DNA of 64,000 nt. It comes from Nereocystis luetkeana. Lineage: Eukaryota > Sar > Phaeophyceae > Laminariales > Laminariaceae. The position numbers were made by a program, and so were the translations under genes. Under the pieces are notes generated by a model, which saw only the letters and a program-made list of their open reading frames with translations, had not been told where the DNA came from and made no database searches. This document shows positions 1 to 64,000 of this stretch, one piece after another. Location: positions 744,001-808,000 of the forward strand of contig JARUPZ010000027.1 in assembly GCA_031213475.1 (NCBI GenBank). The letters are read 5' to 3'. The first letter of the stretch is position 1. Every line of letters begins with the position of its first letter.

Positions 1-533
1 TCCCCTGTAATAACTGCTGTGATCGATAGGAAGGAGAGAGAAAAGAAGGGTGACGATAATAGATGGAATGTTCGTGAACATGTGTGTGTTCACATTGAAC
101 CGTTAAATCTATACGTCGACGTATCATATCAAGCAAGATATTATTGATCATATATTTTTAGGCGTTGTGTGCGCTCTCACGTAAAAGCGTTCGTTATTTC
201 TACCCGTCGACATACCCACATCTCGTTGGTACATTCTTCACAGGGACCTGGTATGAACGTATAAGTGTCACACGATACAATATAAATATTATGTGCAGAG
301 GTCACACAAAGTAAATGCATACCAGCACCAGGGTACCGAAGGGGCAATATAATGGTATACTTCGAGTATATTCCTGGGCTGTTGATACATCAAATGCATC
401 TAAATCGTGAATGCGATGAATCGAAGCGCAAGATCCTGAAGTAAGTACCTGGGTAAGTATTATATATATTGAGTACGTAAATCTTGAAATTAATTAACGT
501 ATCTATCAACGACCTCCTGGTACCATGAAATAG
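1..533. other. Non-coding start of window
   Basis: AT-rich sequence with no open frame I can support. It should be the intron upstream of the first visible exon of gene 1, since an acceptor-like AG lies at 532-533. Confidence 0.4.
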
Positions 534-848
534 GTGGTGACGGTGACGGTCGGCGGTGGTCACGAGCTTCGCGTGAGCTCTAAGAGCCCCGATACCCCTA
601 GGAGCGACGATCTTGCCGTAACTACCATGACGAACGTGCGCTTCGTCGTTGAGGACGGATCTTCGCTCAGCTTCCGCCTCGCCGATGACGACGAACGGGG
701 ATACGAACACCAACATGAACAGCACCATCATCAGATTCAGCAGCAGCAGCAGCAGTACGAACAACAAGAACAACAACATGCCGGCAGGAACAGTAACAGC
801 AGTGGGAGAGGGAGCACGACCTTCAAGTTCCAAGGCATCGCCCAACAG
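534..848 (+). CDS. Gene 1 exon (a): N-terminal side of a Pmp-like beta-helix protein
   Basis: Open 105-codon segment between an acceptor (ATAG, 530-533) and a donor (CAG/gtcagc at 849), phase 0-0. It starts VVTVTVGGGHELRVSS and has NVRFVVEDGSSLSFRL, the kind of strand-rich lead-in seen before GGA repeats in beta-helix proteins. Then come a His/Gln-rich stretch with a CAG-encoded poly-Q run (about residues 60-80) and STTFKFQGIAQQ. It joins in frame to the exon at 14220 across a 13.4-kb intron. Membership in gene 1 rests on phase and style only. The antisense frame is open too (poly-Leu), which I take as a shadow of poly-Q. Transcript evidence would decide. Confidence 0.45.
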
Positions 849-1048
849 GTCAGCAACAAACAGCAGCAGCAGTCATCGTCTCGCCATATAATACTCGTAT
901 GCGTAGTCATTGTGTGTGCCGTTCCTTGTACCCGTCTGCATCCCGCACACCCACCCCAGTACCTGTCCGTGATGATGCTTCACCCTGTTATTTATAGTAG
1001 AGAGTTGGACACAACAATCTCTTCGGTCACAAAACTAGAGGACATTTA

Positions 1049-1324
1049 ACAATCTGGGAGAAGGGATCTTTAGGCTGGTAGGCTGTTCGGATGTTTTGGT
1101 TCCTGTTGGGATCAAGGTATGGGCGAAGACCCAACCCAACCCCTGACTCTAACCCTAACCCCAAACCGCAGCCCAAACGGGCCAAAACTCGCCATAAACG
1201 CGGCTACGCCGAGTTTGCATCGAACCAGGAAATTTCTCAGATGCGGACGACGATTCCGAAGTGCAGACCACGCTGCACATTTTTCAAGTATAAAGCATCC
1301 CTAAAGATCCCTTCTCCCAGCCTG
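1049..1324 (-). mobile_element. TIR element, family X, with telomere-like core
   Basis: Bounded by inverted repeats (CTGGGAGAAGGGATCTTTAG at the left, its complement at the right). The second copy is at 41708-42006 in the opposite orientation. The interior has CTAACCCTAACCCC-like telomeric motifs. Flanking bases are also shared with the copy at 41.7 kb, so the real unit may be larger. No transposase is encoded, so it is a MITE-like element. Confidence 0.7.
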
Positions 1325-2310
1325 CTAAACCTACTCGGAGGAGAGGGAGGAAACTACGCCACAGCCAGCCAAACATTGTGATGCGCACTACTCGTATGGA
1401 GAGTATATAGACAATGAAAGGCACTACTTGTACTCGTATGTGTGTGTGTTCTTCACATTAAACCGTTCTTTCTACCCGTCGACATCCAGCACAACCAGTG
1501 TCCGTGCCGATTCTTCAATCCTAGAAGAGATACAAGTTCTGTGGTCACAAAGCTACGCCACAGAGATACTACGTTGCCACGTGTGCAGTGTGAACTGCAG
1601 TGGGCAATGCAAAGCCATGTCATCATACTAGATACGACAGGCACGGCATACGCAATCTATGAAATAGTGAAACGAAAAGAAACAATCAAAGAGAAAACAA
1701 AAACAAGGTAGACAAATCGAAAAAGAAAAAGAAGAAAAATGAAAGCAAAATCTAAGAGAAACAATCTGTCGTGCCCCCCCCCCCGCAGGCGAGGTGGCCA
1801 ACACTTGAAAAAGAACGAGCTGGAAAAAAGAAGAAATAACAAAAAAACACCACTGCTTGTGAACAGAGTAAGACAAAGAACCAAGGAGAAAGTAACAAGG
1901 AAAAATAACAAAGGGGAAATAACAGGCAGACCAAAGCCCAAAGCACCTTCCAGGTGGCGGCAGCAGCTTGTGGTACGAGTAGTATAGCCAGGTTCTCCCT
2001 GCTAATCCGCCTGGTACCTTGCTACCCAGACTGCCGTCTCCGCCCTGCGTTCGTCAACTATGCCCAGCCCCTTGGCGTCAGACAATACGAGCCGAGCAGA
2101 GCAGGTTCGTCTTCCAACCACGCCACACGGCTCCTTGAGTACGGCTTATCAATCAGAAAAGGAAGAGGAAGAGAAAAAATGAAATGAAAATCACGGAGAG
2201 TCAGCGCAAGAAAGAAAAAAAAACAAAACTAAAAGAGAAGACAAGGAAAGACCACGTTCGAGCCAGCTGCACCAGTTGGTAGCACTAGTAGTATGGTCAT
2301 ATTCTACTTC

Positions 2311-4342
2311 CTAGTCGACTTGGTGCCTTGCTACCCTGTCTGCCATCTCCTTCCTACTTTCGTCTACCGCCGTTTCCCTTCTACCCCTCCTGTTCCCCCC
2401 CCTCTCCGCATTGCCTCGGTCGGGCTTTATGCCACTTCTCCTGTTGCCCCCTCCCCCCCCGTTCCCTTGGGCACCATCCACGGCGGATGCGCGGCGCTGT
2501 CTACTCATCTCAGCCTCAGCCTCGTGCCACCTCACCATGAACCGTTCGGCTGCTTCAAGGATCCCCCGGTACCACTTCCCCACCTTTTTGGCTGCAGTGG
2601 GCCACAACGCGGTCTCAACTCCAAACACCAAGGGGGCAACTTCCGTTGACCCTTCGGTGGCTCGGAACTCCCTAAGGTCTTCGACTATGCATCTATGCCA
2701 AGTCTTACACTGTCCGCCTGGTCTCGGGTTCTCCCCACCAGCTATCGTCCCGAGCATTACCCGATTGGGTAATCGCTCCTTGCTTTGCCGTGCCACGCCC
2801 CCCGCAAAGAAGAGCCGCCGTTTACGAATGGTCGTTTCGATGCTCTCGCAACGTGTCATCTTGAGGGCCTTCGCGTACGAGAGGGTGGCATGGTCAGTAT
2901 GAAGTCGGCGCTGGAAGCCAATGACTCGCAACAGGACTTGGTGGTGAGCCGTTCGAAGCTTGGCAAAGTGTTCCGCTCTGAGGGTCCACGTCACGCACCC
3001 GTACAGCAGGGTCTCAATCACCTCGGCCTTCAGCATTCGGACTTCAAGGCTAAGGGGGGCGGTCGTCCTATCATACAACTCCGGGCCGAACCGTTTGAGG
3101 CATGCTCGCATGAGGCGGATCCGTCGGTCGATTTCGAGCGAGAGGTCAGCGTTTTCGTGGATAACGCCGCCTAGGTATAAGAACTGGGTCGTCTGCTTAT
3201 ACCTCTGACCTGCCGCTTCGATGACGAGCGGTGGTGCGAGGGTTGTCCGGTCTGGTGTTTGTAGGACCATTGTCTCAGTCTTCTTTTCCGACACCGTGAG
3301 GCCTGCTGCTTCGAAGACAGTCACGATGACTGTCATCATTTTTGCGAGCCCTTCAGCCGACTTCGAGACAATTCCTGCATCGTCGGCGTACAACATGCCC
3401 CATACAGACCTTCGCACGCACGCCAATGGCTCCTCCTTCCCTGTTCGAACTACTCCAGCTTCCCAGAGTTGGACCAAATCCCTTACAATGGCTTCGTCTT
3501 GGCTGAAGCGTACTAGTACGACGTGTAACGCAGCAGCGAAGAACACGTTGAACAGTAACGGTGATAGTACACAGCCTTGCCGCAGCCCCTGCGTGACATC
3601 AAACCATTCCGAGAGCTCGCCGTCATCAGTACGCACGCGAGCCCGCATGCCATCGTGGAAATTACGGATAATTCTCAGCATCTTGGTTGGTACGCCAAAG
3701 CGTGTGAGTACCTTCCATAACAGCTCTCGGTCGACAGAGTCGTACGCTTTCTGCAGATCGATGAAGCACACGTATAAGGGGATTTTCCTCTGTCGTCCGA
3801 GCTCTTGCAGCCGGCGCACGACGAACAACATATCAATCGTTGATCGTGCGGGGCGGAAGCCGCACTGTTCCTCGGGGAGTAGTTCCTCGGTCTCGCAGTA
3901 GTTGCTGAGGCGGGACGCGACGATTTTCAACAACACTTTGCCTGCGTGGGCAACAAGCGAAATCCCTCTATAGTTGTTGCAGTCAGTTCGATCCTTCTTT
4001 TTGTGAAGGACCTTGCTGAGGGACTTCTCCTGTTAACCAAACATTGACAAGGATGTTGTGAAAGCGCTGGGCGAATGCCGGGTGGTCGATTTTTAGGAGT
4101 TCGACCGGGAGACCATCTGGCCCGACAGCTTTCCAATTCGACATCCCCTTGAGTGCTTCGGTCATCTCGTGTATGGATGGTTCATCTTCAAGCGACAGTT
4201 TAGGCGGTCGCGGTGGCAAGAGGTCGATGATCGTGGGATCGAGTTTCAGCGACTTCGTGTTCAAGAGTTTGTGGTAAATGGATATAGACGATGAAATGTC
4301 ATTCCACCGTTCTGGGCACGACAAGAACAACAAACACACCAA
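2311..4342 (-). pseudogene. LINE reverse transcriptase, unit 1 copy (disrupted)
   Basis: Minus-strand non-LTR RT. The open part (3936 to 2311, 541 residues) has [36 protein letters not shown] and YADD, then a Cys/His-poor C-terminal region. The upstream part (4342 to 3983) is in another frame. Compared with unit 2, a 20-bp stretch between two TTG triplets is missing near 4015, which shifts the frame. Upstream of 4277 the RT sequence is replaced by unrelated DNA. No endonuclease domain remains. Non-functional as it stands. Confidence 0.9.
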
Positions 4343-4786
4343 CGCACGCCGGCAACCCAGATACCTGGTACATGGAAAGAAAAAAAAAGAAAGACGAAAG
4401 AAAGAAAAAAAGGGAAGGAAACCCTATTAATACTGTTTTATCACAGAAAAAGAAGGAAGGACAACAAGAAAAGTCAGAGAAGCACATCTAATCGCAAGTG
4501 CTCCGAAAAATAGTACGACTACGACTACAGCAAAAAAAAAAAATGAAAATATGAAAACCCCCGAAGAGCTGGAGAAAATGTCCAAAGTCTGCGACTATTA
4601 ATAGATAGATATCACCCTGTCCCTAAATATAAAGGCATGTTGTATACTAGTATTCAGTCAAGAAGGTCATTATATTTAGGGATAGAATGGTACGCATCAC
4701 GCAAGGAGGGGAGCGGGGGGGCCACCCGAGAACGAAAGAATAACAAATAAATGCATCTGGTTTACTGGTGGCGTGTTTTTTGGTGT
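4277..4786. other. Unit-1-specific replacement segment
   Basis: About 510 bp, A-rich (poly-purine runs at 4378-4480), standing where unit 2 has about 65 bp of RT coding sequence. Homology to unit 2 resumes at 4787. No ORF or TIR recognised. Confidence 0.6.
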
Positions 4787-5182
4787 ATCCGTACGTAGAC
4801 GGAATGGCATTGCTGCATTGATTGTCCACTCACCTCACCCATTTTGATGTGTTTGTACTGCTGTAGGTTTCCGACCGCAGAGCTTGTTGTTCCTCTCATC
4901 GTATCTGTTGTAAGGTACTGTAACAGGATGATGAAGCAGCACGCACGCTGGGTGTCCTGGATGTCGACGGGTAGAAGCAACGGATTAATAACGTGAAGAC
5001 CAATGTGAAAATCAAGGGGGGGCGGTGGGTGTGCTGGATGTCGACAGGCGGAAAGAACGGTTCAATGTTTCATACCTCGTATACATACTTCGAAGTACCA
5101 CAGCAGTATGTAAGGAGAAAACAAGCACCAGCACGTCATCATCACCAGTCAGTCGCGATTTAGCTGTTCAACTATTTTACCT

Positions 5183-5540
5183 GCGTTTTTTTTTTTTTTT
5201 TTTTTGCTCATCCCATTCATCATCTTCGCACATCTTCTTCTCTCTCTCCTTCCAACTCGTAACTCAGATCCGGGGTCACATAGCAGGCTCTTCTACCCCC
5301 CTTCCCGCTACGGTACGTGCCTTCATTTTTATCGCGAGAAGATTTCAGCCTTTTCTTCCCTCGTCGACTCGCATCGAATTGTGCCGTACCCACGCTGCAA
5401 GGCGCTCTCAACAATTGAATCCTTTTTATTTATTTTTATTTTTGCAAATAAAGTCAAAGTCCGACCCACCTGGGGCTCGAACCCAGGACTCAAACAAGTA
5501 GAATTCGAGGTTAACCACTTGAACCACCGGGGCGACCGGC
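5183..5540 (-). mobile_element. tRNA-derived SINE (family S), near full length
   Basis: Read on the minus strand it begins GCCGGTCGCCCCGGTGGTTC, contains an A box (GGTTCAAGTGG) and a B box (GGTTCGAGCCC), then a roughly 250-bp family-specific body (GATTCAATTGTTGAGAGCGC onward) and ends in an A tail (T run at 5183-5204). This is the layout of a pol III-transcribed SINE. Confidence 0.9.
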
Positions 5541-5684
5541 TATCGACACAAAACTGACCGGCCGAAAAATTGTAGACTAGCCCGTCGGTATCATTACGTA
5601 GATTTACCACTACACGTCAGCTGTGAGTTCGACCGATTGAGTGGAGTCTGCAGCTATACGTAAAGGTGTGTGTGTTCTTCACGT

Positions 5685-5925
5685 TACTGCACACGTGGCA
5701 ACGTAGTATCTCTGTGGCGTAGCTTTGTGACCACAGAACTTGTATCTCTTCTAGGATGGAAGAATCGGCACGGACACTGGTTGTGCTGGATGTCGACGGG
5801 TAGAAAGAACGGTTTAATGTGAAGAACACACACACACACACACGTTAAACCGTTCTTTCTACCCGTCGACATCCAGCACAACCAGTGTCCGTGCCGATTC
5901 TTCAATCCTAGAAGAGATACAAGTT
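5685..5925. repeat. Foldback of LINE 3' end
   Basis: The LINE 3' terminal sequence occurs in plus orientation (5690-5840) and immediately again in minus orientation (5843-5925), joined at an AC run. Unit 2 (about 10250-10330) has only the minus-orientation arm, so the plus arm is a unit-1-specific inverted duplication of about 160 bp. Confidence 0.8.
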
Positions 5926-5997
5926 ATGTATGCAGCTATATCCCCTACCTAGCATGCAGCTATCTGAGGGCATGATTCGGCGTTTTTGCAGGGGTAT

Positions 5998-6056
5998 GGG
6001 GCTAGGGCTAGAGGTGGTGTATAGCTAGGGCTAGGGCTAGAACCAGGGTTAGGGCA
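5998..6056 (+). repeat. Telomere-like degenerate repeat
   Basis: Runs of GGGCTA and GGGTTA hexamers. The same patch is at 10418-10476 in unit 2. Too short and degenerate for a functional telomere. Confidence 0.5.
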
Positions 6057-6204
6057 CGCTTCTCGGCTTTTCCAACCACGGGTTCTTTATTACAAGGTAG
6101 TTTGTGCAATCCGCGGGTTACTAATAATGATAGACGCTTCTCCCATGTTTAATGCCAAGGTACCATACTCTTTTGGATTTGCATGTTTCACAGCAGTCTA
6201 TAGT

Positions 6205-6436
6205 GATTCAATTGTTGAGAGCGCCTTGCAGCGTGGGTAGGCACAATTCGATGCGAGTCGACGGGGGAAGAAAAGGCGGAAATCTTCTCGCGATAAAAAT
6301 GAAGGCACGTACCGTAGCGGGAAGGGGGGAGAAGAGCCTGCTATGTGACCCCGGATCTGAGTTACGAGTTGGAAGGAGAGAGAGAAGAAGATGTGCGATG
6401 ATAATAAATGGGATGAGCAAAAAAAAACAAAAAAAA
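6205..6436 (+). mobile_element. SINE family S, 5'-truncated (no tRNA head)
   Basis: Starts within the body at GATTCAATTGTTGAGAGCGC and ends in an A-rich tail. Shared with unit 2 at 10625. Confidence 0.85.
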
Positions 6437-7332
6437 ATTGTTTGGCCCTAAACTGTATGTGTGTGTGTGTGTTCTTCACATTAAACCGTTCTTTCTACCC
6501 GTCGACATCCAGCACAACCAGTGTCCGTGCCGATTCTTCCATCCTAGAAGAGATACAAGTTCTGTGGTCACAAAGCTACGCCACAGAGATACTACGTTGC
6601 CACGTCTGCAGTGTGAACTGCAGTGGGCAATGCAAAGCCATGTCATCATACTAGATACGACAGGCACGACATACGCAATCTATGAAATAGTGAAACGAAA
6701 AGAAACAATCAAAGAGAAAACAAAAACAAGGTAGACAAGTCGAAAAAGAAAAAGAAGAAAAATGAAAGCAAAATCTAAGAGAAACAATCTGTCGTGCCCC
6801 CCCCCCCGCAGGCGAGGTGGCCTACACTTGAAAAAGAACGAGCTGGAAAAAAGAAGAAATAACAAAAAACACCACTGCTTGTGAACAGAGTAAGACAAAG
6901 AACCAAGGAGAAAGTAACAAGGAAAAATAACAAAGGGGAAATAACAGGCAGACCAAAGCCCAGAGCACCTTCTAGGTGGCGGCAGCAGCTTGTGGTACGA
7001 GTAGTATAGCCAGGTTCTCCCTGCTAATCCGCCTGGTACCTTGCTACCCAGACTGCCGTCTCCGCCCTGCGTTCGTCAACTATGCCCAGCCCCTTGGCGT
7101 CAGACAATACGAGCCGAGCAGAGCAGGTTCGTCTTCCAACCACGCCACACGGCTCCTTGAGTACGGCTTATCAATCAGAAAAGGAAGAGGAAGAGAAAAA
7201 ATGAAATGAAAATCACGGAGAGTCAGCGCAAGAAAGAAAAAAAAACAAGACTAAAAGAGAAGACAAGGGAAGACCACGTTCGAGCCAGCTGCACCAGTTG
7301 GTAGCACTAGTAGTATGGTCATATTCTACTTC

Positions 7333-9408
7333 CTAGTCGACTTGGTGCCTTGCTACCCTGTCTGCCATCTCCTTCCTACTTTCGTCTACCGCCGTTTCCC
7401 TTCTACCCCTCCTGTCCCCCCCCCTCTCCGCATTCACTCGGTCGGGCTTTATGCCACTTCTCCTGTTGCCCCCTCCCCCCCCGTTCCTTTGGGCACCATC
7501 CACGGCGGATGCGCGGCGCTGTCTACTCATCTCAGCCTCAGCCTCGTGCCACCTCACCATGAACCGTTCGGCTGCTTCAAGGATCCCCCGGTACCACTTC
7601 CCCACCTTTTTGGCTGCAGTGGACCACAACGCGGTCTCAACTCCAAACACCAAGGGGGCAACTTCCGTTGACCCTTCGGTGGCTCGGAACTCCCTAAGGT
7701 CTTCGACTATGCATCTATGCCAAGTCTTACACTGTCCGCCTGGTCTCGGGTTCTCCCCACCAGCTATCGTCCCGAGCATTACCCGATTGGGTAATCGCTC
7801 CTTGCTTTGCCGTGCCACGCCCCCCGCAAAGAAGAGCCGCCGTTTACGAATGGTCGTTTCGATGCTCTCGCAACGTGTCATCTTGAGGGCCTTCGCGTAC
7901 GAGAGGGTGGCATGGTCAGTACGAAGTCGGCGCTGGAAGCCAATGACTCGCAACAGGACTTGGTGGTGAGCCGTTCGAAGCTTGGCAAAGTGTTCCGCTC
8001 TGAGGGTCCACGTCACACACCCGTACAGCAGGGTCTCAATCACCTCGGCCTTCAGCATTCGGACTTTAAGGCTAAGGGGGGCGGTCGTCCTATCATACAA
8101 CTCCGGGCCGAACCGTTTGAAGCATGCTCGCATGAGGCGGATCCGTCGGTCGATTTCGAGCGAGAGGTCAGCGTTTTCGTGGATAACGCCGCCTAGGTAT
8201 AAGAACTGGGTCGTCTGCTTATACCTCTGACCTGCCGCTTCGATGACGAGCGGTGGTGCGAGGGTTGTCCGGTCTGGTGTTTGTAGGACCATTGTCTCAG
8301 TCTTCTTTTCCGACACCGTGAGGCCTGCTGCTTCGAAGACAGTCACGATGACTGTCATCATTTTTGCGAGCCCTTCAGCCGACTTCGAGACAATTCCTGC
8401 ATCGTCGGCGTACAACATGCCCCATACAGACCTTCGCACGCACGCCAATGGCTCCTCCTTCCCTGTTCGAACTACTCCAGCTTCCAAGAGTTGGACCAAA
8501 TCCCTTACAATGGCTTCGTCTTGGCTGAAGCGTACTAGTACGACGTGTAACGCAGCAGCGAAGAACACGTTGAACAGTAACGGTGACAGTACACAGCCTT
8601 GCCGCAGCCCCTGCGTGACATCAAACCATTCCGAGAGCTCGCCGTCATCAGTACGCACGCGAGCCCGCATGCCATCGTGGAAATTACGGATAATTCTCAG
8701 CATCTTGGTTGGTACGCCAAAGCGTGTGAGTACCTTCCATAACAGCTCTCGGTCGACAGAGTCGTACGCTTTCTGCAGATCGATGAAGCACACGTATAAT
8801 AAGGGGATTTTCCTCTGTCGTCCGAGCTCTTGCAGCCGGCGCACGACGAACAACATATCAATCGTTGATCGTGCGGGGCGGAAGCCGCACTGTTCCTCGG
8901 GGAGTAGTTCCTCGGTCTCGCAGTAGTTGCTGAGGCGGGACGCGACGATTTTCAACAACACTTTGCCTGCGTGGGCAACAAGCGAGATCCCTCTATAGTT
9001 GTTGCAGTCAGTTCGATCCTTCTTTTTGTGAAGGACCTTGATGATCGCATCTTTCCATTGCTGAGGGACTTCTCCTGTTAACCAAACATTGACAAGGATG
9101 TTGTGAAAGCGCTGGGCGAATGCCGGGTGGTCGATTTTTAGGAGTTCGACCGGGAGACCATCTGGCCCGACAGCTTTCCAATTCGACATCCCCTTAAGTG
9201 CTTCGGTCATCTCGTCTATGGATGGTTCATCTTCAAGCGACAGTTTAGGCGGTCGCGGTGGCAAGAGGTCGATGATCGTGGGATCGAGTTTCAGCGACTT
9301 CGTGTTCAAGAGTTTGTGATAAAACCCCGCCCATCGTTCACGAATTCGCACCTTATCCCGTAGGATCGTGCCATCCTCGTCCCTATCCGTACGTAGACGG
9401 AATGGCAT
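7333..9408 (-). CDS. LINE (non-LTR) reverse transcriptase, unit 2 copy
   Basis: An uninterrupted 691-codon frame for the RT and C-terminal part of a LINE polyprotein, which copies its own RNA at a nicked target. Visible motifs: [20 protein letters not shown] (137-156), GFRPARST (175-182), [13 protein letters not shown] with catalytic Asp near 210, [15 protein letters not shown] (266-280) and YADD (333-336, catalytic Asp pair). After these come VSEKKTE and a long Arg-rich C-terminus. There is no upstream AP endonuclease, so the element is 5'-truncated and the Met at 9408 is probably internal to the original frame. The 3' UTR runs to a TG/AC run near 6470. Clade not assigned. Confidence 0.9.
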
Positions 9409-9766
9409 TGCTGCATTGATTGTCCACTCACCTCACCCATTTTGATGTGTTTGTACTGCTGTAGGTTTCCGACCGCAGAGCTTGTTGTTCCTCTCATCAT
9501 ATCTGTTGTAAGGTACTGTAACAGGATGATGAAGCAGCACGCACGCTGGGTGTCCTGGATGTCGACGGGTAGAAGCAACGGATTAATAACGTGAAGACCA
9601 ATGTGAAAATCAAGGGGGGGCGGTGGGTGTGCTGGATGTCGACAGGCGGAAAGAACGGTTCAATGTTTCATACCTCGTATACATACTTCGAAGTACCACA
9701 GCAGTATGTAAGGAGAAAACAAGCACCAGCACGTCATCATCACCAGTGTTCAACTATTTTACCTGC

Positions 9767-10121
9767 GTTTTTTTTTTTTTTTTTTTGCTCATCCCATTCA
9801 TCATCTTCGCACATCTCCTTCTCTCTCTCCTTCCGACTCGTAACTCAGATCCGGGGTCACATAGCAGGCTCTTCTACCCCCCTTCCCGCTACGGTACGTG
9901 CCTTCATTTTTATCGCGAGAAGATTTCAGCCTTTTCTTCCCTCGTCGACTCGCATCGAATTGTGCCGTACCCACGCTGCAAGGCGCTCTCAACAATTGAA
10001 TCCTTTTTATTTTTTTTTATTTTTGCAAATAAAGTCAAAGTCCGACCCACCTGGGGCTCGAACCCAGGACTCAAACAAGTAGAATTCGAGGTTAACCACT
10101 TGAACCACCGGGGCGACCGGC
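9767..10121 (-). mobile_element. SINE family S (unit 2 copy of the 5183 element)
   Basis: Same A box, B box and body. The T run at 9768-9786 is its A tail. Duplicated together with unit 1. Confidence 0.9.
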
Positions 10122-10624
10122 AATCGACACAAAACTCACCGGACGAAAAATTGTAGACTAGCCCGTCGGTATCATTACGTAGATTTACCACTACACGTCA
10201 GCTGTGAGTTCGACCGATTGAGTGGAGTCTGCAGCTATACGTATGTGTGTGTGTGTTCTTCACGTTAAACCGTTCTTTCTACCCGTCGACATCCAGCACA
10301 ACCAGTGTCCGTGCCGATTCTTCAATCCTAGAAGAGATACAAGTTATGTATGCAGCTATATCCCCTACCTAGCGTGCAGCTATCTGAGGGCATGATTCGG
10401 CGTTTTTGCAGGGGTATGGGGCTAGGGCTAGAGGTGGTGTATAGCTAGGGCTAGGGCTAGAACCAGGGTTAGGGCACGCTTCTCGGCTTTTCCAACCACG
10501 GGTTCTTTATTACAAGGTAGTTTGTGCAATCCGCGGGTTACTATTAATGATAGACGCTTCTCCCATGTTTAATGCCAAGGTACCATACTTTTTTGGATTT
10601 GCATGTTTCACAGCAGTCTATAGT

Positions 10625-10857
10625 GATTCAATTGTTGAGAGCGCCTTGCAGCGTGGGTAGGCACAATTCGATGCGAGTCGACGGGGGAAGAAAAGGCGGA
10701 AGTCTTCTCGCGATAAAAATGAAGGCACGTACCGTAGCGGGAAGGGGGGAGAAGAGCCTGCTATGTGACCCCGGATCTGAGTTACGAGTTGGAAGGAGAG
10801 AGAGAAGAAGATGTGCGATGATAATAAATGGGATGAGCAAAAAATAAAAATAAAAAA
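10625..10857 (+). mobile_element. SINE family S, 5'-truncated (unit 2 copy)
   Basis: Counterpart of the 6205 element, ending GGGATGAGC plus A-rich tail. Confidence 0.85.
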
Positions 10858-10884
10858 TTGTTTGGCCCTAAACTGTATGTGTGT

Positions 10885-13339
10885 GTGTGTTCTTCACATT
10901 AAACCGTTCTTTCTACCCGTCGACATCCAGCACAACCAGTGTCCGTGCCGATTCTTCCATCCTAGAAGAGATACAAGTTCTGTGGTCACAAAGCTACGCC
11001 ACAGAGATACTACGTTGCCACGTGTGCAGTGTGAACTGCAGTGGGCAATGCAAAGCCATGTCATCATACTAGATACGACAGGCACGGCATACGCAATCTA
11101 TGAAATAGTGAAACGAAAAGAAACAATCAAAGAGAAAACAAAAACAAGGTAGACAAGTCGAAAAAGAAAAAGAAGAAAAATGAAAGCAAAATCTAAGAGA
11201 AACAATCTGTCGTGCCCCCCCCCCCGCAGGCGAGGTGGCCTACACTTGAAAAAGAACGAGCTGGAAAAAAGAAGAAATAACAAAAAACACCACTGCTTGT
11301 GAACAGAGTAAGACAAAGAACCAAGGAGAAAGTAACAAGGAAAAATAACAAAGGGGAAATAACAGGCAGACCAAAGCCCAAAGCACCTTCTAGGTGGCGG
11401 CAGCAGCTTGTGGTACGAGTAGTATAGCCAGGTTCTCCCTGCTAATCCGCCTGGTACCTTGCTACCCAGACTGCCGTCTCCGCCCTGCGTTCGTCAACTA
11501 TGCCCAGCCCCTTGGCGTCAGACAATACGAGCCGAGCAGAGCAGGTTCGTCTTCCAACCACGCCACACGGCTCCTTGAGTACGGCTTATCAATCAGAAAA
11601 GGAAGAGGAAGAGAAAAAATGAAATGAAAATCACGGAGAGTCAGCGCAAGAAAGAAAAAAAAACAAAACTAAAAGAGAAGACAAGGGAAGACCACGTTCG
11701 AGCCAGCTGCACCAGTTGGTAGCACTAGTAGTATGGTCATATTCTACTTCCTAGTCGACTTGGTGCCTTGCTACCCTGTCTGCCATCTCCTTCCTACTTT
11801 CGTCTACCGCCGTTTCCCTTCTACCCCTCCTGTTCCCCCCCCTCTCCGCATTCACTCGGTCGGGCTTTATGCCACTTCTCCTGTTGCCCCCTCCCCCCCC
11901 GTTCCTTTGGGCACCATCCACGGCGGATGCGCGGCGCTGTCTACTCATCTCAGCCTCAGCCTCGTGCCACCTCACCATGAACCGTTCGGCTGCTTCAAGG
12001 ATCCCCCGGTACCACTTCCCCACCTTTTTGGCTGCAGTGGACCACAACGCGGTCTCAACTCCAAACACCAAGGGGGCAACTTCCGTTGACCCTTCGGTGG
12101 CTCGGAACTCCCTAAGGTCTTCGACTATGCATCTATGCCAAGTCTTACACTGTCCGCCTGGTCTCGGGTTCTCCCCACCAGCTATCGTCCCGAGCATTAC
12201 CCGATTGGGTAATCGCTCCTTGCTTTGCCGTGCCACGCCCCCCGCAAAGAAGAGCCGCCGTTTGCGAATGGTCGTTTCGATGCTCTCGCAACGTGTCATC
12301 TTGAGGGCCTTCGCGTACGAGAGGGTGGCATGGTCAGTACGAAGTCGGCGCTGGAAGCCAATGACTCGCAACAGGACTTGGTGGTGAGCCGTTCGAAGCT
12401 TGGCAAAGTGTTCCGCTCTGAGGGTCCACGTCACACACCCGTACAGCAGGGTCTCAATCACCTCGGCCTTCAGCATTCGGACTTTAAGGCTAAGGGGGGC
12501 GGTCGTCCTATCATACAACTCCGGGCCGAACCGTTTGAAGCATGCTCGCATGAGGCGGATCCGTCGGTCGATTTCGAGCGAGAGGTCAGCGTTTTCGTGG
12601 ATAACGCCGCCTAGGTATAAGAACTGGGTCGTCTGCTTATACCTCTGACCTGCCGCTTCGATGACGAGCGGTGGTGCGAGGGTTGTCCGGTCTGGTGTTT
12701 GTAGGACCATTGTCTCAGTCTTCTTTTCCGACACCGTGAGGCCTGCTGCTTCGAAGACAGTCACGATGACTGTCATCATTTTTGCGAGCCCTTCAGCCGA
12801 CTTCGAGACAATTCCTGCATCGTCGGCGTACAACATGCCCCATACAGACCTTCGCACGCACGCCAATGGCTCCTCCTTCCCTGTTCGAACTACTCCAGCT
12901 TCCAAGAGTTGGACCAAATCCCTTACAATGGCTTCGTCTTGGCTGAAGCGTACTAGTACGACGTGTAACGCAGCAGCGAAGAACACGTTGAACAGTAACG
13001 GTGACAGTACACAGCCTTGCCGCAGCCCCTGCGTGATATCAAACCATTCCGAGAGCTCGCCGTCATCAGTACGCACGCGAGCCCGCATGCCATCGTGGAA
13101 ATTACGGATAATTCTCAGCATCTTGGTTGGTACGCCAAAGCGTGTGAGTACCTTCCATAACAGCTCTCGGTCGACAGAGTCGTACGCTTTCTGCAGATCG
13201 ATGAAGCACACGTATAAGGGGATTTTCCTCTGTCGTCCGAGCTCTTGCAGCCGGCGCACGACGAACAACATATCAATCGTTGATCGTGCGGGGCGGAAGC
13301 CGCACTGTTCCTCGGGGAGTAGTTCCTCGGTCTCGCAGG
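10885..13339. repeat. Tandem segmental duplication, unit 3 (truncated)
   Basis: Matches units 1 and 2 from the LINE 3' end up to the RT codons for GFRPARST, then breaks at about 13339 into unrelated DNA. Confidence 0.85.
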
Positions 13340-13349
13340 ATGTGTTCAT
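11751..13349 (-). pseudogene. LINE reverse transcriptase, unit 3 copy (5'-truncated)
   Basis: Open for 532 codons with the RT catalytic motifs (AYDSVD, YADD) intact, but the RT N-terminal part is cut off at about 13339. A short diverged copy of the LINE 3' end (CCGTTCTTCCTACC) follows at 13345-13385. Confidence 0.85.
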
Positions 13350-13385
13350 TCTTCACCTAAAACCGTTCTTCCTACCCCTACTGCC

Positions 13386-13975
13386 TGTAGAGGAGCAATC
13401 TAGACAGTCTAGAACATCTAAAAAAGCAGTGTATTAATAACGTAGTCTGACAGTCGACGGTCTAAAGCTCTGCCCGGTCAGTTTAGATTAATCGTGCGAT
13501 GCTTTTGAGAGGTCTATACTCGTACATGTATATTATTACCAGGTAGTGCTATTTTTTTAGTCCAAGGAACAGACATCACCTATCCGGTGGTGTCAAGCTA
13601 TCAAGGCACCACGGCCTGTGAAATGACTACGTGATGACACATGTAACTGCTCTCTCATGTATCGGATGTATGGTATGATGTCAGACGCGCTGTTGATGTT
13701 CACACCAGGTACGCCGCATGGGGTGTACGCCAGTTTCGCCTCTCTAGGTGGATTACTTTTTGGGACTGCGGCGGCAGTACCTGTGGTTCTTGTAGTACCG
13801 GAACATGCATTCATTCGCATATATAACACACATAATGTTGTTGGTCAATCTAACTTCACTATTATTAGTAGATTCTCACTGCAAGTTGCTGTTGGCGTAA
13901 TTTGTAATTAACATGTTGTATACTAGAAGTAGACAGCCCGCGCGCCCAACTTGGCAAGGATTTAAGAATCGTAAC
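13386..13975. other. Intronic DNA without recognised feature
   Basis: Holds one TACCAGGTA 9-mer at 13537. No exon or repeat otherwise recognised. Confidence 0.4.
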
Positions 13976-14084
13976 TATTACGGGGGGCCATAATAAATAG
14001 AACCAAATATTGCGAGTAAAAATAGTTAAATAGATAGGTTTTTGTGTGTACCATAGGTCCTATTAACCATGGTCCCCCGTAATA
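13976..14084. mobile_element. MITE1 copy 1
   Basis: A palindromic element of about 110 bp starting TATTACGGGGG and ending CCCCCGTAATA, with the TIR continuing ACCATAGTTAATAGGACC. No coding capacity. Confidence 0.85.
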
Positions 14085-14219
14085 ATAATGATGATGTCGA
14101 TGCCACGCACGCGAAGGCGAATCATCCGGCAACACAGAGCTGGAACAAAGACACAGACGACAACGCGATTGGCTGAGGTTCGCCCTTGTATGATCTGTAT
14201 GATTGATTGTATGATACAG

Positions 14220-14345
14220 GATTCGGACGGAGGCGTTTTGAAGATTTTGCACGGAGGTTCCGCGGTGTTTCAGGTTCCAGTTGAGTTCGATTCCAACTCT
14301 GTCGCGAAGGGGTACTCTGGCGGAGCGTTACACGTGGAGGGCAAG
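14220..14345 (+). CDS. Gene 1 exon (b): Pmp-like beta-helix coils
   Basis: 42 codons, phase 0-0, between an acceptor ATACAG (14214-14219) and donor gtgagc (14346). Reads DSDGGVLKILHGGSAVF, FDSN, then GGALHVEGK, that is, GG-x and FxxN coil motifs of right-handed beta-helix repeats. Joined to the next exon it gives GGALHVEGK+ATFEHAAHF, a complete repeat split by a 9.1-kb intron. This continuity is the strongest support for the gene model. Confidence 0.75.
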
Positions 14346-15097
14346 GTGAGCGCGAGCATAATACGTGGTAGTACGGCGGTACAGGCTGTACCATTCGATA
14401 GATGATACCAGGTATATTATAGATCACGATCTAGATGATGCAGGATATGTGATGAGGATCTGTCTTTCCTACAAGTGGTATCATACGAGTAGAGTGGTAA
14501 GTGTGAGACATTTTTTTCCTGCTGATGGGACTCCTCAAGCTCTCACAGCGGTAGGTAAGGAACTGCTGCTGCTGTAGATAGATAATCTGCCTGTAGATCA
14601 TGATCTATCTGTACCACTGCACTCATATTCCTAGTAAAATGGCGATCCAATCCATGGGTTCAAATTTGGCACAAATAATGGAACCATTGATTGATTGTAT
14701 CGAAATATCTCGGGATTTGTATCGAATCGAGGTCACTTCTTCCTTTCTTTCGCTCCCGAACCCTCGGGAGTAGAGTTGGTCGCGTCATCTCTTGAGACCA
14801 TCCCACCCACCCGGCAGTAGGATTACTATTCTTGGGGGCTTTTATACCCAGATCATTTACAGGTACTAACGCCGCGCAGAGTTTGTGATAACGCCACTTT
14901 ACTCAGCGCGCGGGGAAATACCGGACGGGACCTCCTGCCCGGCGCAGGAGGCCTCATCCAATCCAATACTTACATGAAATGATCCAGAGAGACAGGATAC
15001 ATTAGGCATTAATAGTATTAATAGTAAATAAGGTGTGAAATATGTGTCGGTTCCTCAATCATTGCAACGAGTTCTTTTGAGAGACCTACCAGGTATC

Positions 15098-15144
<47 letters not shown>

Positions 15145-15302
15145 CTCTTGCCATCAGACAATGTGCAGCATGATCTTCAACATGGATCACTCATAACTTT
15201 CCCGAAAGAAGAAAACCTCGGAAACAAAAGGAAACCCATTGCACCAAGTCTACCTCCCTTCCGCGTCCGTGCCAACTTTCAGCTTGTCTACTATTATTAT
15301 TA
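14346..15302. other. Intron with ATT microsatellite
   Basis: An (ATT)n run at about 15096-15142 and TACCAGGTA at 14406 and 15087. Between 14400 and 14620 a few GATC-rich words resemble the dispersed GATC family but are not a clear copy. Confidence 0.5.
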
Positions 15303-15305
15303 ATA

Positions 15306-15407
15306 TTAACCCTTTTAGAACCGCACTCCCATATATATGTGGGGACAAAACACTCTAATTATAAGTAGTTTGTCCCCAAAACGGGACTGGGGTCCTAAAA
15401 GGGTCAA
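15306..15407. mobile_element. MITE2 (piggyBac-like) copy 1
   Basis: Left end TTAA-CCCTTTTAGAACCGC with an inverted right end. The right TTAA has decayed to TCAA. Confidence 0.85.
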
Positions 15408-15602
15408 GAATACATACACACCTCTTATAAACCTACTGCATCTATCTATCATTGAGAATATTTAGCACGCCTCCTATTTATAAATTGCACGAATCTCTGG
15501 TAATTTTCACGGCAGCCATGCTGCACGCTATGCGCCTTCGTATGGAAAGGTCAAGTCTCCTCGATCGAGATCTTTCTGCGGTCACCATTTTCAGGTTCAC
15601 TA

Positions 15603-15700
15603 TTAACCCTTTTAGAACCGCCCTCCCATATGTGGGGACAAAACACTTCAATTATAAGTAGTTTGTCCCCAAAACGGGACTGGGGTCCTAAAAGGGTTAA
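15603..15700. mobile_element. MITE2 (piggyBac-like) copy 2
   Basis: Perfect TTAA on both sides. TIRs begin CCCTTTTAG. About 90 bp between, no ORF. TTAA duplication with CCC-starting ends is the piggyBac signature. Confidence 0.9.
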
Positions 15701-15818
15701 TATGTGTGTGCCCATGCTTTGGACTAAAATGGCATGCTCTAAATAATCATCAAAAAAATAAAAAGCCCGGCTCGGAAATTCCTCCTCTTATTTTAATATC
15801 AATATTATTATTATTATT

Positions 15819-16170
15819 TATTTTTTTTGCTCATCCCATTTATTTATTATCTTCGCACATCGTCTTCTCTCTCTCCTTCCAGCCCCAGGAGGGTCGGACT
15901 TTCACTTTATTTGCAAAAATAAAAAAAAGGGATTCAATTGTTGAGAGCGCCTTGCAGCGTGGGTAGGCACAATTCGATGCGAGTCGACGAGGGAAGAAAA
16001 GGCTGAAATCTTCTCGCCATAAAAAATGAAGGCACGTACCGTAGCGGGAAGGGGGGAGAAGAGCCTGCGGTGTGACCCCGGATCTGAGTTACGAGTTGGA
16101 AGGAGAGAGAGAAGAAGATGTGCGAAGATAATAAATGGGATGGAAAAAAAACAAAAAAAACAAAAAAAAA
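15819..16170. mobile_element. Two SINE S fragments fused tail to body
   Basis: 15819-15882 is the minus-strand tail end of one SINE. At 15883 it switches to a plus-strand SINE beginning in the B-box region (GCCCCAGG) and ending in a long A-rich tail at 16170. Confidence 0.8.
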
Positions 16171-16175
16171 ACTCG

Positions 16176-16460
16176 TGCGTAACTCAGATCCGGGGTCACA
16201 TAGCAGGCTCTTCTACCCCCTTTTCCCGCTACGGTACGTGCCTTCATTTTTATCGCGAGAAGATTTCAGCCTTTTCTTCCCGCGTCGACTCGCATCGAAG
16301 TGTGCCTACCCACGCTGCAAGGCGCTCTCAACAATTGAATCCTTTTTATTTTTATTGTTGCAAATAAAGTCAAATGTCCGACCCACCTGGGGCTCGAACC
16401 CATGACTCAAACACATGCAGAATTCGAGGTTAACCACTTGAACCACCGGGGCGACCGGCC
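16176..16460 (-). mobile_element. SINE family S, minus strand
   Basis: Ends in the tRNA-like head (complement of GCCGGTCGCCCCGG) at 16460. The tail side is cut off at the A-rich junction with the preceding SINE. Confidence 0.85.
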
Positions 16461-16524
16461 TAATAGAGGGTGCGTTATCCCATTGCCCGTGTAGCCTATT
16501 GTTTGTATTATAGCTTAACCTGGT

Positions 16525-18088
16525 GTGCGTCTTCACATTAAACCGTTCTTTCTACCCGTCGACATCCAGCACAACCAGTGTCCGTGCCGATTCTTCAATC
16601 CTAGAAGAGATACAATTTATGTCGTCACGAAGCTACGCCACAGAGATACTACGTTGCCACGTAACTGGTACCCGGTATGCAGTAAGCACAAGTGGGCAAT
16701 GGCAATGCCATGTCATCATACTAGATACGCCGGTCGCCCCGGTGGTTCAAGTGGTTAACCTCGAATTCTACTTGTTTGAGTCCTGGGTTCGAGCCCCAGG
16801 TGGGTCGGACTTTAAATTTATTTGCAAAAATAAAAAATAAAAAGGATTCAATTGTTGAGAGCGCCTTGCAGCGTGGGTAGACACAATTCGATGCGAGTCG
16901 ACGAGGGAAGAAAAGGCTGAAATCTTCTCGCGATAAAAATGAAGGCACGTACCGTAGCGGGAAGGGGGTAGAAGAGCCTGCTGTGTGACCCCGGATCTGA
17001 GTTACGAGTTGGAAGGAGAGAGAGGAGAAGCTGTGCGAAGAAAATAAATGGGATAAGCGAAAAAAAAAAAAAACGACAGGCACGACATACACATTCTATG
17101 AAATAGAGAAACGAAAGGAAACAATCAAAGAAGACAAATCGAAAGAGAAGAAGAAAAAAAATGAAAACAAAAACTAGAAGAAACAATCTGTCGTGCCCCC
17201 CCCCCCGCAGGCGAGGTGGCCAACACTTGAAAAATAATGAGCTGGAAAATAAAAATAAAAATAAAAAGATTACAAAAACACCACTGCTTGTAAACAGAGT
17301 AAGACAAAGAACGAAGGAAAAAATAACAAAGGGAAAATAACAGGCAGACCAAAGCCCAAAGCACCCTCCAGGTGGCGGCAGCAGTTTGTGGTACGAGTAG
17401 TATAGCCAGGTTCTCCCTGCTAATCCGCCTGGTACCTTGCTGCCCAGACTGCCATCTCCGCCCTGCGTTCGTCAACTATGCCTAGCCCCTTGGCGTCAGA
17501 CAATATGAGCAGAGCAGGTTCGTCATCCAACCACGCCACACGACTCCGTCAGGACAGCTCATCAATCAGAAAAGGAAGAGACAGAAAGAGATAAAATGAA
17601 AATCACGGAGAATCAGCGCAAGAAAGAAAAAAACAAAACAAAAAGAGAAGACAAGGGAAGACCACGTTCGAACCCGCTGCACCAGTTGGTGGTATTAATA
17701 GTATAGTCATGTTCTACTTCCTAGTTGGCCTGGTGCCTTGCTACCCTGTCTGCCATCTCCTTCCTACTTTCGTCTACCGCCGTTTCCCTTCTACTCCTCC
17801 TGTTCCCCCCCCTCTCCGCATTCCCTTGGTCGGGTTTTCTGCCACTTCTCCTGTTGCCCCCCCCCCCCCCCCATTACCTTGGACACTATCCACGGCGGAT
17901 GCGCGGCGCTGCCTTCTCAGCCCAGGATCAGCCTCGTGCCACCTCACCATGTACCGTTCGGCTGCTTTAAGGATCCCCCGGTACCACTTCCCCGCCTTTT
18001 AGGCTGCAGTGGACCACAACGCGGTCTCAACTCCAAACACCAAGGGGGCAACTTCCGTTGACCCTTCGGTGGCTCGGAACTCCCTATG
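16525..18088 (-). pseudogene. LINE 3' fragment with nested SINE
   Basis: Minus-strand LINE 3' end, 3' UTR and the last RT-C-terminal codons, breaking at about 18088. Interrupted at 16729-17073 by a SINE: the uninterrupted word is GATACGACAGGC in sister copies. No RT motif is left. Confidence 0.85.
16729..17073 (+). mobile_element. SINE family S inside LINE 3' end, full length
   Basis: Begins GCCGGTCGCCCCGG and ends in a 14-A tail. Sister LINE copies without it define the insertion site exactly. Only about 3 bp (ACG) could be a duplicated target. Confidence 0.9.
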
Positions 18089-18139
18089 GTAGGGATATGT
18101 AATCTGTCAAACATGAAGAGTTATTCTTTTGTTGTTTCC

Positions 18140-18557
18140 ACATTAACTCGTCGCCACGCCCAGCAGACAAATACGTCGACCGACAAAACACCGAGAGTTC
18201 GACAGGCAGTTTTTTAGGTCCGATGGAAAGTGTCGTGAACGCGTAGTCGCCAGAGTCATTTCGTCATTCCCACTTTCAACCAGCCTATCCAGCCCCGTAA
18301 TACGTCTGGTATGGTTGAGTTTTTCACTACGGCTATTATTGATGCGGTCGAAAAAGAGGTACCACCCCCTGCACGTCGCCACCGCAGACATGGATGGTGT
18401 GAGTCTGATGAAACCTTGGCCGCATTCATACCAGCATGGACAGCGAGGGAGGATGCACGACAACTCTTGCGTGCCCACCCCCGGGATAGAACCGCGTGGG
18501 CGAAGCGTACCGTGCCGAAACCGAACGACTCCTAGCGAACAACGACCAGAGAGGTAG
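18140..18557 (+). pseudogene. LINE linker region (between endonuclease and RT), decayed
   Basis: One frame reads GWCESDETLAAFIPAWTARE followed by DARQLLRAHPRDR. This aligns with GWCTPGEVKAEVHSRWQEKE and NARTQLRANPGDK in the second LINE family at 31.3 kb, placing it upstream of the RT. It is cut by a SINE at 18558. Other frames of this stretch are closed. Confidence 0.6.
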
Positions 18558-18826
18558 GATTTTTTTTTTTTTTTTTTTTCCATCCCATTCATTATCTTCG
18601 CACATCTTCTCTCTCTCCTTCCAACTCGTAACTCAGACCCGGGGTCACATAGCAGGCTCTTCTCCCCCCTTCCCGCTACGGTACGTGCCTTCATTTTTAT
18701 CGCGAGAAGATTTCAGCCTTTTCTTCCCTCGTCGACTCGCATCGAATTGTGCCTACCCACGCTGCAAGGCGCTCTCAACAATTGAATCCCTTTTTTTATT
18801 TTTGCAAATAAAGTCAAATTTGGAAG
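18558..18826 (-). mobile_element. SINE family S, headless, minus strand
   Basis: T run at 18560-18580 (A tail) and the full body, ending near TTTGCAAATAAAGTCAAA. The tRNA-like part is missing. Confidence 0.85.
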
Positions 18827-18859
18827 GGACTAAAGCGAGGAGCGAACAGTTATCATTAT

Positions 18860-19207
18860 GCCGGTCGGCCCGGTGGTTCAAGTGGTTAACCTCGAATTCT
18901 ACTTGTGTTTGAGCCCTGGGTTCGAGCCCCAGGTGGGTCGGACATTTGACTTTATTTGCAAAAATAAAAATAAAAAAGGATTCGATTGTTGAGAGCGCCT
19001 TGCAGCGTGGGTAGGCACAATTCGATGCGAGTCGACGAGGGAAGAAAAGGCTGAAATCTTCTCGCGATAAAAATGAAGGCACGTACCCTAGCGGGAAGGG
19101 GGTAGAAGAGCCTGCTGTGTGACCCCGGATCTGAGTTACGAGTTGGAAGGAGAGAGAGAAGACGATGTGCGAAGATAATAAATGGGATGAGCAAAAAAAA
19201 AAAAAAA
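18860..19207 (+). mobile_element. SINE family S, full length, plus strand
   Basis: Head GCCGGTCGGCCCGG, A and B boxes, body, and a 15-A tail. Its tail abuts the resuming LINE RT sequence at 19209. Confidence 0.9.
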
Positions 19208-21180
19208 GTGATGCTGGAGTAGTTCGAACTGAGAAGCAGGAGCCGTTGGCGTGCGTGCGAAGGGCTGCTGTATGGGGCATGTTGTACGCCGATGACGCAG
19301 GAATTGTCTCGAAGTCGGCTGAAGCGCTCGCGAAAATGACGACAGTAATCGTGACTGTCTTCGAAGCAGTAGGCCTCACGGTGTCGGAAAAGATTATGCT
19401 CCTACAAACACCAGACCAGACAACCCTCGCACCACCACTCGTCATCAAGGCAGCAGGCCAGAGGTATAAGCAGACGACCCAGTTCTTATACCTAGGCAGC
19501 GTTATCCACGAAAACGCTGACCGACTCGCTGGAAATCGACCGACGGATCCGTCTCATGCGAGCATGCCTCAAATGGTTCGGCCCGGAGTTGCATGATAGG
19601 ACGACCGCCCCCCTTAGCCTTGAAGTCCGAATGCTGAAGGCCGACGTGATTGAGACCCTGCTGTACGGGTGTGTGACGTGGACCCTCAGAGCGGAACACT
19701 TTGCCAAGCCTTGAACGGCTCACCACCAAGTCCTGTTGCGAGTCATTGGCTTCCAGCGCCGACTTCGTACTGACCATGCCATCCTCTCGTACGCGAAGGC
19801 CCTCAAGATGACACGTTGCGAGAGCATCGAAACGACCATTCGTAAACGGCGGCTCTTCTTTGCGGGGGGCGTGGCACGGCAAAGCAAGGAGCGATTACCC
19901 AGTCGGGTAATGTTCGGGACGATAGCTGGTGGGGAGAACCCGAGACCAGGCGGACAGTGTAAGACTTGGCATAGATGCATAGTCGAAGACCTTAGGGGGT
20001 TCCGAGCCACCGAAGGGTCAACGGATGTTGCCCCCTTGGTGTTTGGAGTTGAGACCGCGTTGTGGTCCACTGCAGCCAAAAAGGCGGGGAAGTGGTACCG
20101 GGGGATCCTTGAAGCAGCCGAACGGTTCACGATGAGGTGGCACGAGGCTGAGGCTGAGATGAGTAGGCAGCGCCGCGCATCCGCCGTGGATGGTGCCCAA
20201 GGGAACGGGGGGGGGGCGGGCAACAGGAGAAGTGGCAGAAAATCCGACCAAGGGAATGCGGAGAGGGGGGGGAACAGGAGGAGTAGAAGGGAAACTGCGG
20301 TGGACGAAAGTAGGATCGAGATGGCAGACAGGGTAGCAAGGCACCAGGCCGACTAGGAAGTAGAACATGACTATACTACTAATACCACCAACTGGTGCAG
20401 CTGGTTCGAACGTGGTCTTCCCTTGTCTTCTCTTTTTGTTTTGTTTTTTTCTTTCTTACGCTGGTTCTCCGTGATTTTCATTTTTTTCTTTCTCTTCCTT
20501 TTTTCGATTGATAAGCCGTATGGAAGGAGTCGTGTGGCGTGGTTGGATGACGAAGCTGCTCTGCTTGTTGCGTATTGTCTGACGCCAAGGGGCTGGGCAT
20601 AGTTGTAGAACGCAGGGCGGAGATGGCAGTCTGGGCAGCAAGGTACCAGGCGGATCAGCAGGGAGAACCTGGCTATACTACTCGTACCACAAACTGCTGC
20701 CGCCACCTGGAGGGTGCTTTGGACTTTGGTCTGCCTGTTATTTTCCCTTTGTTATTTTTCCCTTACTCTGTTTTATTACAAGTAGTGGTGTTTTTGTTAT
20801 TTATTTATTTTTCCCCAGCTCACTCTTTTCCAAGTGTCTTCCACCTCGCCTGTGGGGGGGGGCACGACAGATTGTTTCTCTTAGATTTTGCTTTCATTTT
20901 TCTTCTTTTTCTTTTTTGATTTGTCTACCTTGTTTTTGTTTTCTCTTTGATTGTTTCCTTTCGCTTCACTATTTCATAGATATTGTATGTCGTGCCTGTC
21001 GTATCTAGTATGATGACATGGCTTTGCATTGCCCACTGTAGTGCATACTGCACACGTGGCAACGTAGTATCTCTGTCGCGTAGCTTTGTGACCACAGAAC
21101 TCGTATCTCTTCTAGGATTGAAGAATCGGCATGGACACTGGTTGTGCTGGATGTCGACGGGTAGAAAGAACACACACACA
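19208..21180 (+). pseudogene. LINE reverse transcriptase, plus-strand copy (dead)
   Basis: Starts inside the RT just before YADD ([15 protein letters not shown]) and continues through the C-terminal region to 20356, then the 3' UTR, ending GTCGACGGGTAGAAAGAAC plus an AC run at 21180. Frameshifts near 19520 (LAGNRP for LEIDRR) and near 19710 kill it. The catalytic-Asp AYDSVD block is missing. Confidence 0.9.
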
Positions 21181-21262
21181 ATACAATGCAGTCTCGTGGT
21201 CGCAGGACAGGCTCCAATAACTCTTTTTTTTTCTTTTTTGTAGTCATCACTTTTACTTTCCA

Positions 21263-21460
21263 GCCTAACTCGTAGGAGGTTTTACCCTCAGCAAACTTCT
21301 GGACAAGCCGTGGTCACAGGTATCGTCCCTTCTCCTCCCCGGTACGCGCCTTTATTTTTTGTCGCGCATAGGGTTCAGCATTTCCACTGCTCGTCGATTT
21401 TTATCGAATGTAGCTAACTCACGCTCTCGCGCTTTCCGCCAATCAATTTTTTTTTGCAAG
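21263..21460 (-). repeat. Diverged relative of the SINE S body
   Basis: Shares word order with the SINE S body (GGTCACAGG, GGTACGCGCCTTTATTTTT, TCGTCGATTTTTATCGAAT) but is heavily diverged. Similar relatives lie at 42530-42690 and 55430-55610. Confidence 0.5.
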
Positions 21461-21493
21461 AAAAAACCCCTACGAGCATGCACTCGGTGAGAT

Positions 21494-21840
21494 GTTATAA
21501 GGATTACCTTGGGCTGGGTAGTCGATCGATCTTTTACCCCTATAGCTCAGTACCTGGTAGGTAACACCTTCACATTTGACGTCGTCCAGGTCACGGGTTC
21601 GCACCCCACATCGAACTTTTCTTTTACAGAAACGCTTGCGCGTGCACCCCTAAAAAACACATCTCCCTGGTTCCCCAGGTAATTAAACGAAGCGGGCAGG
21701 TCAGCATACGGGTGTATATGGTTCCGACGCCCCAAAGACCCCGCCGTTAGAGGGGGGGAGAGTGTTATAAGGATTACCTTGGGTTGGGTAATCGATCGAT
21801 CTTTTACCCCCCTATAGCTGAGTAGGTAACACCTTCAGAG
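21494..21840 (+). repeat. Duplicated tRNA-like segment
   Basis: Two copies (21494-21572 and 21763-21836) of GTTATAAGGATTACCTTGGG ... TATAGCTCAG ... TAGGTAACACCTTCA. The first is followed by a B-box-like GGTTCGCACCCC. The first copy has 7 extra bases (TACCTGG) compared with the second. A pseudo-tRNA, since no acceptor stem closes. Confidence 0.55.
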
Positions 21841-21960
21841 AGACTTGAACCCACGAAATTGATCTTGATAGGCACGCGGACCACCTACCAAGCCACTGGG
21901 GACGCCGGCTCTGGAGTGGAAGAAATACCTCGGTAAAAATAAAACAAGCAAAGAATACGT

Positions 21961-22458
21961 AGCACACGTGATAACTGAAGCACATCTACACCTCAGACTT
22001 ACCTACTGACTGCACTGTATGAATATCTGGTACTACCTTCGAGAAAGGCTAGATTGGGCATCATGCCTACAGGAGGCCAGATGTGTTATCAAGTTGAGGT
22101 ATGGAGGTCCTCATGTGGGTAGCGATACGTGCCACCAGATATTTAATACCTGGTACGAGATACTACTGGTGCTGGTGCTGTGCATGGTTTGAATACCCTT
22201 GCCGGTGGCACGCTGCGCTGGCAGTGAATACGGCACAATAGGCTTATGTTATAAGTTATCAGCAAGAGGTGTACAATACAACCCACGAGACTTTCGTGCT
22301 AACACGAAGATACACCTTTTCGCGAATTTTATTCAGGTTTGGCCTGGTCACAACATGCTGATATTGAACCCATCTATAGCATGATGATGATGATGATGAT
22401 GAACGTACAAGTATGATAAATGACCTATACCAGGCACTCACTGCTGTAGTATGATACA
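21961..22458. other. Intron, no recognised feature
   Basis: One TACCTGGTA at 22147 and a short ATG/GATGAT microsatellite near 22381. No ORF of interest. Confidence 0.4.
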
Positions 22459-22798
22459 GCCGGTCGCCCCGGTGGTTCAAGTGGTTAACCTCGAATTCTA
22501 CTTGTTTGAGTCCTGGGTTCGAGCCCTAGGAGGGTCGGACTTTGACTTTATTTGCAAAAATAAAAAAAGGGATTCAATTGTTGAGAGCGCCTTGCAGCGT
22601 GGGTAGGCACAATTCGATGCGAGTCGACGAGGGAAGAAAAGGCTGAAATCTTCTCGCGATAAAAATGAAGGCACGTACCGTAGCGGGAAGGGGGGAGAAG
22701 AGCCTGCTATGTGACCCCGGATCTGAGTTACGAGTTGGAAGGAGAGAGAGAAGAACATGTGCGAAGATAGTGAATGGGATGGAAAAAAAAAAAAAAAA
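22459..22798 (+). mobile_element. SINE family S, full length
   Basis: Head at 22459 and A tail at 22783-22798. First of two head-to-tail copies. Confidence 0.9.
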
Positions 22799-22821
22799 TG
22801 CAATGAATGAACCTATAGCAC

Positions 22822-23158
22822 GCCGGTCGCCCCGGTGGTTCAAGTGGTTGACCTCGAATTCTACTTGTGCTTGAGTCCTGGGTTCGAGCCCCAGGTGGGT
22901 CGGACATTTGACTTTAGTTGCAAAAATTAAAATTAAAATGATTCAATTGTTGAGAGCGCCTTGCTGCGTGGGTAGGCACAATTCGATGCGAGTCGACGAG
23001 GGAAGAAAAGGCTGAAATCTTCTCGCGATAGAAATGAAGGCACGTACCGTAGCGGGAAGGGGGTAGAAGAGCCTGCTGTGTGACCCCGGATCTGAGTTAC
23101 GAGTTGGAAGGAGAGATAGAAGAAGATGTGCGAAGAAAATAAATGGGATAAAAAAGCA
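22822..23158 (+). mobile_element. SINE family S, full length
   Basis: Begins GCCGGTCGCC 23 bp after the previous copy's tail. Short A tail at 23151-23156. Confidence 0.9.
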
Positions 23159-23415
23159 GGTGGTATGCAATGATAAAGCTATGGATAACAAAGCTTTATT
23201 TACATGGAGGGGTTTTGCGACTGCCCGGCAAGCAAATGAACAAATGCCAACATTGTGTCAACGACATGGATAACTCGATAGAAACACCGCTTTCCTGCTG
23301 CACGTACGTATATACCCTGATCATGTTGGGATCGGCGAGGAACTCGTCGTGATTCACTCACGGTCAAGACCTGACCAACCCCCCCCCCCCCCCGCCCCCC
23401 CCCCTCCTCGTGCAG

Positions 23416-23647
23416 GCCACCTTTGAACACGCCGCGCATTTTATCGGAAACCGCGCGCTTGGGCTGGAAGCATGGGGAGGTGAGGGGTCGTGCGGAGGAG
23501 CGGTGTCGATAGAACAGGGCGGTAGGGTAGTGTTCAAGGAGCTTGCGAGCTTTGAGGAAAATTGGTCGGGACGCGGGGGCGCCCTGTGCAACCGTGGATC
23601 GGTTCAGTTTTTCCGAAGGAGCTTCTTCATCGGCAACACAGCCTCCG
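23416..23647 (+). CDS. Gene 1 exon (c): Pmp-like beta-helix coils
   Basis: 77 codons plus 1 base (phase 0-1), preceded by a C-rich tract and GTGCAG and followed by gtgcgt. Reads ATFEHAAHFIGNRALG, CGGAVSIEQGGRVVFKELA, SFEENWSGRGGALCNRGSV and FFRRSFFIGNTAS. That is two GGA[VL] motifs and FIGN/FEEN/FIGN at the expected spacing, the Pmp repeat hallmark. Such proteins are usually secreted or surface exposed. The function here is unknown. Confidence 0.85.
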
Positions 23648-23727
23648 GTGCGTTTCCCTTGTTTATTTTGCGTGTAGAACAACAATGCGGGTCCCGCTAC
23701 AATACCGGCTTCCCGCTGTAGTGCCTG

Positions 23728-24006
23728 TGTACATGAAACCGTTCTTTCTACCCGTCGACATCCGGCACAACCAGTGTCCATGCCGGTTCTTCAATCCTAG
23801 AAGAGATACAAGTTATGTGGTCACAAAGCTACGCCACAGAGATACTACGTTGCCACGTACCTGGTACTGGTATGCAGTAAGCACAGCAGCAGTGGGCAAT
23901 GCAATGCCATTTCATCATACTAGATTCGACAGGCACGACATACACATTCTATGAAATAGAGAAACGAAAGGAAACAATCAAAGAGAAAACAAAAACAAAG
24001 TAGACA
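23728..24006 (-). mobile_element. Solo LINE 3' end fragment
   Basis: Matches the LINE 3' terminal 280 bp of the tandem array. Differs by an inserted TACCTGGTACTGG near 23858. Confidence 0.85.
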
Positions 24007-24230
24007 AAACCTGTGGAATCGCTTGGCACAGATGGGATTTTAGCTATCACGGGGGACCACAGTTAATAGGACCTGTGGTATACACAAAAAACTATCTATT
24101 TACCTATTTTTACTAACAATATTTGGTCCTATTTACTATGGTCCCCGGTAACAGTGTAGTGTACGTGGTAGTGCCGGTTACCGCCATGAATATAGTGCCG
24201 GTAATGGTATTGTTGGCTGGCGCATACTGA
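24007..24230 (+). repeat. Dispersed repeat R5, interrupted by a MITE1
   Basis: CCTGTGGAATCGCTTGGCAC at 24009 and ATTGTTGGCTGGCGCATAC near 24210 recur inverted at 62154-61965. MITE1 copy 2 sits between them here. Confidence 0.6.
24045..24152. mobile_element. MITE1 copy 2
   Basis: Diverged ends (TATCACGGGGG...CCCCGGTAACA) with the typical palindromic interior. Confidence 0.8.
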
Positions 24231-24857
24231 CACCTTAGAGGGTACACTACTGCTGTTTGTACGTAGAGTACGTTTTGATGAGGGTTTGTTTCTGTTTTAT
24301 GTGCGGGAAAGGTGACGCTGGCCAACGTAGACGATTGTTTTGGGCGTTGTGTTGACGTCCATTTTTTTTTCGGGGCGTTCGCCCACTCCTTCTCTCTCTC
24401 CTGCTGCTGCTATCCCCCGGGATGTGTTGGAGGGGGCGAATAAAACGGACGAACGTGACATGGAGAAGTTCGGTACACTAGATAGTAGCGAGAAAACGAT
24501 CGAGATTCTAGATGATGGATGATGGGTCGCAACAGGCGAAACTAAAAGGGTTAAGACGCGCAAAAAATATTCAAAGTAAATGCACGAAAAAAAAAAACGG
24601 AATGAGCGGCGCAATGTTGGAGGCGTCTCTACTGGGAGTAGGAACGGTGCCCCGTCTCGAAAGGGATGCGTGGTCAATGATCAAATGACCACAGTAAGGC
24701 AAGCAGGAGCCCCCACCCCTATATAGTGGATATAGCTTGTGTTGGCGTCGATTGGCAACGACACGGTAGACATGCCGATCACTACGTACTCGAGCTACAG
24801 CAGCAGTAGACAACCAGGATACTCTTTTTCTTTTTTTTTTGGCGGTCGGTCACAGCT
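24231..24857. other. Intron, no recognised feature
   Basis: Open frames on either strand here are low-complexity. Nothing supportable. Confidence 0.4.
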
Positions 24858-25255
24858 GGTGGTCGAGTTACTACCGCATTTGTGCAGGGTGGAGAACCTT
24901 TGCTCCGCACAAGGAAAATAATCGTATTGCGTAGAGTTTGTTATGGTGAGGCACCCAAGAGGCAGGTGCATGGTACTCCCATTGCTGTCTCTGGAAGTGG
25001 CCACACCGCAAAATATATTAACTCATTGAAGTTGGCATCCGCACGCAAGCCTGCATCACAAGAGATTTTTAGTAGGATGCGGCTCACCCTTCCTGCAACT
25101 CGCCGGACACTTCACTGCGCTTCGCGCTTGGTGCAAGCAATGTCTGCCTGGTCGGTGAAAACCCGACGTGCTCCGTCCCGGCATTGTAGGGATGCGAGGG
25201 TCTATAGTCCTCCGACTAAACCCATGCATGAAATCGAGTACACCCCACACACACC
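24858..25255 (+). repeat. Dispersed repeat R4, long copy
   Basis: Contains TGTCTGCCTGGTCGGTGAAA, ACCCGACGTGCTCCGTCCCG and a CCATGCATG-like end. Other copies: 25590-25710, 34600-34925, 49140-49400, 52510-52930 and 62500-62600. Family type not determined. Confidence 0.75.
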
Positions 25256-25589
25256 CAGTCCCTCTCTCTCTATCATTGGTGTTGACGGTACTCTCTCCTC
25301 TCTACTAACGCTTCTTTCTCCGTGGCTATCGAATATCTCGATGCTCTGTTACGGCATGATCTGCTGTTTGCCGTTCGCTGACAGCGCTTCCCTTTAGTAC
25401 GCGTGACACCACCAAATTGACTGCGCCACAAATATGTATTGTGCTACACGGAGCTATCCCAACACGACAGAACGCGATCATCCCTGCCTCACGGCCTCCC
25501 TTCCTTCCTTTCCTCCTTCCATGAAGTCGTGACACCATGGGAAGGGAAGCACCTCTGTGTAGCACCATTGCCACTCCCCCCACGACACA

Positions 25590-25710
25590 ACTCACACCTC
25601 TGCCTGGTCGGTGAAAACCGGACGTGCTCCGTCCTGGCATTGTGGGGATGCGAGGGTCTATGATCATTCGACTACGGCCATGCAATGAGATCGAGTACAC
25701 TCCCCACCCC
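25590..25710 (+). repeat. Dispersed repeat R4, partial copy
   Basis: From CTGCCTGGTCGGTGAAAAC to the CATGCAATGAGATCGAGTAC end. Confidence 0.75.
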
Positions 25711-25937
25711 CACACAAGCTTGACCGATGGGCCTCCCTGCTCGTGCGTAGGTTGCGCTGGGGTCATACTGCCATGGGCTACTATATACTGCTGTGCTACA
25801 CTACTCCCACAAACTCAACAACGTCTACGTATTGCGTCATCCTTCACCCTGCAAGCCATTTGTGTGCGTCGGTGCATGCAGTACTCTCGGTTTGTTTTCG
25901 CCGCCGTGTGTTCCTACTGTGTATTTACCTGTTGCTA

Positions 25938-26047
25938 TTATTACGGGGGACCATAGTTAATAGGACCTATGGTATAGATAAAAACCTATATATTTAACCA
26001 TTTTTACTAACACTATTTGGTCCTATTAACTATGGCCCCCCCGTAAT
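25938..26047. mobile_element. MITE1 copy 3
   Basis: TIRs TATTACGGGGGACCATAG and its complement, mirrored flanks GCTATTA/TAATAGC. Confidence 0.9.
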
Positions 26048-26083
26048 AGCAAATGCAGCACGGACGCCAACTCACCCCCACAC

Positions 26084-26192
26084 TATTACGGGGGACCATA
26101 GTTAATAGGACCGAATATTGTCAGTAAAAATTCTCAATATATAGGTTTTTATGTATACCGTAAGTCCTAACAACTATGGCCCCCCGTAATAC
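26084..26192. mobile_element. MITE1 copy 4
   Basis: Second MITE1, 37 bp after copy 3, in the opposite internal orientation. Confidence 0.9.
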
Positions 26193-26289
26193 GTAGCAGA
26201 ATAACACGCTAGCGATCAATACCTATGGCGCACACGCTCGGACGAACTTGAATTTGAAAGAGAGAGTGCCAGCCCCGAGCGTTGCGTCT

Positions 26290-26515
26290 GTCCAAATATC
26301 TCGATCGAAAAGATCTCGCTCGGAAGATCTGTCAATCGAATTATATCTGATCGGGAAGATTCTCAATCGGTAGGTCTCGATCGAAAATATCTCTCTATCG
26401 AGAAGATCTCGATCGCAAGATCTCTCGATCGAAGATCTCGACCGAAGAGATCTCGATCATCTCGATCAAAAAGATCTCCACCAAAAAGATCTCGATCGAA
26501 AAGATCTCCACGATA
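26290..26515. repeat. GATC-rich minisatellite
   Basis: Irregular repeats of about 15-20 bp on the core AAGATCTCGATCGAA, many of them palindromic around GATC. Confidence 0.8.
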
Positions 26516-26674
26516 TCTTCCAAAACGCCACCCATTTTCGCTGTGTGCCCCCCCCCCCCGTTTTCCGTTTCAGGAGAAATCAGTTCGAAAACAAATCATG
26601 TGAGGGCACCAGTGTGTTTCTTGCGTATTGCCAATACACGGTAAAATTATAAATAAGCAAGGCTTATCACGGTA

Positions 26675-27085
26675 TTTCGGCGGGACGGTAACGGCGGGAC
26701 GGGACGGTAAAACCGCCGTCAAAATGGTCCCGCCGTCCCGTCCCGCCGACAAATCCCCTGACCGTCGTCACATACAGTCCTAACCCGCCGATAAAATCTC
26801 TCCCGTTGAAAACTACCGTCCCGTCCCGCCGATAAAATCTCTCCCGTTGAAAATTACCGTCCCGTCCCACCGTGACATCGAACAATTACCGTCCCGTCCC
26901 GCCTTGACACCGAACAATTACCGTCCCGTCCCGCCGTGACACAGAACAATTACCGTCCCGTCCCGCCGTGACACCGAAAAATTACCGTCCCGTCCCGCCG
27001 TGACACCGAACAATTACCGTCGCGTCCCGCCGTGACACCGAAAAATTACCGTCCCGTCCCGCCGATAAAATCTCTCCCGCGAAAT
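26675..27085. repeat. Left subterminal minisatellite of the hAT element
   Basis: About 34-bp units built on ATTACCGTCCCGTCCCGCCG followed by TGACACCGAACA. Confidence 0.85.
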
Positions 27086-28264
27086 TTTGGCCTCCGGCGG
27101 ACATACCGTGCCTCTTGCCCTGCCAGATCCATTCATTCGTGGCGGTCTGTTCCCATCCATTCCCACCACGAATCACGAAATTAATAAAATAAAATCGAGT
27201 TGTACTAAAATTTAGTAATAATAGGAATTCCTATAAAACTACGAGGTCATATTAATACCAGGTACATATTATCATAAATTATACATAACTCCCATATACT
27301 ACTATTAATATCAATGAAATACGTATAAAAGAGTAAATAGTTGTAAAGGCGTATTACGCAGCTTGCAAAATTGAAAATTGAGTGTATCAACTACTAACTA
27401 CGAGCTATAGAATTAATAACCAGTCGAACTCACAGCTGATGATGACTGAAGACGTATTTTCGTATTTTCATCACTTGAATCTTGGAAAACAAAAGGTGCT
27501 GGCGTTGATGATCAGCAGCTTTTAAGAGCTCTGCTGTGTGGCTGGACTTTATTTCTATATGTTGAAATAAAAGCAAGTACTGCCACAGCCGTAGTGTCCG
27601 CAAGCTCGCCACTACACACGAATAGAACAGAGAACACTCAACTCACGGCCACACCACCAGTATATACTGGTGTGGCCCAAAAAGATGTCAGGTTACCTGT
27701 CATCAAGCGAGACGCAAAACGTGCGCTGTCAACGATGTAGGGTCGAGTGTTCCACACTCAACCTAGTAGTTTGGTGTCAGTCAAAACATTTATGTATGTA
27801 TGTGTCACAAGGCAAACTTTTGCTGTCTGTCAAAGGGTAAAAACGCTGTCTTTCGTATGACCGGTACGGACGCCATGGATGCCTATCTCACGGGCGGCGT
27901 CGATCGATGAGCAGCGAGCGGCACTAGAATCACACCGCCGCCGCCGCCGCCAGCACCTCCACCACCACCACCACCTACCTCCACAAAACCACCAGTAACC
28001 CAGCGCAAGCACAACAATTATCATCAGAACAGCCACCATGAGCTGGCACCGCAACAGAAGAAGAGTACTTGGGGCAGGGGTGGGAAAAAAACAGAAAAAA
28101 AACGTCGCCCGTGCAGTGGTAGAACTTCTCGGAGCTTGTGGCCCGCGGGCCGAGAAGAACAACGCCTGCGTCGGGCCGGCTCGCTTCGCGCAATCAGCAG
28201 TGCGGGAAAATCTTCACGTACAACCGCGCCGACCTTGCAGCAGGAAAAAAGAAATATATATTTA

Positions 28265-28670
28265 CCGTCGCGTTCAGCCGAGGGGAAAAAATTACCGTCC
28301 CGCCCCGTCGAAGAAAAAAAAAATTACCGTCCCGTCCCGCCGTGAAAAAAATATATTCCGTCCCGTCCCGCCGAGGGAAAAAATGTTTACCGTCCCGTCC
28401 CGCCGAGGGAAATTATATTTTCCGTCCCGTCCCGCCGAGGGAAAAAATAATTACCGTCCCGTCCCGCCGGAGAAAAAAATAATTACCGTTCCGTCCCGTC
28501 GTGAAAATCTGTCCCGTTGAAGTTTACCGTCCCGTCCCGTCGAGAAATTGTGCACCCGCCGTCCCGTCCCGTCCCGCCAATTTTTATGTCTTCATTTTAC
28601 CGTCCCGTTGTCATTTTGTTTCCCGCCAAACAAGAAAAATCTGTCCCGTCCCGTCCCGCCACGATTCTCA
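28265..28670. repeat. Right subterminal minisatellite of the hAT element
   Basis: Same CCGTCCCGTCCCGCC core as on the left and in the same orientation, but the spacers are A-rich (GAGGGAAAAAA). Confidence 0.85.
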
Positions 28671-28746
28671 GTCACTGTGATAAGCCTTGTAAATAAGCCC
28701 ATGTTCATTGTTCTACCGTGCGCCGGTTTTTCTCTGGGCATGGCAG

Positions 28747-28922
28747 GCATTTCCTCGGGCGGGGACGGGGGTGCCATTTACACGGAGAAGGGGAGCAAGA
28801 CGGCCTTCACGAGGAAATCTACCATGCTCAGGAACGTGGCTGGCCGCAGCGGGGGGGCGGTGTACAACTCGGGAATGTTATGGTTCGGCACTTCTGCCTA
28901 TTTTCACGGCAATCGAGCGTCG
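28747..28922 (+). CDS. Gene 1 exon (d): Pmp-like beta-helix coils
   Basis: Phase 1-0, 58 codons plus 2 bases. Acceptor ATGGCAG (28740-28746), donor gtgagg at 28923. Reads ISSGGDGGAIYTEKGSKTAF, TRKSTMLRNVAGRSGGAVYN and FGTSAYFHGNRAS: two GGA[IV]Y motifs with MLRN and FHGN. The phase-1 start fits the phase-1 end of exon (c). The upstream edge is only 57 bp from the hAT terminus, so the insertion spared the branch and acceptor region narrowly. Confidence 0.85.
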
Positions 28923-29034
28923 GTGAGGCTTTTGCCGTGCCGCTCGGGACACGCTAGAATACAGGTCATGTCATCATGTCGTCACCGGATCATCATGTTG
29001 CGCATGGCACACCTCGTGCGGATAATCGATTTTG

Positions 29035-29245
29035 CACTCCCATGATTCAGATAGATCAATATTGCAGGGCAGATCTATTCCTGACCTGTATGATCTGTAT
29101 GATCCGTACGATCTGTATTGTCTAGATCATGTTGCCGGGTGGGAGCCGAATAATGACCTTCATGATCGTTCAGGACATCTTTCCTGGGTTGGGTTTGTGT
29201 GTTACACAGATGCTGCTGCACATTGCACAACATATCATAGCGGCA
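29035..29245 (+). repeat. GATC-word dispersed repeat, copy 1
   Basis: Has the shared order: GATCTATTCCTGACCTGTATG, TGTCTAGATCATGTTGCCGG, CTGGGTTGGGTTTGTG, CACAGATGCTGCTG, ACATATCATAGCGGCA. Recurs at 30536, 38430, 45295 and 56770. Confidence 0.7.
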
Positions 29246-29422
29246 CAAAGAGACAGCCAACCCAAGGCGGAGGGCATGCTATTGTATACCAGGTAGGTAC
29301 CACTCCGCCCCAGGAAGATAATCCCCGTTTGGACTCGAATGAGAAAATCAAATATGGTATGGTATGGTATGGTATGGTCTTTCTGTTCCCGCTCTGGACG
29401 GGAATATGAACCCCGTTTAGAC

Positions 29423-29532
29423 TATTACGGGGAACCATAGTTAATAGGACCTACGGCATACACAAAAACCTCTATATTTTGCCTATTTTTACTAACAATA
29501 TTTGGTGCTATTTACTATGGTCCCCCGCAATA
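29423..29532. mobile_element. MITE1 copy 5
   Basis: TATTACGGGGAACCATAG ... TCCCCCGCAATA. Confidence 0.85.
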
Positions 29533-30051
29533 ATGAGAAAGTGAAACGATGTGGTACATTACGGTATGGCATGGCCTTTCTGTTACCACGCGGGCAGCCA
29601 ATATAATCTCCGTCTGGACTCTGATGAGGAAATATAATATGGCATGGTATAGTATGGTATGTTATTTATGTTACCGCTCTGGACGGGATATATGATTCCC
29701 CTTTGAATTCTAATGAAATAATCCAATATGGCATCGTATGGGATAGTCTTTCTGTCACCACTCTGGACTGGAATATCATCCCCGTCTGGACTCTGATGAA
29801 AAAGTCAAATGTTGGTGTGGTATGGTATGGTATGGTATGGCATGATCTTTATGTTGCCTCTGTGGTTGGGAATATAATCCCCGTTAGGACTCTGGGGAGA
29901 AAATATAATATGGTATGGTATGGTTTGGTCTTTCTGTTACCGCTCTGGACGGGGAAAAAAATCCCGTTTGGTCTCTGATGAGAAGGTCAAATACTGCTGT
30001 ATGGTATGGGACGGTATGATATTTATGTTACCACTTCGGCCGTTTGGACTC

Positions 30052-30166
30052 TATTACGGGAGACCATGGTTTATAGGACCAACTATTGTCAGTAAAAATG
30101 GTTAAATATAACCATGGTAGGTTTTTATGCATACCATAGGTTCTATTATTTATGGTCCCCCGTAAT
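30052..30166. mobile_element. MITE1 copy 6
   Basis: Slightly longer interior than other copies, ends TATTACGGGAGACC ... CCCCCGTAATA. Confidence 0.85.
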
Positions 30167-30535
30167 AATGAGAACTTCGAATGTGGTATAGTATGGTGGG
30201 GTATGGTCTTTGTGTTCCTGCTGTACCATTCTGGACGGGAATATAATTCCCGTTTGGATTCTGATGAGCAAAATTTTATACCTGGTACCTGGTATGGTAC
30301 AGTACCAGGTATGGTATGGGATGGTATGGTATTTTTGGTACCTCTCTGGCGGGTTTGGACTTTGAGATAAAATCAAACAGGTGTTATATTACTGACCACA
30401 GCAGGGGCATTGATGTAATAATAGAGTACTCATATCAGTATTCGAAGCTTGTTTGTTTCTGGACGTTTTTTAGTGAATGTTTCCAACGATTGTAACTTAT
30501 TAATATCTGTCGTGGGGTTTTTGGGTTTTACACCT

Positions 30536-30895
30536 CGGCAAGATCATCTGCAGATCATTGATTCTCACAGTTCATGATCTAGATATTTCAGGGCAGATAT
30601 ATCACTGGACTGTAGTAGTATGATCTGCTATGATCTAGCGCACGCTGCCGGGTGGATTACAGTTCACGATCTAGATATTTTAGGGCAGATAGATCACTGA
30701 ACTGTAGTAGTATGATCTGCTATGATCTAGCGCACGCTGCCGGGTGGATTTCATAGAACCTTCGTGATTTGCTGTAGTGGATGTTTCCTCGGTTTGATAT
30801 GTACCACACAGATCCTGCACAACACCTCATAACGGCAGGTGAGGGTCCAGGTGATCTATCTTTAGACAGATCAGATAGATCATGATCTGTCTGAG
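30536..30895 (+). repeat. GATC-word dispersed repeat, copy 2, with internal duplication
   Basis: About 87 bp (GATCTAGATATTT ... GCACGCTGCCGGGTGGATT) occurs twice in tandem (about 30579-30659 and 30669-30750), then the family's 3' part with CATAACGGCAGGTGAGGGTC. Confidence 0.75.
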
Positions 30896-33624
30896 GTTAG
30901 GAAGCTGCACTTTTGAGAGAGAGTCGCGTCAAAACGTGCTATTATTTGAGTATAAATCTGCAACGCGCACGTGCGACAACCTAAGGGTAGGAGTAAACCT
31001 ATACCAGGTACTTAGTATTATACCACCACCAAAGGATCGGCATGAATCTGACCACAACCTCGTGGTCTGCAATATTCGCCTCTTGGGTCGGTTTGCGCCG
31101 AATCGGAGGGTAAAAGCAGGCAGCGGAAAACGAGCTATTGACCTACAACGGTTGATGGCAGACACCGGTCCCCGAGCGGACCTCAATAGGGAGATAACCA
31201 AACTTATCCCTCCACCGCCTGGTACAATTGGGAGTGCCGATGATATGGCGACTGCTCTAGTGGAGACCGTGCTGTCGACTGCTGCTAAACTAGCACCTCA
31301 TACCAGTCGAAAACAAGGGCCGCTGGGCTGGTGTACGCCCGGAGAGGTAAAAGCAGAGGTGCACTCACGATGGCAGGAGAAGGAAAATGCGAGGACGCAA
31401 CTACGTGCTAACCCGGGAGACAAAAATCTGCGAAAAGCTGTGAAGATTGCCACTAAACAGCTCAAACGTGCGAGGACGGACGGAGTGCAGGAGTTCTTCG
31501 AGGAATACGTCCGTCAACTCGAAAGGCGTATCCAAGAAGGCGATCAGTTTGGGTTCTACAAGCACCTTAAGGGGATGAATGTGGAAGGAAAGAGGACTTT
31601 CCATTCGCAGTACATCAGGGACGAGGAATGTAGATTATTTTACGAGACATCGGCCTCATCCGGGAACGATGGGTAAGGTGGTTCCATAAGCTGCTAAACA
31701 CCAAGTCATCGACCCTCGACCCGACTATCGTCGATGAGCTCAAGGTCTGGCCCTCGTGCAGTCCGCTGGATGACGTCCCGTCTAGATACGAGGTGGAAGA
31801 CGCGATCAGGGCGATGGCGAACCGCAAGGCGGTTCGGCCTGATGGTCTCCCAGTTGAACTTCTGAAGGTCCTGGCCGACGAGGGAGACTCGGACACCTTG
31901 GGAAGCTTCTACGAGATTATCGTCGCTGTGTGGAAGGGAGGGGTCGTGCCGCAGCAATGGAAGGATGCAACGATTAAGGTGCTGCACAAGAAGAAAGACA
32001 GGACGGAGTGCGGTAACTATCGTGGCATTTCCCCTGTCGCGCATGCCGGCAAAGTACGCCTCAAAGTCATCGCGCGCCGACTCCGAGACTACTGCGAACG
32101 GGAAGGCATCCTGCCAGAGGACCAGTATGGCTTTAGGCCCGAACGATCGACGGTCGACATGATGTTCGTGGTGCGACGCTTGCAGGAATCGGCAAGGAAG
32201 AAGGACACTCCGCTGTTCATGTGCTTTGTCGACCTCACCAAAGCCTATGACTCCGTCGACCGAACCCTCCTGTGGGCTGTCTTGGCTCGCTTTGGCGTGC
32301 CACCTAGAATGCTCACCGTTATCCGCCAATTCCACGACGGCATGCGAGCATGCGTGCGGCTGGATGACGGTGAGTACTCAGATATGTGCGACGTGAAACA
32401 GGGCCTACGGCAAGGGTGTGTGCTCGCGCCATTGTTGTTCAACATGTTTTTTACAGCGGTGCTGCGTGTGGCGGAGAAACGTTTCGCTGCTGATAAAGCC
32501 ATCACGGACAGCTTGGTGCAACTCCAACAAAAGCAGGAGAAGAAGAAAAAGAAGAGGGGGAAGGCACGGGCCGGGCACGCCGACGGACAGGGGAATAATA
32601 GAGAGGCCCAGACACTGTGGGCTATGCTCTATGCTGACGATGCGGGCATAGGATCTAGATCACCCAACGGCCTGGAGAGGATGATGACGGTGATCGTGTC
32701 TGCATGTGCCGCTTTCGGCCTGACGGTCTCGGAGGCCAAGACGGAGATAATGTGTCCGCAAACGAAAGATGGGGGGAACGTGCCGTTCACCGTCACCGCA
32801 GCCGGCCAAGTGTACAAACAAACGACCGAGTTTGTGTATCTGGGCGGGGCTATCAGCGCAGATGGACGGGCAGAAGTGTCTAGGTAACGCGTCGACTCCA
32901 GAGGGTATGGGCATGCTTCGGACGGTATAAGATGGAAATCTATGACCACCCGGGTGTGCGCCTACGCCTGAAGGTGCGAATGCTGAGAGCCGAGGTGATC
33001 GAAGCGTTGCTCTACGGTTGCGTCACTTGGAGCCCGAGCAAGACTGATTACGGTAGGCTACGGGAGGTCCACCACAAGATGCTCCTCCGATGCATCGGCT
33101 GGCGAAAACGAAAGCGCGAAGACCACATTCTATCCTATGCTAGCGCGCTCTCAGGACAAAATCTGAGAGCGTTGAGACGACGGTACGCAGACGTAGGCTC
33201 TTGTTTGCGGGCTTTGTGACACGCATGGGAGAGGAGCGTCTGCCTGCCGAAGAGGGTGATGTTTGGGGAGATGGTTGGGGGTAAGGGTTACTCCGGAGGA
33301 CAGGAGTGGGACTGGATGAGGTACCTTGAAGAGGACCTCAAGGAGTTCGGCATCAAGCTCGAAGGGTGGCGCGAGGCAGCACAGAAATCCGGTAGATGGT
33401 TCCGACGAGTCGAGGAAGGGGCGGAGGCCTTCATGCGGAAATGGTATACAGATGAGAAGGAGGCATCGGCAGAACGGCGTAGAATAGCTGCAACCACGAC
33501 CACAGCCGTTGACGCCAACGCGAGTGCGCAGAATGGCAGGGAAGAGGGGGGGGGCGAAAGGGGGAGGGGGGGGAGGCGGTCTACCCAACAGACTGAAGCC
33601 TGGTTATGGCCATCATCGTCATGA
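30882..33624 (+). pseudogene. Second LINE family: endonuclease end plus reverse transcriptase, three frames
   Basis: Frame 1 (to 31676) holds the C-terminal end of an AP-type endonuclease (RHESDHNLVV, the SDH catalytic motif) and the linker. A frameshift near 31640-31660 leads to the RT (31793-32887): [54 protein letters not shown] second frameshift near 32885 leads to the C-terminal part (32932-33624). A Lys-rich insert (KKKKKRGK) sits just before the YADD block. It carries the endonuclease end that the array LINE lacks. Dead, but related to the array LINE. Confidence 0.9.
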
Positions 33625-34085
33625 TGCACTCCCTTCTTTGGGACCCAAGTAACTAGCATGGTGCCACCTGGGTAACTTTGCGTGTCTGTATGCTCCAGTG
33701 CCTGCCTTTCGTATTTTCTTTCCCCCCCGCCCGTGATGATCGTTTTTTGTCCCTTCTTTTTTTTCACATTTCTTTCATTCCCATTTGTACGTCTTTGTGT
33801 CTCTGTTAGTATGGTCCGTTTTGCCTTTTTTGCGTTTCGCTATCTGCTTCTGTTTTTGTTTAGTTTTTTTTTTGCTTCGCTTCATCTTCTTTTTTAGGTT
33901 TTTGTCTGCTATTATTAATAGTAGTCTCCTTTGGCTTCCCTGGTGTCCGCAGTGGTGGAGTGCGTATGCTTGTTTATTGTTTTTTGCCTCTATTTTACTA
34001 CCGAGGTATTTCTTCCACTCCAGAGTTCTTGGAGCCTGTCCTGCGACCACGGACTGCATTGTATTGTGAGTTAATGTGAGAACAA
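33625..34085 (+). mobile_element. 3' UTR and tail of the second LINE
   Basis: Pyrimidine-rich, ending in an AAC/AAAC-rich tail (34080-34112). The region 33950-34070 matches the split fragment at 21181-21960. Confidence 0.7.
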
Positions 34086-34309
34086 CAACAACAAACAAAA
34101 CAAAACAACAATGTATAGACGTGACGCAAGCCAAACACCCCGAAAAAAGGAAATGAAGCTGATGGAAAATTGCAACAAAAAAAACGACCGAGCTAAAGAC
34201 CAAACCCAATTTTTCAATGAAGCTCTGGCTCACGATTGCTGCTCGCTTCCCATGACCATAATCACCAACGCCGCCATTATGATATTATTGTATTCCTGTG
34301 CGGGTGCAG

Positions 34310-34423
34310 GGTTTGCCCGGAAACTCGGAGGCGTCTGAGGTTGGCGGGGGGCACTTGTTCAACCGCGGGGACATGGTCATAAAGGGCGACACTTCCTTCC
34401 GGGAAGGGTCTAGCGGGGCAGAT
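34310..34423 (+). CDS. Gene 1 exon (e): Pmp-like beta-helix coil
   Basis: 38 codons, phase 0-0. Acceptor GGGTGCAG (34302-34309), donor gtgagt at 34424. Reads GLPGNSEASEVGGGHLFNRG, DMVIKGDTSFREGSSGAD. GGGHLFN replaces the canonical GGA motif, and no FxxN is present, so this is a divergent coil. Phase fits both neighbours. Confidence 0.7.
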
Positions 34424-34599
34424 GTGAGTGGGGGAGGAGGGTCGGGTCGCTTCTTTGCTCCCGTTCCTTTTCGTTGCGGTGTATGTTGGACCCGCCGTTC
34501 CAGGCGATGAATAGCAGCACAGATGCGGTATTGGGGGAGGGCGGGGGATATCCATGTCTTGTCTTGTACCAGGTATGGCCGTAGTCGTATGCCTTGGCG

Positions 34600-34925
34600 G
34601 CGGAAGGGTGTACACATGATTATTATCATGCATGGCCGTAAGCCGTATATGACCATAGACCCTCGCATCCTTACAATGCCGGGACGGAGCACGTTGTTGT
34701 TTTTTTCACCGACCAGGCAGATATTGCTTGCACCACGCGCGAAGCGCCGTGAGGTGTTGGCTGAGTCGCATGAAGGGTGACCTGCATTCTGCTGAGAACC
34801 GGTTGTGAGGCGGACTTTCAATGGATGACAGCTTCGAATGAAGTGCTTTTTTTTCCTGGTGTGGCCAGTTGGTGGGGGGTGTTCGTGTCATGCATGGCCG
34901 TAGTCGTATGCGTCCAGAGGCGGGG
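34600..34925 (-). repeat. Dispersed repeat R4, minus-strand copy
   Basis: Runs from ATGCATGGCCGTA at 34631 to a second CATGCATGGCCGTAGTCGTA at 34890. Contains the GGGACGGAGCACG core inverted. Confidence 0.75.
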
Positions 34926-35312
34926 GGGGGGTAGTGATTAAATGTTAAATATCGAGGGCATGAAACTGACGTGATCGAAACACTCATTCAAAACAATGAC
35001 CAACCAGAAAACTGCGGCTTTACTTCCGTCGTCCGTGGCAAAAACTGCCAAGGACCAAAACTGACGTTATCTTAGGATATTTTCCACCGATCACAAAAGC
35101 ACCCCTTTTAGGCAACTGACCAATCAGACAGTGCCTTCGATTCGCACGCGTGCGCTTTGGCAAGCAAGCGTACGCATGTGTAACGCATCTAACGTAGTCA
35201 GGCTAGTGCACGCTGGTCGATCTCTTAGTTTTACGTTGCCCTCGTTTTTTGAGCGATCCATGTAGAGGGAGGGCGTGGTTTCCTAATCCTTGCTTGGCGT
35301 TTATGTTTACAG

Positions 35313-35387
35313 GGTGGAGCCGTGTACACGATGGCCGGAGACACAACCATACTTGGCGGGATCACGACGCTGGATGGCAACACCGCG
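35313..35387 (+). CDS. Gene 1 exon (f): Pmp-like beta-helix coil
   Basis: 25 codons, phase 0-0. Acceptor TTTACAG (35306-35312), donor gtgaga at 35388. Reads GGAVYTMAGDTTILGG then ITTLDGNTA: exactly one coil with GGAVY and LDGN. It is the last gene 1 exon I can support. The stop and 3' end were not located. Confidence 0.8.
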
Positions 35388-37538
35388 GTGAGACCATTAT
35401 ATATACCAGGTATACATATATTCCGTATGAATACACCTGGTACACGGTAAAGGGGTATTCGCGGGCCGGAACCGATTCTCACGGGCCGAAGGTTTCTATG
35501 CAGCATCTGTTTTGCAACAGTGTTGATGAAAAGAAAAGGACTACATACCCGTTTCGGGAAAATATATATTCCTTGGTGTCGCCTGGGAAGTCTCGACAGT
35601 ACTAGATTTTGTTTTCCATGAACCAGTAAACTGCGGCGATGTCATCAACCGCAATGTGTTCACAGTAGTAGTTTTTTGCGACAGTCCAGTAGTAGTCAAA
35701 TCGTTTGGTCAGCGTAGATTGGCCATGAACCCACTATGGCATACTTCCTTTACCATGCTACCGGTACGATAGGAAAGTAACCGCCCGTCATATATGCCCT
35801 GTTCAACAGGAACAACTTGCTTATTACAGCAGTCGTGATCTTGTGGCATTTGAACACAAATCGTGATCGTACGACAGTACTACAGCAGTAAGCCAAGCCT
35901 GAAATTGAGGAACCGACAAACGAATGTCAACCGCGGACCATCCGGCGAGCCCATCATCAAACGCGATTGATCAGTCCATGTACCAATAGGTGAGCAGAGT
36001 GAAGGACGCCTAAACCACGCACCAGGTACAAACCATTGGCCTAAATACATGTTTGAGTGCGTTTTTTTTTTCATTTTTGTTCGGCATTCTACATAAAGCT
36101 TGTTATAATAGCACTAGCTACTGCAGGTGAAAATTAGATGACGCTAGTCACATCTTACTGACGCGATTGATTCCCCGCGCTTTTCTGCCCTATGTATTGT
36201 ATGATACACGTGTGTTGCATGTACAGGAAGGAAAATGTAACGACATTTTTTCGGCGTTATCGGGCAGAGAAATAAAGCTAACGACCACTTCGCTGGCAAG
36301 AACGTCTACCCTGGAGCAACGAAGAGCAGCAAGGCTGGACTTACGAACCACCCCCTGCCAAGCATGAAAAAACACATTCCTTTTGTAGTGACCTTGACGA
36401 AAAAATTGTGAGAAATACGTCCGACGAGTACTTCTGAGAATATTCTCGAGGTGGAGAAAATTCTAAGAAGATTTTCGAGGTGGATACTTCTCTGAGAACG
36501 TTCTCGAGGTGTCGCCTCAACGGGAAAATCATCCTCACACAAACCCGTGTGGGTGAATTCCCTCTGTTTTGCAGGGGCAGTGAACAGTCGTAGTCCTATT
36601 CATTTATTTATTGTTAGGCTCGTTTTATTTTGAGCCAACTCGGCGAGTGTGTGGCTTTTTGCCGCAGAAGACCGTTCGATTCTGTTTTTACAGAAGACCC
36701 GATATGCAAGTGGCGCTCTCAAAAACAGGTACCTGGTATACGCTAAATACGTCCGAGAACGACTCATTAGGATGTGGACTTGTGGATGTTGATGACCGCG
36801 TGCCGGTAATCCTATTTTACGACACGTACAGCGATAGTATAGCGGTAGACAGAGAAGGTTTTATGCTTATGCCTTCTGTTTTCTGTCGAAAGATTAACAA
36901 AACTTTGGGGCATGGATGGTGTTTGTGTATATATTTGACGGTGTGTTCGGTATGTTCTGGCGGTACCCGGGGGTATAGTTGATGGGCGTACAGAACCAAG
37001 CCGTAACGGAGTGTCGGGTACCCAGGTATTGAGGAGATTGTACCGAATAGAGCGGAGTGTCTGGTACCGATTTCGAGTTCGTGCCGAACCACACCGGGGT
37101 GTTCGGTAGAGTACCGAGGCCGTCCCGAACCGCTTCGTCAGTATTATTGTCAAAAATCCCAACCATGTTTGGTCTTGGCAGCGTAGTTTCGGTGTTTTTT
37201 CTTCTCCGTCGCGTGAAGCCGGAGCGCTTTTTGAAGTATTTACATTTATGGTACATGTTGCCGCGTTAGACATGCGTCGAAGAGACGGCTTGGCGCTATC
37301 TTCTATAGCTGTCTAAATTGGTGAACACAGCAGTATACAGACTCGGGGGGAGGGGGGGGGGGGGGGGGGGGATTTTACAAACGCTTTCGTTGCCTGCAAA
37401 AACACGGTTTTGCCGGAGTTTTTTTTCTTCTTTTTTTTTTTACGTTCATTTTTTATGACGTTCTCGGGGTTTTAATTACTGTAGTTCCCAGATATCTGGT
37501 AGTTTTTTGTTTCGCTTGTTGGCGGTGGCAAAGCGTGC
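35388..37538. other. Downstream intron or intergenic DNA
   Basis: A possible terminal exon of gene 1 begins at 36235 after GTACAG (EGKCNDIFSALSGREIKL..., stop at 36365) but lacks GGA or FxxN motifs, so I leave it unassigned. An open stretch at 36611-36982 is not recognised. A long G tract lies at 37345-37371. Confidence 0.35.
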
Positions 37539-37647
37539 TATTACGGGGGGCCATAGTTAATAGGACCTATGGTATACATGAAAACCTATATATTTGGCCA
37601 TTTTTACTAACAATATTTGGTCCTGTTAACTATGGCCCCCCGTAATA
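37539..37647. mobile_element. MITE1 copy 7
   Basis: TATTACGGGGGGCCATAG ... CTATGGCCCCCCGTAATA. Confidence 0.9.
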
Positions 37648-37862
37648 ATAAGAGGAGCCCGAGCAAGAGCGGCGTCAAGCTGCGCTTTTGTTGTTGCGCT
37701 ATCTGGGTCAGCGGTGCGGGCGCGTGCTCACCTTGCGATCAGCGCAGCGTCGTTCGGTTAGACGCGCCCATAGCCTGTGCTGGGCTGAGATATTTGTTGT
37801 TCGGGGTTGGCAAACCAATGTTTTACTCTACTGTTTGTTGTACCAGTGAGTGTTTTTCCATT

Positions 37863-37974
37863 CGTTCCCCCCCCCCCCCCCCCCCCCCCTCCCTCTACGT
37901 GGGTCGTGTTGGGAAGGCGCTTCGATGCCACTGGGTTGGCTATCGTTGTTGAGTAAAAACAGTACTACTACTAG

Positions 37975-38011
<37 letters not shown>

Positions 38012-38012
38012 G
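37863..38012. repeat. Poly-C tract and TAC microsatellite
   Basis: About 22 C at 37867-37888, then (TAC)n at 37965-38010. Confidence 0.85.
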
Positions 38013-38429
38013 TTGGAGAATGCCGCCCTCGTGTTTTCGTATTATTTCTGGTGCGGCCGGCATGCTCAAAGCTTTCTTCGTCACCGGTATTTTCTCGGTT
38101 GCTTGAACTACTCTTATGTGGTTCCTGCCGACACATTTTTTTGGTTGAAAAAAATGTACAACAGTATATACTCCCCAATTCGGACAAGAACAGCCTAGTC
38201 GCGACCGCTCGCTGTGAGTGTGTACGACAGATGGCCTGAAGAGTACTTGTTTGTGTTGTCTAGTCCCCCCTGAGCTCCGATTGGGGCAAGAAGTATAAAG
38301 CGCGTGCTTGTATGGGGGAGGTGGCGTGTTTGGTGTCGGCCTGTTCGGAGCCCGTGTCCATTCGGTCGTATCCAGGGAATGGGCGAGAGCTGCGACAACC
38401 TCGGAATGATAATCGGTCATCTATTCGAT

Positions 38430-38665
38430 GGCCTCGACATTTCAAGGCAGATACATTCCTGATCTGTACGATTGATTGAATGAGCTAGCTCACCTTGGCG
38501 GGTTGGAACCGCGTAACCTGCGAGATAGATGACGTAACATTCCCTGGGTTGGATTTGTGCTATACAGATCCTGCTCAGCATGTCATTACGGCAGGTTAGG
38601 GTCTACAGTAGATGATCTTCATCAGATGGATAGGTCATGATATATCCGACTTGCACATTTGTTGG
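38430..38665 (+). repeat. GATC-word dispersed repeat, copy 3
   Basis: Shares CCTGGGTTGGATTTGTGCTA, CAGATCCTGCTCAGCATGTC and ACGGCAGGTTAGGGTC with copies 1 and 2. Confidence 0.7.
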
Positions 38666-40189
38666 TGGTATACCTCCCGTAGTTGGGTAGGGTGCCATTC
38701 AGCTGCTTGCCGGTATGGTAAACCGTAGAATACTACGCGTTGTGTTCCTGGTTCGTTTCCTCTCCGGGGTGGAGGCGTGGTGGGAGGGGGGGGGGGGGGG
38801 ATATTTTCTGCTTGTGTTGGCGGTATTGGTAGAAAAAGACTAGTATGAAAGCAGCGGGCAGGGCATATCTCTCTCAGCAGCTTTGTGGGAGTAGCGGCGG
38901 GGGTAATGGTGGTGGTAGTAGTCGTCGTAGTAGTAGTAGGAGTGGCAACCGCACTGCATCATCAGTTGTGCGTGTAAACCTGGACTGCTGAGTGACGTTC
39001 GAGAAGCACTGGAGGCTATTGGCTATGGCTGTGTCATTGCAGCTCGTAGGCCGGAGGCCTTCTCGAGAAGTTTAGGAGGAATACTGCTGCTGGTCTTTGA
39101 TATCACAATGCAGACTGCGGTGGTGGCAGCTTTTGTTGAAGCGTTGCACTAGGGTTATCAATCGCTGTTATTGCCACGTTTCCACGTATGAAATAGCACT
39201 TCTTGTCGAAGCTCGCGTGGTTCTTACACAAACACATGTTTTCGTGTTCTACTGTGTGTGTTCTCCTGTGTACGAGTAGACAAGCTATTTATTGTACGCC
39301 CAGCTTACCTGGGATATTACTTGGGAGTTATCCACAACTGGCAAGCAGCACGTCAATGCCAGGCAATTCGTGATGATGATGGTGACGCCTGATGTTTTTT
39401 TCACTTTTTTCTGTAGATGCAAAACGTTTCTACGTGGAAGGGAGAGTATGGTTGGTGGTATACAAGCGGGAAAACATATTTGAAATAAGGTTTCATTTTC
39501 CTCGGTGGCGTTTTTGTTTGTCCCTCTCTCGCCGCTCGCCTCGTGGCCGATTGGAGGGGCCACGCACAGACAGACAAAAGATAAGGGCATACCCTGGTAC
39601 GAAACATGTTTTTTTTTTATTATACTGTAGAAACCCCAATTCACATTGGGGAATACCTTTTCCTTTATAGAAGCTTTGAGGAGCTTAGATTCTAAAGGGT
39701 TCCCACGCCGACATCGAAAAGTGTGTGTACGTGTCCGCTTGCACATCTGTGAAGCTCCGAACCTACGATTCCCCCTCCCCCCAAACTACGCACTCAAAAT
39801 GGATACTCTGTGGGTCATGGTCAAATGACTAAGGCAAGCAACAAATAATGAGTACGCCCCCTCCTCCCTCAAAACGATGCCTGTGCATGATGAACAGCCC
39901 CCGATGCCAACACCTAGCCGTCGGTCATCGCTGATCACATCTTGCCCGCCCTCGCCAAGTTTCAGCTCGTTTGGCACCGCCTGCGTGATGTTGTGTTGCT
40001 TCCCTCCACCCTGGAATACAGTATAACACCCTTTCGGCTGTTTGTGCGCGCACTTCAGTACCCCAGTATAGTTATCATGCCTACAATAAGACGAGCATCT
40101 TAGGAGCAACAACCTAAACGGGACCGTCTGTGAACACGGGCAAACGTTCAAAATCTACGGTGAACTGCTGCTGGCTAATCGCGCCTCCT
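38666..40189. other. No recognised gene
   Basis: Short G and GTA runs near 38790 and 38920. Open frames lack recognisable motifs. Confidence 0.35.
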
Positions 40190-40360
40190 CGTGATGCGCT
40201 CTGTCCCCCGACCCTCCATGACCTCCTCTCTCCGTCCTTCCCTCCCTCCCTCTCCTTCCCTCCCTACCTCTCCTCCCCCCCTCTTGTCTTATCCCCCGAC
40301 TCTCCCTGTCCTCCTCTCTCCGTCCTTCCCTCCCTCCCTCTCCTTCCCCCCTCTATCTTT
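40190..40360. repeat. Pyrimidine-rich duplicated tract
   Basis: TCCTCTCTCCGTCCTTCCCTCCCTCCCTCTCCTTCC occurs twice about 95 bp apart. Confidence 0.7.
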
Positions 40361-40604
40361 TTTTGACGTCTTGGTTTTTCTTCCGTATCTATCTTTTCTC
40401 TTCTCCAGTGTCTTTTCTACAGTATTTTCTCTTTCAGTGTGTCTGGGTTGCTGGCGTGTGTATTGTCACTGCCCATCCTCAAAACACACTCCTTCCTCTT
40501 TTTTTTTCCAGTTGAATCGCCACCCGCTGTGCCTCTCCCGCTATACTTTCTCGCCGCCGTCACGAAGCATTGTCTCGTTCATGCCCTCACCCCGTGCAGC
40601 CCAC

Positions 40605-40716
40605 CCGCCTAGCCGGGTGCCGCGAATTCAAGCTCTAAACCTACGATTTTTTTATTTTTTTTTTCCGCCTAGCCGGGTGCCGCGAATTCAAGCTCTAAAC
40701 CTACGATTTTATTTTT
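40605..40716. repeat. Exact 44-bp direct duplication
   Basis: CCGCCTAGCCGGGTGCCGCG through CTAAACCTACGATTTT occurs at about 40606 and 40666, separated by a T run. Confidence 0.85.
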
Positions 40717-41381
40717 TTGTGTTTTTCTCTCTCTTTTCCTGCTCTTGTGGTCCGGTTCTCTCAGCTGTATTTTCTTGGTCTAGGAGGGTCTTGGGGCGTC
40801 ACCGCAGAGATACCCTGGGAGCCACCGCCAACACTGTTCTGACTGACGTCCTCGACAGAGAAACGGGGATCAAGAAGCCCGGCTGCGCTCCCGGCGTCCG
40901 CGTGGGAAATGGTCGGAATCGCCGAGTTTCCCGGAGGGTCTCGGGTATGGCCGGAGATACCCTGGGGGTCCCTGCTTCGGTCGGTCTTGGACTCCTCTAA
41001 TATTGGCGGCCACCGGAGCCTGGACCGTAACCACCTGGCTTGCTGCAGCCCTACCACCGAGCGCCTACAACGCGCCTATATACCGCCTCGTCTGCGAACA
41101 CCACGCCGTCACCGCTTCACGCCTGGCCCGCCGCAACAGCCCAATCAACTCCACCACACACAGCAGTTTTCCTTGTCCTTCGCTCAATTTCTTCTCATTG
41201 TCAGCCGTGGCGTGTGTATAACGCGGTCTACTGTGCTCGTGGGTATTCTCTGTCGCCTCAGTCTTAAAATATTCTTTCATTTTTTTTTTTTTCCGTCTTG
41301 GGTTGTTGTCTTCCTTCTTGTGAAAACTGAACAATAGCTTTGCCATCTCGCCAAACGTCAATACGAGTATTAATAGCAGGA
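40717..41381. other. No recognised gene
   Basis: Contains short imperfect repeats of GGAGATACCCTGGGA near 40808 and 40952. No exon supported. Confidence 0.35.
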
Positions 41382-41440
41382 TGAAGAGCCGGCACGGACA
41401 CTGGGTTTGCTGGATCTCGACGGGGTGGAAGAAGGAAAGA
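41382..41440 (+). mobile_element. Diverged LINE 3' end scrap
   Basis: GCCGGCACGGACACTGGGTT ... CTCGACGGGGTGGAAGAA resembles the 3' end of the array LINE in plus orientation. Confidence 0.55.
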
Positions 41441-41484
41441 TGAGCAGGTTCTACAATCTGTGAGCTCGGATCTTTAGGGGGCGT

Positions 41485-41584
41485 TTTTTTTTTAGAACCG
41501 CAGTCCCATATATATGTGGGGACAAACCACTCAAATTTCAAGTAGTTTGTCCCAAAAACGGGACTGCGGTTCTAAAGGGGTTAA
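41485..41584. mobile_element. MITE2 copy 3
   Basis: Left end eroded into a T run, right end GGGGTTAA intact. Confidence 0.8.
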
Positions 41585-41707
41585 AAAATGCCTTACGCGT
41601 TCTGCACTTCGGAATCGTCGTCCGCAGCTGAAAAATTTCCTGGTTCGATGCAAACGCGGCGCGGCGCAGCCACGTTTGTTCTCTCCCTCCCCTCCGAGCA
41701 GGTTTAG

Positions 41708-42006
41708 CAATCTGGGAGAAGGGATCTTTAGGGATGTTTTTTACTTGAAAAATGCGTAGCGTGGTCTACACTTCGGAATCGTCGTCCGCAACTAACTGAG
41801 AATTTCCCCTGTTCGATGCCAACGCGGCGCAGCCGCGTTGATGGCGAGTTTTGGCCCGTTTTGGCCGCGGTTTGGGGTCAGGGTTAGGGTTAGGGTTATG
41901 GTTAGAGTCAGGGGTTGGGTTGGGTCTTCGCCCGTACCTTGATCCCAACAGGAACCAAAACATCCGAACAGCCTACCAGCCTAAAGATCCCTTCTCCCAG
42001 ATTGTT
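41708..42006 (+). mobile_element. TIR element, family X (inner copy)
   Basis: CTGGGAGAAGGGATCTTTAG at both ends, inverted. Core includes GGGTTAGGGTTAGGGTTA. Same family as 1049-1324. Confidence 0.8.
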
Positions 42007-42074
42007 AAAGAAAGGTCCTCTTTGTTTATGGCCAGTTTTTTTTTGGCTGCGGTTTATTGGGGTCAGGGTCAGGG

Positions 42075-42172
42075 TTAACCCTTTTAGAACCGCGGTCCCG
42101 TTTCGTGGTCAAACTACTTGGAATTTAACTGGTTTGTCCCCCTAACGGGACTGCAGTTCTAAACGGGTTGAG
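42075..42172. mobile_element. MITE2 copy 4
   Basis: TTAACCCTTTTAGAACCGCG ... ACGGGTTGA; right TTAA degraded. Confidence 0.85.
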
Positions 42173-42403
42173 GTCGGGGGTTGAGTCTTCGCCCGTACCT
42201 TGATCCCCAGCAAACTACCTGAACAGCCTATCAACCTGAAGATCCGAGCTCACAGATTGCAATAGGACCTCCTTTGTCTTCCATACGAATTGGTTATCAT
42301 CAATAGCGCTTTTGTTCTGGAGAGTTCTTTGCTTTCTGTTATTATAGTCGTTTATTAGAACAACACTACACATTGCCGGATGGCAAGCGTAATAATAATA
42401 GCG

Positions 42404-42499
42404 TTAACCCTTTAGTACCGCAGTCCCGTTTGGGGGGCAAACTACTTGAAATTTGAGTGGTTTGTCCCCAAAACGGGACTGCGGTTCTAGAAGGGTTAA
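42404..42499. mobile_element. MITE2 copy 5
   Basis: TTAA on both sides, TIR CCCTTTAGTACCGCAGTCCC / complement. Confidence 0.9.
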
Positions 42500-42529
42500 G
42501 CGCGAGAGCGTGATTTACCAACAATCGAC

Positions 42530-42690
42530 GAAAATCAAGGATCAGTGGCAAAGCTGAACCCTCACGGGTATGCGCGTCAAAAAGGAAGGCGCGTACGTGC
42601 CGGGGGGAGGAAGGGACGACACCTGTGACCACGGCTTTTTGTCTAGAAGATTGCTGAGGGTAAAACGCCTCCAATTAATACGAGTACGAA
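42530..42690 (+). repeat. Diverged relative of the SINE S body
   Basis: Shared word order on the plus strand: AAGGAAGGCGCGTACGTGCC, GGGGGGAGGAAGG, CCTGTGACCACGG. Weak. Confidence 0.45.
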
Positions 42691-42778
42691 GCTGAAAGCA
42701 AAAGTGAAGATAAAAGCATACCTACCTGGTATAAAATAAAAATAGTTCCCCCCTCACCCGCCGGAGTATACTAGTAAT

Positions 42779-43024
<246 letters not shown>

Positions 43025-43142
43025 AAGTCGATGATCATGCACGGCCGAAGTCGTACGGGGAGGAAGGTGTGATCGGGGCTCGTTCGATCTCACCCCCAAT
43101 CCAAGCGAGCCAAATCAAAACAACTCGATTAAATTACGATCA

Positions 43143-43231
43143 ACCCTAATTAATAGTACTGCAGCAGTCCCGTTTTTGGGTCCAATATACTTGTAATTTG
43201 ACTGGTTACTCCCCAAAACATGGGCTGCAGA
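43143..43231. mobile_element. MITE2 copy 6, strongly diverged
   Basis: CTGCAGCAGTCCCGTTTTTG ... CCCCAAAACATGGGCTGCAG; ends eroded. Confidence 0.6.
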
Positions 43232-44887
43232 ATATACCAGGTATACCGCAGTATAACGGGTGAAATCCGGAATTGATACCCGTGTCAATCCCATTGAATA
43301 CTACAGCCAACCGTCAAGTCTACAGTAGTAGTACAGCAGTAGTAAACTGTAGCGGTATTACTGGTCTGACACGTGAGAGGTAACGCGACCACAGACACAC
43401 ATACACACATAAAAATGGCATCCGTTGTATCAGTTGCAGCTATTATATCCTATTAATAGTTACGATTGCCAAATATCCCCCCCTCCAGCTGTATGTACAT
43501 GTTTGAAAAAATAAAAGGTCACAACAGTAGACCTATAGCCTCTACGTGGGCGTATCAATCAGCAGCGAGCAGTGTCGTGTTCTGCTTGGGCACCTATCAC
43601 GAGAAGCTAGGAGGGGGCACGGGACGGGTGCGGCCGTTCTTCTCTTCTCTCTGCCTCTGGGCAACATAAACTATTCGTTTCCGTCGGTAGAGACCACGAC
43701 TATAAATAATTAATTCCGTCGGTTGTGAAGAAAACAGGCATCTCACGTGAACTTAGAGATACCACGCACTCATGTATGTAGGTGGTGCTGTGTGGGTAGT
43801 GTACTCACTGAAAAGTTTAAGGGCACATCCCTGACTGAAGTTTTCAAGAGAGTATGTACCTGTAGTAATGAAAATGGTGTTGGTGTTGTTAGTGTTATGG
43901 CGTTAGTCCTCATGGCCTTCGACCTGCGGCGGTCATCGGTGTTTGCGCTGATGCTGGCGCTCTTTCCCAAGCGCTCAACAAGCTGCACCCGTTCGTCTTA
44001 ATAATAGACTACAGCCGTAAAAAAGGGAGTCGTGATCGGATGAAGCATCGTTTACTTTCTCACTGATTCGCCAATATATGGTACTTGTATCCACCGAAAA
44101 TATGCCAACGGTGTACCTCCCAGAGGGCTCCCAGAGGGAGCAGAGCAGCGCCCTCGACATGCCTACTTCGACACAATGTCAAAATGTACTACTCGTACTT
44201 CGTGTTGAAATAGAAATATAGTCTCCGTAGACTATATTATGAAACCGTGAGGGCGCCCAGCGTAGCCCAGGCACCGATGCTATTACTACAACATACCTGG
44301 TACCTGGTAACAATCAACAATATAAACAACTACAAAAAAATCGTACCCGACACATCTCGTCGTGTGTTGGCGTGGCGTTGCGTCAATTGCTTGCTGTCGC
44401 TGTACCAGCAGGCAGTAGACCAATCAGAAATATGTCCTCTTCTACTCGTACAGTACTTCTATGCGCGTACTGATTAAAAAATAAAAAACAAAGAGTCAGG
44501 CCTGATGGGAGTGAATCTCGACCAGACACCTAGTGTACGGCAAAAATACAAGTAAGTCAGCTATAATAGACCACACAGACAAAAAAAAAAAGAGCGAAAC
44601 TCCATCGCGGAGACCCCACGTGATATCAAATCAAATGTGCTAATACTGGTGTACCTGGTATACGAAGTATAATATACCTCGTAGTAATATAATACAAGAC
44701 CCTTCCTCCATACTTAAAGCTAGTATGTAAAGGCCACAATAGCCCTTGCCGAACGGAAAAATTCCCCTCTCCCCATCACAGCAGTTACTCAAACAGTGAA
44801 CACTTTACTAAAACAGCCGTATTATAAGTATACACGCCGTATAACTGACACATACATCGCCCATCGACCGTTCTTCGAGCGGAGGCG

Positions 44888-44918
<31 letters not shown>

Positions 44919-45294
44919 CAACAACAGTGACAGCAGCAAAACTCCCCTGCTCTGATCGATGTAACGTGGTGGAGGTCACAGCGTAGTAGCTCTTGAAGCA
45001 GCTGCAGCTGCCGCTCCCCGTGGGGGTACTCTCCAATGAAGTTCATTGAGCTGCTTCAATCCGCAGACAAGACAAGCCGCAAGCCGAACGGACCGAAAGA
45101 ACGAACGAACGAATGAACCACCCACTCATTGTTCGGAGTATATACCGTACCTACTGTCACCAGCCTGGTACGAGGCCAGCCTACCGCGCCTACTGAACCC
45201 ACGATCGGCGGAGGGCAGCCCGGAGATGTGCATCCCTCCGTTTCGACGCTATTGTACGCCGTTCCTCCGTTCCTAAGTTTCAAAGGTTGCGAAC
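43232..45294. other. No recognised gene; (AGC)n run
   Basis: An AGC microsatellite at 44887-44920 and 9-mers at 43235, 44294, 44301 and 44652. Confidence 0.4.
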
Positions 45295-45575
45295 CTCGCA
45301 CAGATAGATCACGATCTACATCAGATCATTTGCAGAAGTTCCTAACCTGCGTGAATCTACGGTACATAATCCCGATGCTAACGTGCCGTTATGAGATATC
45401 GCGCATGACCATCTCAGATCCAGCCCAGGAGACACGTGCTAGGTCATGCAGATTTCACGGCTTTCACGTGGCAACATGAGCTGGATCATCCAGATCAGGG
45501 GTATATATATATTACATATATGCCCTGAAAGATCTATCAATAGATCATGAAGTGGGAGTGATCTATAGATGATCT
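45295..45575 (-). repeat. GATC-word dispersed repeat, copy 4
   Basis: Minus orientation: AACCTGCGTG..., ACGTGCCGTTATGAG, CACGTGGCAACATGAGCTGG match the family inverted. Confidence 0.65.
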
Positions 45576-45860
45576 GTTCGTACGGGTAGCACCTTAAGCA
45601 CCCAAATAGCACCTACCAGGTAAAAAGCTCACCAAGGTACTTCAGGACTTCTTCACCCACGAGGTATTCACACCTTCCTACACAACTTACTTCCGAGAGA
45701 AAAGCCGAGAGCGATGGAGCGCCCCGCACGAAGTCTGATCACGCCCGTAGCAGAGATCAGCTGCGCGAAGCATCGGAATCAAAGCACACGTGGTGCCTCG
45801 CCACCCCACCGAAAACACGCCACCTGGTACACCATAAACGCCGCCCTGCCCATTGCCTAC

Positions 45861-45968
45861 TATTACGGGGGACCATAGTTAATAGGACCAAATTTTGTTA
45901 GAAAAATGGTTAAACATATAGGATTTTATGTATACCATAGGTCCTATTAACTATGGTCCCCCGTAATA
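45861..45968. mobile_element. MITE1 copy 8
   Basis: Near-perfect palindrome with mirrored flanks CTAC/GTAG. Confidence 0.9.
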
Positions 45969-46369
45969 GTAGCCCTGTACGAGGGACCTTCTTTTCAACG
46001 AATATTTCGTTTAGCAAAATGCCGAGACATATCGGGTCTTTAACCCAGTGGGTAGCTACTACAGTACTATAGCTCAGCCGAGGACCCCCCCAGAAAGCCT
46101 TGCGCTCAAAAGTACAAGTTCTATGAATACCATCACCACGGCTCTAGATGGCGGCAAGGGGCTCTCGCTGGGTACTGCGGTAGCTACTCCCTGTCACTGA
46201 TCCTAGAGACTGGTACAAAGTACGACAGGGGGTAACACCAGATTTTTCTGGGGCTCCTCGCTCAAGGAGAGCTCCATACCTCGTCACCCTCAACCTGACT
46301 CTTGAGAAGATGTGCAGGCTCAAACTCGATGGACTAGATACTCCTATACTGTATATAGTGGCCGACATA

Positions 46370-46620
46370 GGCTCCGTCAGCCACAAGTATTTGCCTTGGA
46401 AGGCAAAAAATGCGACCCCTAATGGCAACCCCCGATCGCTCCTATCGCTCAGATGACGAGCTCCGTCTGTCACAAATATTTGCCTTGGAAGGAAAAAACT
46501 GCGACCCCTATAATGGCAACCCCCTATTGCTCCTATCGCTTAGATGACGAGTTCCGTCTGTCACAAATATTTGCCTTGGAAGGCAAGAACTGCGACCCCT
46601 AATGGCAACCCCCTATTGTG
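46370..46620. repeat. 93-bp tandem repeat, 2.7 units
   Basis: GCTCCGTCTGTCACAAATAT, TTGCCTTGGAAGG, TGCGACCCCTAATGGCAACC repeats at about 46370, 46456 and 46549. Confidence 0.85.
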
Positions 46621-47859
46621 TATAGCACGCGTCGAGAGACTTTCAAACAACGAGAAGATAAAATGAAATGTTCCAAGTAATATCTCCAAACCGAGGCATA
46701 TATACTATTAATACTACCAAAAACTCATTATAAATATGATACTATCTATGACGGAATGTCTTGGCCAATCAGCGCTGCCGATATATAAGGTGTTTTCTGT
46801 GGTGGGTTTTCCCTATGCCGTCAACTGGCGCGAAACATCCCGGTATACCGTTTTCTCGATAATGTCCAATAGGACATGAACATAATTCCCGAAGTCGAGA
46901 CTGACTTGACACCTGGGGAATACTAGTTGTACTTTTTAAAGTACACCGATGAATACTATTTATATCATACGTACCACCGTTTTTTTGTGCTGTTGTTGCC
47001 TTCTGGCGATGTACTTATTTGTACGTACGAGGAAGTGTGGTGCATGTAGCGCCTGGGCCACTCGATGTGCCTCCTGAAAACGGCCGTCTTTCTTTCTAAG
47101 AATCCTGATCAAACCACCGACGAGCGCAGACAGACGGCCGGACCTCCAATAACCGCACGCAAAGCGAACGGACAAATCCAAGACGGAGACAAACAAACGC
47201 CTGCTTCTATCGTACTGCTGCTGCTGCTGCTGCTGCTGAAAGTCAGCGCGGGAGAGGGGGGGAAAAAAAAAACATCTGCTTCTATTTTACTGCTGCTGCT
47301 GCCGTTGCTGCAGTCATACAAGAGAAAAGAGAGAGAGAGAGCAAAACGATCGATGGGCTGCCTCCTCCACGAAGAGAAAAACACAAAACAGGTACGTACG
47401 AGTAGACCGCTGCTATAAGACCACCGCTATAAGACTGCTGCTGTAAGACTGCTGCTGTCGTAGAAAGGCCCCCACTCGGACCGCTATATTTACACTCAGG
47501 AGGGGACAGCTTCGAGAATCGAGAGGCGACGGTCGACGAAACTTTCGAGACGTCGCGAGCCGGGCAGGTCGAGCCAGATTAGGCCGAGCAAGGACGGCCG
47601 GGAGCAATAGTTAGCCCCTTGAGGTGACACAGACGAGCCTTCCTCTTACCTCTGCGTTGAGGGGTGGGTCCGCTCTAGGGGTACATCCGCCGTGAAGGGG
47701 TTGGATTTGCTATAATGCTAAGCAGAACTAACGCTGGCGCAACTTCCCCATCCCCCCCCCCCGCTGTCAAACAAAGACTCCTACAACATTGAAACAAGCA
47801 CGCAAAAACACCAAAACAACCAAGAGGATGTAATGCGACGCGTCACCGATCCCGCTGTT
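46621..47859. other. No recognised gene
   Basis: CTG/GCT runs (47217-47237, 47290-47310) and a short ATAAGACTGCTGCTG repeat near 47420-47455. Confidence 0.4.
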
Positions 47860-48300
47860 CTCCCAGCCAAGCAAACGTTGGCATCCAACCAGCGAATACC
47901 ATTCGGCGACAGCCAATCGCTTACAGGCAAACGAGCAGTAGCTGCCAATCAGCCAAACAGTGACAGCCAATTGGTGACACCCAGTCAGCGACAGCCAATC
48001 GGTGAGAGCTACTCGTAACCAGCGCAGCCCAACTAGCGACAGCCAACCAGCAACAACCAGTGACAGCCAATCAGTGATATCCAGTCAGAGACAGCCAATC
48101 GGTGAACGCCAATCAGTGCCCGCCAATCAAACAGCCACTGACACAGCCAACCAAAAACTGGCAGCCAATCAAACGATCAGCCAAAAACTGGCAGCCAATC
48201 AAACAGCCAATTAAAAACTGGCAGCTAATCACTAGGCAGCCAACCGAACTCTGACAGCCAGTGTTGTTTGTTTGACAAACAGTTAAAAATAGCACGCTAT
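47860..48300. repeat. CAGCCAATC minisatellite 3' of gene 2
   Basis: About 30 irregular units built on GACAGCCAATCAGTG or AACTGGCAGCCAATCAAAC. Lies just past the gene 2 stop codon. Confidence 0.85.
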
Positions 48301-48369
48301 GGCCAATCAAAACAGCACACCAGACCAAAACACCGCGCGGAGTCAGCCAATCAAAAACGTTGCCGCCCA

Positions 48370-48675
48370 TCAAACGATCGAAGAGCCAAAAACGGCTACC
48401 CCTACCACCGCAATCAGAGAGAAAAAAAATGTCGCAGCTAGACGCGCCCCCGGCATTGCCCTTGTTGCCGCCCCCTCATCTCCAGCGCCGTCTACCCCAG
48501 CGACTGGAGCACGAGTTGCCTGCACGCTAGGGGAGGGGGGGGGCGTAAACCCCGCCCCGTTACACGAGACGGTGACAGTCTGGTTCGCCACCTCCGAGCC
48601 GCAGCCGTCGCACTCCACCACGCTCCAGATGGCGGTCGGAGATATGTCCGCAGGGTGACTTGCGCAGTTTTGTGT
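48370..48675 (-). CDS. Gene 2 terminal exon (C4): C module, linker and hydrophobic tail
   Basis: Phase-0 start after CACCCAG, 101 codons plus stop. Opens with the C-module core NCASHPADISPTAIWSVV then ECDGC, followed by VTVSCNGAG, a Pro/Ala/Gly-rich linker, and LAATFFFSLIAVVGVAVFG just before the stop. The tail resembles a GPI-attachment signal or a single C-terminal membrane segment, so the protein is probably tethered outside the cell. The conserved core and in-frame splice from 50271 support this end. Confidence 0.85.
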   Translation of the reverse strand, partial: TQNCASHPADISPTAIWSVVECDGCGSEVANQTVTVSCNGAGFTPPPSPSVQATRAPVAGVDGAGDEGAATRAMPGARLAATFFFSLIAVVGVAVFGSSIV

Positions 48676-48831
48676 CTGGGTGGGGTTTCATCCCAATTTA
48701 GTAGGCATGAAGGGGGGGGGGGGGGGTGGACTCATTATTATGCGTGGCCGTATTCGTATGAGGGTAGGGGGGGTTCACATGTTGGGGAAACAGTTGTAAT
48801 AATTTCCTGGTACCTGTTGATATACTTAGTA

Positions 48832-48855
48832 TACCAGGTACGTACCTGGTGGTGA
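48832..48855. repeat. TACCAGGTA/TACCTGG cluster
   Basis: TACCAGGTACGTACCTGG, one exact 9-mer with a mirrored near-copy. Confidence 0.6.
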
Positions 48856-49139
48856 TATTTTCACAATAAGAGAGCGTGTGCTGTATCGAAAACCTTGACA
48901 ACTTGTAACCAAGCAAATATAACACTGGGCTCTTTTGTACGAGTAACAACATGCATAGTTCAAATAACAGGGGCTGTTATTGGGAGTCTCAAGTCGACGA
49001 GCAGGCCGAAACAAGCAGGCTAACAAGCAAACGAATTTACAAAACGAAGCCATCAAAACAATCCACGCGGTGTGAAAACAAACCAACCCTACGGAGAAAC
49101 GACACAGCAGCAGTCGGCACACACTCCGTACAGTTGCCC

Positions 49140-49400
49140 CCTGCCCCGCGCAACTCATTGAAGCTGTCATCCACATGCAAGAAACTTAACTCCGCCTCAC
49201 AGGCGGTTCTTAGTAGGATGCAGCTCACCCTTCAAGCGACTCGCCGGACACCTCACGGCGCTTCGCGCTTGGTGCAAGCAATTGTCCGCCTGGTCGGTGA
49301 AAACCCGACGTGCTCCGTCCCGGCATCCTAGGGATGCGGAGGTCTACGTGTGGTCATACGACTACGGCCATGCATGAGGTCGAGTACATATCTCCTATCG
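49140..49400 (+). repeat. Dispersed repeat R4 copy
   Basis: Full core TCCGCCTGGTCGGTGAAAAC ... CATACGACTACGGCCATGCA. Serves as the unoccupied reference for the 9-mer insertion at 52787. Confidence 0.8.
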
Positions 49401-49526
49401 AGTACCCCCCCCCCGAACTTTCGCCTAACGTGTGCGCTCGGCTCTCTTTCGGTACCACGTAAAAAAGACAAAACAAAATGGTAAACCAGACTCAGGGACA
49501 AGAGCTAGGCATGTCTTGCAACCATA

Positions 49527-49612
49527 TAGAGCCGAAGTCCCGTTTTCGGGACAAGCCATTCATATTATGAGCAGTATGTTCCCAAAACGGGACTACAGCG
49601 CAAAAAGGGTTG
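49527..49612. mobile_element. MITE2 copy 7, diverged
   Basis: AAGTCCCGTTTTCGGGACAA ... CAAAACGGGACTACAG, ends eroded. Confidence 0.65.
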
Positions 49613-50008
49613 GAAGAGAAAAAACGCCTGCCATGATGGGGGCAGCACTTTATGGACTAAATGTATACGTACTGTGCAAGGCTCACGGGATCTCTCGATG
49701 CCGCTGAGGAACCACCAAGTGTCACTGGGAATATCGTGTTGTGTTTGAAGAAGACCGACTCAAGACCTAGCCCCTGCGAACGTTGCCGACAAAAAATGTC
49801 GGTTCTGCAGCAAAACATATACCGCGTGATTTGAGGGATGGTACCAATTCATGACCGAGTTACAATGGTTGAAAGCAACGAGTCATCTCGCACGGGCTCG
49901 GCACGATTGCACCGGTACTGCTGCTGGGCGCTGACGCTGCTTCAATGGTTGGTAGCACCAACGTGCTTTTGTTTTTGGTCGCTCTCTTCCAACACCCAAA
50001 GCTAGGGT

Positions 50009-50115
50009 TTGACCCTTTTAGGACTGCAGTCTCGTTTTGGGGACAATTGGGGGAAAATTACTTGGAATTTGAGTGGGTTGTCCCCAAAACGGGACTGGAG
50101 TTCTAAAGGGGTTAA
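50009..50115. mobile_element. MITE2 copy 8, variant with 10-bp insert
   Basis: CCCTTTTAGGACTGCAGTCT left, TTCTAAAGGGGTTAA right. Shares GGGGACAATTGGGG with copy 10, so the two form a subfamily. Confidence 0.85.
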
Positions 50116-50270
50116 GCGTAGACTTTTTCTGAAACCCGCTTACTTTTGTGTGATATTCGGAGCTTCTCGAATGAAGAAATTCGTAAAAATTGCAGGCACT
50201 ATATATAAACCCCCACCGCAGCATGCGTCAGTTACAAAAACATCCACCACTACACCAGTGGAAACCTCAC

Positions 50271-50461
50271 CCCGTAGAAGGGGAAGCCCCCGCCGCGCGG
50301 CGTGATGAGCCAGAAGCCGTCTTCGCAGAACTCCAGCCTCCGGTCAACCACCCCTTCCCCCTCCCCCCACCCCTCTCCGTCTCCCTCTCGCTGTTGTGGC
50401 TGGTCAAGTTCAAGGCCCTCGTCTTTTCGCCACCCGGCAGTAAACGCCTCCAGGGCCCATT
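50271..50461 (-). CDS. Gene 2 exon B4
   Basis: 63 codons plus 2 bases, phase 1-0, between GTGTGCAG and gtgagg. Reads WALEAFTAGWRKDEGLELD, a Glu/Gly-rich insert absent from other B exons, then LEFCEDGFWLITPRGGGFPF and YG. The conserved B core is Cys-x2-Gly-[YF]-Trp followed by Gly-rich and aromatic-Pro-aromatic. Confidence 0.85.
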
Positions 50462-51125
50462 CTGCACACGTAAACAAAACACACACCACAAAACACGCAC
50501 GCGAGCCAACGAATGCACAGAGAGACGATATTACATATTCCACTTCATAAAACGAGAGAAGAGAGTACGTACTTCACATGGCCGCCTGAAGTACAAGGCA
50601 TGCCTCATGAAGTACCATTACGGCCGAAAATATTAGAACCGTTTGCACATTAATATGAACACCAATAGGCTCTTATATTTACGCCCATAGTGGTATAGGA
50701 CATGCCTTCAGTTGGAGCTGGGCAAAGCCGGAGTTCTGGAGCCGGTTCTCCGCGGGGGCGAGTGTTAACCGCAGTACAAGAGTTGCTGTCATTACATGCA
50801 GTCAACCACAGCCCGACCGCAAAAGCACACGCAGCAGAGTCGAACTAAACAAAAAATCTCCCCGGCCCCTTTTTACTCCCATCTTACTGAAAAAATGTAT
50901 CCCACACTGAATCCGAGTACGTACAAACACGTGGGTTCGGTTCTATAAGGGAAATCGCGTCACAGCTAACCGCTCTCCTCGCTGTCCTCCCCCACCTCCA
51001 CCTCGGAAGGGATGCGTGGTTAATATGCTCAAGTGACTAAGGCGTTCAACAAATCGATCTGCCCTAAACGCCGCCTGGCACAGACAACCCCCTGCTCCAC
51101 CCGGCCTAGTGTATCAATAACTCAC

Positions 51126-51350
51126 CAAGTTCCTCGCTGCGCCGCTCCCCTCCCCCCCGGGCATAATCGCCGTCTGGGGCAGACAAACCCCTGCGGAAAC
51201 GGTTGCGGTTCACCGGCTTCCCGGCGTAAAACGCCCAATACATGTTCCAAACCCCGTTGTTGCTGAAGAAATCGCCCCGGTTACCCTGGGTACCCCGCTC
51301 CTTGTAAACGCCTGCTGCGGGGCCGGTGACGTACACGACCCCGCAGTTTG
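51126..51350 (-). CDS. Gene 2 exon A4
   Basis: 225 nt, phase 1-1 (acceptor TTGTGCAG, donor gtgagt). Reads NCGVVYVTGPAAGVYKERG, NRGDFFSNNGVWNMYWAFYA then a basic and Gly-rich end. The A pattern is C-x(3)-V-x-VTG ... G-x-Y ... N-R-x-x-FF ... aromatic cluster. Longer at its C-terminal side than A2 and A3 (74 against 62 codons). Confidence 0.85.
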
Positions 51351-51394
51351 CTGCACAAATCATGGAGCAAACATTGCACGAAATTGAACAAGGC

Positions 51395-51600
51395 GGTGAG
51401 GGGTCTGGGGTGGGGTGATGTGGGTTGGGTTGGGGAGGCGTGGAGTGGGTGGATAGGAGGGTGGTGGGTGGGTGTAACAGCGAACGGGAGTTCCGCAGCA
51501 AATTGCGGTGGGGTGGGGTGGGGTGGGGTGGAGTGGGTGGATCGGGGGGGTGGTGGGTGGGTGTAAAAACGAACGGGAGTTCCACAGCAAGGCCAGTACG
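51395..51600. repeat. G-rich duplicated tract in gene 2 intron
   Basis: Two copies of about 100 bp containing (GGGGT)n and CGAACGGGAGTTCC. On the transcribed minus strand it is a C-rich tract just upstream of exon A4. Confidence 0.75.
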
Positions 51601-52214
51601 GCGGTACGCTGTCTTTCAAGCGTTCAGCTCAGTCGGAAACAGGGGATAGCCCGCCCCAACCCTGTCCCCAGGAAAACCTCACTCGGAGACTAAAAAATCG
51701 ACCACCGAAGTCCCGCGTAGGTATCGAAAGAGAACGAGCCAATCACTACTACCGTCGATGTCGAACATCGACGACAAACCGAAAAGTCAACATCGATTCA
51801 ATCTCTGAACCGTAGGCACGACAGTAGAATGTATACGGGTACTCGTGGTGCGGCAGTCTTTCGGCTTTCGCGAAGCCACGGCGTCTCAGAGCAGTCACTT
51901 CTGCCACGTGCAGGCCTACACCACGTGCGTAGCGCAACAAAACCGTCTTCTCCCTTGACCTAGGTACGTTGTCTCGTAGACGCCGCCGATTGATATCGCT
52001 ACCGCTATAAAAATCATTCTGTCCAGGGAATTAATGAACATTTCAATAAAATACGAACATGCAAAGTGTCCTTACACTCAGAGACGAAGCTGTACGTACG
52101 TACATCGAAAGCAGGAGCCCTCTAGCTCCCTCGAAACTAATGCAGCAGTGCTTCTTTTTCCACGAAACCCTAAAGCTAAAACAGGCCACCATGCCACCAT
52201 GCCACCATCCTCAC

Positions 52215-52398
52215 ATTGCCCGCCAGGAAGGGGAGAAGGTGTCGGCGCCCCCGACCCCGCCGCGGCTCCCTCATGATCCGCGCACACGATGGTTGGCGTG
52301 ACGAATGAAGGAGTGTCTTGCACCCCGCACGTCTCACACGAGACAACGAGCCACGTGACTGCGCGAATGTCGGCGGGGTGCTGAGCGCAGTCGGGTGC
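52215..52398 (-). CDS. Gene 2 exon C3
   Basis: 61 codons plus 1 base, phase 0-1 (acceptor CGCCAG, donor gtgagg). Reads APDCAQHPADIRAVTWLVVS, CETCG ... VTPTIVCADHEG, then a Gly/Pro-rich end. Core C-A-x-[HY]-P-x-x-I, Trp, C-x2-C and a fourth Cys all conserved. The Cys/His set could form disulfides or bind metal; undecided. Confidence 0.85.
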
Positions 52399-52509
52399 CT
52401 GGCGGGGGGGGGGGGGGGTTCCGGAAGAGGGCCGGGGGGGGAGGGGGAGGGGCGGGGCGGGGGGTGAGGACCGAGGCAGGACGGCTGTGATGGTGTGTGG
52501 GGGGGTGTA

Positions 52510-52930
52510 CTGATGTCATGCATGGCCGTAGTCGTATGACCATGGACCCTCGCATCCCTATATAGGGGTGGGGGGGTGTAACCATGCCATGCATGGCCGT
52601 AGTCGTATGACCATGGACCCTCGCGTCCCTACAGGTACGGAGCACGCACATCGGGTTATCACCGACTAGGCGGACATCTGCTCATACCAAGCGCGAAGCA
52701 ACGTGAAGGGTTTGGCGCGTCTCATGAAAGGGCGAGCTGCGTCCTACTGTGGACTAAGAACCACTTGTGAGGAGGACTTTCTTGCATACCAGGTACCAGG
52801 TATGTAGACAGCGTCGAATAAATCGATTTGTTCTCTGGTGTGGCCACTTCCAGAGACAGCAATGGGCATACCACCGGTATGTAACTGCCTAGGGGGTGCC
52901 TTTCCATATACCAGGTACATACACTAGGTC
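52510..52930 (-). repeat. Dispersed repeat R4, minus-strand copy with duplicated end
   Basis: The ATGCATGGCCGTAGTCGTAT end is present twice (52519 and 52592). Contains a tandem pair of TACCAGGTA at 52787/52794 that other copies lack. Confidence 0.8.
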
Positions 52931-52957
52931 GTGAACATAATTCCTTTTTGTGCCGAG

Positions 52958-53054
52958 TTAACCCTTTTAGAACCGCAGTCCCGTTTTGGGGGCAAACCAT
53001 TCTAACTTCAAGTAGTTTGTCCCCAAAACGGGACTGCGGTTCTAAAGGGGTTAA
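52958..53054. mobile_element. MITE2 copy 9
   Basis: Intact TTAA on both sides, TIR CCCTTTTAGAACCGCAGTCC / complement. Confidence 0.9.
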
Positions 53055-53529
53055 GGTTCTCCACCCTGCACTAGATATCGGAGTCGACCACCAGCCATGA
53101 CGACCGCCATAAGAGAAGACGGTACCCTGGTCGTCTAGCTGTCGCAGTGATTGGCGTGTGTTACAGCGTCATTGCCAACCGACTCCAACCTAACCTATAA
53201 TATTTATACATGTATATAACAACTAGCCAGGGGGGGGGGGGGGGGTATACAGGGGGGGGTACCGATACGAGCCCACATCATTACCGTACGCCAGAAGTGT
53301 AGTATCGTCTTAGAGATAAACCACATATCGACTATTCAATATAGACCAGGTAGATACCACTATCACACGGGTGATAAGATAGCATACCCCCTGGGACCAA
53401 TTTCCGAGTGGAGAAAGCACACACAACCAAAGAAGGCGGCGTCTGGGAAGATCTCGCCGAGATCTCTTCATAACAGACCAATCGCTCGGCAATTGCACCT
53501 CCCCGTTGCCGAGGACATCGTCTGAGGGA

Positions 53530-53850
53530 GTGTGTTATCCTATCACCCAGTGTGATAGTGATATACGGTGTGTTTCCCTATCACCCAGTGAGTTGTACGG
53601 TGTGCTATCTAAATCATACGTGGTATACCATATGTTATCTTATCACACGTGTTACACCGTACCAGGTATGTGATTTTACCACCCAGTGTGTTATACGGTG
53701 GGTTATCTCATCACACGTCACATACCGTATGTTATCCTATCGCCCAGTGTGTAATACGGCGTGTTATATTATCACACGTGAGCTATATATGGTGTGTTAT
53801 ATTATCACCCAAGTGTGTTATACGGCGTAATATCTTATCACACGTGTGAT
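53530..53850. repeat. ACGGTGTGTTAT / TATCACACGTG minisatellite
   Basis: About 40-bp irregular units alternating TATCACCCAGTGTG and TATCACACGTG with palindromic cores. Sits within the intron after exon B3. Confidence 0.8.
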
Positions 53851-53897
53851 ATAGTACCAGAGTACGAGTCGTCGTCCATCGTCCTTGGCCCACTTAC

Positions 53898-53989
53898 CCC
53901 AAACACCGGGTAGCCAATAGTTCCGACCGGTGCCATGATCCAGTATCCAGACGTACACACCGCCAGACTTCGCGTCGCTACCGCGGCAC
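53898..53989 (-). CDS. Gene 2 exon B3
   Basis: 30 codons plus 2 bases, phase 1-0 (acceptor CTTTCAG, donor gtaagt). Reads AAVATRSLAVCTSGYWIMAP then VGTIGYPVFG: the shortest B exon but with the full Cys-Gly-Tyr-Trp and Tyr-Pro core. Confidence 0.85.
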
Positions 53990-53998
53990 CTGAAAGAG

Positions 53999-55424
53999 CG
54001 GACGCCATGGCTGCCACGTACGAGTAAACGTACGAGTAGCAGAGTGACGAGGAGAAGGGTAAAAAAAAAAAAAAAAACAAGCGGCGGGATAAGTGTCGTT
54101 TGGGCTTCGACATGTACCGTTCAGCTGTAGGCTGAACGTTGCGGCGGAAAATGAGCCGCTTGGCGCTCGGGATCGACGGCTGCGCTGACCATTGCGGCGG
54201 GATACGTGTTTCGTGTTAGACATCGGCTGTTGAGTCGTGTATAAAAGGTGCAGCGGAATACATCCCGTTTGTCATTCGGGGTCGGTTGCTTGGCTACAAG
54301 CTATTGGCGACGCTGATCGTCGTCGATTTATGGTGGCGCGCGTGAGTCGGTCGACTCCGAGGTTGCGCCAATGATAAAATATAAATTGGCATGTGCGGCG
54401 GAACCGCTGCCGATTGGGGGTATCGAACGTATAATACCCACGCGACACGCCTGTCGTCTGCGCTATAGCACAAATTGTATTTCATTGTACTGTAACATAT
54501 CGCCACGGTTAGGTAGAATCACAGCCGAGGTGAACGAAAAAAGACGCGGTGGCGCAGGATGGTGTCTCCTTGCAGTCGAGTCTCGATGGCAGCCTCATGC
54601 GGACGCGATTGATAGACAGACTACTATTTTAAATACGAATAGTATAACAAATACTTGCATGTTGGATGCCCTCTCCCCCCCCCTCCCAAACCGATCACAA
54701 GGCAACCAACGACATCGAAACGCATGGTCGAAGCTATAGCACAACCAGACGAACGGATGAACACGCAACATATGTATGTAACTCCTGTACTGCAGTACCA
54801 GGCATGCCGCACGGGCGATCGACCGACGTGACATATCGTGTATTACGATATTATGACAAGCATTGCCGAGCTGAGTTCCGAATATCCAATTCGGTCGTAC
54901 TCACAAGCAATAATTATGTGACAACTGACGCACGAACAACTCTCCAAGATAACATCGGGTTTGTTGTTGGAGAACGAACGCACGCTCATACGCCTGAAAA
55001 AAAAAAAAACGTTGTGGCCAAGAGAACTATCGTGTACCAGTAGATACAGCAGTACTTAACATTACGACGACGAGCATGCGCCGGAGCAGAGATTGCATAC
55101 TTTCTTCCCCTTTTGTTTCCCTCTTAAGGTTCATTCTTATCGGAGAGCGTTTTTTCCATAATTTCCAAAGGTTGGACATAATTGGAGATATGTATCAATA
55201 TACGGAGGCGTTCTGTCACTATCCGTGAATTTCTCCAGAACCAAAAATATCAAGTTCGTTAACCTTCCGATATTTGGAAGAAAAAAAACAGGAAAATATG
55301 GAAGATTGAAAAATTGCGCGAAAACAACGTCGAAAAATTGGACAAAAAACTCTCCGATATGAATGACCCTAACAACGCCATTTTTTTTTTCATCCTTCTT
55401 TGTCTCTCCCTACTATTAAAATTA
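53999..55424. other. Gene 2 intron, no recognised feature
   Basis: Several open frames of 60-125 codons with no motif and no exon-like splice phase match. Confidence 0.4.
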
Positions 55425-55610
55425 ATAGCTGTAACTCAGATCAGGGGTGTCACACAGCAGGCTCTCCTCCTCTCTACCCCCTCCCCACTACGGTTCGTGC
55501 CTTGGAAGGCATTTTTATCGCCTTTGACAGAACACTCCGGCCTTTCTTTTTCTTCCCTCCTTAACTCGCGTCTTACTGCGCAGCTGCACGGGTCTAAGGC
55601 ACTGCAAACC
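55425..55610 (-). repeat. Diverged relative of the SINE S body
   Basis: GTAACTCAGATCAGGGGTGT, CACTACGGTTCGTGCCTTGG, TCTTCCCTCCTTAACTCGCG follow the order of the SINE body in minus orientation. Confidence 0.55.
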
Positions 55611-55675
55611 GTAACTGTCAGGCGACAAAGCAGCTATTAATAGCTATTCACAGCGCCGTGGGCGTTCTTTCTCAC

Positions 55676-55864
55676 CATCCCCGGGGACAGTACGCCTCTG
55701 TCCGTCCTGGTCTTCGGCGGCCAAGGCTCTGCGCGAGGCGGTGAGCTCGAAGTAGAGGTTGACGGTTCGGTCGCTGTTGAAGAAGTCCAGTTTCCCCCGG
55801 TAGGTGCCGTTGGCGGTGAAGTTGCCACGATAGTCCCCGGTGACCACCAACGTCTCGCACGTGG
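55676..55864 (-). CDS. Gene 2 exon A3
   Basis: 189 nt, phase 1-1 (acceptor TTAAG, donor gtgaga). Reads TCETLVVTGDYRGNFTANGT, YRGKLDFFNSDRTVNLYFEL then a charged end. Same length as A2. A C-terminal donor shared in position with A2 supports duplication of whole modules. Confidence 0.85.
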
Positions 55865-56094
55865 CTTAATTTAAAAGGACAAAACGGACAAAAAAAGACA
55901 AAAAAAAAACAAAAAAACAGAAAAAACAGAAAAAATAAAATACCGCAGAAGCAAACGAAGCACACCACCGTCTCGGAGGTGGGTCAAGTGGTGGTCTCAC
56001 ACAAGATAAAGCTAGAAAAAAACAAACAACCGCAATACGTACTTGTACAAGGTAAAATATGCAAACAAAACTACAATACCAAATACGCCGCAAA

Positions 56095-56580
56095 ACGGTT
56101 ACAACCCCGTCACAAAACCGTTACAAAACGGTTACAAAGCTGGAGAAAAACGGCCACGAACCGTTCATACGAGCTGGCGATACACCAACCACAATCCGGT
56201 CTTCCACATCGGTTAACCCTTTTAGGACTGCAGTCTCGTTTTGGGGACAATTGGGGGCAAATTACTTGGAATTTGAGTGGCTTGTCCCCAAGACGGGACT
56301 GGAGTTCTAAAGACACCGCCAATAAACCGGCTAAACAAGGGTGACAAAAAGGATTACAAAATGGTCACAGCAAGGTTCCAAGCCGGTCTCAAAACAACCA
56401 CAAAACATACACAAAAACGGTTACAAAACGGTTTCAAAAACGGCTTTCAAAACTAAAAAGCCTTACAAAACGAATACAACACGGTCACGAGACCGGTTAG
56501 ACAACGGCTACGAAGCAGTTGCACAACGGTCACCAACCGGCCAAAACGGCTTACAAGACGGTTACAACACGGTTACAAAG
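56095..56580. repeat. ACGGTTACAAA minisatellite in gene 2 intron
   Basis: About 10-12-bp units (ACGGTTACAAA, ACGGTCACGA) spread over 480 bp and interrupted by a MITE2. Ends just before exon C2b. Confidence 0.8.
56213..56311. mobile_element. MITE2 copy 10
   Basis: Subfamily with GGGGACAATTGGGG. The right TTAA is lost. Confidence 0.8.
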
Positions 56581-56590
56581 AAAAACTCAC

Positions 56591-56735
56591 AAGAGACGGA
56601 GGCCACTGGCGAAGGCGTAACACCCCCTGGTTCAACGGCCCCTACAGGGGACGGCGTCAGCCAGCTCCCCCCCCTTTTGATATTCTCAGGCGCACCCGTA
56701 CACGTAGCAGCTGGCTTGGGAGTAGCAGTCACCAC
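56591..56735 (-). CDS. Gene 2 exon C2b
   Basis: 48 codons plus 1 base, phase 0-1 (acceptor AATTAG, donor gtgagt). Reads VVTATPKPAATCTGAPENIK, then a Pro/Gly/Val-rich end. It matches the second half of other C exons (VTPTIVCADHEG in C3) and supplies the phase-1 donor that exon C2a lacks. The weak acceptor makes the upstream edge less certain than others. Confidence 0.7.
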
Positions 56736-56769
56736 CTAATTAATAGCGAAAAAATACCGTCAAACGCGA

Positions 56770-57150
56770 GGTGCTTGATATTTTGCATTGCACATATCGA
56801 TCGAATAGATCAGATAGATCAAACAGATCAGACATATCAGATGGATCACATAGGTCAGACAGATCCGATAGATCAGATATATCAGACAGAACAGACAGAA
56901 CGGTTAGATCAAATAGATACGATAGATCATCAGATAGATCAAATATATCAGTTGGACCACAACCCGCGGTCATGAAATGTCGTGCAGAATCTGTGTAGTA
57001 CAGATCCAGCCCAAGAAAATTGAGCTTTATCATGCAGACTATACGGCTCCCACCCGGCAACATGATCTAGATCATACAGATCATACATATCATACATATC
57101 ATAAACAGATGATCTATCTATCTATCTGCCCTGAATGATCTAGATGGTGA
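56770..57150 (-). repeat. GATC-word dispersed repeat, copy 5
   Basis: A long run of CAGATAGATCA-like words (56800-56960), then the family core inverted (CCCACCCGGCAACATGATCT, TATCTGCCCTGAATGATCTA). Confidence 0.75.
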
Positions 57151-57544
57151 ACATGGGGAAAATATCTACCCTACTTAGGTGTGCAATGTCGCAAGTCCTT
57201 GAGATTTTCAGCAACCGCCTCAGAACTAACTACTCGACATTAGAGTGCGATAGGGTTTGCACTACTGTACATAGTAAAAGCGTCAGGGCACTAGAGTGGG
57301 AAACGTTTAGCTTTAGTGAAGGCAATAGTGCGGGGGGGTGGCGGGGATGGGAGGGGGGATAGGGGTGGAGCGGGAGGGGAGGGGGTTGGGTGGGGATGGT
57401 AGGTCTTCCCAAAATGTAAGAAGCAACGAACGTGTCCAACCACAAGAGGTAAAGACAGGCCAAAAACTGGTATGAATACGTATCGGTACAGCCATCGGTG
57501 GTGGCATGATTTGTATGCTTTCCGGCCACGGTTCGAAGAGCGGA

Positions 57545-57770
57545 AACAGAGCACACAGCTTTTGCATCGCCACCGGGAACTGAAAGTCAAGGCTAGCCAG
57601 TCAAGGATGAGCCCAAAGCTAAGGACAAGACTTGAGCTTTTGGATCGCCGCCGGCAACTGAAAGTCACAAGGCCAGCTATTGATAGTGAAGGTCCAAGAT
57701 CCATCCCAAGGTCAAGACTTGAGCTTTTGCATCGCCGCCGGCAACCGAAAGTCAAGGCCAGCTAGCCAAG
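57545..57770. repeat. Imperfect tandem repeat in gene 2 intron
   Basis: GACTTGAGCTTTTGCATCGC, CGCCGGCAACTGAAAGTCAA occurs three times at about 85-90 bp spacing, with GGCCAGC joints. Confidence 0.8.
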
Positions 57771-57873
57771 GCTATAAGACCAGCCCTAAGGTCAAGACTT
57801 GAGGCTACCACAAGAGAAGCCGCAGTGGAAAAGGCGCTGCGCTGCTCCGAAAGGTACAGAGCACGTTACACAT

Positions 57874-57982
57874 TATTACGGGGGACCATGGTTAATAGGA
57901 CCTATGGTACACACAAAAACCTATTCAACTATCTATTTTTACTAACAATATTTGGTCCTATTTACTATGGCCCCCCGTGATA
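57874..57982. mobile_element. MITE1 copy 9
   Basis: TATTACGGGGGACCATGG ... GGCCCCCCGTGATA. Confidence 0.85.
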
Positions 57983-58597
57983 CCACTCTGTTCAGAAATG
58001 ACGCCAGACGCGTTCTACGATAGAGGAAGCACATTTCCGCTAAAATGTATCTGAATGACGGGGCTTCTTAACCCAAAATCGTCGCAATGCCAATCTTGAT
58101 GCGAAAAATGACTTTCTTGTATACTTGGGCCATGGGATTATTCATCGGGATGCCATTTGATTTTTGCCGAAGTCAGTTTTCGCGTGAGGTATGAAACTCC
58201 TCAAGTGAGGAGCCTCAGAAAATTAAGGGTCAACCTCTATCGTAGAACACGCCTCGCCACCGTTTGTGTACTCATGTGAACCCCCAAACGGTGACTATAT
58301 TTCCGGGCAGAGGGGGGTACCTTGGAGCACGCTACAAGCGACACATCATTCCGCAAACGACACGCAATTCCGCACAGCAGAAGCATTCCCTCAAAATACC
58401 CAGACCAGCACCAAAACTACGAAATACCAGGCCCGCATGTTCTTTCATCACAAAAAAAAAAAACAAGCGGCGAAGCGGCGCTCGGGTCATTCCTTGGGAT
58501 ATATATAGTCTCATTGACAAGCTGGGGTTAAGGCTAGGGACCGCGCAAAAAGAAACGAGGTGTGAGATGAGGAGCGAAGTGTGATACCGGAGCTCAC

Positions 58598-58672
58598 CGC
58601 GCAGTCTTCGCAGTCAAGGTAGACCCAGTTTGTGTTGACGATGTCCACAGGGTGCAACGCGCAGTCCGAAAC
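58598..58672 (-). CDS. Gene 2 exon C2a
   Basis: 25 codons, phase 0-0 (acceptor CCTCAG, donor gtgagc). Reads VSDCALHPVDIVNTNWVYLD then CEDCA. This is the first half of a C module only. An extra intron, not present in C1, C3 or C4, separates it from C2b. Reading on past 58598 stays open for a while but loses the pattern, so the splice is preferred. Confidence 0.8.
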
Positions 58673-59429
58673 CTGAGGGAGCAGGAAAAAGGGTCAGAAC
58701 AAAAAGCTGGCAATGTTAACACGATGAGCACAGGTTGCACAAGACAAGGAGGCGGAGCGAAGAGGGGCGAGGGGAGAGCCAGGGGCGGGTGCTGTCTGTT
58801 TGCTTCATCAGCCCATTTCATTTCAGGATGGTCTGTTTTTGTGGCCAAGGAGTAGAACAAGTTTTCATGAGATGACAACAACAACGACAAAAATAACAAA
58901 AGAACCAATACCAACACCAACAACAACAGCAGCAGCAACTGCAGGTCCTGCGGGCCCACCTATGGGGCAATTGCTACCAGTGTTTCGTATGAAGGCTTCC
59001 TACCGGGCGGTCGGTAACGTGTACGGATCCATAAAGCTGGTGTATTCCACCGCAAAAAAAAAAAAAAAAACTGTCAACGCCGAAAAAAAACAAGGACACC
59101 CACCCGCAGGTTGGCATTGAAGTCGCCACCAGAGGTCAGCAGAGTCGCCACGATGAGCGGTGCACGCAGTAGGCACGGGTTCGCGGCAGAACCGCGGTCA
59201 TACTCGTACACGACTACACGACTGCAGTATCTCACGCTTACACGATGCCATCAAGACGTGCCTACGTACAATAATCCAAGCAATCTTAGACGACTGCGCT
59301 ACGCTACATGGTTACACTGTTGACAGTGGCAGCAGCAGTACTGACGTGCGTGCCGCAAGACAAGCATACCATACGCTCACCACACGCCGCGCTACGCTGG
59401 CTGAATCTCGTCAATAGTCCATAATCAAT

Positions 59430-60120
59430 CAATCCATCACCTCGCCTGGTGCATCAATCTATCAGTACACAAACCCATCAACCCTCAATCCCTTAACCCC
59501 TCGTACCATCTATCCATCCTTAGCTGATTCTATCACTCCATCAATCCCTTACCCTACCGTAGAAATACTTTCACATTTCATTCGTCCATCAACTCGCCAG
59601 TCCATCAACAAGTTACCCTGCTAATTCATCATTAGCTGCATCGTCTATCATCCCATCAACCCATCAACAGAAGACGAACATATTAACGCAAAACACGGGG
59701 ATTGTTTATCCCGCAATTCATCATAATCCCGGCGCATATGCGAGGATCGTCTACCCATCCACCCATCAATGATGATGTCACCGCAAAAGCGAGGCATCTT
59801 CCATCAACCCACCTATCCACCAATCACAACCTCGCCGCACCAACGGGGTATTGATCAACCCACCAATTCATCGCAATCTCACCGCATATGCGAGGATCAT
59901 CAACCCATCAAAAGACACTACCACCGCAAAAGCGGGGTATCTTCCATCTACCCACCGTTCCACCAATCATAATCAGGCCGCATGAAGGGCGTATTCATCG
60001 ATCCACCAATCCATCACAATAATGCCGCATATGCGAGGATCATCAACCCATAACCGATACTACCACCGCAAAAGCGGGGTATCCTCCATCAACCCATCAA
60101 TCCACCAATCATAATCTCAC
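59430..60120. repeat. Intronic array derived from an exon end and splice donor
   Basis: 59430-59780 is a loose CATCAATCCA repeat. 59780-60120 has units of about 141 bp with short palindromes (CCGCAAAAGCGG, CCGCATATGCGAGG). The unit AATCATAATCTCACCGCAAA AACGGGGTAT is the exon B2 end with its donor, read on the plus strand. The array thus continues seamlessly into exon B2 at 60121. Confidence 0.75.
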
Positions 60121-60233
60121 CGCAAAAACGGGGTATTTTTCGCCGGCGGGAATAATATACCAGAAACCTTCGCAAGCTTGTTGCAGTTCGCGCGATGTGT
60201 GAACCTCAGGAGCGAGAGGAGCGAAAGGCACAT
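60121..60233 (-). CDS. Gene 2 exon B2
   Basis: 37 codons plus 2 bases, phase 1-0 (acceptor CGGCCAG, donor gtgaga). Reads [19 protein letters not shown], then [19 protein letters not shown] core conserved: Cys-Glu-Gly-Phe-Trp and Tyr-Pro-x-Phe. Confidence 0.85.
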
Positions 60234-60324
60234 CTGGCCGTACAGCAGAGCAGGACATCGGATGGATCGTAGGGGGGTAGGGTAGGGGAGAGAAGACAAT
60301 CATCGGGAGTCAGCGTGCGGGACG

Positions 60325-60560
60325 ATGGGTGGATGGATGGATGGATGGATGGATGGATTGATGGATGGATAGGTGGATTGATGGATAGATGGATTGATGG
60401 ATTGATGGATGGATACGTGGGTACATCGATAGGTGGATACCTGGTAGGTGGATGGATGGATAAGTTGATGGGATGAACGGATGGATGGGTGGGTGGATAA
60501 ATGGATGGAATGGTGAATGAATGGATGGATAGATGGATTAGTTGATGGGATGGATGGACT
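60325..60560. repeat. GGAT tetranucleotide repeat
   Basis: (ATGG)n and TGGATTGATGGATGGATA variants with decay, one TACCTGGTA at 60438. Confidence 0.9.
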
Positions 60561-61274
60561 AGCGGAGGTAGCGGTTTGGATCGAACACGCTGTCGTCCTT
60601 CTGGGCAGTATCGAGGTTATCCGGTTATCGTCCTCGTCACCTCTCGAAGTCGGTGGAAAATCGTCCCCCGTTTCACGCCCTTCTTTACATGAAACGGACT
60701 AAAACACAGCGGGACGACCGACCAAGTAGCTGGTCTGCTCCTTTTTTCACGTAAGCCTTTTATTTTCTACCCATTGCTCCGCACCCTCACTGTCCTGCTC
60801 CTTTTGCACGAACGCCTATTCTTTGGTAGTCATTCCCCCGCACCCCGACTTTACAAAAGCCTCTCTTACCTGTAGTATATCCACCCGCGGAAAGCACAAC
60901 AGAGGGGACGCGGGACGCGACATCCCCCAAAAGCTGACTTTGCCCATTCCACGATTGATACATGCGACCGGCATCGGCATAACAGCGGGATGATCGAGCG
61001 CCAACACAATCAACACACTCGCAGCAACCCTGTGTACCCCTCTGCTCCTCGCTCCTCCCCTCCCCCCGATAATTAGCAATGTAGACCTTCCTCGCGGCCT
61101 AAACAAACCAACATCAACCAATGAAAACGTGTACATCTCCTTCAACAAGATCCCACAAACCTCACAACAACAAAATCTCTCCAAGAAGAATACCGCATCG
61201 CTTCCGAAAAAAACGCATATCACTTCCCCCCCCCCCCCCCCCAAACCCCCCCCCCCCCCCCCCCTCTCTCTCAC
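60561..61274. other. Gene 2 intron
   Basis: A C tract at 61226-61263 is the transcript's G-rich stretch just after exon A2. No further exon recognised. Confidence 0.4.
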
Positions 61275-61463
61275 CCCGATAGTCCTCCCCCGAGACAAGC
61301 CTCCTCATCCTCTCGCTGTACGTAACGAGCGCGGGAGCCGGACCGGTGAAAAATAACCTGAACTTTCCGTCGTCGCTGAGAAGGTCAGCACGGTCATTGA
61401 ACTCCCCTGTCACGGTGTAATCGCCGCCCCGCACTCCTGTAACGCTGACCTCTTCGCACGTTG
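61275..61463 (-). CDS. Gene 2 exon A2
   Basis: 189 nt, phase 1-1 (acceptor CCCCCAG, donor gtgaga). Reads TCEEVSVTGVRGGDYTVTGE, FNDRADLLSDDGKFRLFFTG then a charged end. Shows the A pattern: Cys-Glu, Val-Thr-Gly, Gly-x-Tyr-Thr, Asn-x-Arg and an aromatic strand. Confidence 0.85.
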
Positions 61464-61848
61464 CTGGGGGAGGCGTTATTTTTTTTCCCCCACAGCGGTT
61501 TCGTGTTTTCGCGCGAGGGAAAGAGGGGGAGGGCGCGGTTCAAAACGGCGCTCACGGAGTGAGAACATTTTTTTTTGCTGTCAACCCCCTTGACAACGGC
61601 AAACACGGTTTGGGTTCAAACTATTAATCGTTCGATTTCGAATTGAGATTTTCTGGGAATTTTCTGAGAAATTTCGTGGAGTAGAAAAAGGGTTTATTTA
61701 TTGACCCGCATATAGGAGGAACTAACTCTCCACTGCAAACATAATTCCGTTCTACGAGTATTCATATTATAAGTAGTACTTATACCACTCACGACATTCC
61801 TTTTCTTTTCGAAAGTTGACGTATATGGGACCGTTTTCTTATTGTATC

Positions 61849-61952
61849 TAGTACGGGGGGCCATAGTTAATAGGACCTATGGTACACATAAAAACCCGTA
61901 TATTTGACCATTTTCACTAACAATATTTGGTCCTATTAACTATGGCCCCTCC
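61849..61952. mobile_element. MITE1 copy 10
   Basis: Left end TAGTACGGGGGGCC, right end eroded (GGCCCCTCC). Confidence 0.8.
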
Positions 61953-62155
61953 ATGGTGATGGTATGTATGCGCCGGCTAACAATACCGGCACTATAGCGG
62001 CAACTGGAACTACTCCGCACACCACCACACTGGTTCGTCCCATCCTACACCACTCTGTCCCATGATATAAAAACCGGTTTTACACTAATTGTTAAACCAA
62101 ACGGTGTTTATATTACGGGACAGAGTGGTGTGTGCCAAGCGATTCCACAGGCACT
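61950..62155 (-). repeat. Dispersed repeat R5 with a nested palindromic MITE
   Basis: Matches 24007-24230 inverted. Inside, 62048-62132 is a palindrome (CACCACTCTGTCCCATGATA and its near-complement) absent from the other copy, so it looks like a third MITE family. Confidence 0.6.
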
Positions 62156-62499
62156 ATACCATACACACTATTGTAGGGGGATCAGATCACTACTATCTAC
62201 TACACTGCAAACAGTAGCCCACTTGAACCTCAAGTTATTCGTAAAGTGCAGCAGTAAGATGCAAGGTGTTGAAGGCAACGCGGGCGGTAGCACAAACACG
62301 GGGCACACTCGCAAGTTTGCCAAAATGTTACCTAGAGCCACCAAGCCTGGGTTTCCGGTGAAGACGGCGTTTCTGACTCCCATAAGTTGACAGGACCCAC
62401 CGCCTATCTCCCTTAATGACCGAAAAAATGCACACGGCACAAACAACTCTTCGAAAGGAAGGTATGGCTCCTCGTCGACACCTTTTCCGCGCACGAGGA

Positions 62500-62600
62500 C
62501 GGTCAAATGTCTGCCTGGTCGTTGAAAACCCGACGTGCTCCGTCCCGGCATCGTAGGGACCATGGCCATTCGACTACGGCCATGCATGACATCAGTACCC
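62500..62600 (+). repeat. Dispersed repeat R4, 3' part
   Basis: GTCTGCCTGGTCGTTGAAAA through CTACGGCCATGCATGACATC. Confidence 0.75.
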
Positions 62601-62784
62601 CCCCCCCCCCCCCCGACATCTGACCGCTACTTCCCAAAGGAATTCCTCCTCGCCGAGCCAGCAAAAATACATGATGGCTGGTCTATCGTCCCCATGAACT
62701 GCAAACAAAAACTGTGCCTTGTTTATCCCCCCTCAACACCTAGGCAGTACCGCCTCCACCCACAGTACCAAAACCAGCACTTAC

Positions 62785-62995
62785 TTAAGCCTGTGCCAGG
62801 CAGGGAGTCCACAGCGCCACCGGCCTTTCGTATCGGGGGCACAGGGGAAGGGGTCGCCACGAAAGCGTCTTCTCCGGTGGCGCACGCGATGGCCTGGGCG
62901 CCAGTAGCCGGGCCGGCGTCGCAGTCGGCGCAGGTAATAATCAGCCAGGAAGCTGTGGTCGCGATGTTCTCGGGATAGACCGCACAATCTGCCAC
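62785..62995 (-). CDS. Gene 2 exon C1
   Basis: 70 codons plus 1 base, phase 0-1 (acceptor TATAAG, donor gtaagt). Reads VADCAVYPENIATTASWLII, TCADCDAG, AIACATGEDAFV and a Pro/Gly-rich end. Tyr replaces the usual His of the CAxHP core. Both halves of the C module are in one exon here, unlike C2. Confidence 0.85.
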
Positions 62996-63247
62996 CTTAT
63001 AGACAAGGAGGAGGCGGAGCAAGTGGGAGGGGGGGGGGGGCGTACTCATTTGTTGCTCGCCTCAGTCGCTTTTGCAAGCGGGGGGCGGGGGGGAAGGGGG
63101 GGTATTCTCTTCCATATTATACCTGGTAGTAAACGGGTGTATTGATCTCTGGACCGAGCCCCATGGTCGACTCTCCTCCCCCCCCCCGCCTCCCATACTA
63201 CAGAAAAACGCCTCATTGCTACTGTTCGGACCAATAAAAAAACTCAC

Positions 63248-63366
63248 CGCAAAGAAAGGGTAGCCTCCACCGGTGGGAGTCTTGATCCAGTACCCGATAT
63301 CGCACGCCGCCAGTCCCCTCTCGAACTCCCGCCCACCTCCCTTCGCCCGGTAGGCGGTAATGACTT
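63248..63366 (-). CDS. Gene 2 exon B1 (most 5' exon seen)
   Basis: 39 codons plus 2 bases, phase 1-0 (acceptor ACGGCAG, donor gtgagt). Reads VITAYRAKGGGREFERGL, AACDIGYWIKTPTGGGYPFF and A. A preceding A exon is expected by phase but I found none before the window ends, so the gene's start lies beyond 64000. Confidence 0.85.
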
Positions 63367-64000
63367 CTGCCGTGCAGGTGAACGCGAAAACAGGGGAGCA
63401 AGGCAACATACAGGACGCGATTACAAATATTTTGTGACTGCAACAAGTGGACAAACCAGGTTACTTGGAATTAGCGCACGATCTTTTTGCAGATTCAGAA
63501 GGGCTACGTAAGGCGACCGAAGACAGTGGCGTCGGCAGAGGTAGTCGCTATCAATCAGGGGACAAAAACATAAAACCCCCTGGGGTTTCCGAGATGTGGC
63601 ATGTCGCCTTCGACTCGAAAATGTGACGTACGTGCGCGTCGCCTGCCTTTTCCGGTGGTGAACTCCCTATCCGACCACGGGTTCATGTGGGACGGGAAAA
63701 AACTCTGCGCCAGGACGAAGAAGATACGGGTACGTACTGCTTCCGCTGCTAATACTGATGATGATGAGGCTGATGGTGGTGTTGATGATGCTCATGATGA
63801 TGGTGGTGCTGCTGATGCTCGTGATGATGGTAATGATGACGATGGTGACGAGCATGAGGAAAATGAAGACATCACGATCACCCCAACATACTCACTCACA
63901 CAGCGCACCCAGCATGATCCAAGACTCGCCCATACAAGACACGCAACACTCGCTAAACCCACACAGTACATAAACAGAACTACATACTTAGATCACAACC
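63367..64000. other. Upstream gene 2 intron with GAT/GGT microsatellite
   Basis: A TGATGATGGTG-type imperfect microsatellite at about 63748-63860. No A-type exon recognised. Confidence 0.5.

What the first reader, a model, noticed from the sequence alone, without database searches (positions are those of the whole stretch)
48370..63366. Unrecognised tandem-module gene: twelve exons in an A-B-C cycle with perfectly matching phases
On the minus strand, exons at 63366, 62995, 61463, 60233, 58672, 56735, 55864, 53989, 52398, 51350, 50461 and 48675 (5' ends) join with no stop to 678 codons. Type A exons are phase 1-1, B 1-0, C 0-1 in every module. Each type keeps its own core: VTG/GxY/NxR (A), Cys-x2-Gly-Tyr-Trp and Tyr-Pro (B), CAxHPxxI-Trp-CxxC (C). 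The last ends with a hydrophobic tail. This order and phase agreement cannot be chance. The module as a whole matches no family I know; a secreted or anchored surface role is inference.
Basis: partly seen in the sequence, partly recalled or inferred. Interest (0 to 1): 0.88.

Follow-up and report, generated by a model that had tools for sequence, protein, structure and literature searches.

The report
Five-module surface protein of brown algae
The exons are real: they are the last three and a half repeats of a brown-algal protein that looks secreted and membrane-anchored, built from a domain that no searched sequence library names, and each repeat carries a paired motif that could be a built-in cutting signal.

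Summary
Twelve minus-strand exons with GT-AG introns join to 678 codons and a stop. The spliced protein is 55-58% identical over 89-91% of its length to predicted, unnamed proteins of Ectocarpus, Scytosiphon and Ascophyllum, so the gene is real and brown-algal. Orthologues have five modules; the window holds B+C of module 2 and all of modules 3-5. Correction: the cycle is not perfect, because the C unit of module 3 is split by an extra phase-0 intron. Each complete module has six cysteines and is predicted as one mainly-beta domain (pLDDT 77). Pfam, NCBIfam and PDB-profile searches gave no relative. Twelve of 12 tails examined look GPI-like. New here: every module has an R-x-L just before the B cysteine (19/19) and at least one more R-x-[LM] upstream in the A-B linker (18/18), and in the window the A-B intron lies between them. 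Best reading: a secreted, GPI-anchored wall or surface protein whose modules may be cut into two disulphide-tied chains. Cleavage, anchor and binding partner are inference. Inner modules are class 1-1 symmetric units, the kind behind animal matrix proteins, here in an independently multicellular lineage.

The parts
63248..63366 (-). exon B of module 2 (phase 1-0); R-x-L at 63319-63311 before the B cysteine
62785..62995 (-). exon C of module 2 (phase 0-1)
61275..61463 (-). exon A of module 3 (phase 1-1); R-x-L at 61305-61297
60121..60233 (-). exon B of module 3 (phase 1-0); R-x-L at 60192-60184
58598..58672 (-). first half of the C unit of module 3 (phase 0-0)
   Evidence: aligns without gap to orthologues
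56591..56735 (-). second half of the C unit of module 3 (phase 0-1); carries the sixth cysteine
55676..55864 (-). exon A of module 4 (phase 1-1); R-x-L at 55730-55722
53898..53989 (-). exon B of module 4 (phase 1-0); R-x-L at 53972-53964
52215..52398 (-). exon C of module 4 (phase 0-1)
51126..51350 (-). exon A of module 5 (phase 1-1); R-x-L at 51192-51184
50271..50461 (-). exon B of module 5 (phase 1-0); R-x-L at 50342-50334
48370..48675 (-). exon C of module 5, then a low-complexity stalk, hydrophobic tail and stop
48373..48435 (-). hydrophobic C-terminal tail without charged residues, GPI-signal-like

Best explanation
SHOWN by sequence: this is the 3' two thirds of a conserved brown-algal gene for a five-module protein. 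Each complete module (A+B+C exons) is 132-195 residues with six cysteines, separated from the next by a low-complexity spacer; the protein ends in a hydrophobic tail. The modules keep the same order in the four sequences compared, so the tandem duplications predate the split of the Ectocarpus and Ascophyllum lineages. PREDICTED: each module is one mainly-beta domain. INFERRED: the protein is secreted and GPI-anchored, and the modules form a disulphide-tied array at the cell surface or in the wall, most likely binding wall polymer or partner cells. INFERRED, weaker: in the secretory pathway an R-x-L-cutting protease cuts twice in the flexible linker between the A half and the BC half, removing a stretch of 15-75 residues, so each mature module is two chains held by disulphides.
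For: Orthologues P0001 (Ectocarpus sp. CCAP 1310/34, 977 aa), P0002 (Scytosiphon promiscuus, 1024 aa), P0003 (Ascophyllum nodosum, 977 aa) at 55-58% over 89-91%; the same 3 were the only hits of the full-length profile at E up to 10 among the 7990 candidates scored. Six cysteines in 16 of 16 complete modules; the other 3 (A half missing or cut in the model) have five. Modules cluster by position: 5 of 5 positions monophyletic, support 0.95-1.0; same position in different species 51-76% identical (22 pairs), different positions in one protein 28-42% (29 pairs). Model of one module pLDDT 77.2, pTM 0.74, strands in A, B and C parts. Tails hydrophobic and uncharged in 12 of 12 examined. R-x-L-x(2,3)-C before the B cysteine in 19 of 19 modules. 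At least one more R-x-[LM] upstream in 18 of 18 testable linkers: 30 sites against 11.2 +/- 3.0 in shuffles, 0 of 1000 as high; reversed motif 11 against 11.2; none in 15 spacers between modules. Of the 32 module hits, 13 of 13 A-type and 9 of 9 B-type ORFs examined keep the site. In the window 7 of 8 R-x-[LM] are these sites, one in each of 3 A and 4 B exons; the eighth is in the tail stalk. Model segments under pLDDT 50 (46-57, 78-85) overlap the first and hold the last R-x-L of that module.
Against: No transcript, proteomic or cleavage data. Only one of the three orthologue models has a signal-like N-terminus. The shuffles ignore relatedness; per species the count is extreme in two (0 of 1000) but not in Ascophyllum (67 of 1000) or the window (111 of 1000). 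Basic pairs and R-x-x-[LM] are enriched too, so the exact motif is open. In module 2 of the orthologues most acidic residues lie before the first site, not between the two, so the picture of an excised acidic linker does not fit there. The middle R-R-L-L of the modelled module (59-62) is not in a segment under pLDDT 50. In oomycetes RXLR cutting seems confined to regions soon after the signal peptide (PMC11754927, abstract), unlike these internal sites. No fold match points to a binding role.
Confidence: 0.7

Rival explanations
1. Same protein, but the linker is never cut: R and L before the B cysteine are structural residues of the domain, and the upstream R-x-L clusters are basic patches of the linker.
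For: R and L are among the 15 columns invariant in the 15 of 19 modules aligned, together with Cys, Gly, Trp, Pro and Ile. Basic pairs are enriched as well (39 against 15.0 +/- 3.4), so the signal may be about basic clusters, or a kexin-like site, rather than R-x-L as such.
Against: In the model the first and last sites overlap or lie in segments under pLDDT 50; the reversed motif is at chance and R-x-[AG], R-x-[DE] are below chance.
Confidence: 0.5
2. A receptor ectodomain or recognition protein diversified by exon shuffling, like the brown-algal ROCO-LRR and NB-TPR genes.
For: One-unit-per-exon genes with matching phases are known in brown algae and read as candidate immune receptors (PMC11378527, passages).
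Against: Module order is the same in the four sequences compared; no hit outside the known exons better than E 1.1; at most a few residues follow the hydrophobic stretch; one full-length orthologue cluster per named species.
Confidence: 0.1
3. A decayed or misjoined set of exons (pseudogene, or pieces of two genes).
For: Long repeat-filled introns and retroelement ORFs elsewhere in the window; the extra intron in C of module 3.
Against: 678 codons open with the cores kept, and the match to orthologues runs across the junctions.
Confidence: 0.03

Closest known systems
Orthologous predicted proteins of Ectocarpus sp. CCAP 1310/34, Scytosiphon promiscuus, Ascophyllum nodosum ('unnamed protein product')
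   Same: Same protein: same module order, cysteines, spacers and tail
   Different: Annotated only as unnamed; the window protein is 55-58% identical to them, and its species is not known to me
Class 1-1 symmetric extracellular modules of animals (PMC8001218, passages)
   Same: Extracellular (inferred here), mainly beta (predicted here), units bounded by phase-1 introns
   Different: Different domain and lineage; only tandem duplication inside one gene is shown, no spread to other genes
Exon-per-repeat ROCO-LRR genes of brown algae (PMC11378527, passages)
   Same: Brown-algal gene with repeats in separate exons of matching phase
   Different: Those are 72-bp phase-2 LRR exons, shuffled and alternatively spliced, in ROC-COR proteins; here three or four exons per module and fixed order
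RXLR processing site of oomycete secreted effectors (PMC11754927, abstract)
   Same: R-x-L in a probably flexible stretch of a stramenopile protein; there the cut is after the L, before secretion
   Different: Here the last site has no second R, sites are internal and repeated in each module rather than soon after a signal peptide, and no cut has been shown

Membership tests
Orthologue group of P0001-P0003 | End-to-end similarity with same module order | tested here: met
   the window lacks the first part of the gene
Any Pfam or NCBIfam family | Profile match (E up to 1 allowed) | tested here: not met
   0 families in Pfam for the spliced protein and one module and for three orthologues; 0 in NCBIfam for three orthologues
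GPI-anchored proteins | C-terminal hydrophobic tail with no charged residues in or after it | tested here: met
   12 of 12 sequences examined
GPI-anchored proteins | N-terminal signal peptide | tested here: inconclusive
   hydrophobic stretch in P0002 only; P0001 and P0003 models look truncated, window lacks the start
GPI-anchored proteins | Lipid anchor on the protein | not testable with these tools
   needs biochemistry
Class 1-1 extracellular modules | Module bounded by phase-1 introns on both sides | tested here: met
   modules 3 and 4 are complete and run phase 1 to 1; module 5 ends at the stop
Class 1-1 extracellular modules | Module found in otherwise unrelated proteins | tested here: inconclusive
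   3 protein searches found only this gene or its exons, but they need shared 5-residue words; the own-genome search did not complete
ROCO-LRR receptors | LRR motifs and ROC-COR domains | tested here: not met
   no Pfam match in the spliced protein or the orthologues
RXLR effectors | RXLR motif soon after the signal peptide | tested here: not met
   the sites are internal and repeated in each module; the site before the B cysteine is R-x-L followed by A, G, E or Q
Known folds in PDB | Clear structural match | tested here: inconclusive
   Foldseek and VIA-align on a model of middling confidence

The most novel reading that the evidence does not exclude
Every module is a self-splitting cassette: made as one chain, then cut at two R-x-L sites so that a piece of its linker is removed and the two halves stay tied by disulphides. 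The two halves are also separately bounded by phase-1 introns, so gene architecture and protein processing follow the same division. It would extend R-x-L processing, known for export motifs of oomycete pathogens, to an ordinary wall or surface protein of brown algae, suggesting an ancestral stramenopile secretory protease. And it would give an independent, non-animal case of class 1-1 module building in a multicellular lineage.
Probability: 0.28. Interest if true: 0.68.

Novelty: new variant of a known kind. Interest (0 to 1): 0.5.

Why it matters
Brown algae evolved complex multicellularity on their own, and far more is known of the sugars than of the proteins of their walls (general knowledge). 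This is a conserved, disulphide-rich, probably surface protein, found here only in brown algae, whose domain the searched sequence libraries do not name. Its modules show the class 1-1 exon symmetry that a review describes for animal extracellular proteins while asking why exon shuffling is restricted to Metazoa (PMC8001218, passages). If the R-x-L pairs are cut, they give a repeated reporter for an R-x-L protease in stramenopiles, in a harmless host protein.
Full report
What was checked. With the acceptors stated and in-phase GT donors, exons 63366-63248, 62995-62785, 61463-61275, 60233-60121, 58672-58598, 56735-56591, 55864-55676, 53989-53898, 52398-52215, 51350-51126, 50461-50271 and 48675-48370 join to 678 codons and a stop; all 11 introns are GT-AG, 252 to 1862 bases long.

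It is a real gene. A search of 5.8 billion proteins with the spliced sequence returned three proteins (7989 candidates scored), all brown-algal predicted proteins without a name: Ectocarpus sp. CCAP 1310/34, Scytosiphon promiscuus and Ascophyllum nodosum, 55-58% identical over 89-91%. The alignment runs through the junctions: by my reading 9 of 11 lie in conserved gap-free sequence and 2 in the variable A-B linkers. The orthologues carry five modules; the window holds exons B and C of module 2 and all of modules 3, 4 and 5. The A exon of module 2 and what precedes it were not found in the window and must lie beyond position 64000.

Correction to the cycle. The order in the window is B C, A B C C', A B C, A B C. 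Exon 58672-58598 is phase 0-0 and exon 56735-56591 is 0-1; the orthologues show that the two make one C unit. So one extra phase-0 intron breaks the otherwise regular A 1-1, B 1-0, C 0-1 rule.

Conservation of the exon edges. A search with a module profile gave 32 hits; two (P0010, P0030) are the window's own exon ORFs. Most are single-exon ORFs from unnamed contigs. At the end of exon A of module 5 they read G-E or G-K, the translation of a phase-1 GTRAG donor, in 9 of 9 outside the window; at the end of exon B of module 5 they read V-R or V-S, a phase-0 donor, in 8 of 8 outside the window that run into the intron. They are not all independent species: P0021 and P0033 are 96-98% identical to P0003, P0016 and P0034 95-96% to P0001. 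Six hits (P0004-P0009) run straight from B into C; they may be transcripts or genomes without that intron. P0009 shares its contig length with P0028, whose A exon runs into an intron, which hints at genomic DNA lacking the B-C intron in that species; this is inference from equal contig lengths only.

Anatomy of a module. Sixteen of 16 complete modules have six cysteines; three incomplete ones have five. Fifteen columns are invariant in the 15 of 19 modules aligned. AlphaFold2 on one module (Ectocarpus module 4) with 19 rows gives pLDDT 77.2 and pTM 0.74: four strands in A, two helices after A and in the linker, two strands in B and three short ones in C, so the three exons most likely make one domain. 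The earlier full-length model was poor (39.2). Pfam, NCBIfam and PDB-profile searches gave no family; fold searches are told under Tried and rejected.

Anchor. The last residues are hydrophobic and uncharged in 12 of 12 sequences examined. P0002 alone has a start with a hydrophobic stretch. A GPI anchor is the simplest reading, not a proof.

Paired R-x-L motifs. Just before the B cysteine every module has R-x-L-x(2,3)-C, 19 of 19. The linker upstream of it has at least one more R-x-[LM] in 18 of 18 (30 sites, shuffle mean 11.2, sd 3.0, 0 of 1000 shuffles as high). The first site lies 2 to 30 residues into the linker as I cut it, and 15 to 75 residues separate the two sites. Controls: the reversed motif is at chance (11 against 11.2), R-x-[AG] (16 against 24.7) and R-x-[DE] (8 against 22.5) are below chance, and none of the 15 spacers between modules has one. 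Against: basic pairs (39 against 15.0) and R-x-x-[LM] (23 against 10.9) are also enriched, so the exact motif is not settled; sequences are related, and the count test alone is not significant in Ascophyllum (67 of 1000) or the window (111 of 1000), although the every-linker measure is low in each (24 to 47 of 1000). In module 2 of Ectocarpus and Scytosiphon nearly all acidic residues lie before the first site (19 against 1 and 13 against 1 between the sites), while in modules 3 to 5 they lie mostly between the sites. Of the 32 module hits, 13 of 13 A-type and 9 of 9 B-type ORFs examined keep the site; P0006-P0009 and P0016 start after it, P0023 and P0032 hold only C, and P0035 and the window's own two were not in that count. 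In the window, 7 of the 8 R-x-[LM] in 678 residues are these sites, one in each of 3 A and 4 B exons; the eighth is in the tail stalk. In the module model the segments under pLDDT 50 are residues 46-57 and 78-85, which overlap the first R-R-L-L (45-48) and hold the last R-R-L (82-84); a middle R-R-L-L (59-62) is not in such a segment. The A-B introns map near model residues 65-76, between the sites, for modules 4 and 5; module 3 could not be placed by alignment, but its two sites also lie in separate exons.

Mechanism. Shown: a conserved five-module protein with a strict module plan. Inferred: it is secreted, anchored at the cell surface or wall, and the modules bind something there. Inferred and weaker: a protease of the secretory pathway cuts at the R-x-L sites. 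In oomycetes, also stramenopiles, RXLR is cut between L and R before secretion; [quoted passage not shown] Here the sites are internal, so this protein is not an RXLR effector; only the kind of processing is compared.

Evolution. Modules group by position with support 0.95-1.0 under both models tried; same-position identity 51-76%, different-position 28-42%, with the two modules lacking most of A left out. So the duplications are older than the split between the Ectocarpus/Scytosiphon and Ascophyllum lineages, and no shuffling or conversion has blurred them since in these four sequences. Modules 3 and 4 are class 1-1 symmetric units, and so are their A part and their BC part. A review holds that the domain types used in animal exon shuffling are of class 1-1, that the most used are mainly beta, and asks why exon shuffling is restricted to Metazoa (PMC8001218, passages). 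This gene shows the module type in another multicellular lineage; it does not show spread to other genes. It differs from the phase-2 LRR exons of brown-algal ROCO genes (PMC11378527, passages).

Limits. No transcripts; the own-genome search did not complete, so paralogues in this species were not sought; protein searches need shared words, so distant relatives may exist.

Noticed in passing
59779-60193: Intron 4 holds a tandem array of about 142-143 bp units; the third, 60% alike, overlaps exon B of module 3. By eye the units repeat the exon end and its donor-like site, as if the minisatellite grew out of the exon-intron junction.
   Followed up: partly
49522-49611, 50009-50115, 52958-53054, 56213-56312: About 90-107-bp elements, at least two with 38-40-bp terminal inverted repeats, sit in introns; MITE-like.
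   Followed up: no
2311-3936, 7333-9408, 11751-13349 (-), 31793-32887 (+): Four reverse-transcriptase ORFs (Pfam RVT_1, E 7.9e-29 or better); by eye three near-identical copies and one diverged.
   Followed up: partly
48713-48760, 52497-52631, 62555-62614 and 49279-49334, 62504-62559: Short dispersed repeats, some in opposite orientations, that recur in several introns of the gene.
   Followed up: no
P0004-P0009 (unnamed contigs): Module 5 reads from B into C without an intron, so the B-C intron may be absent in some brown algae, or these are transcripts.
   Followed up: partly
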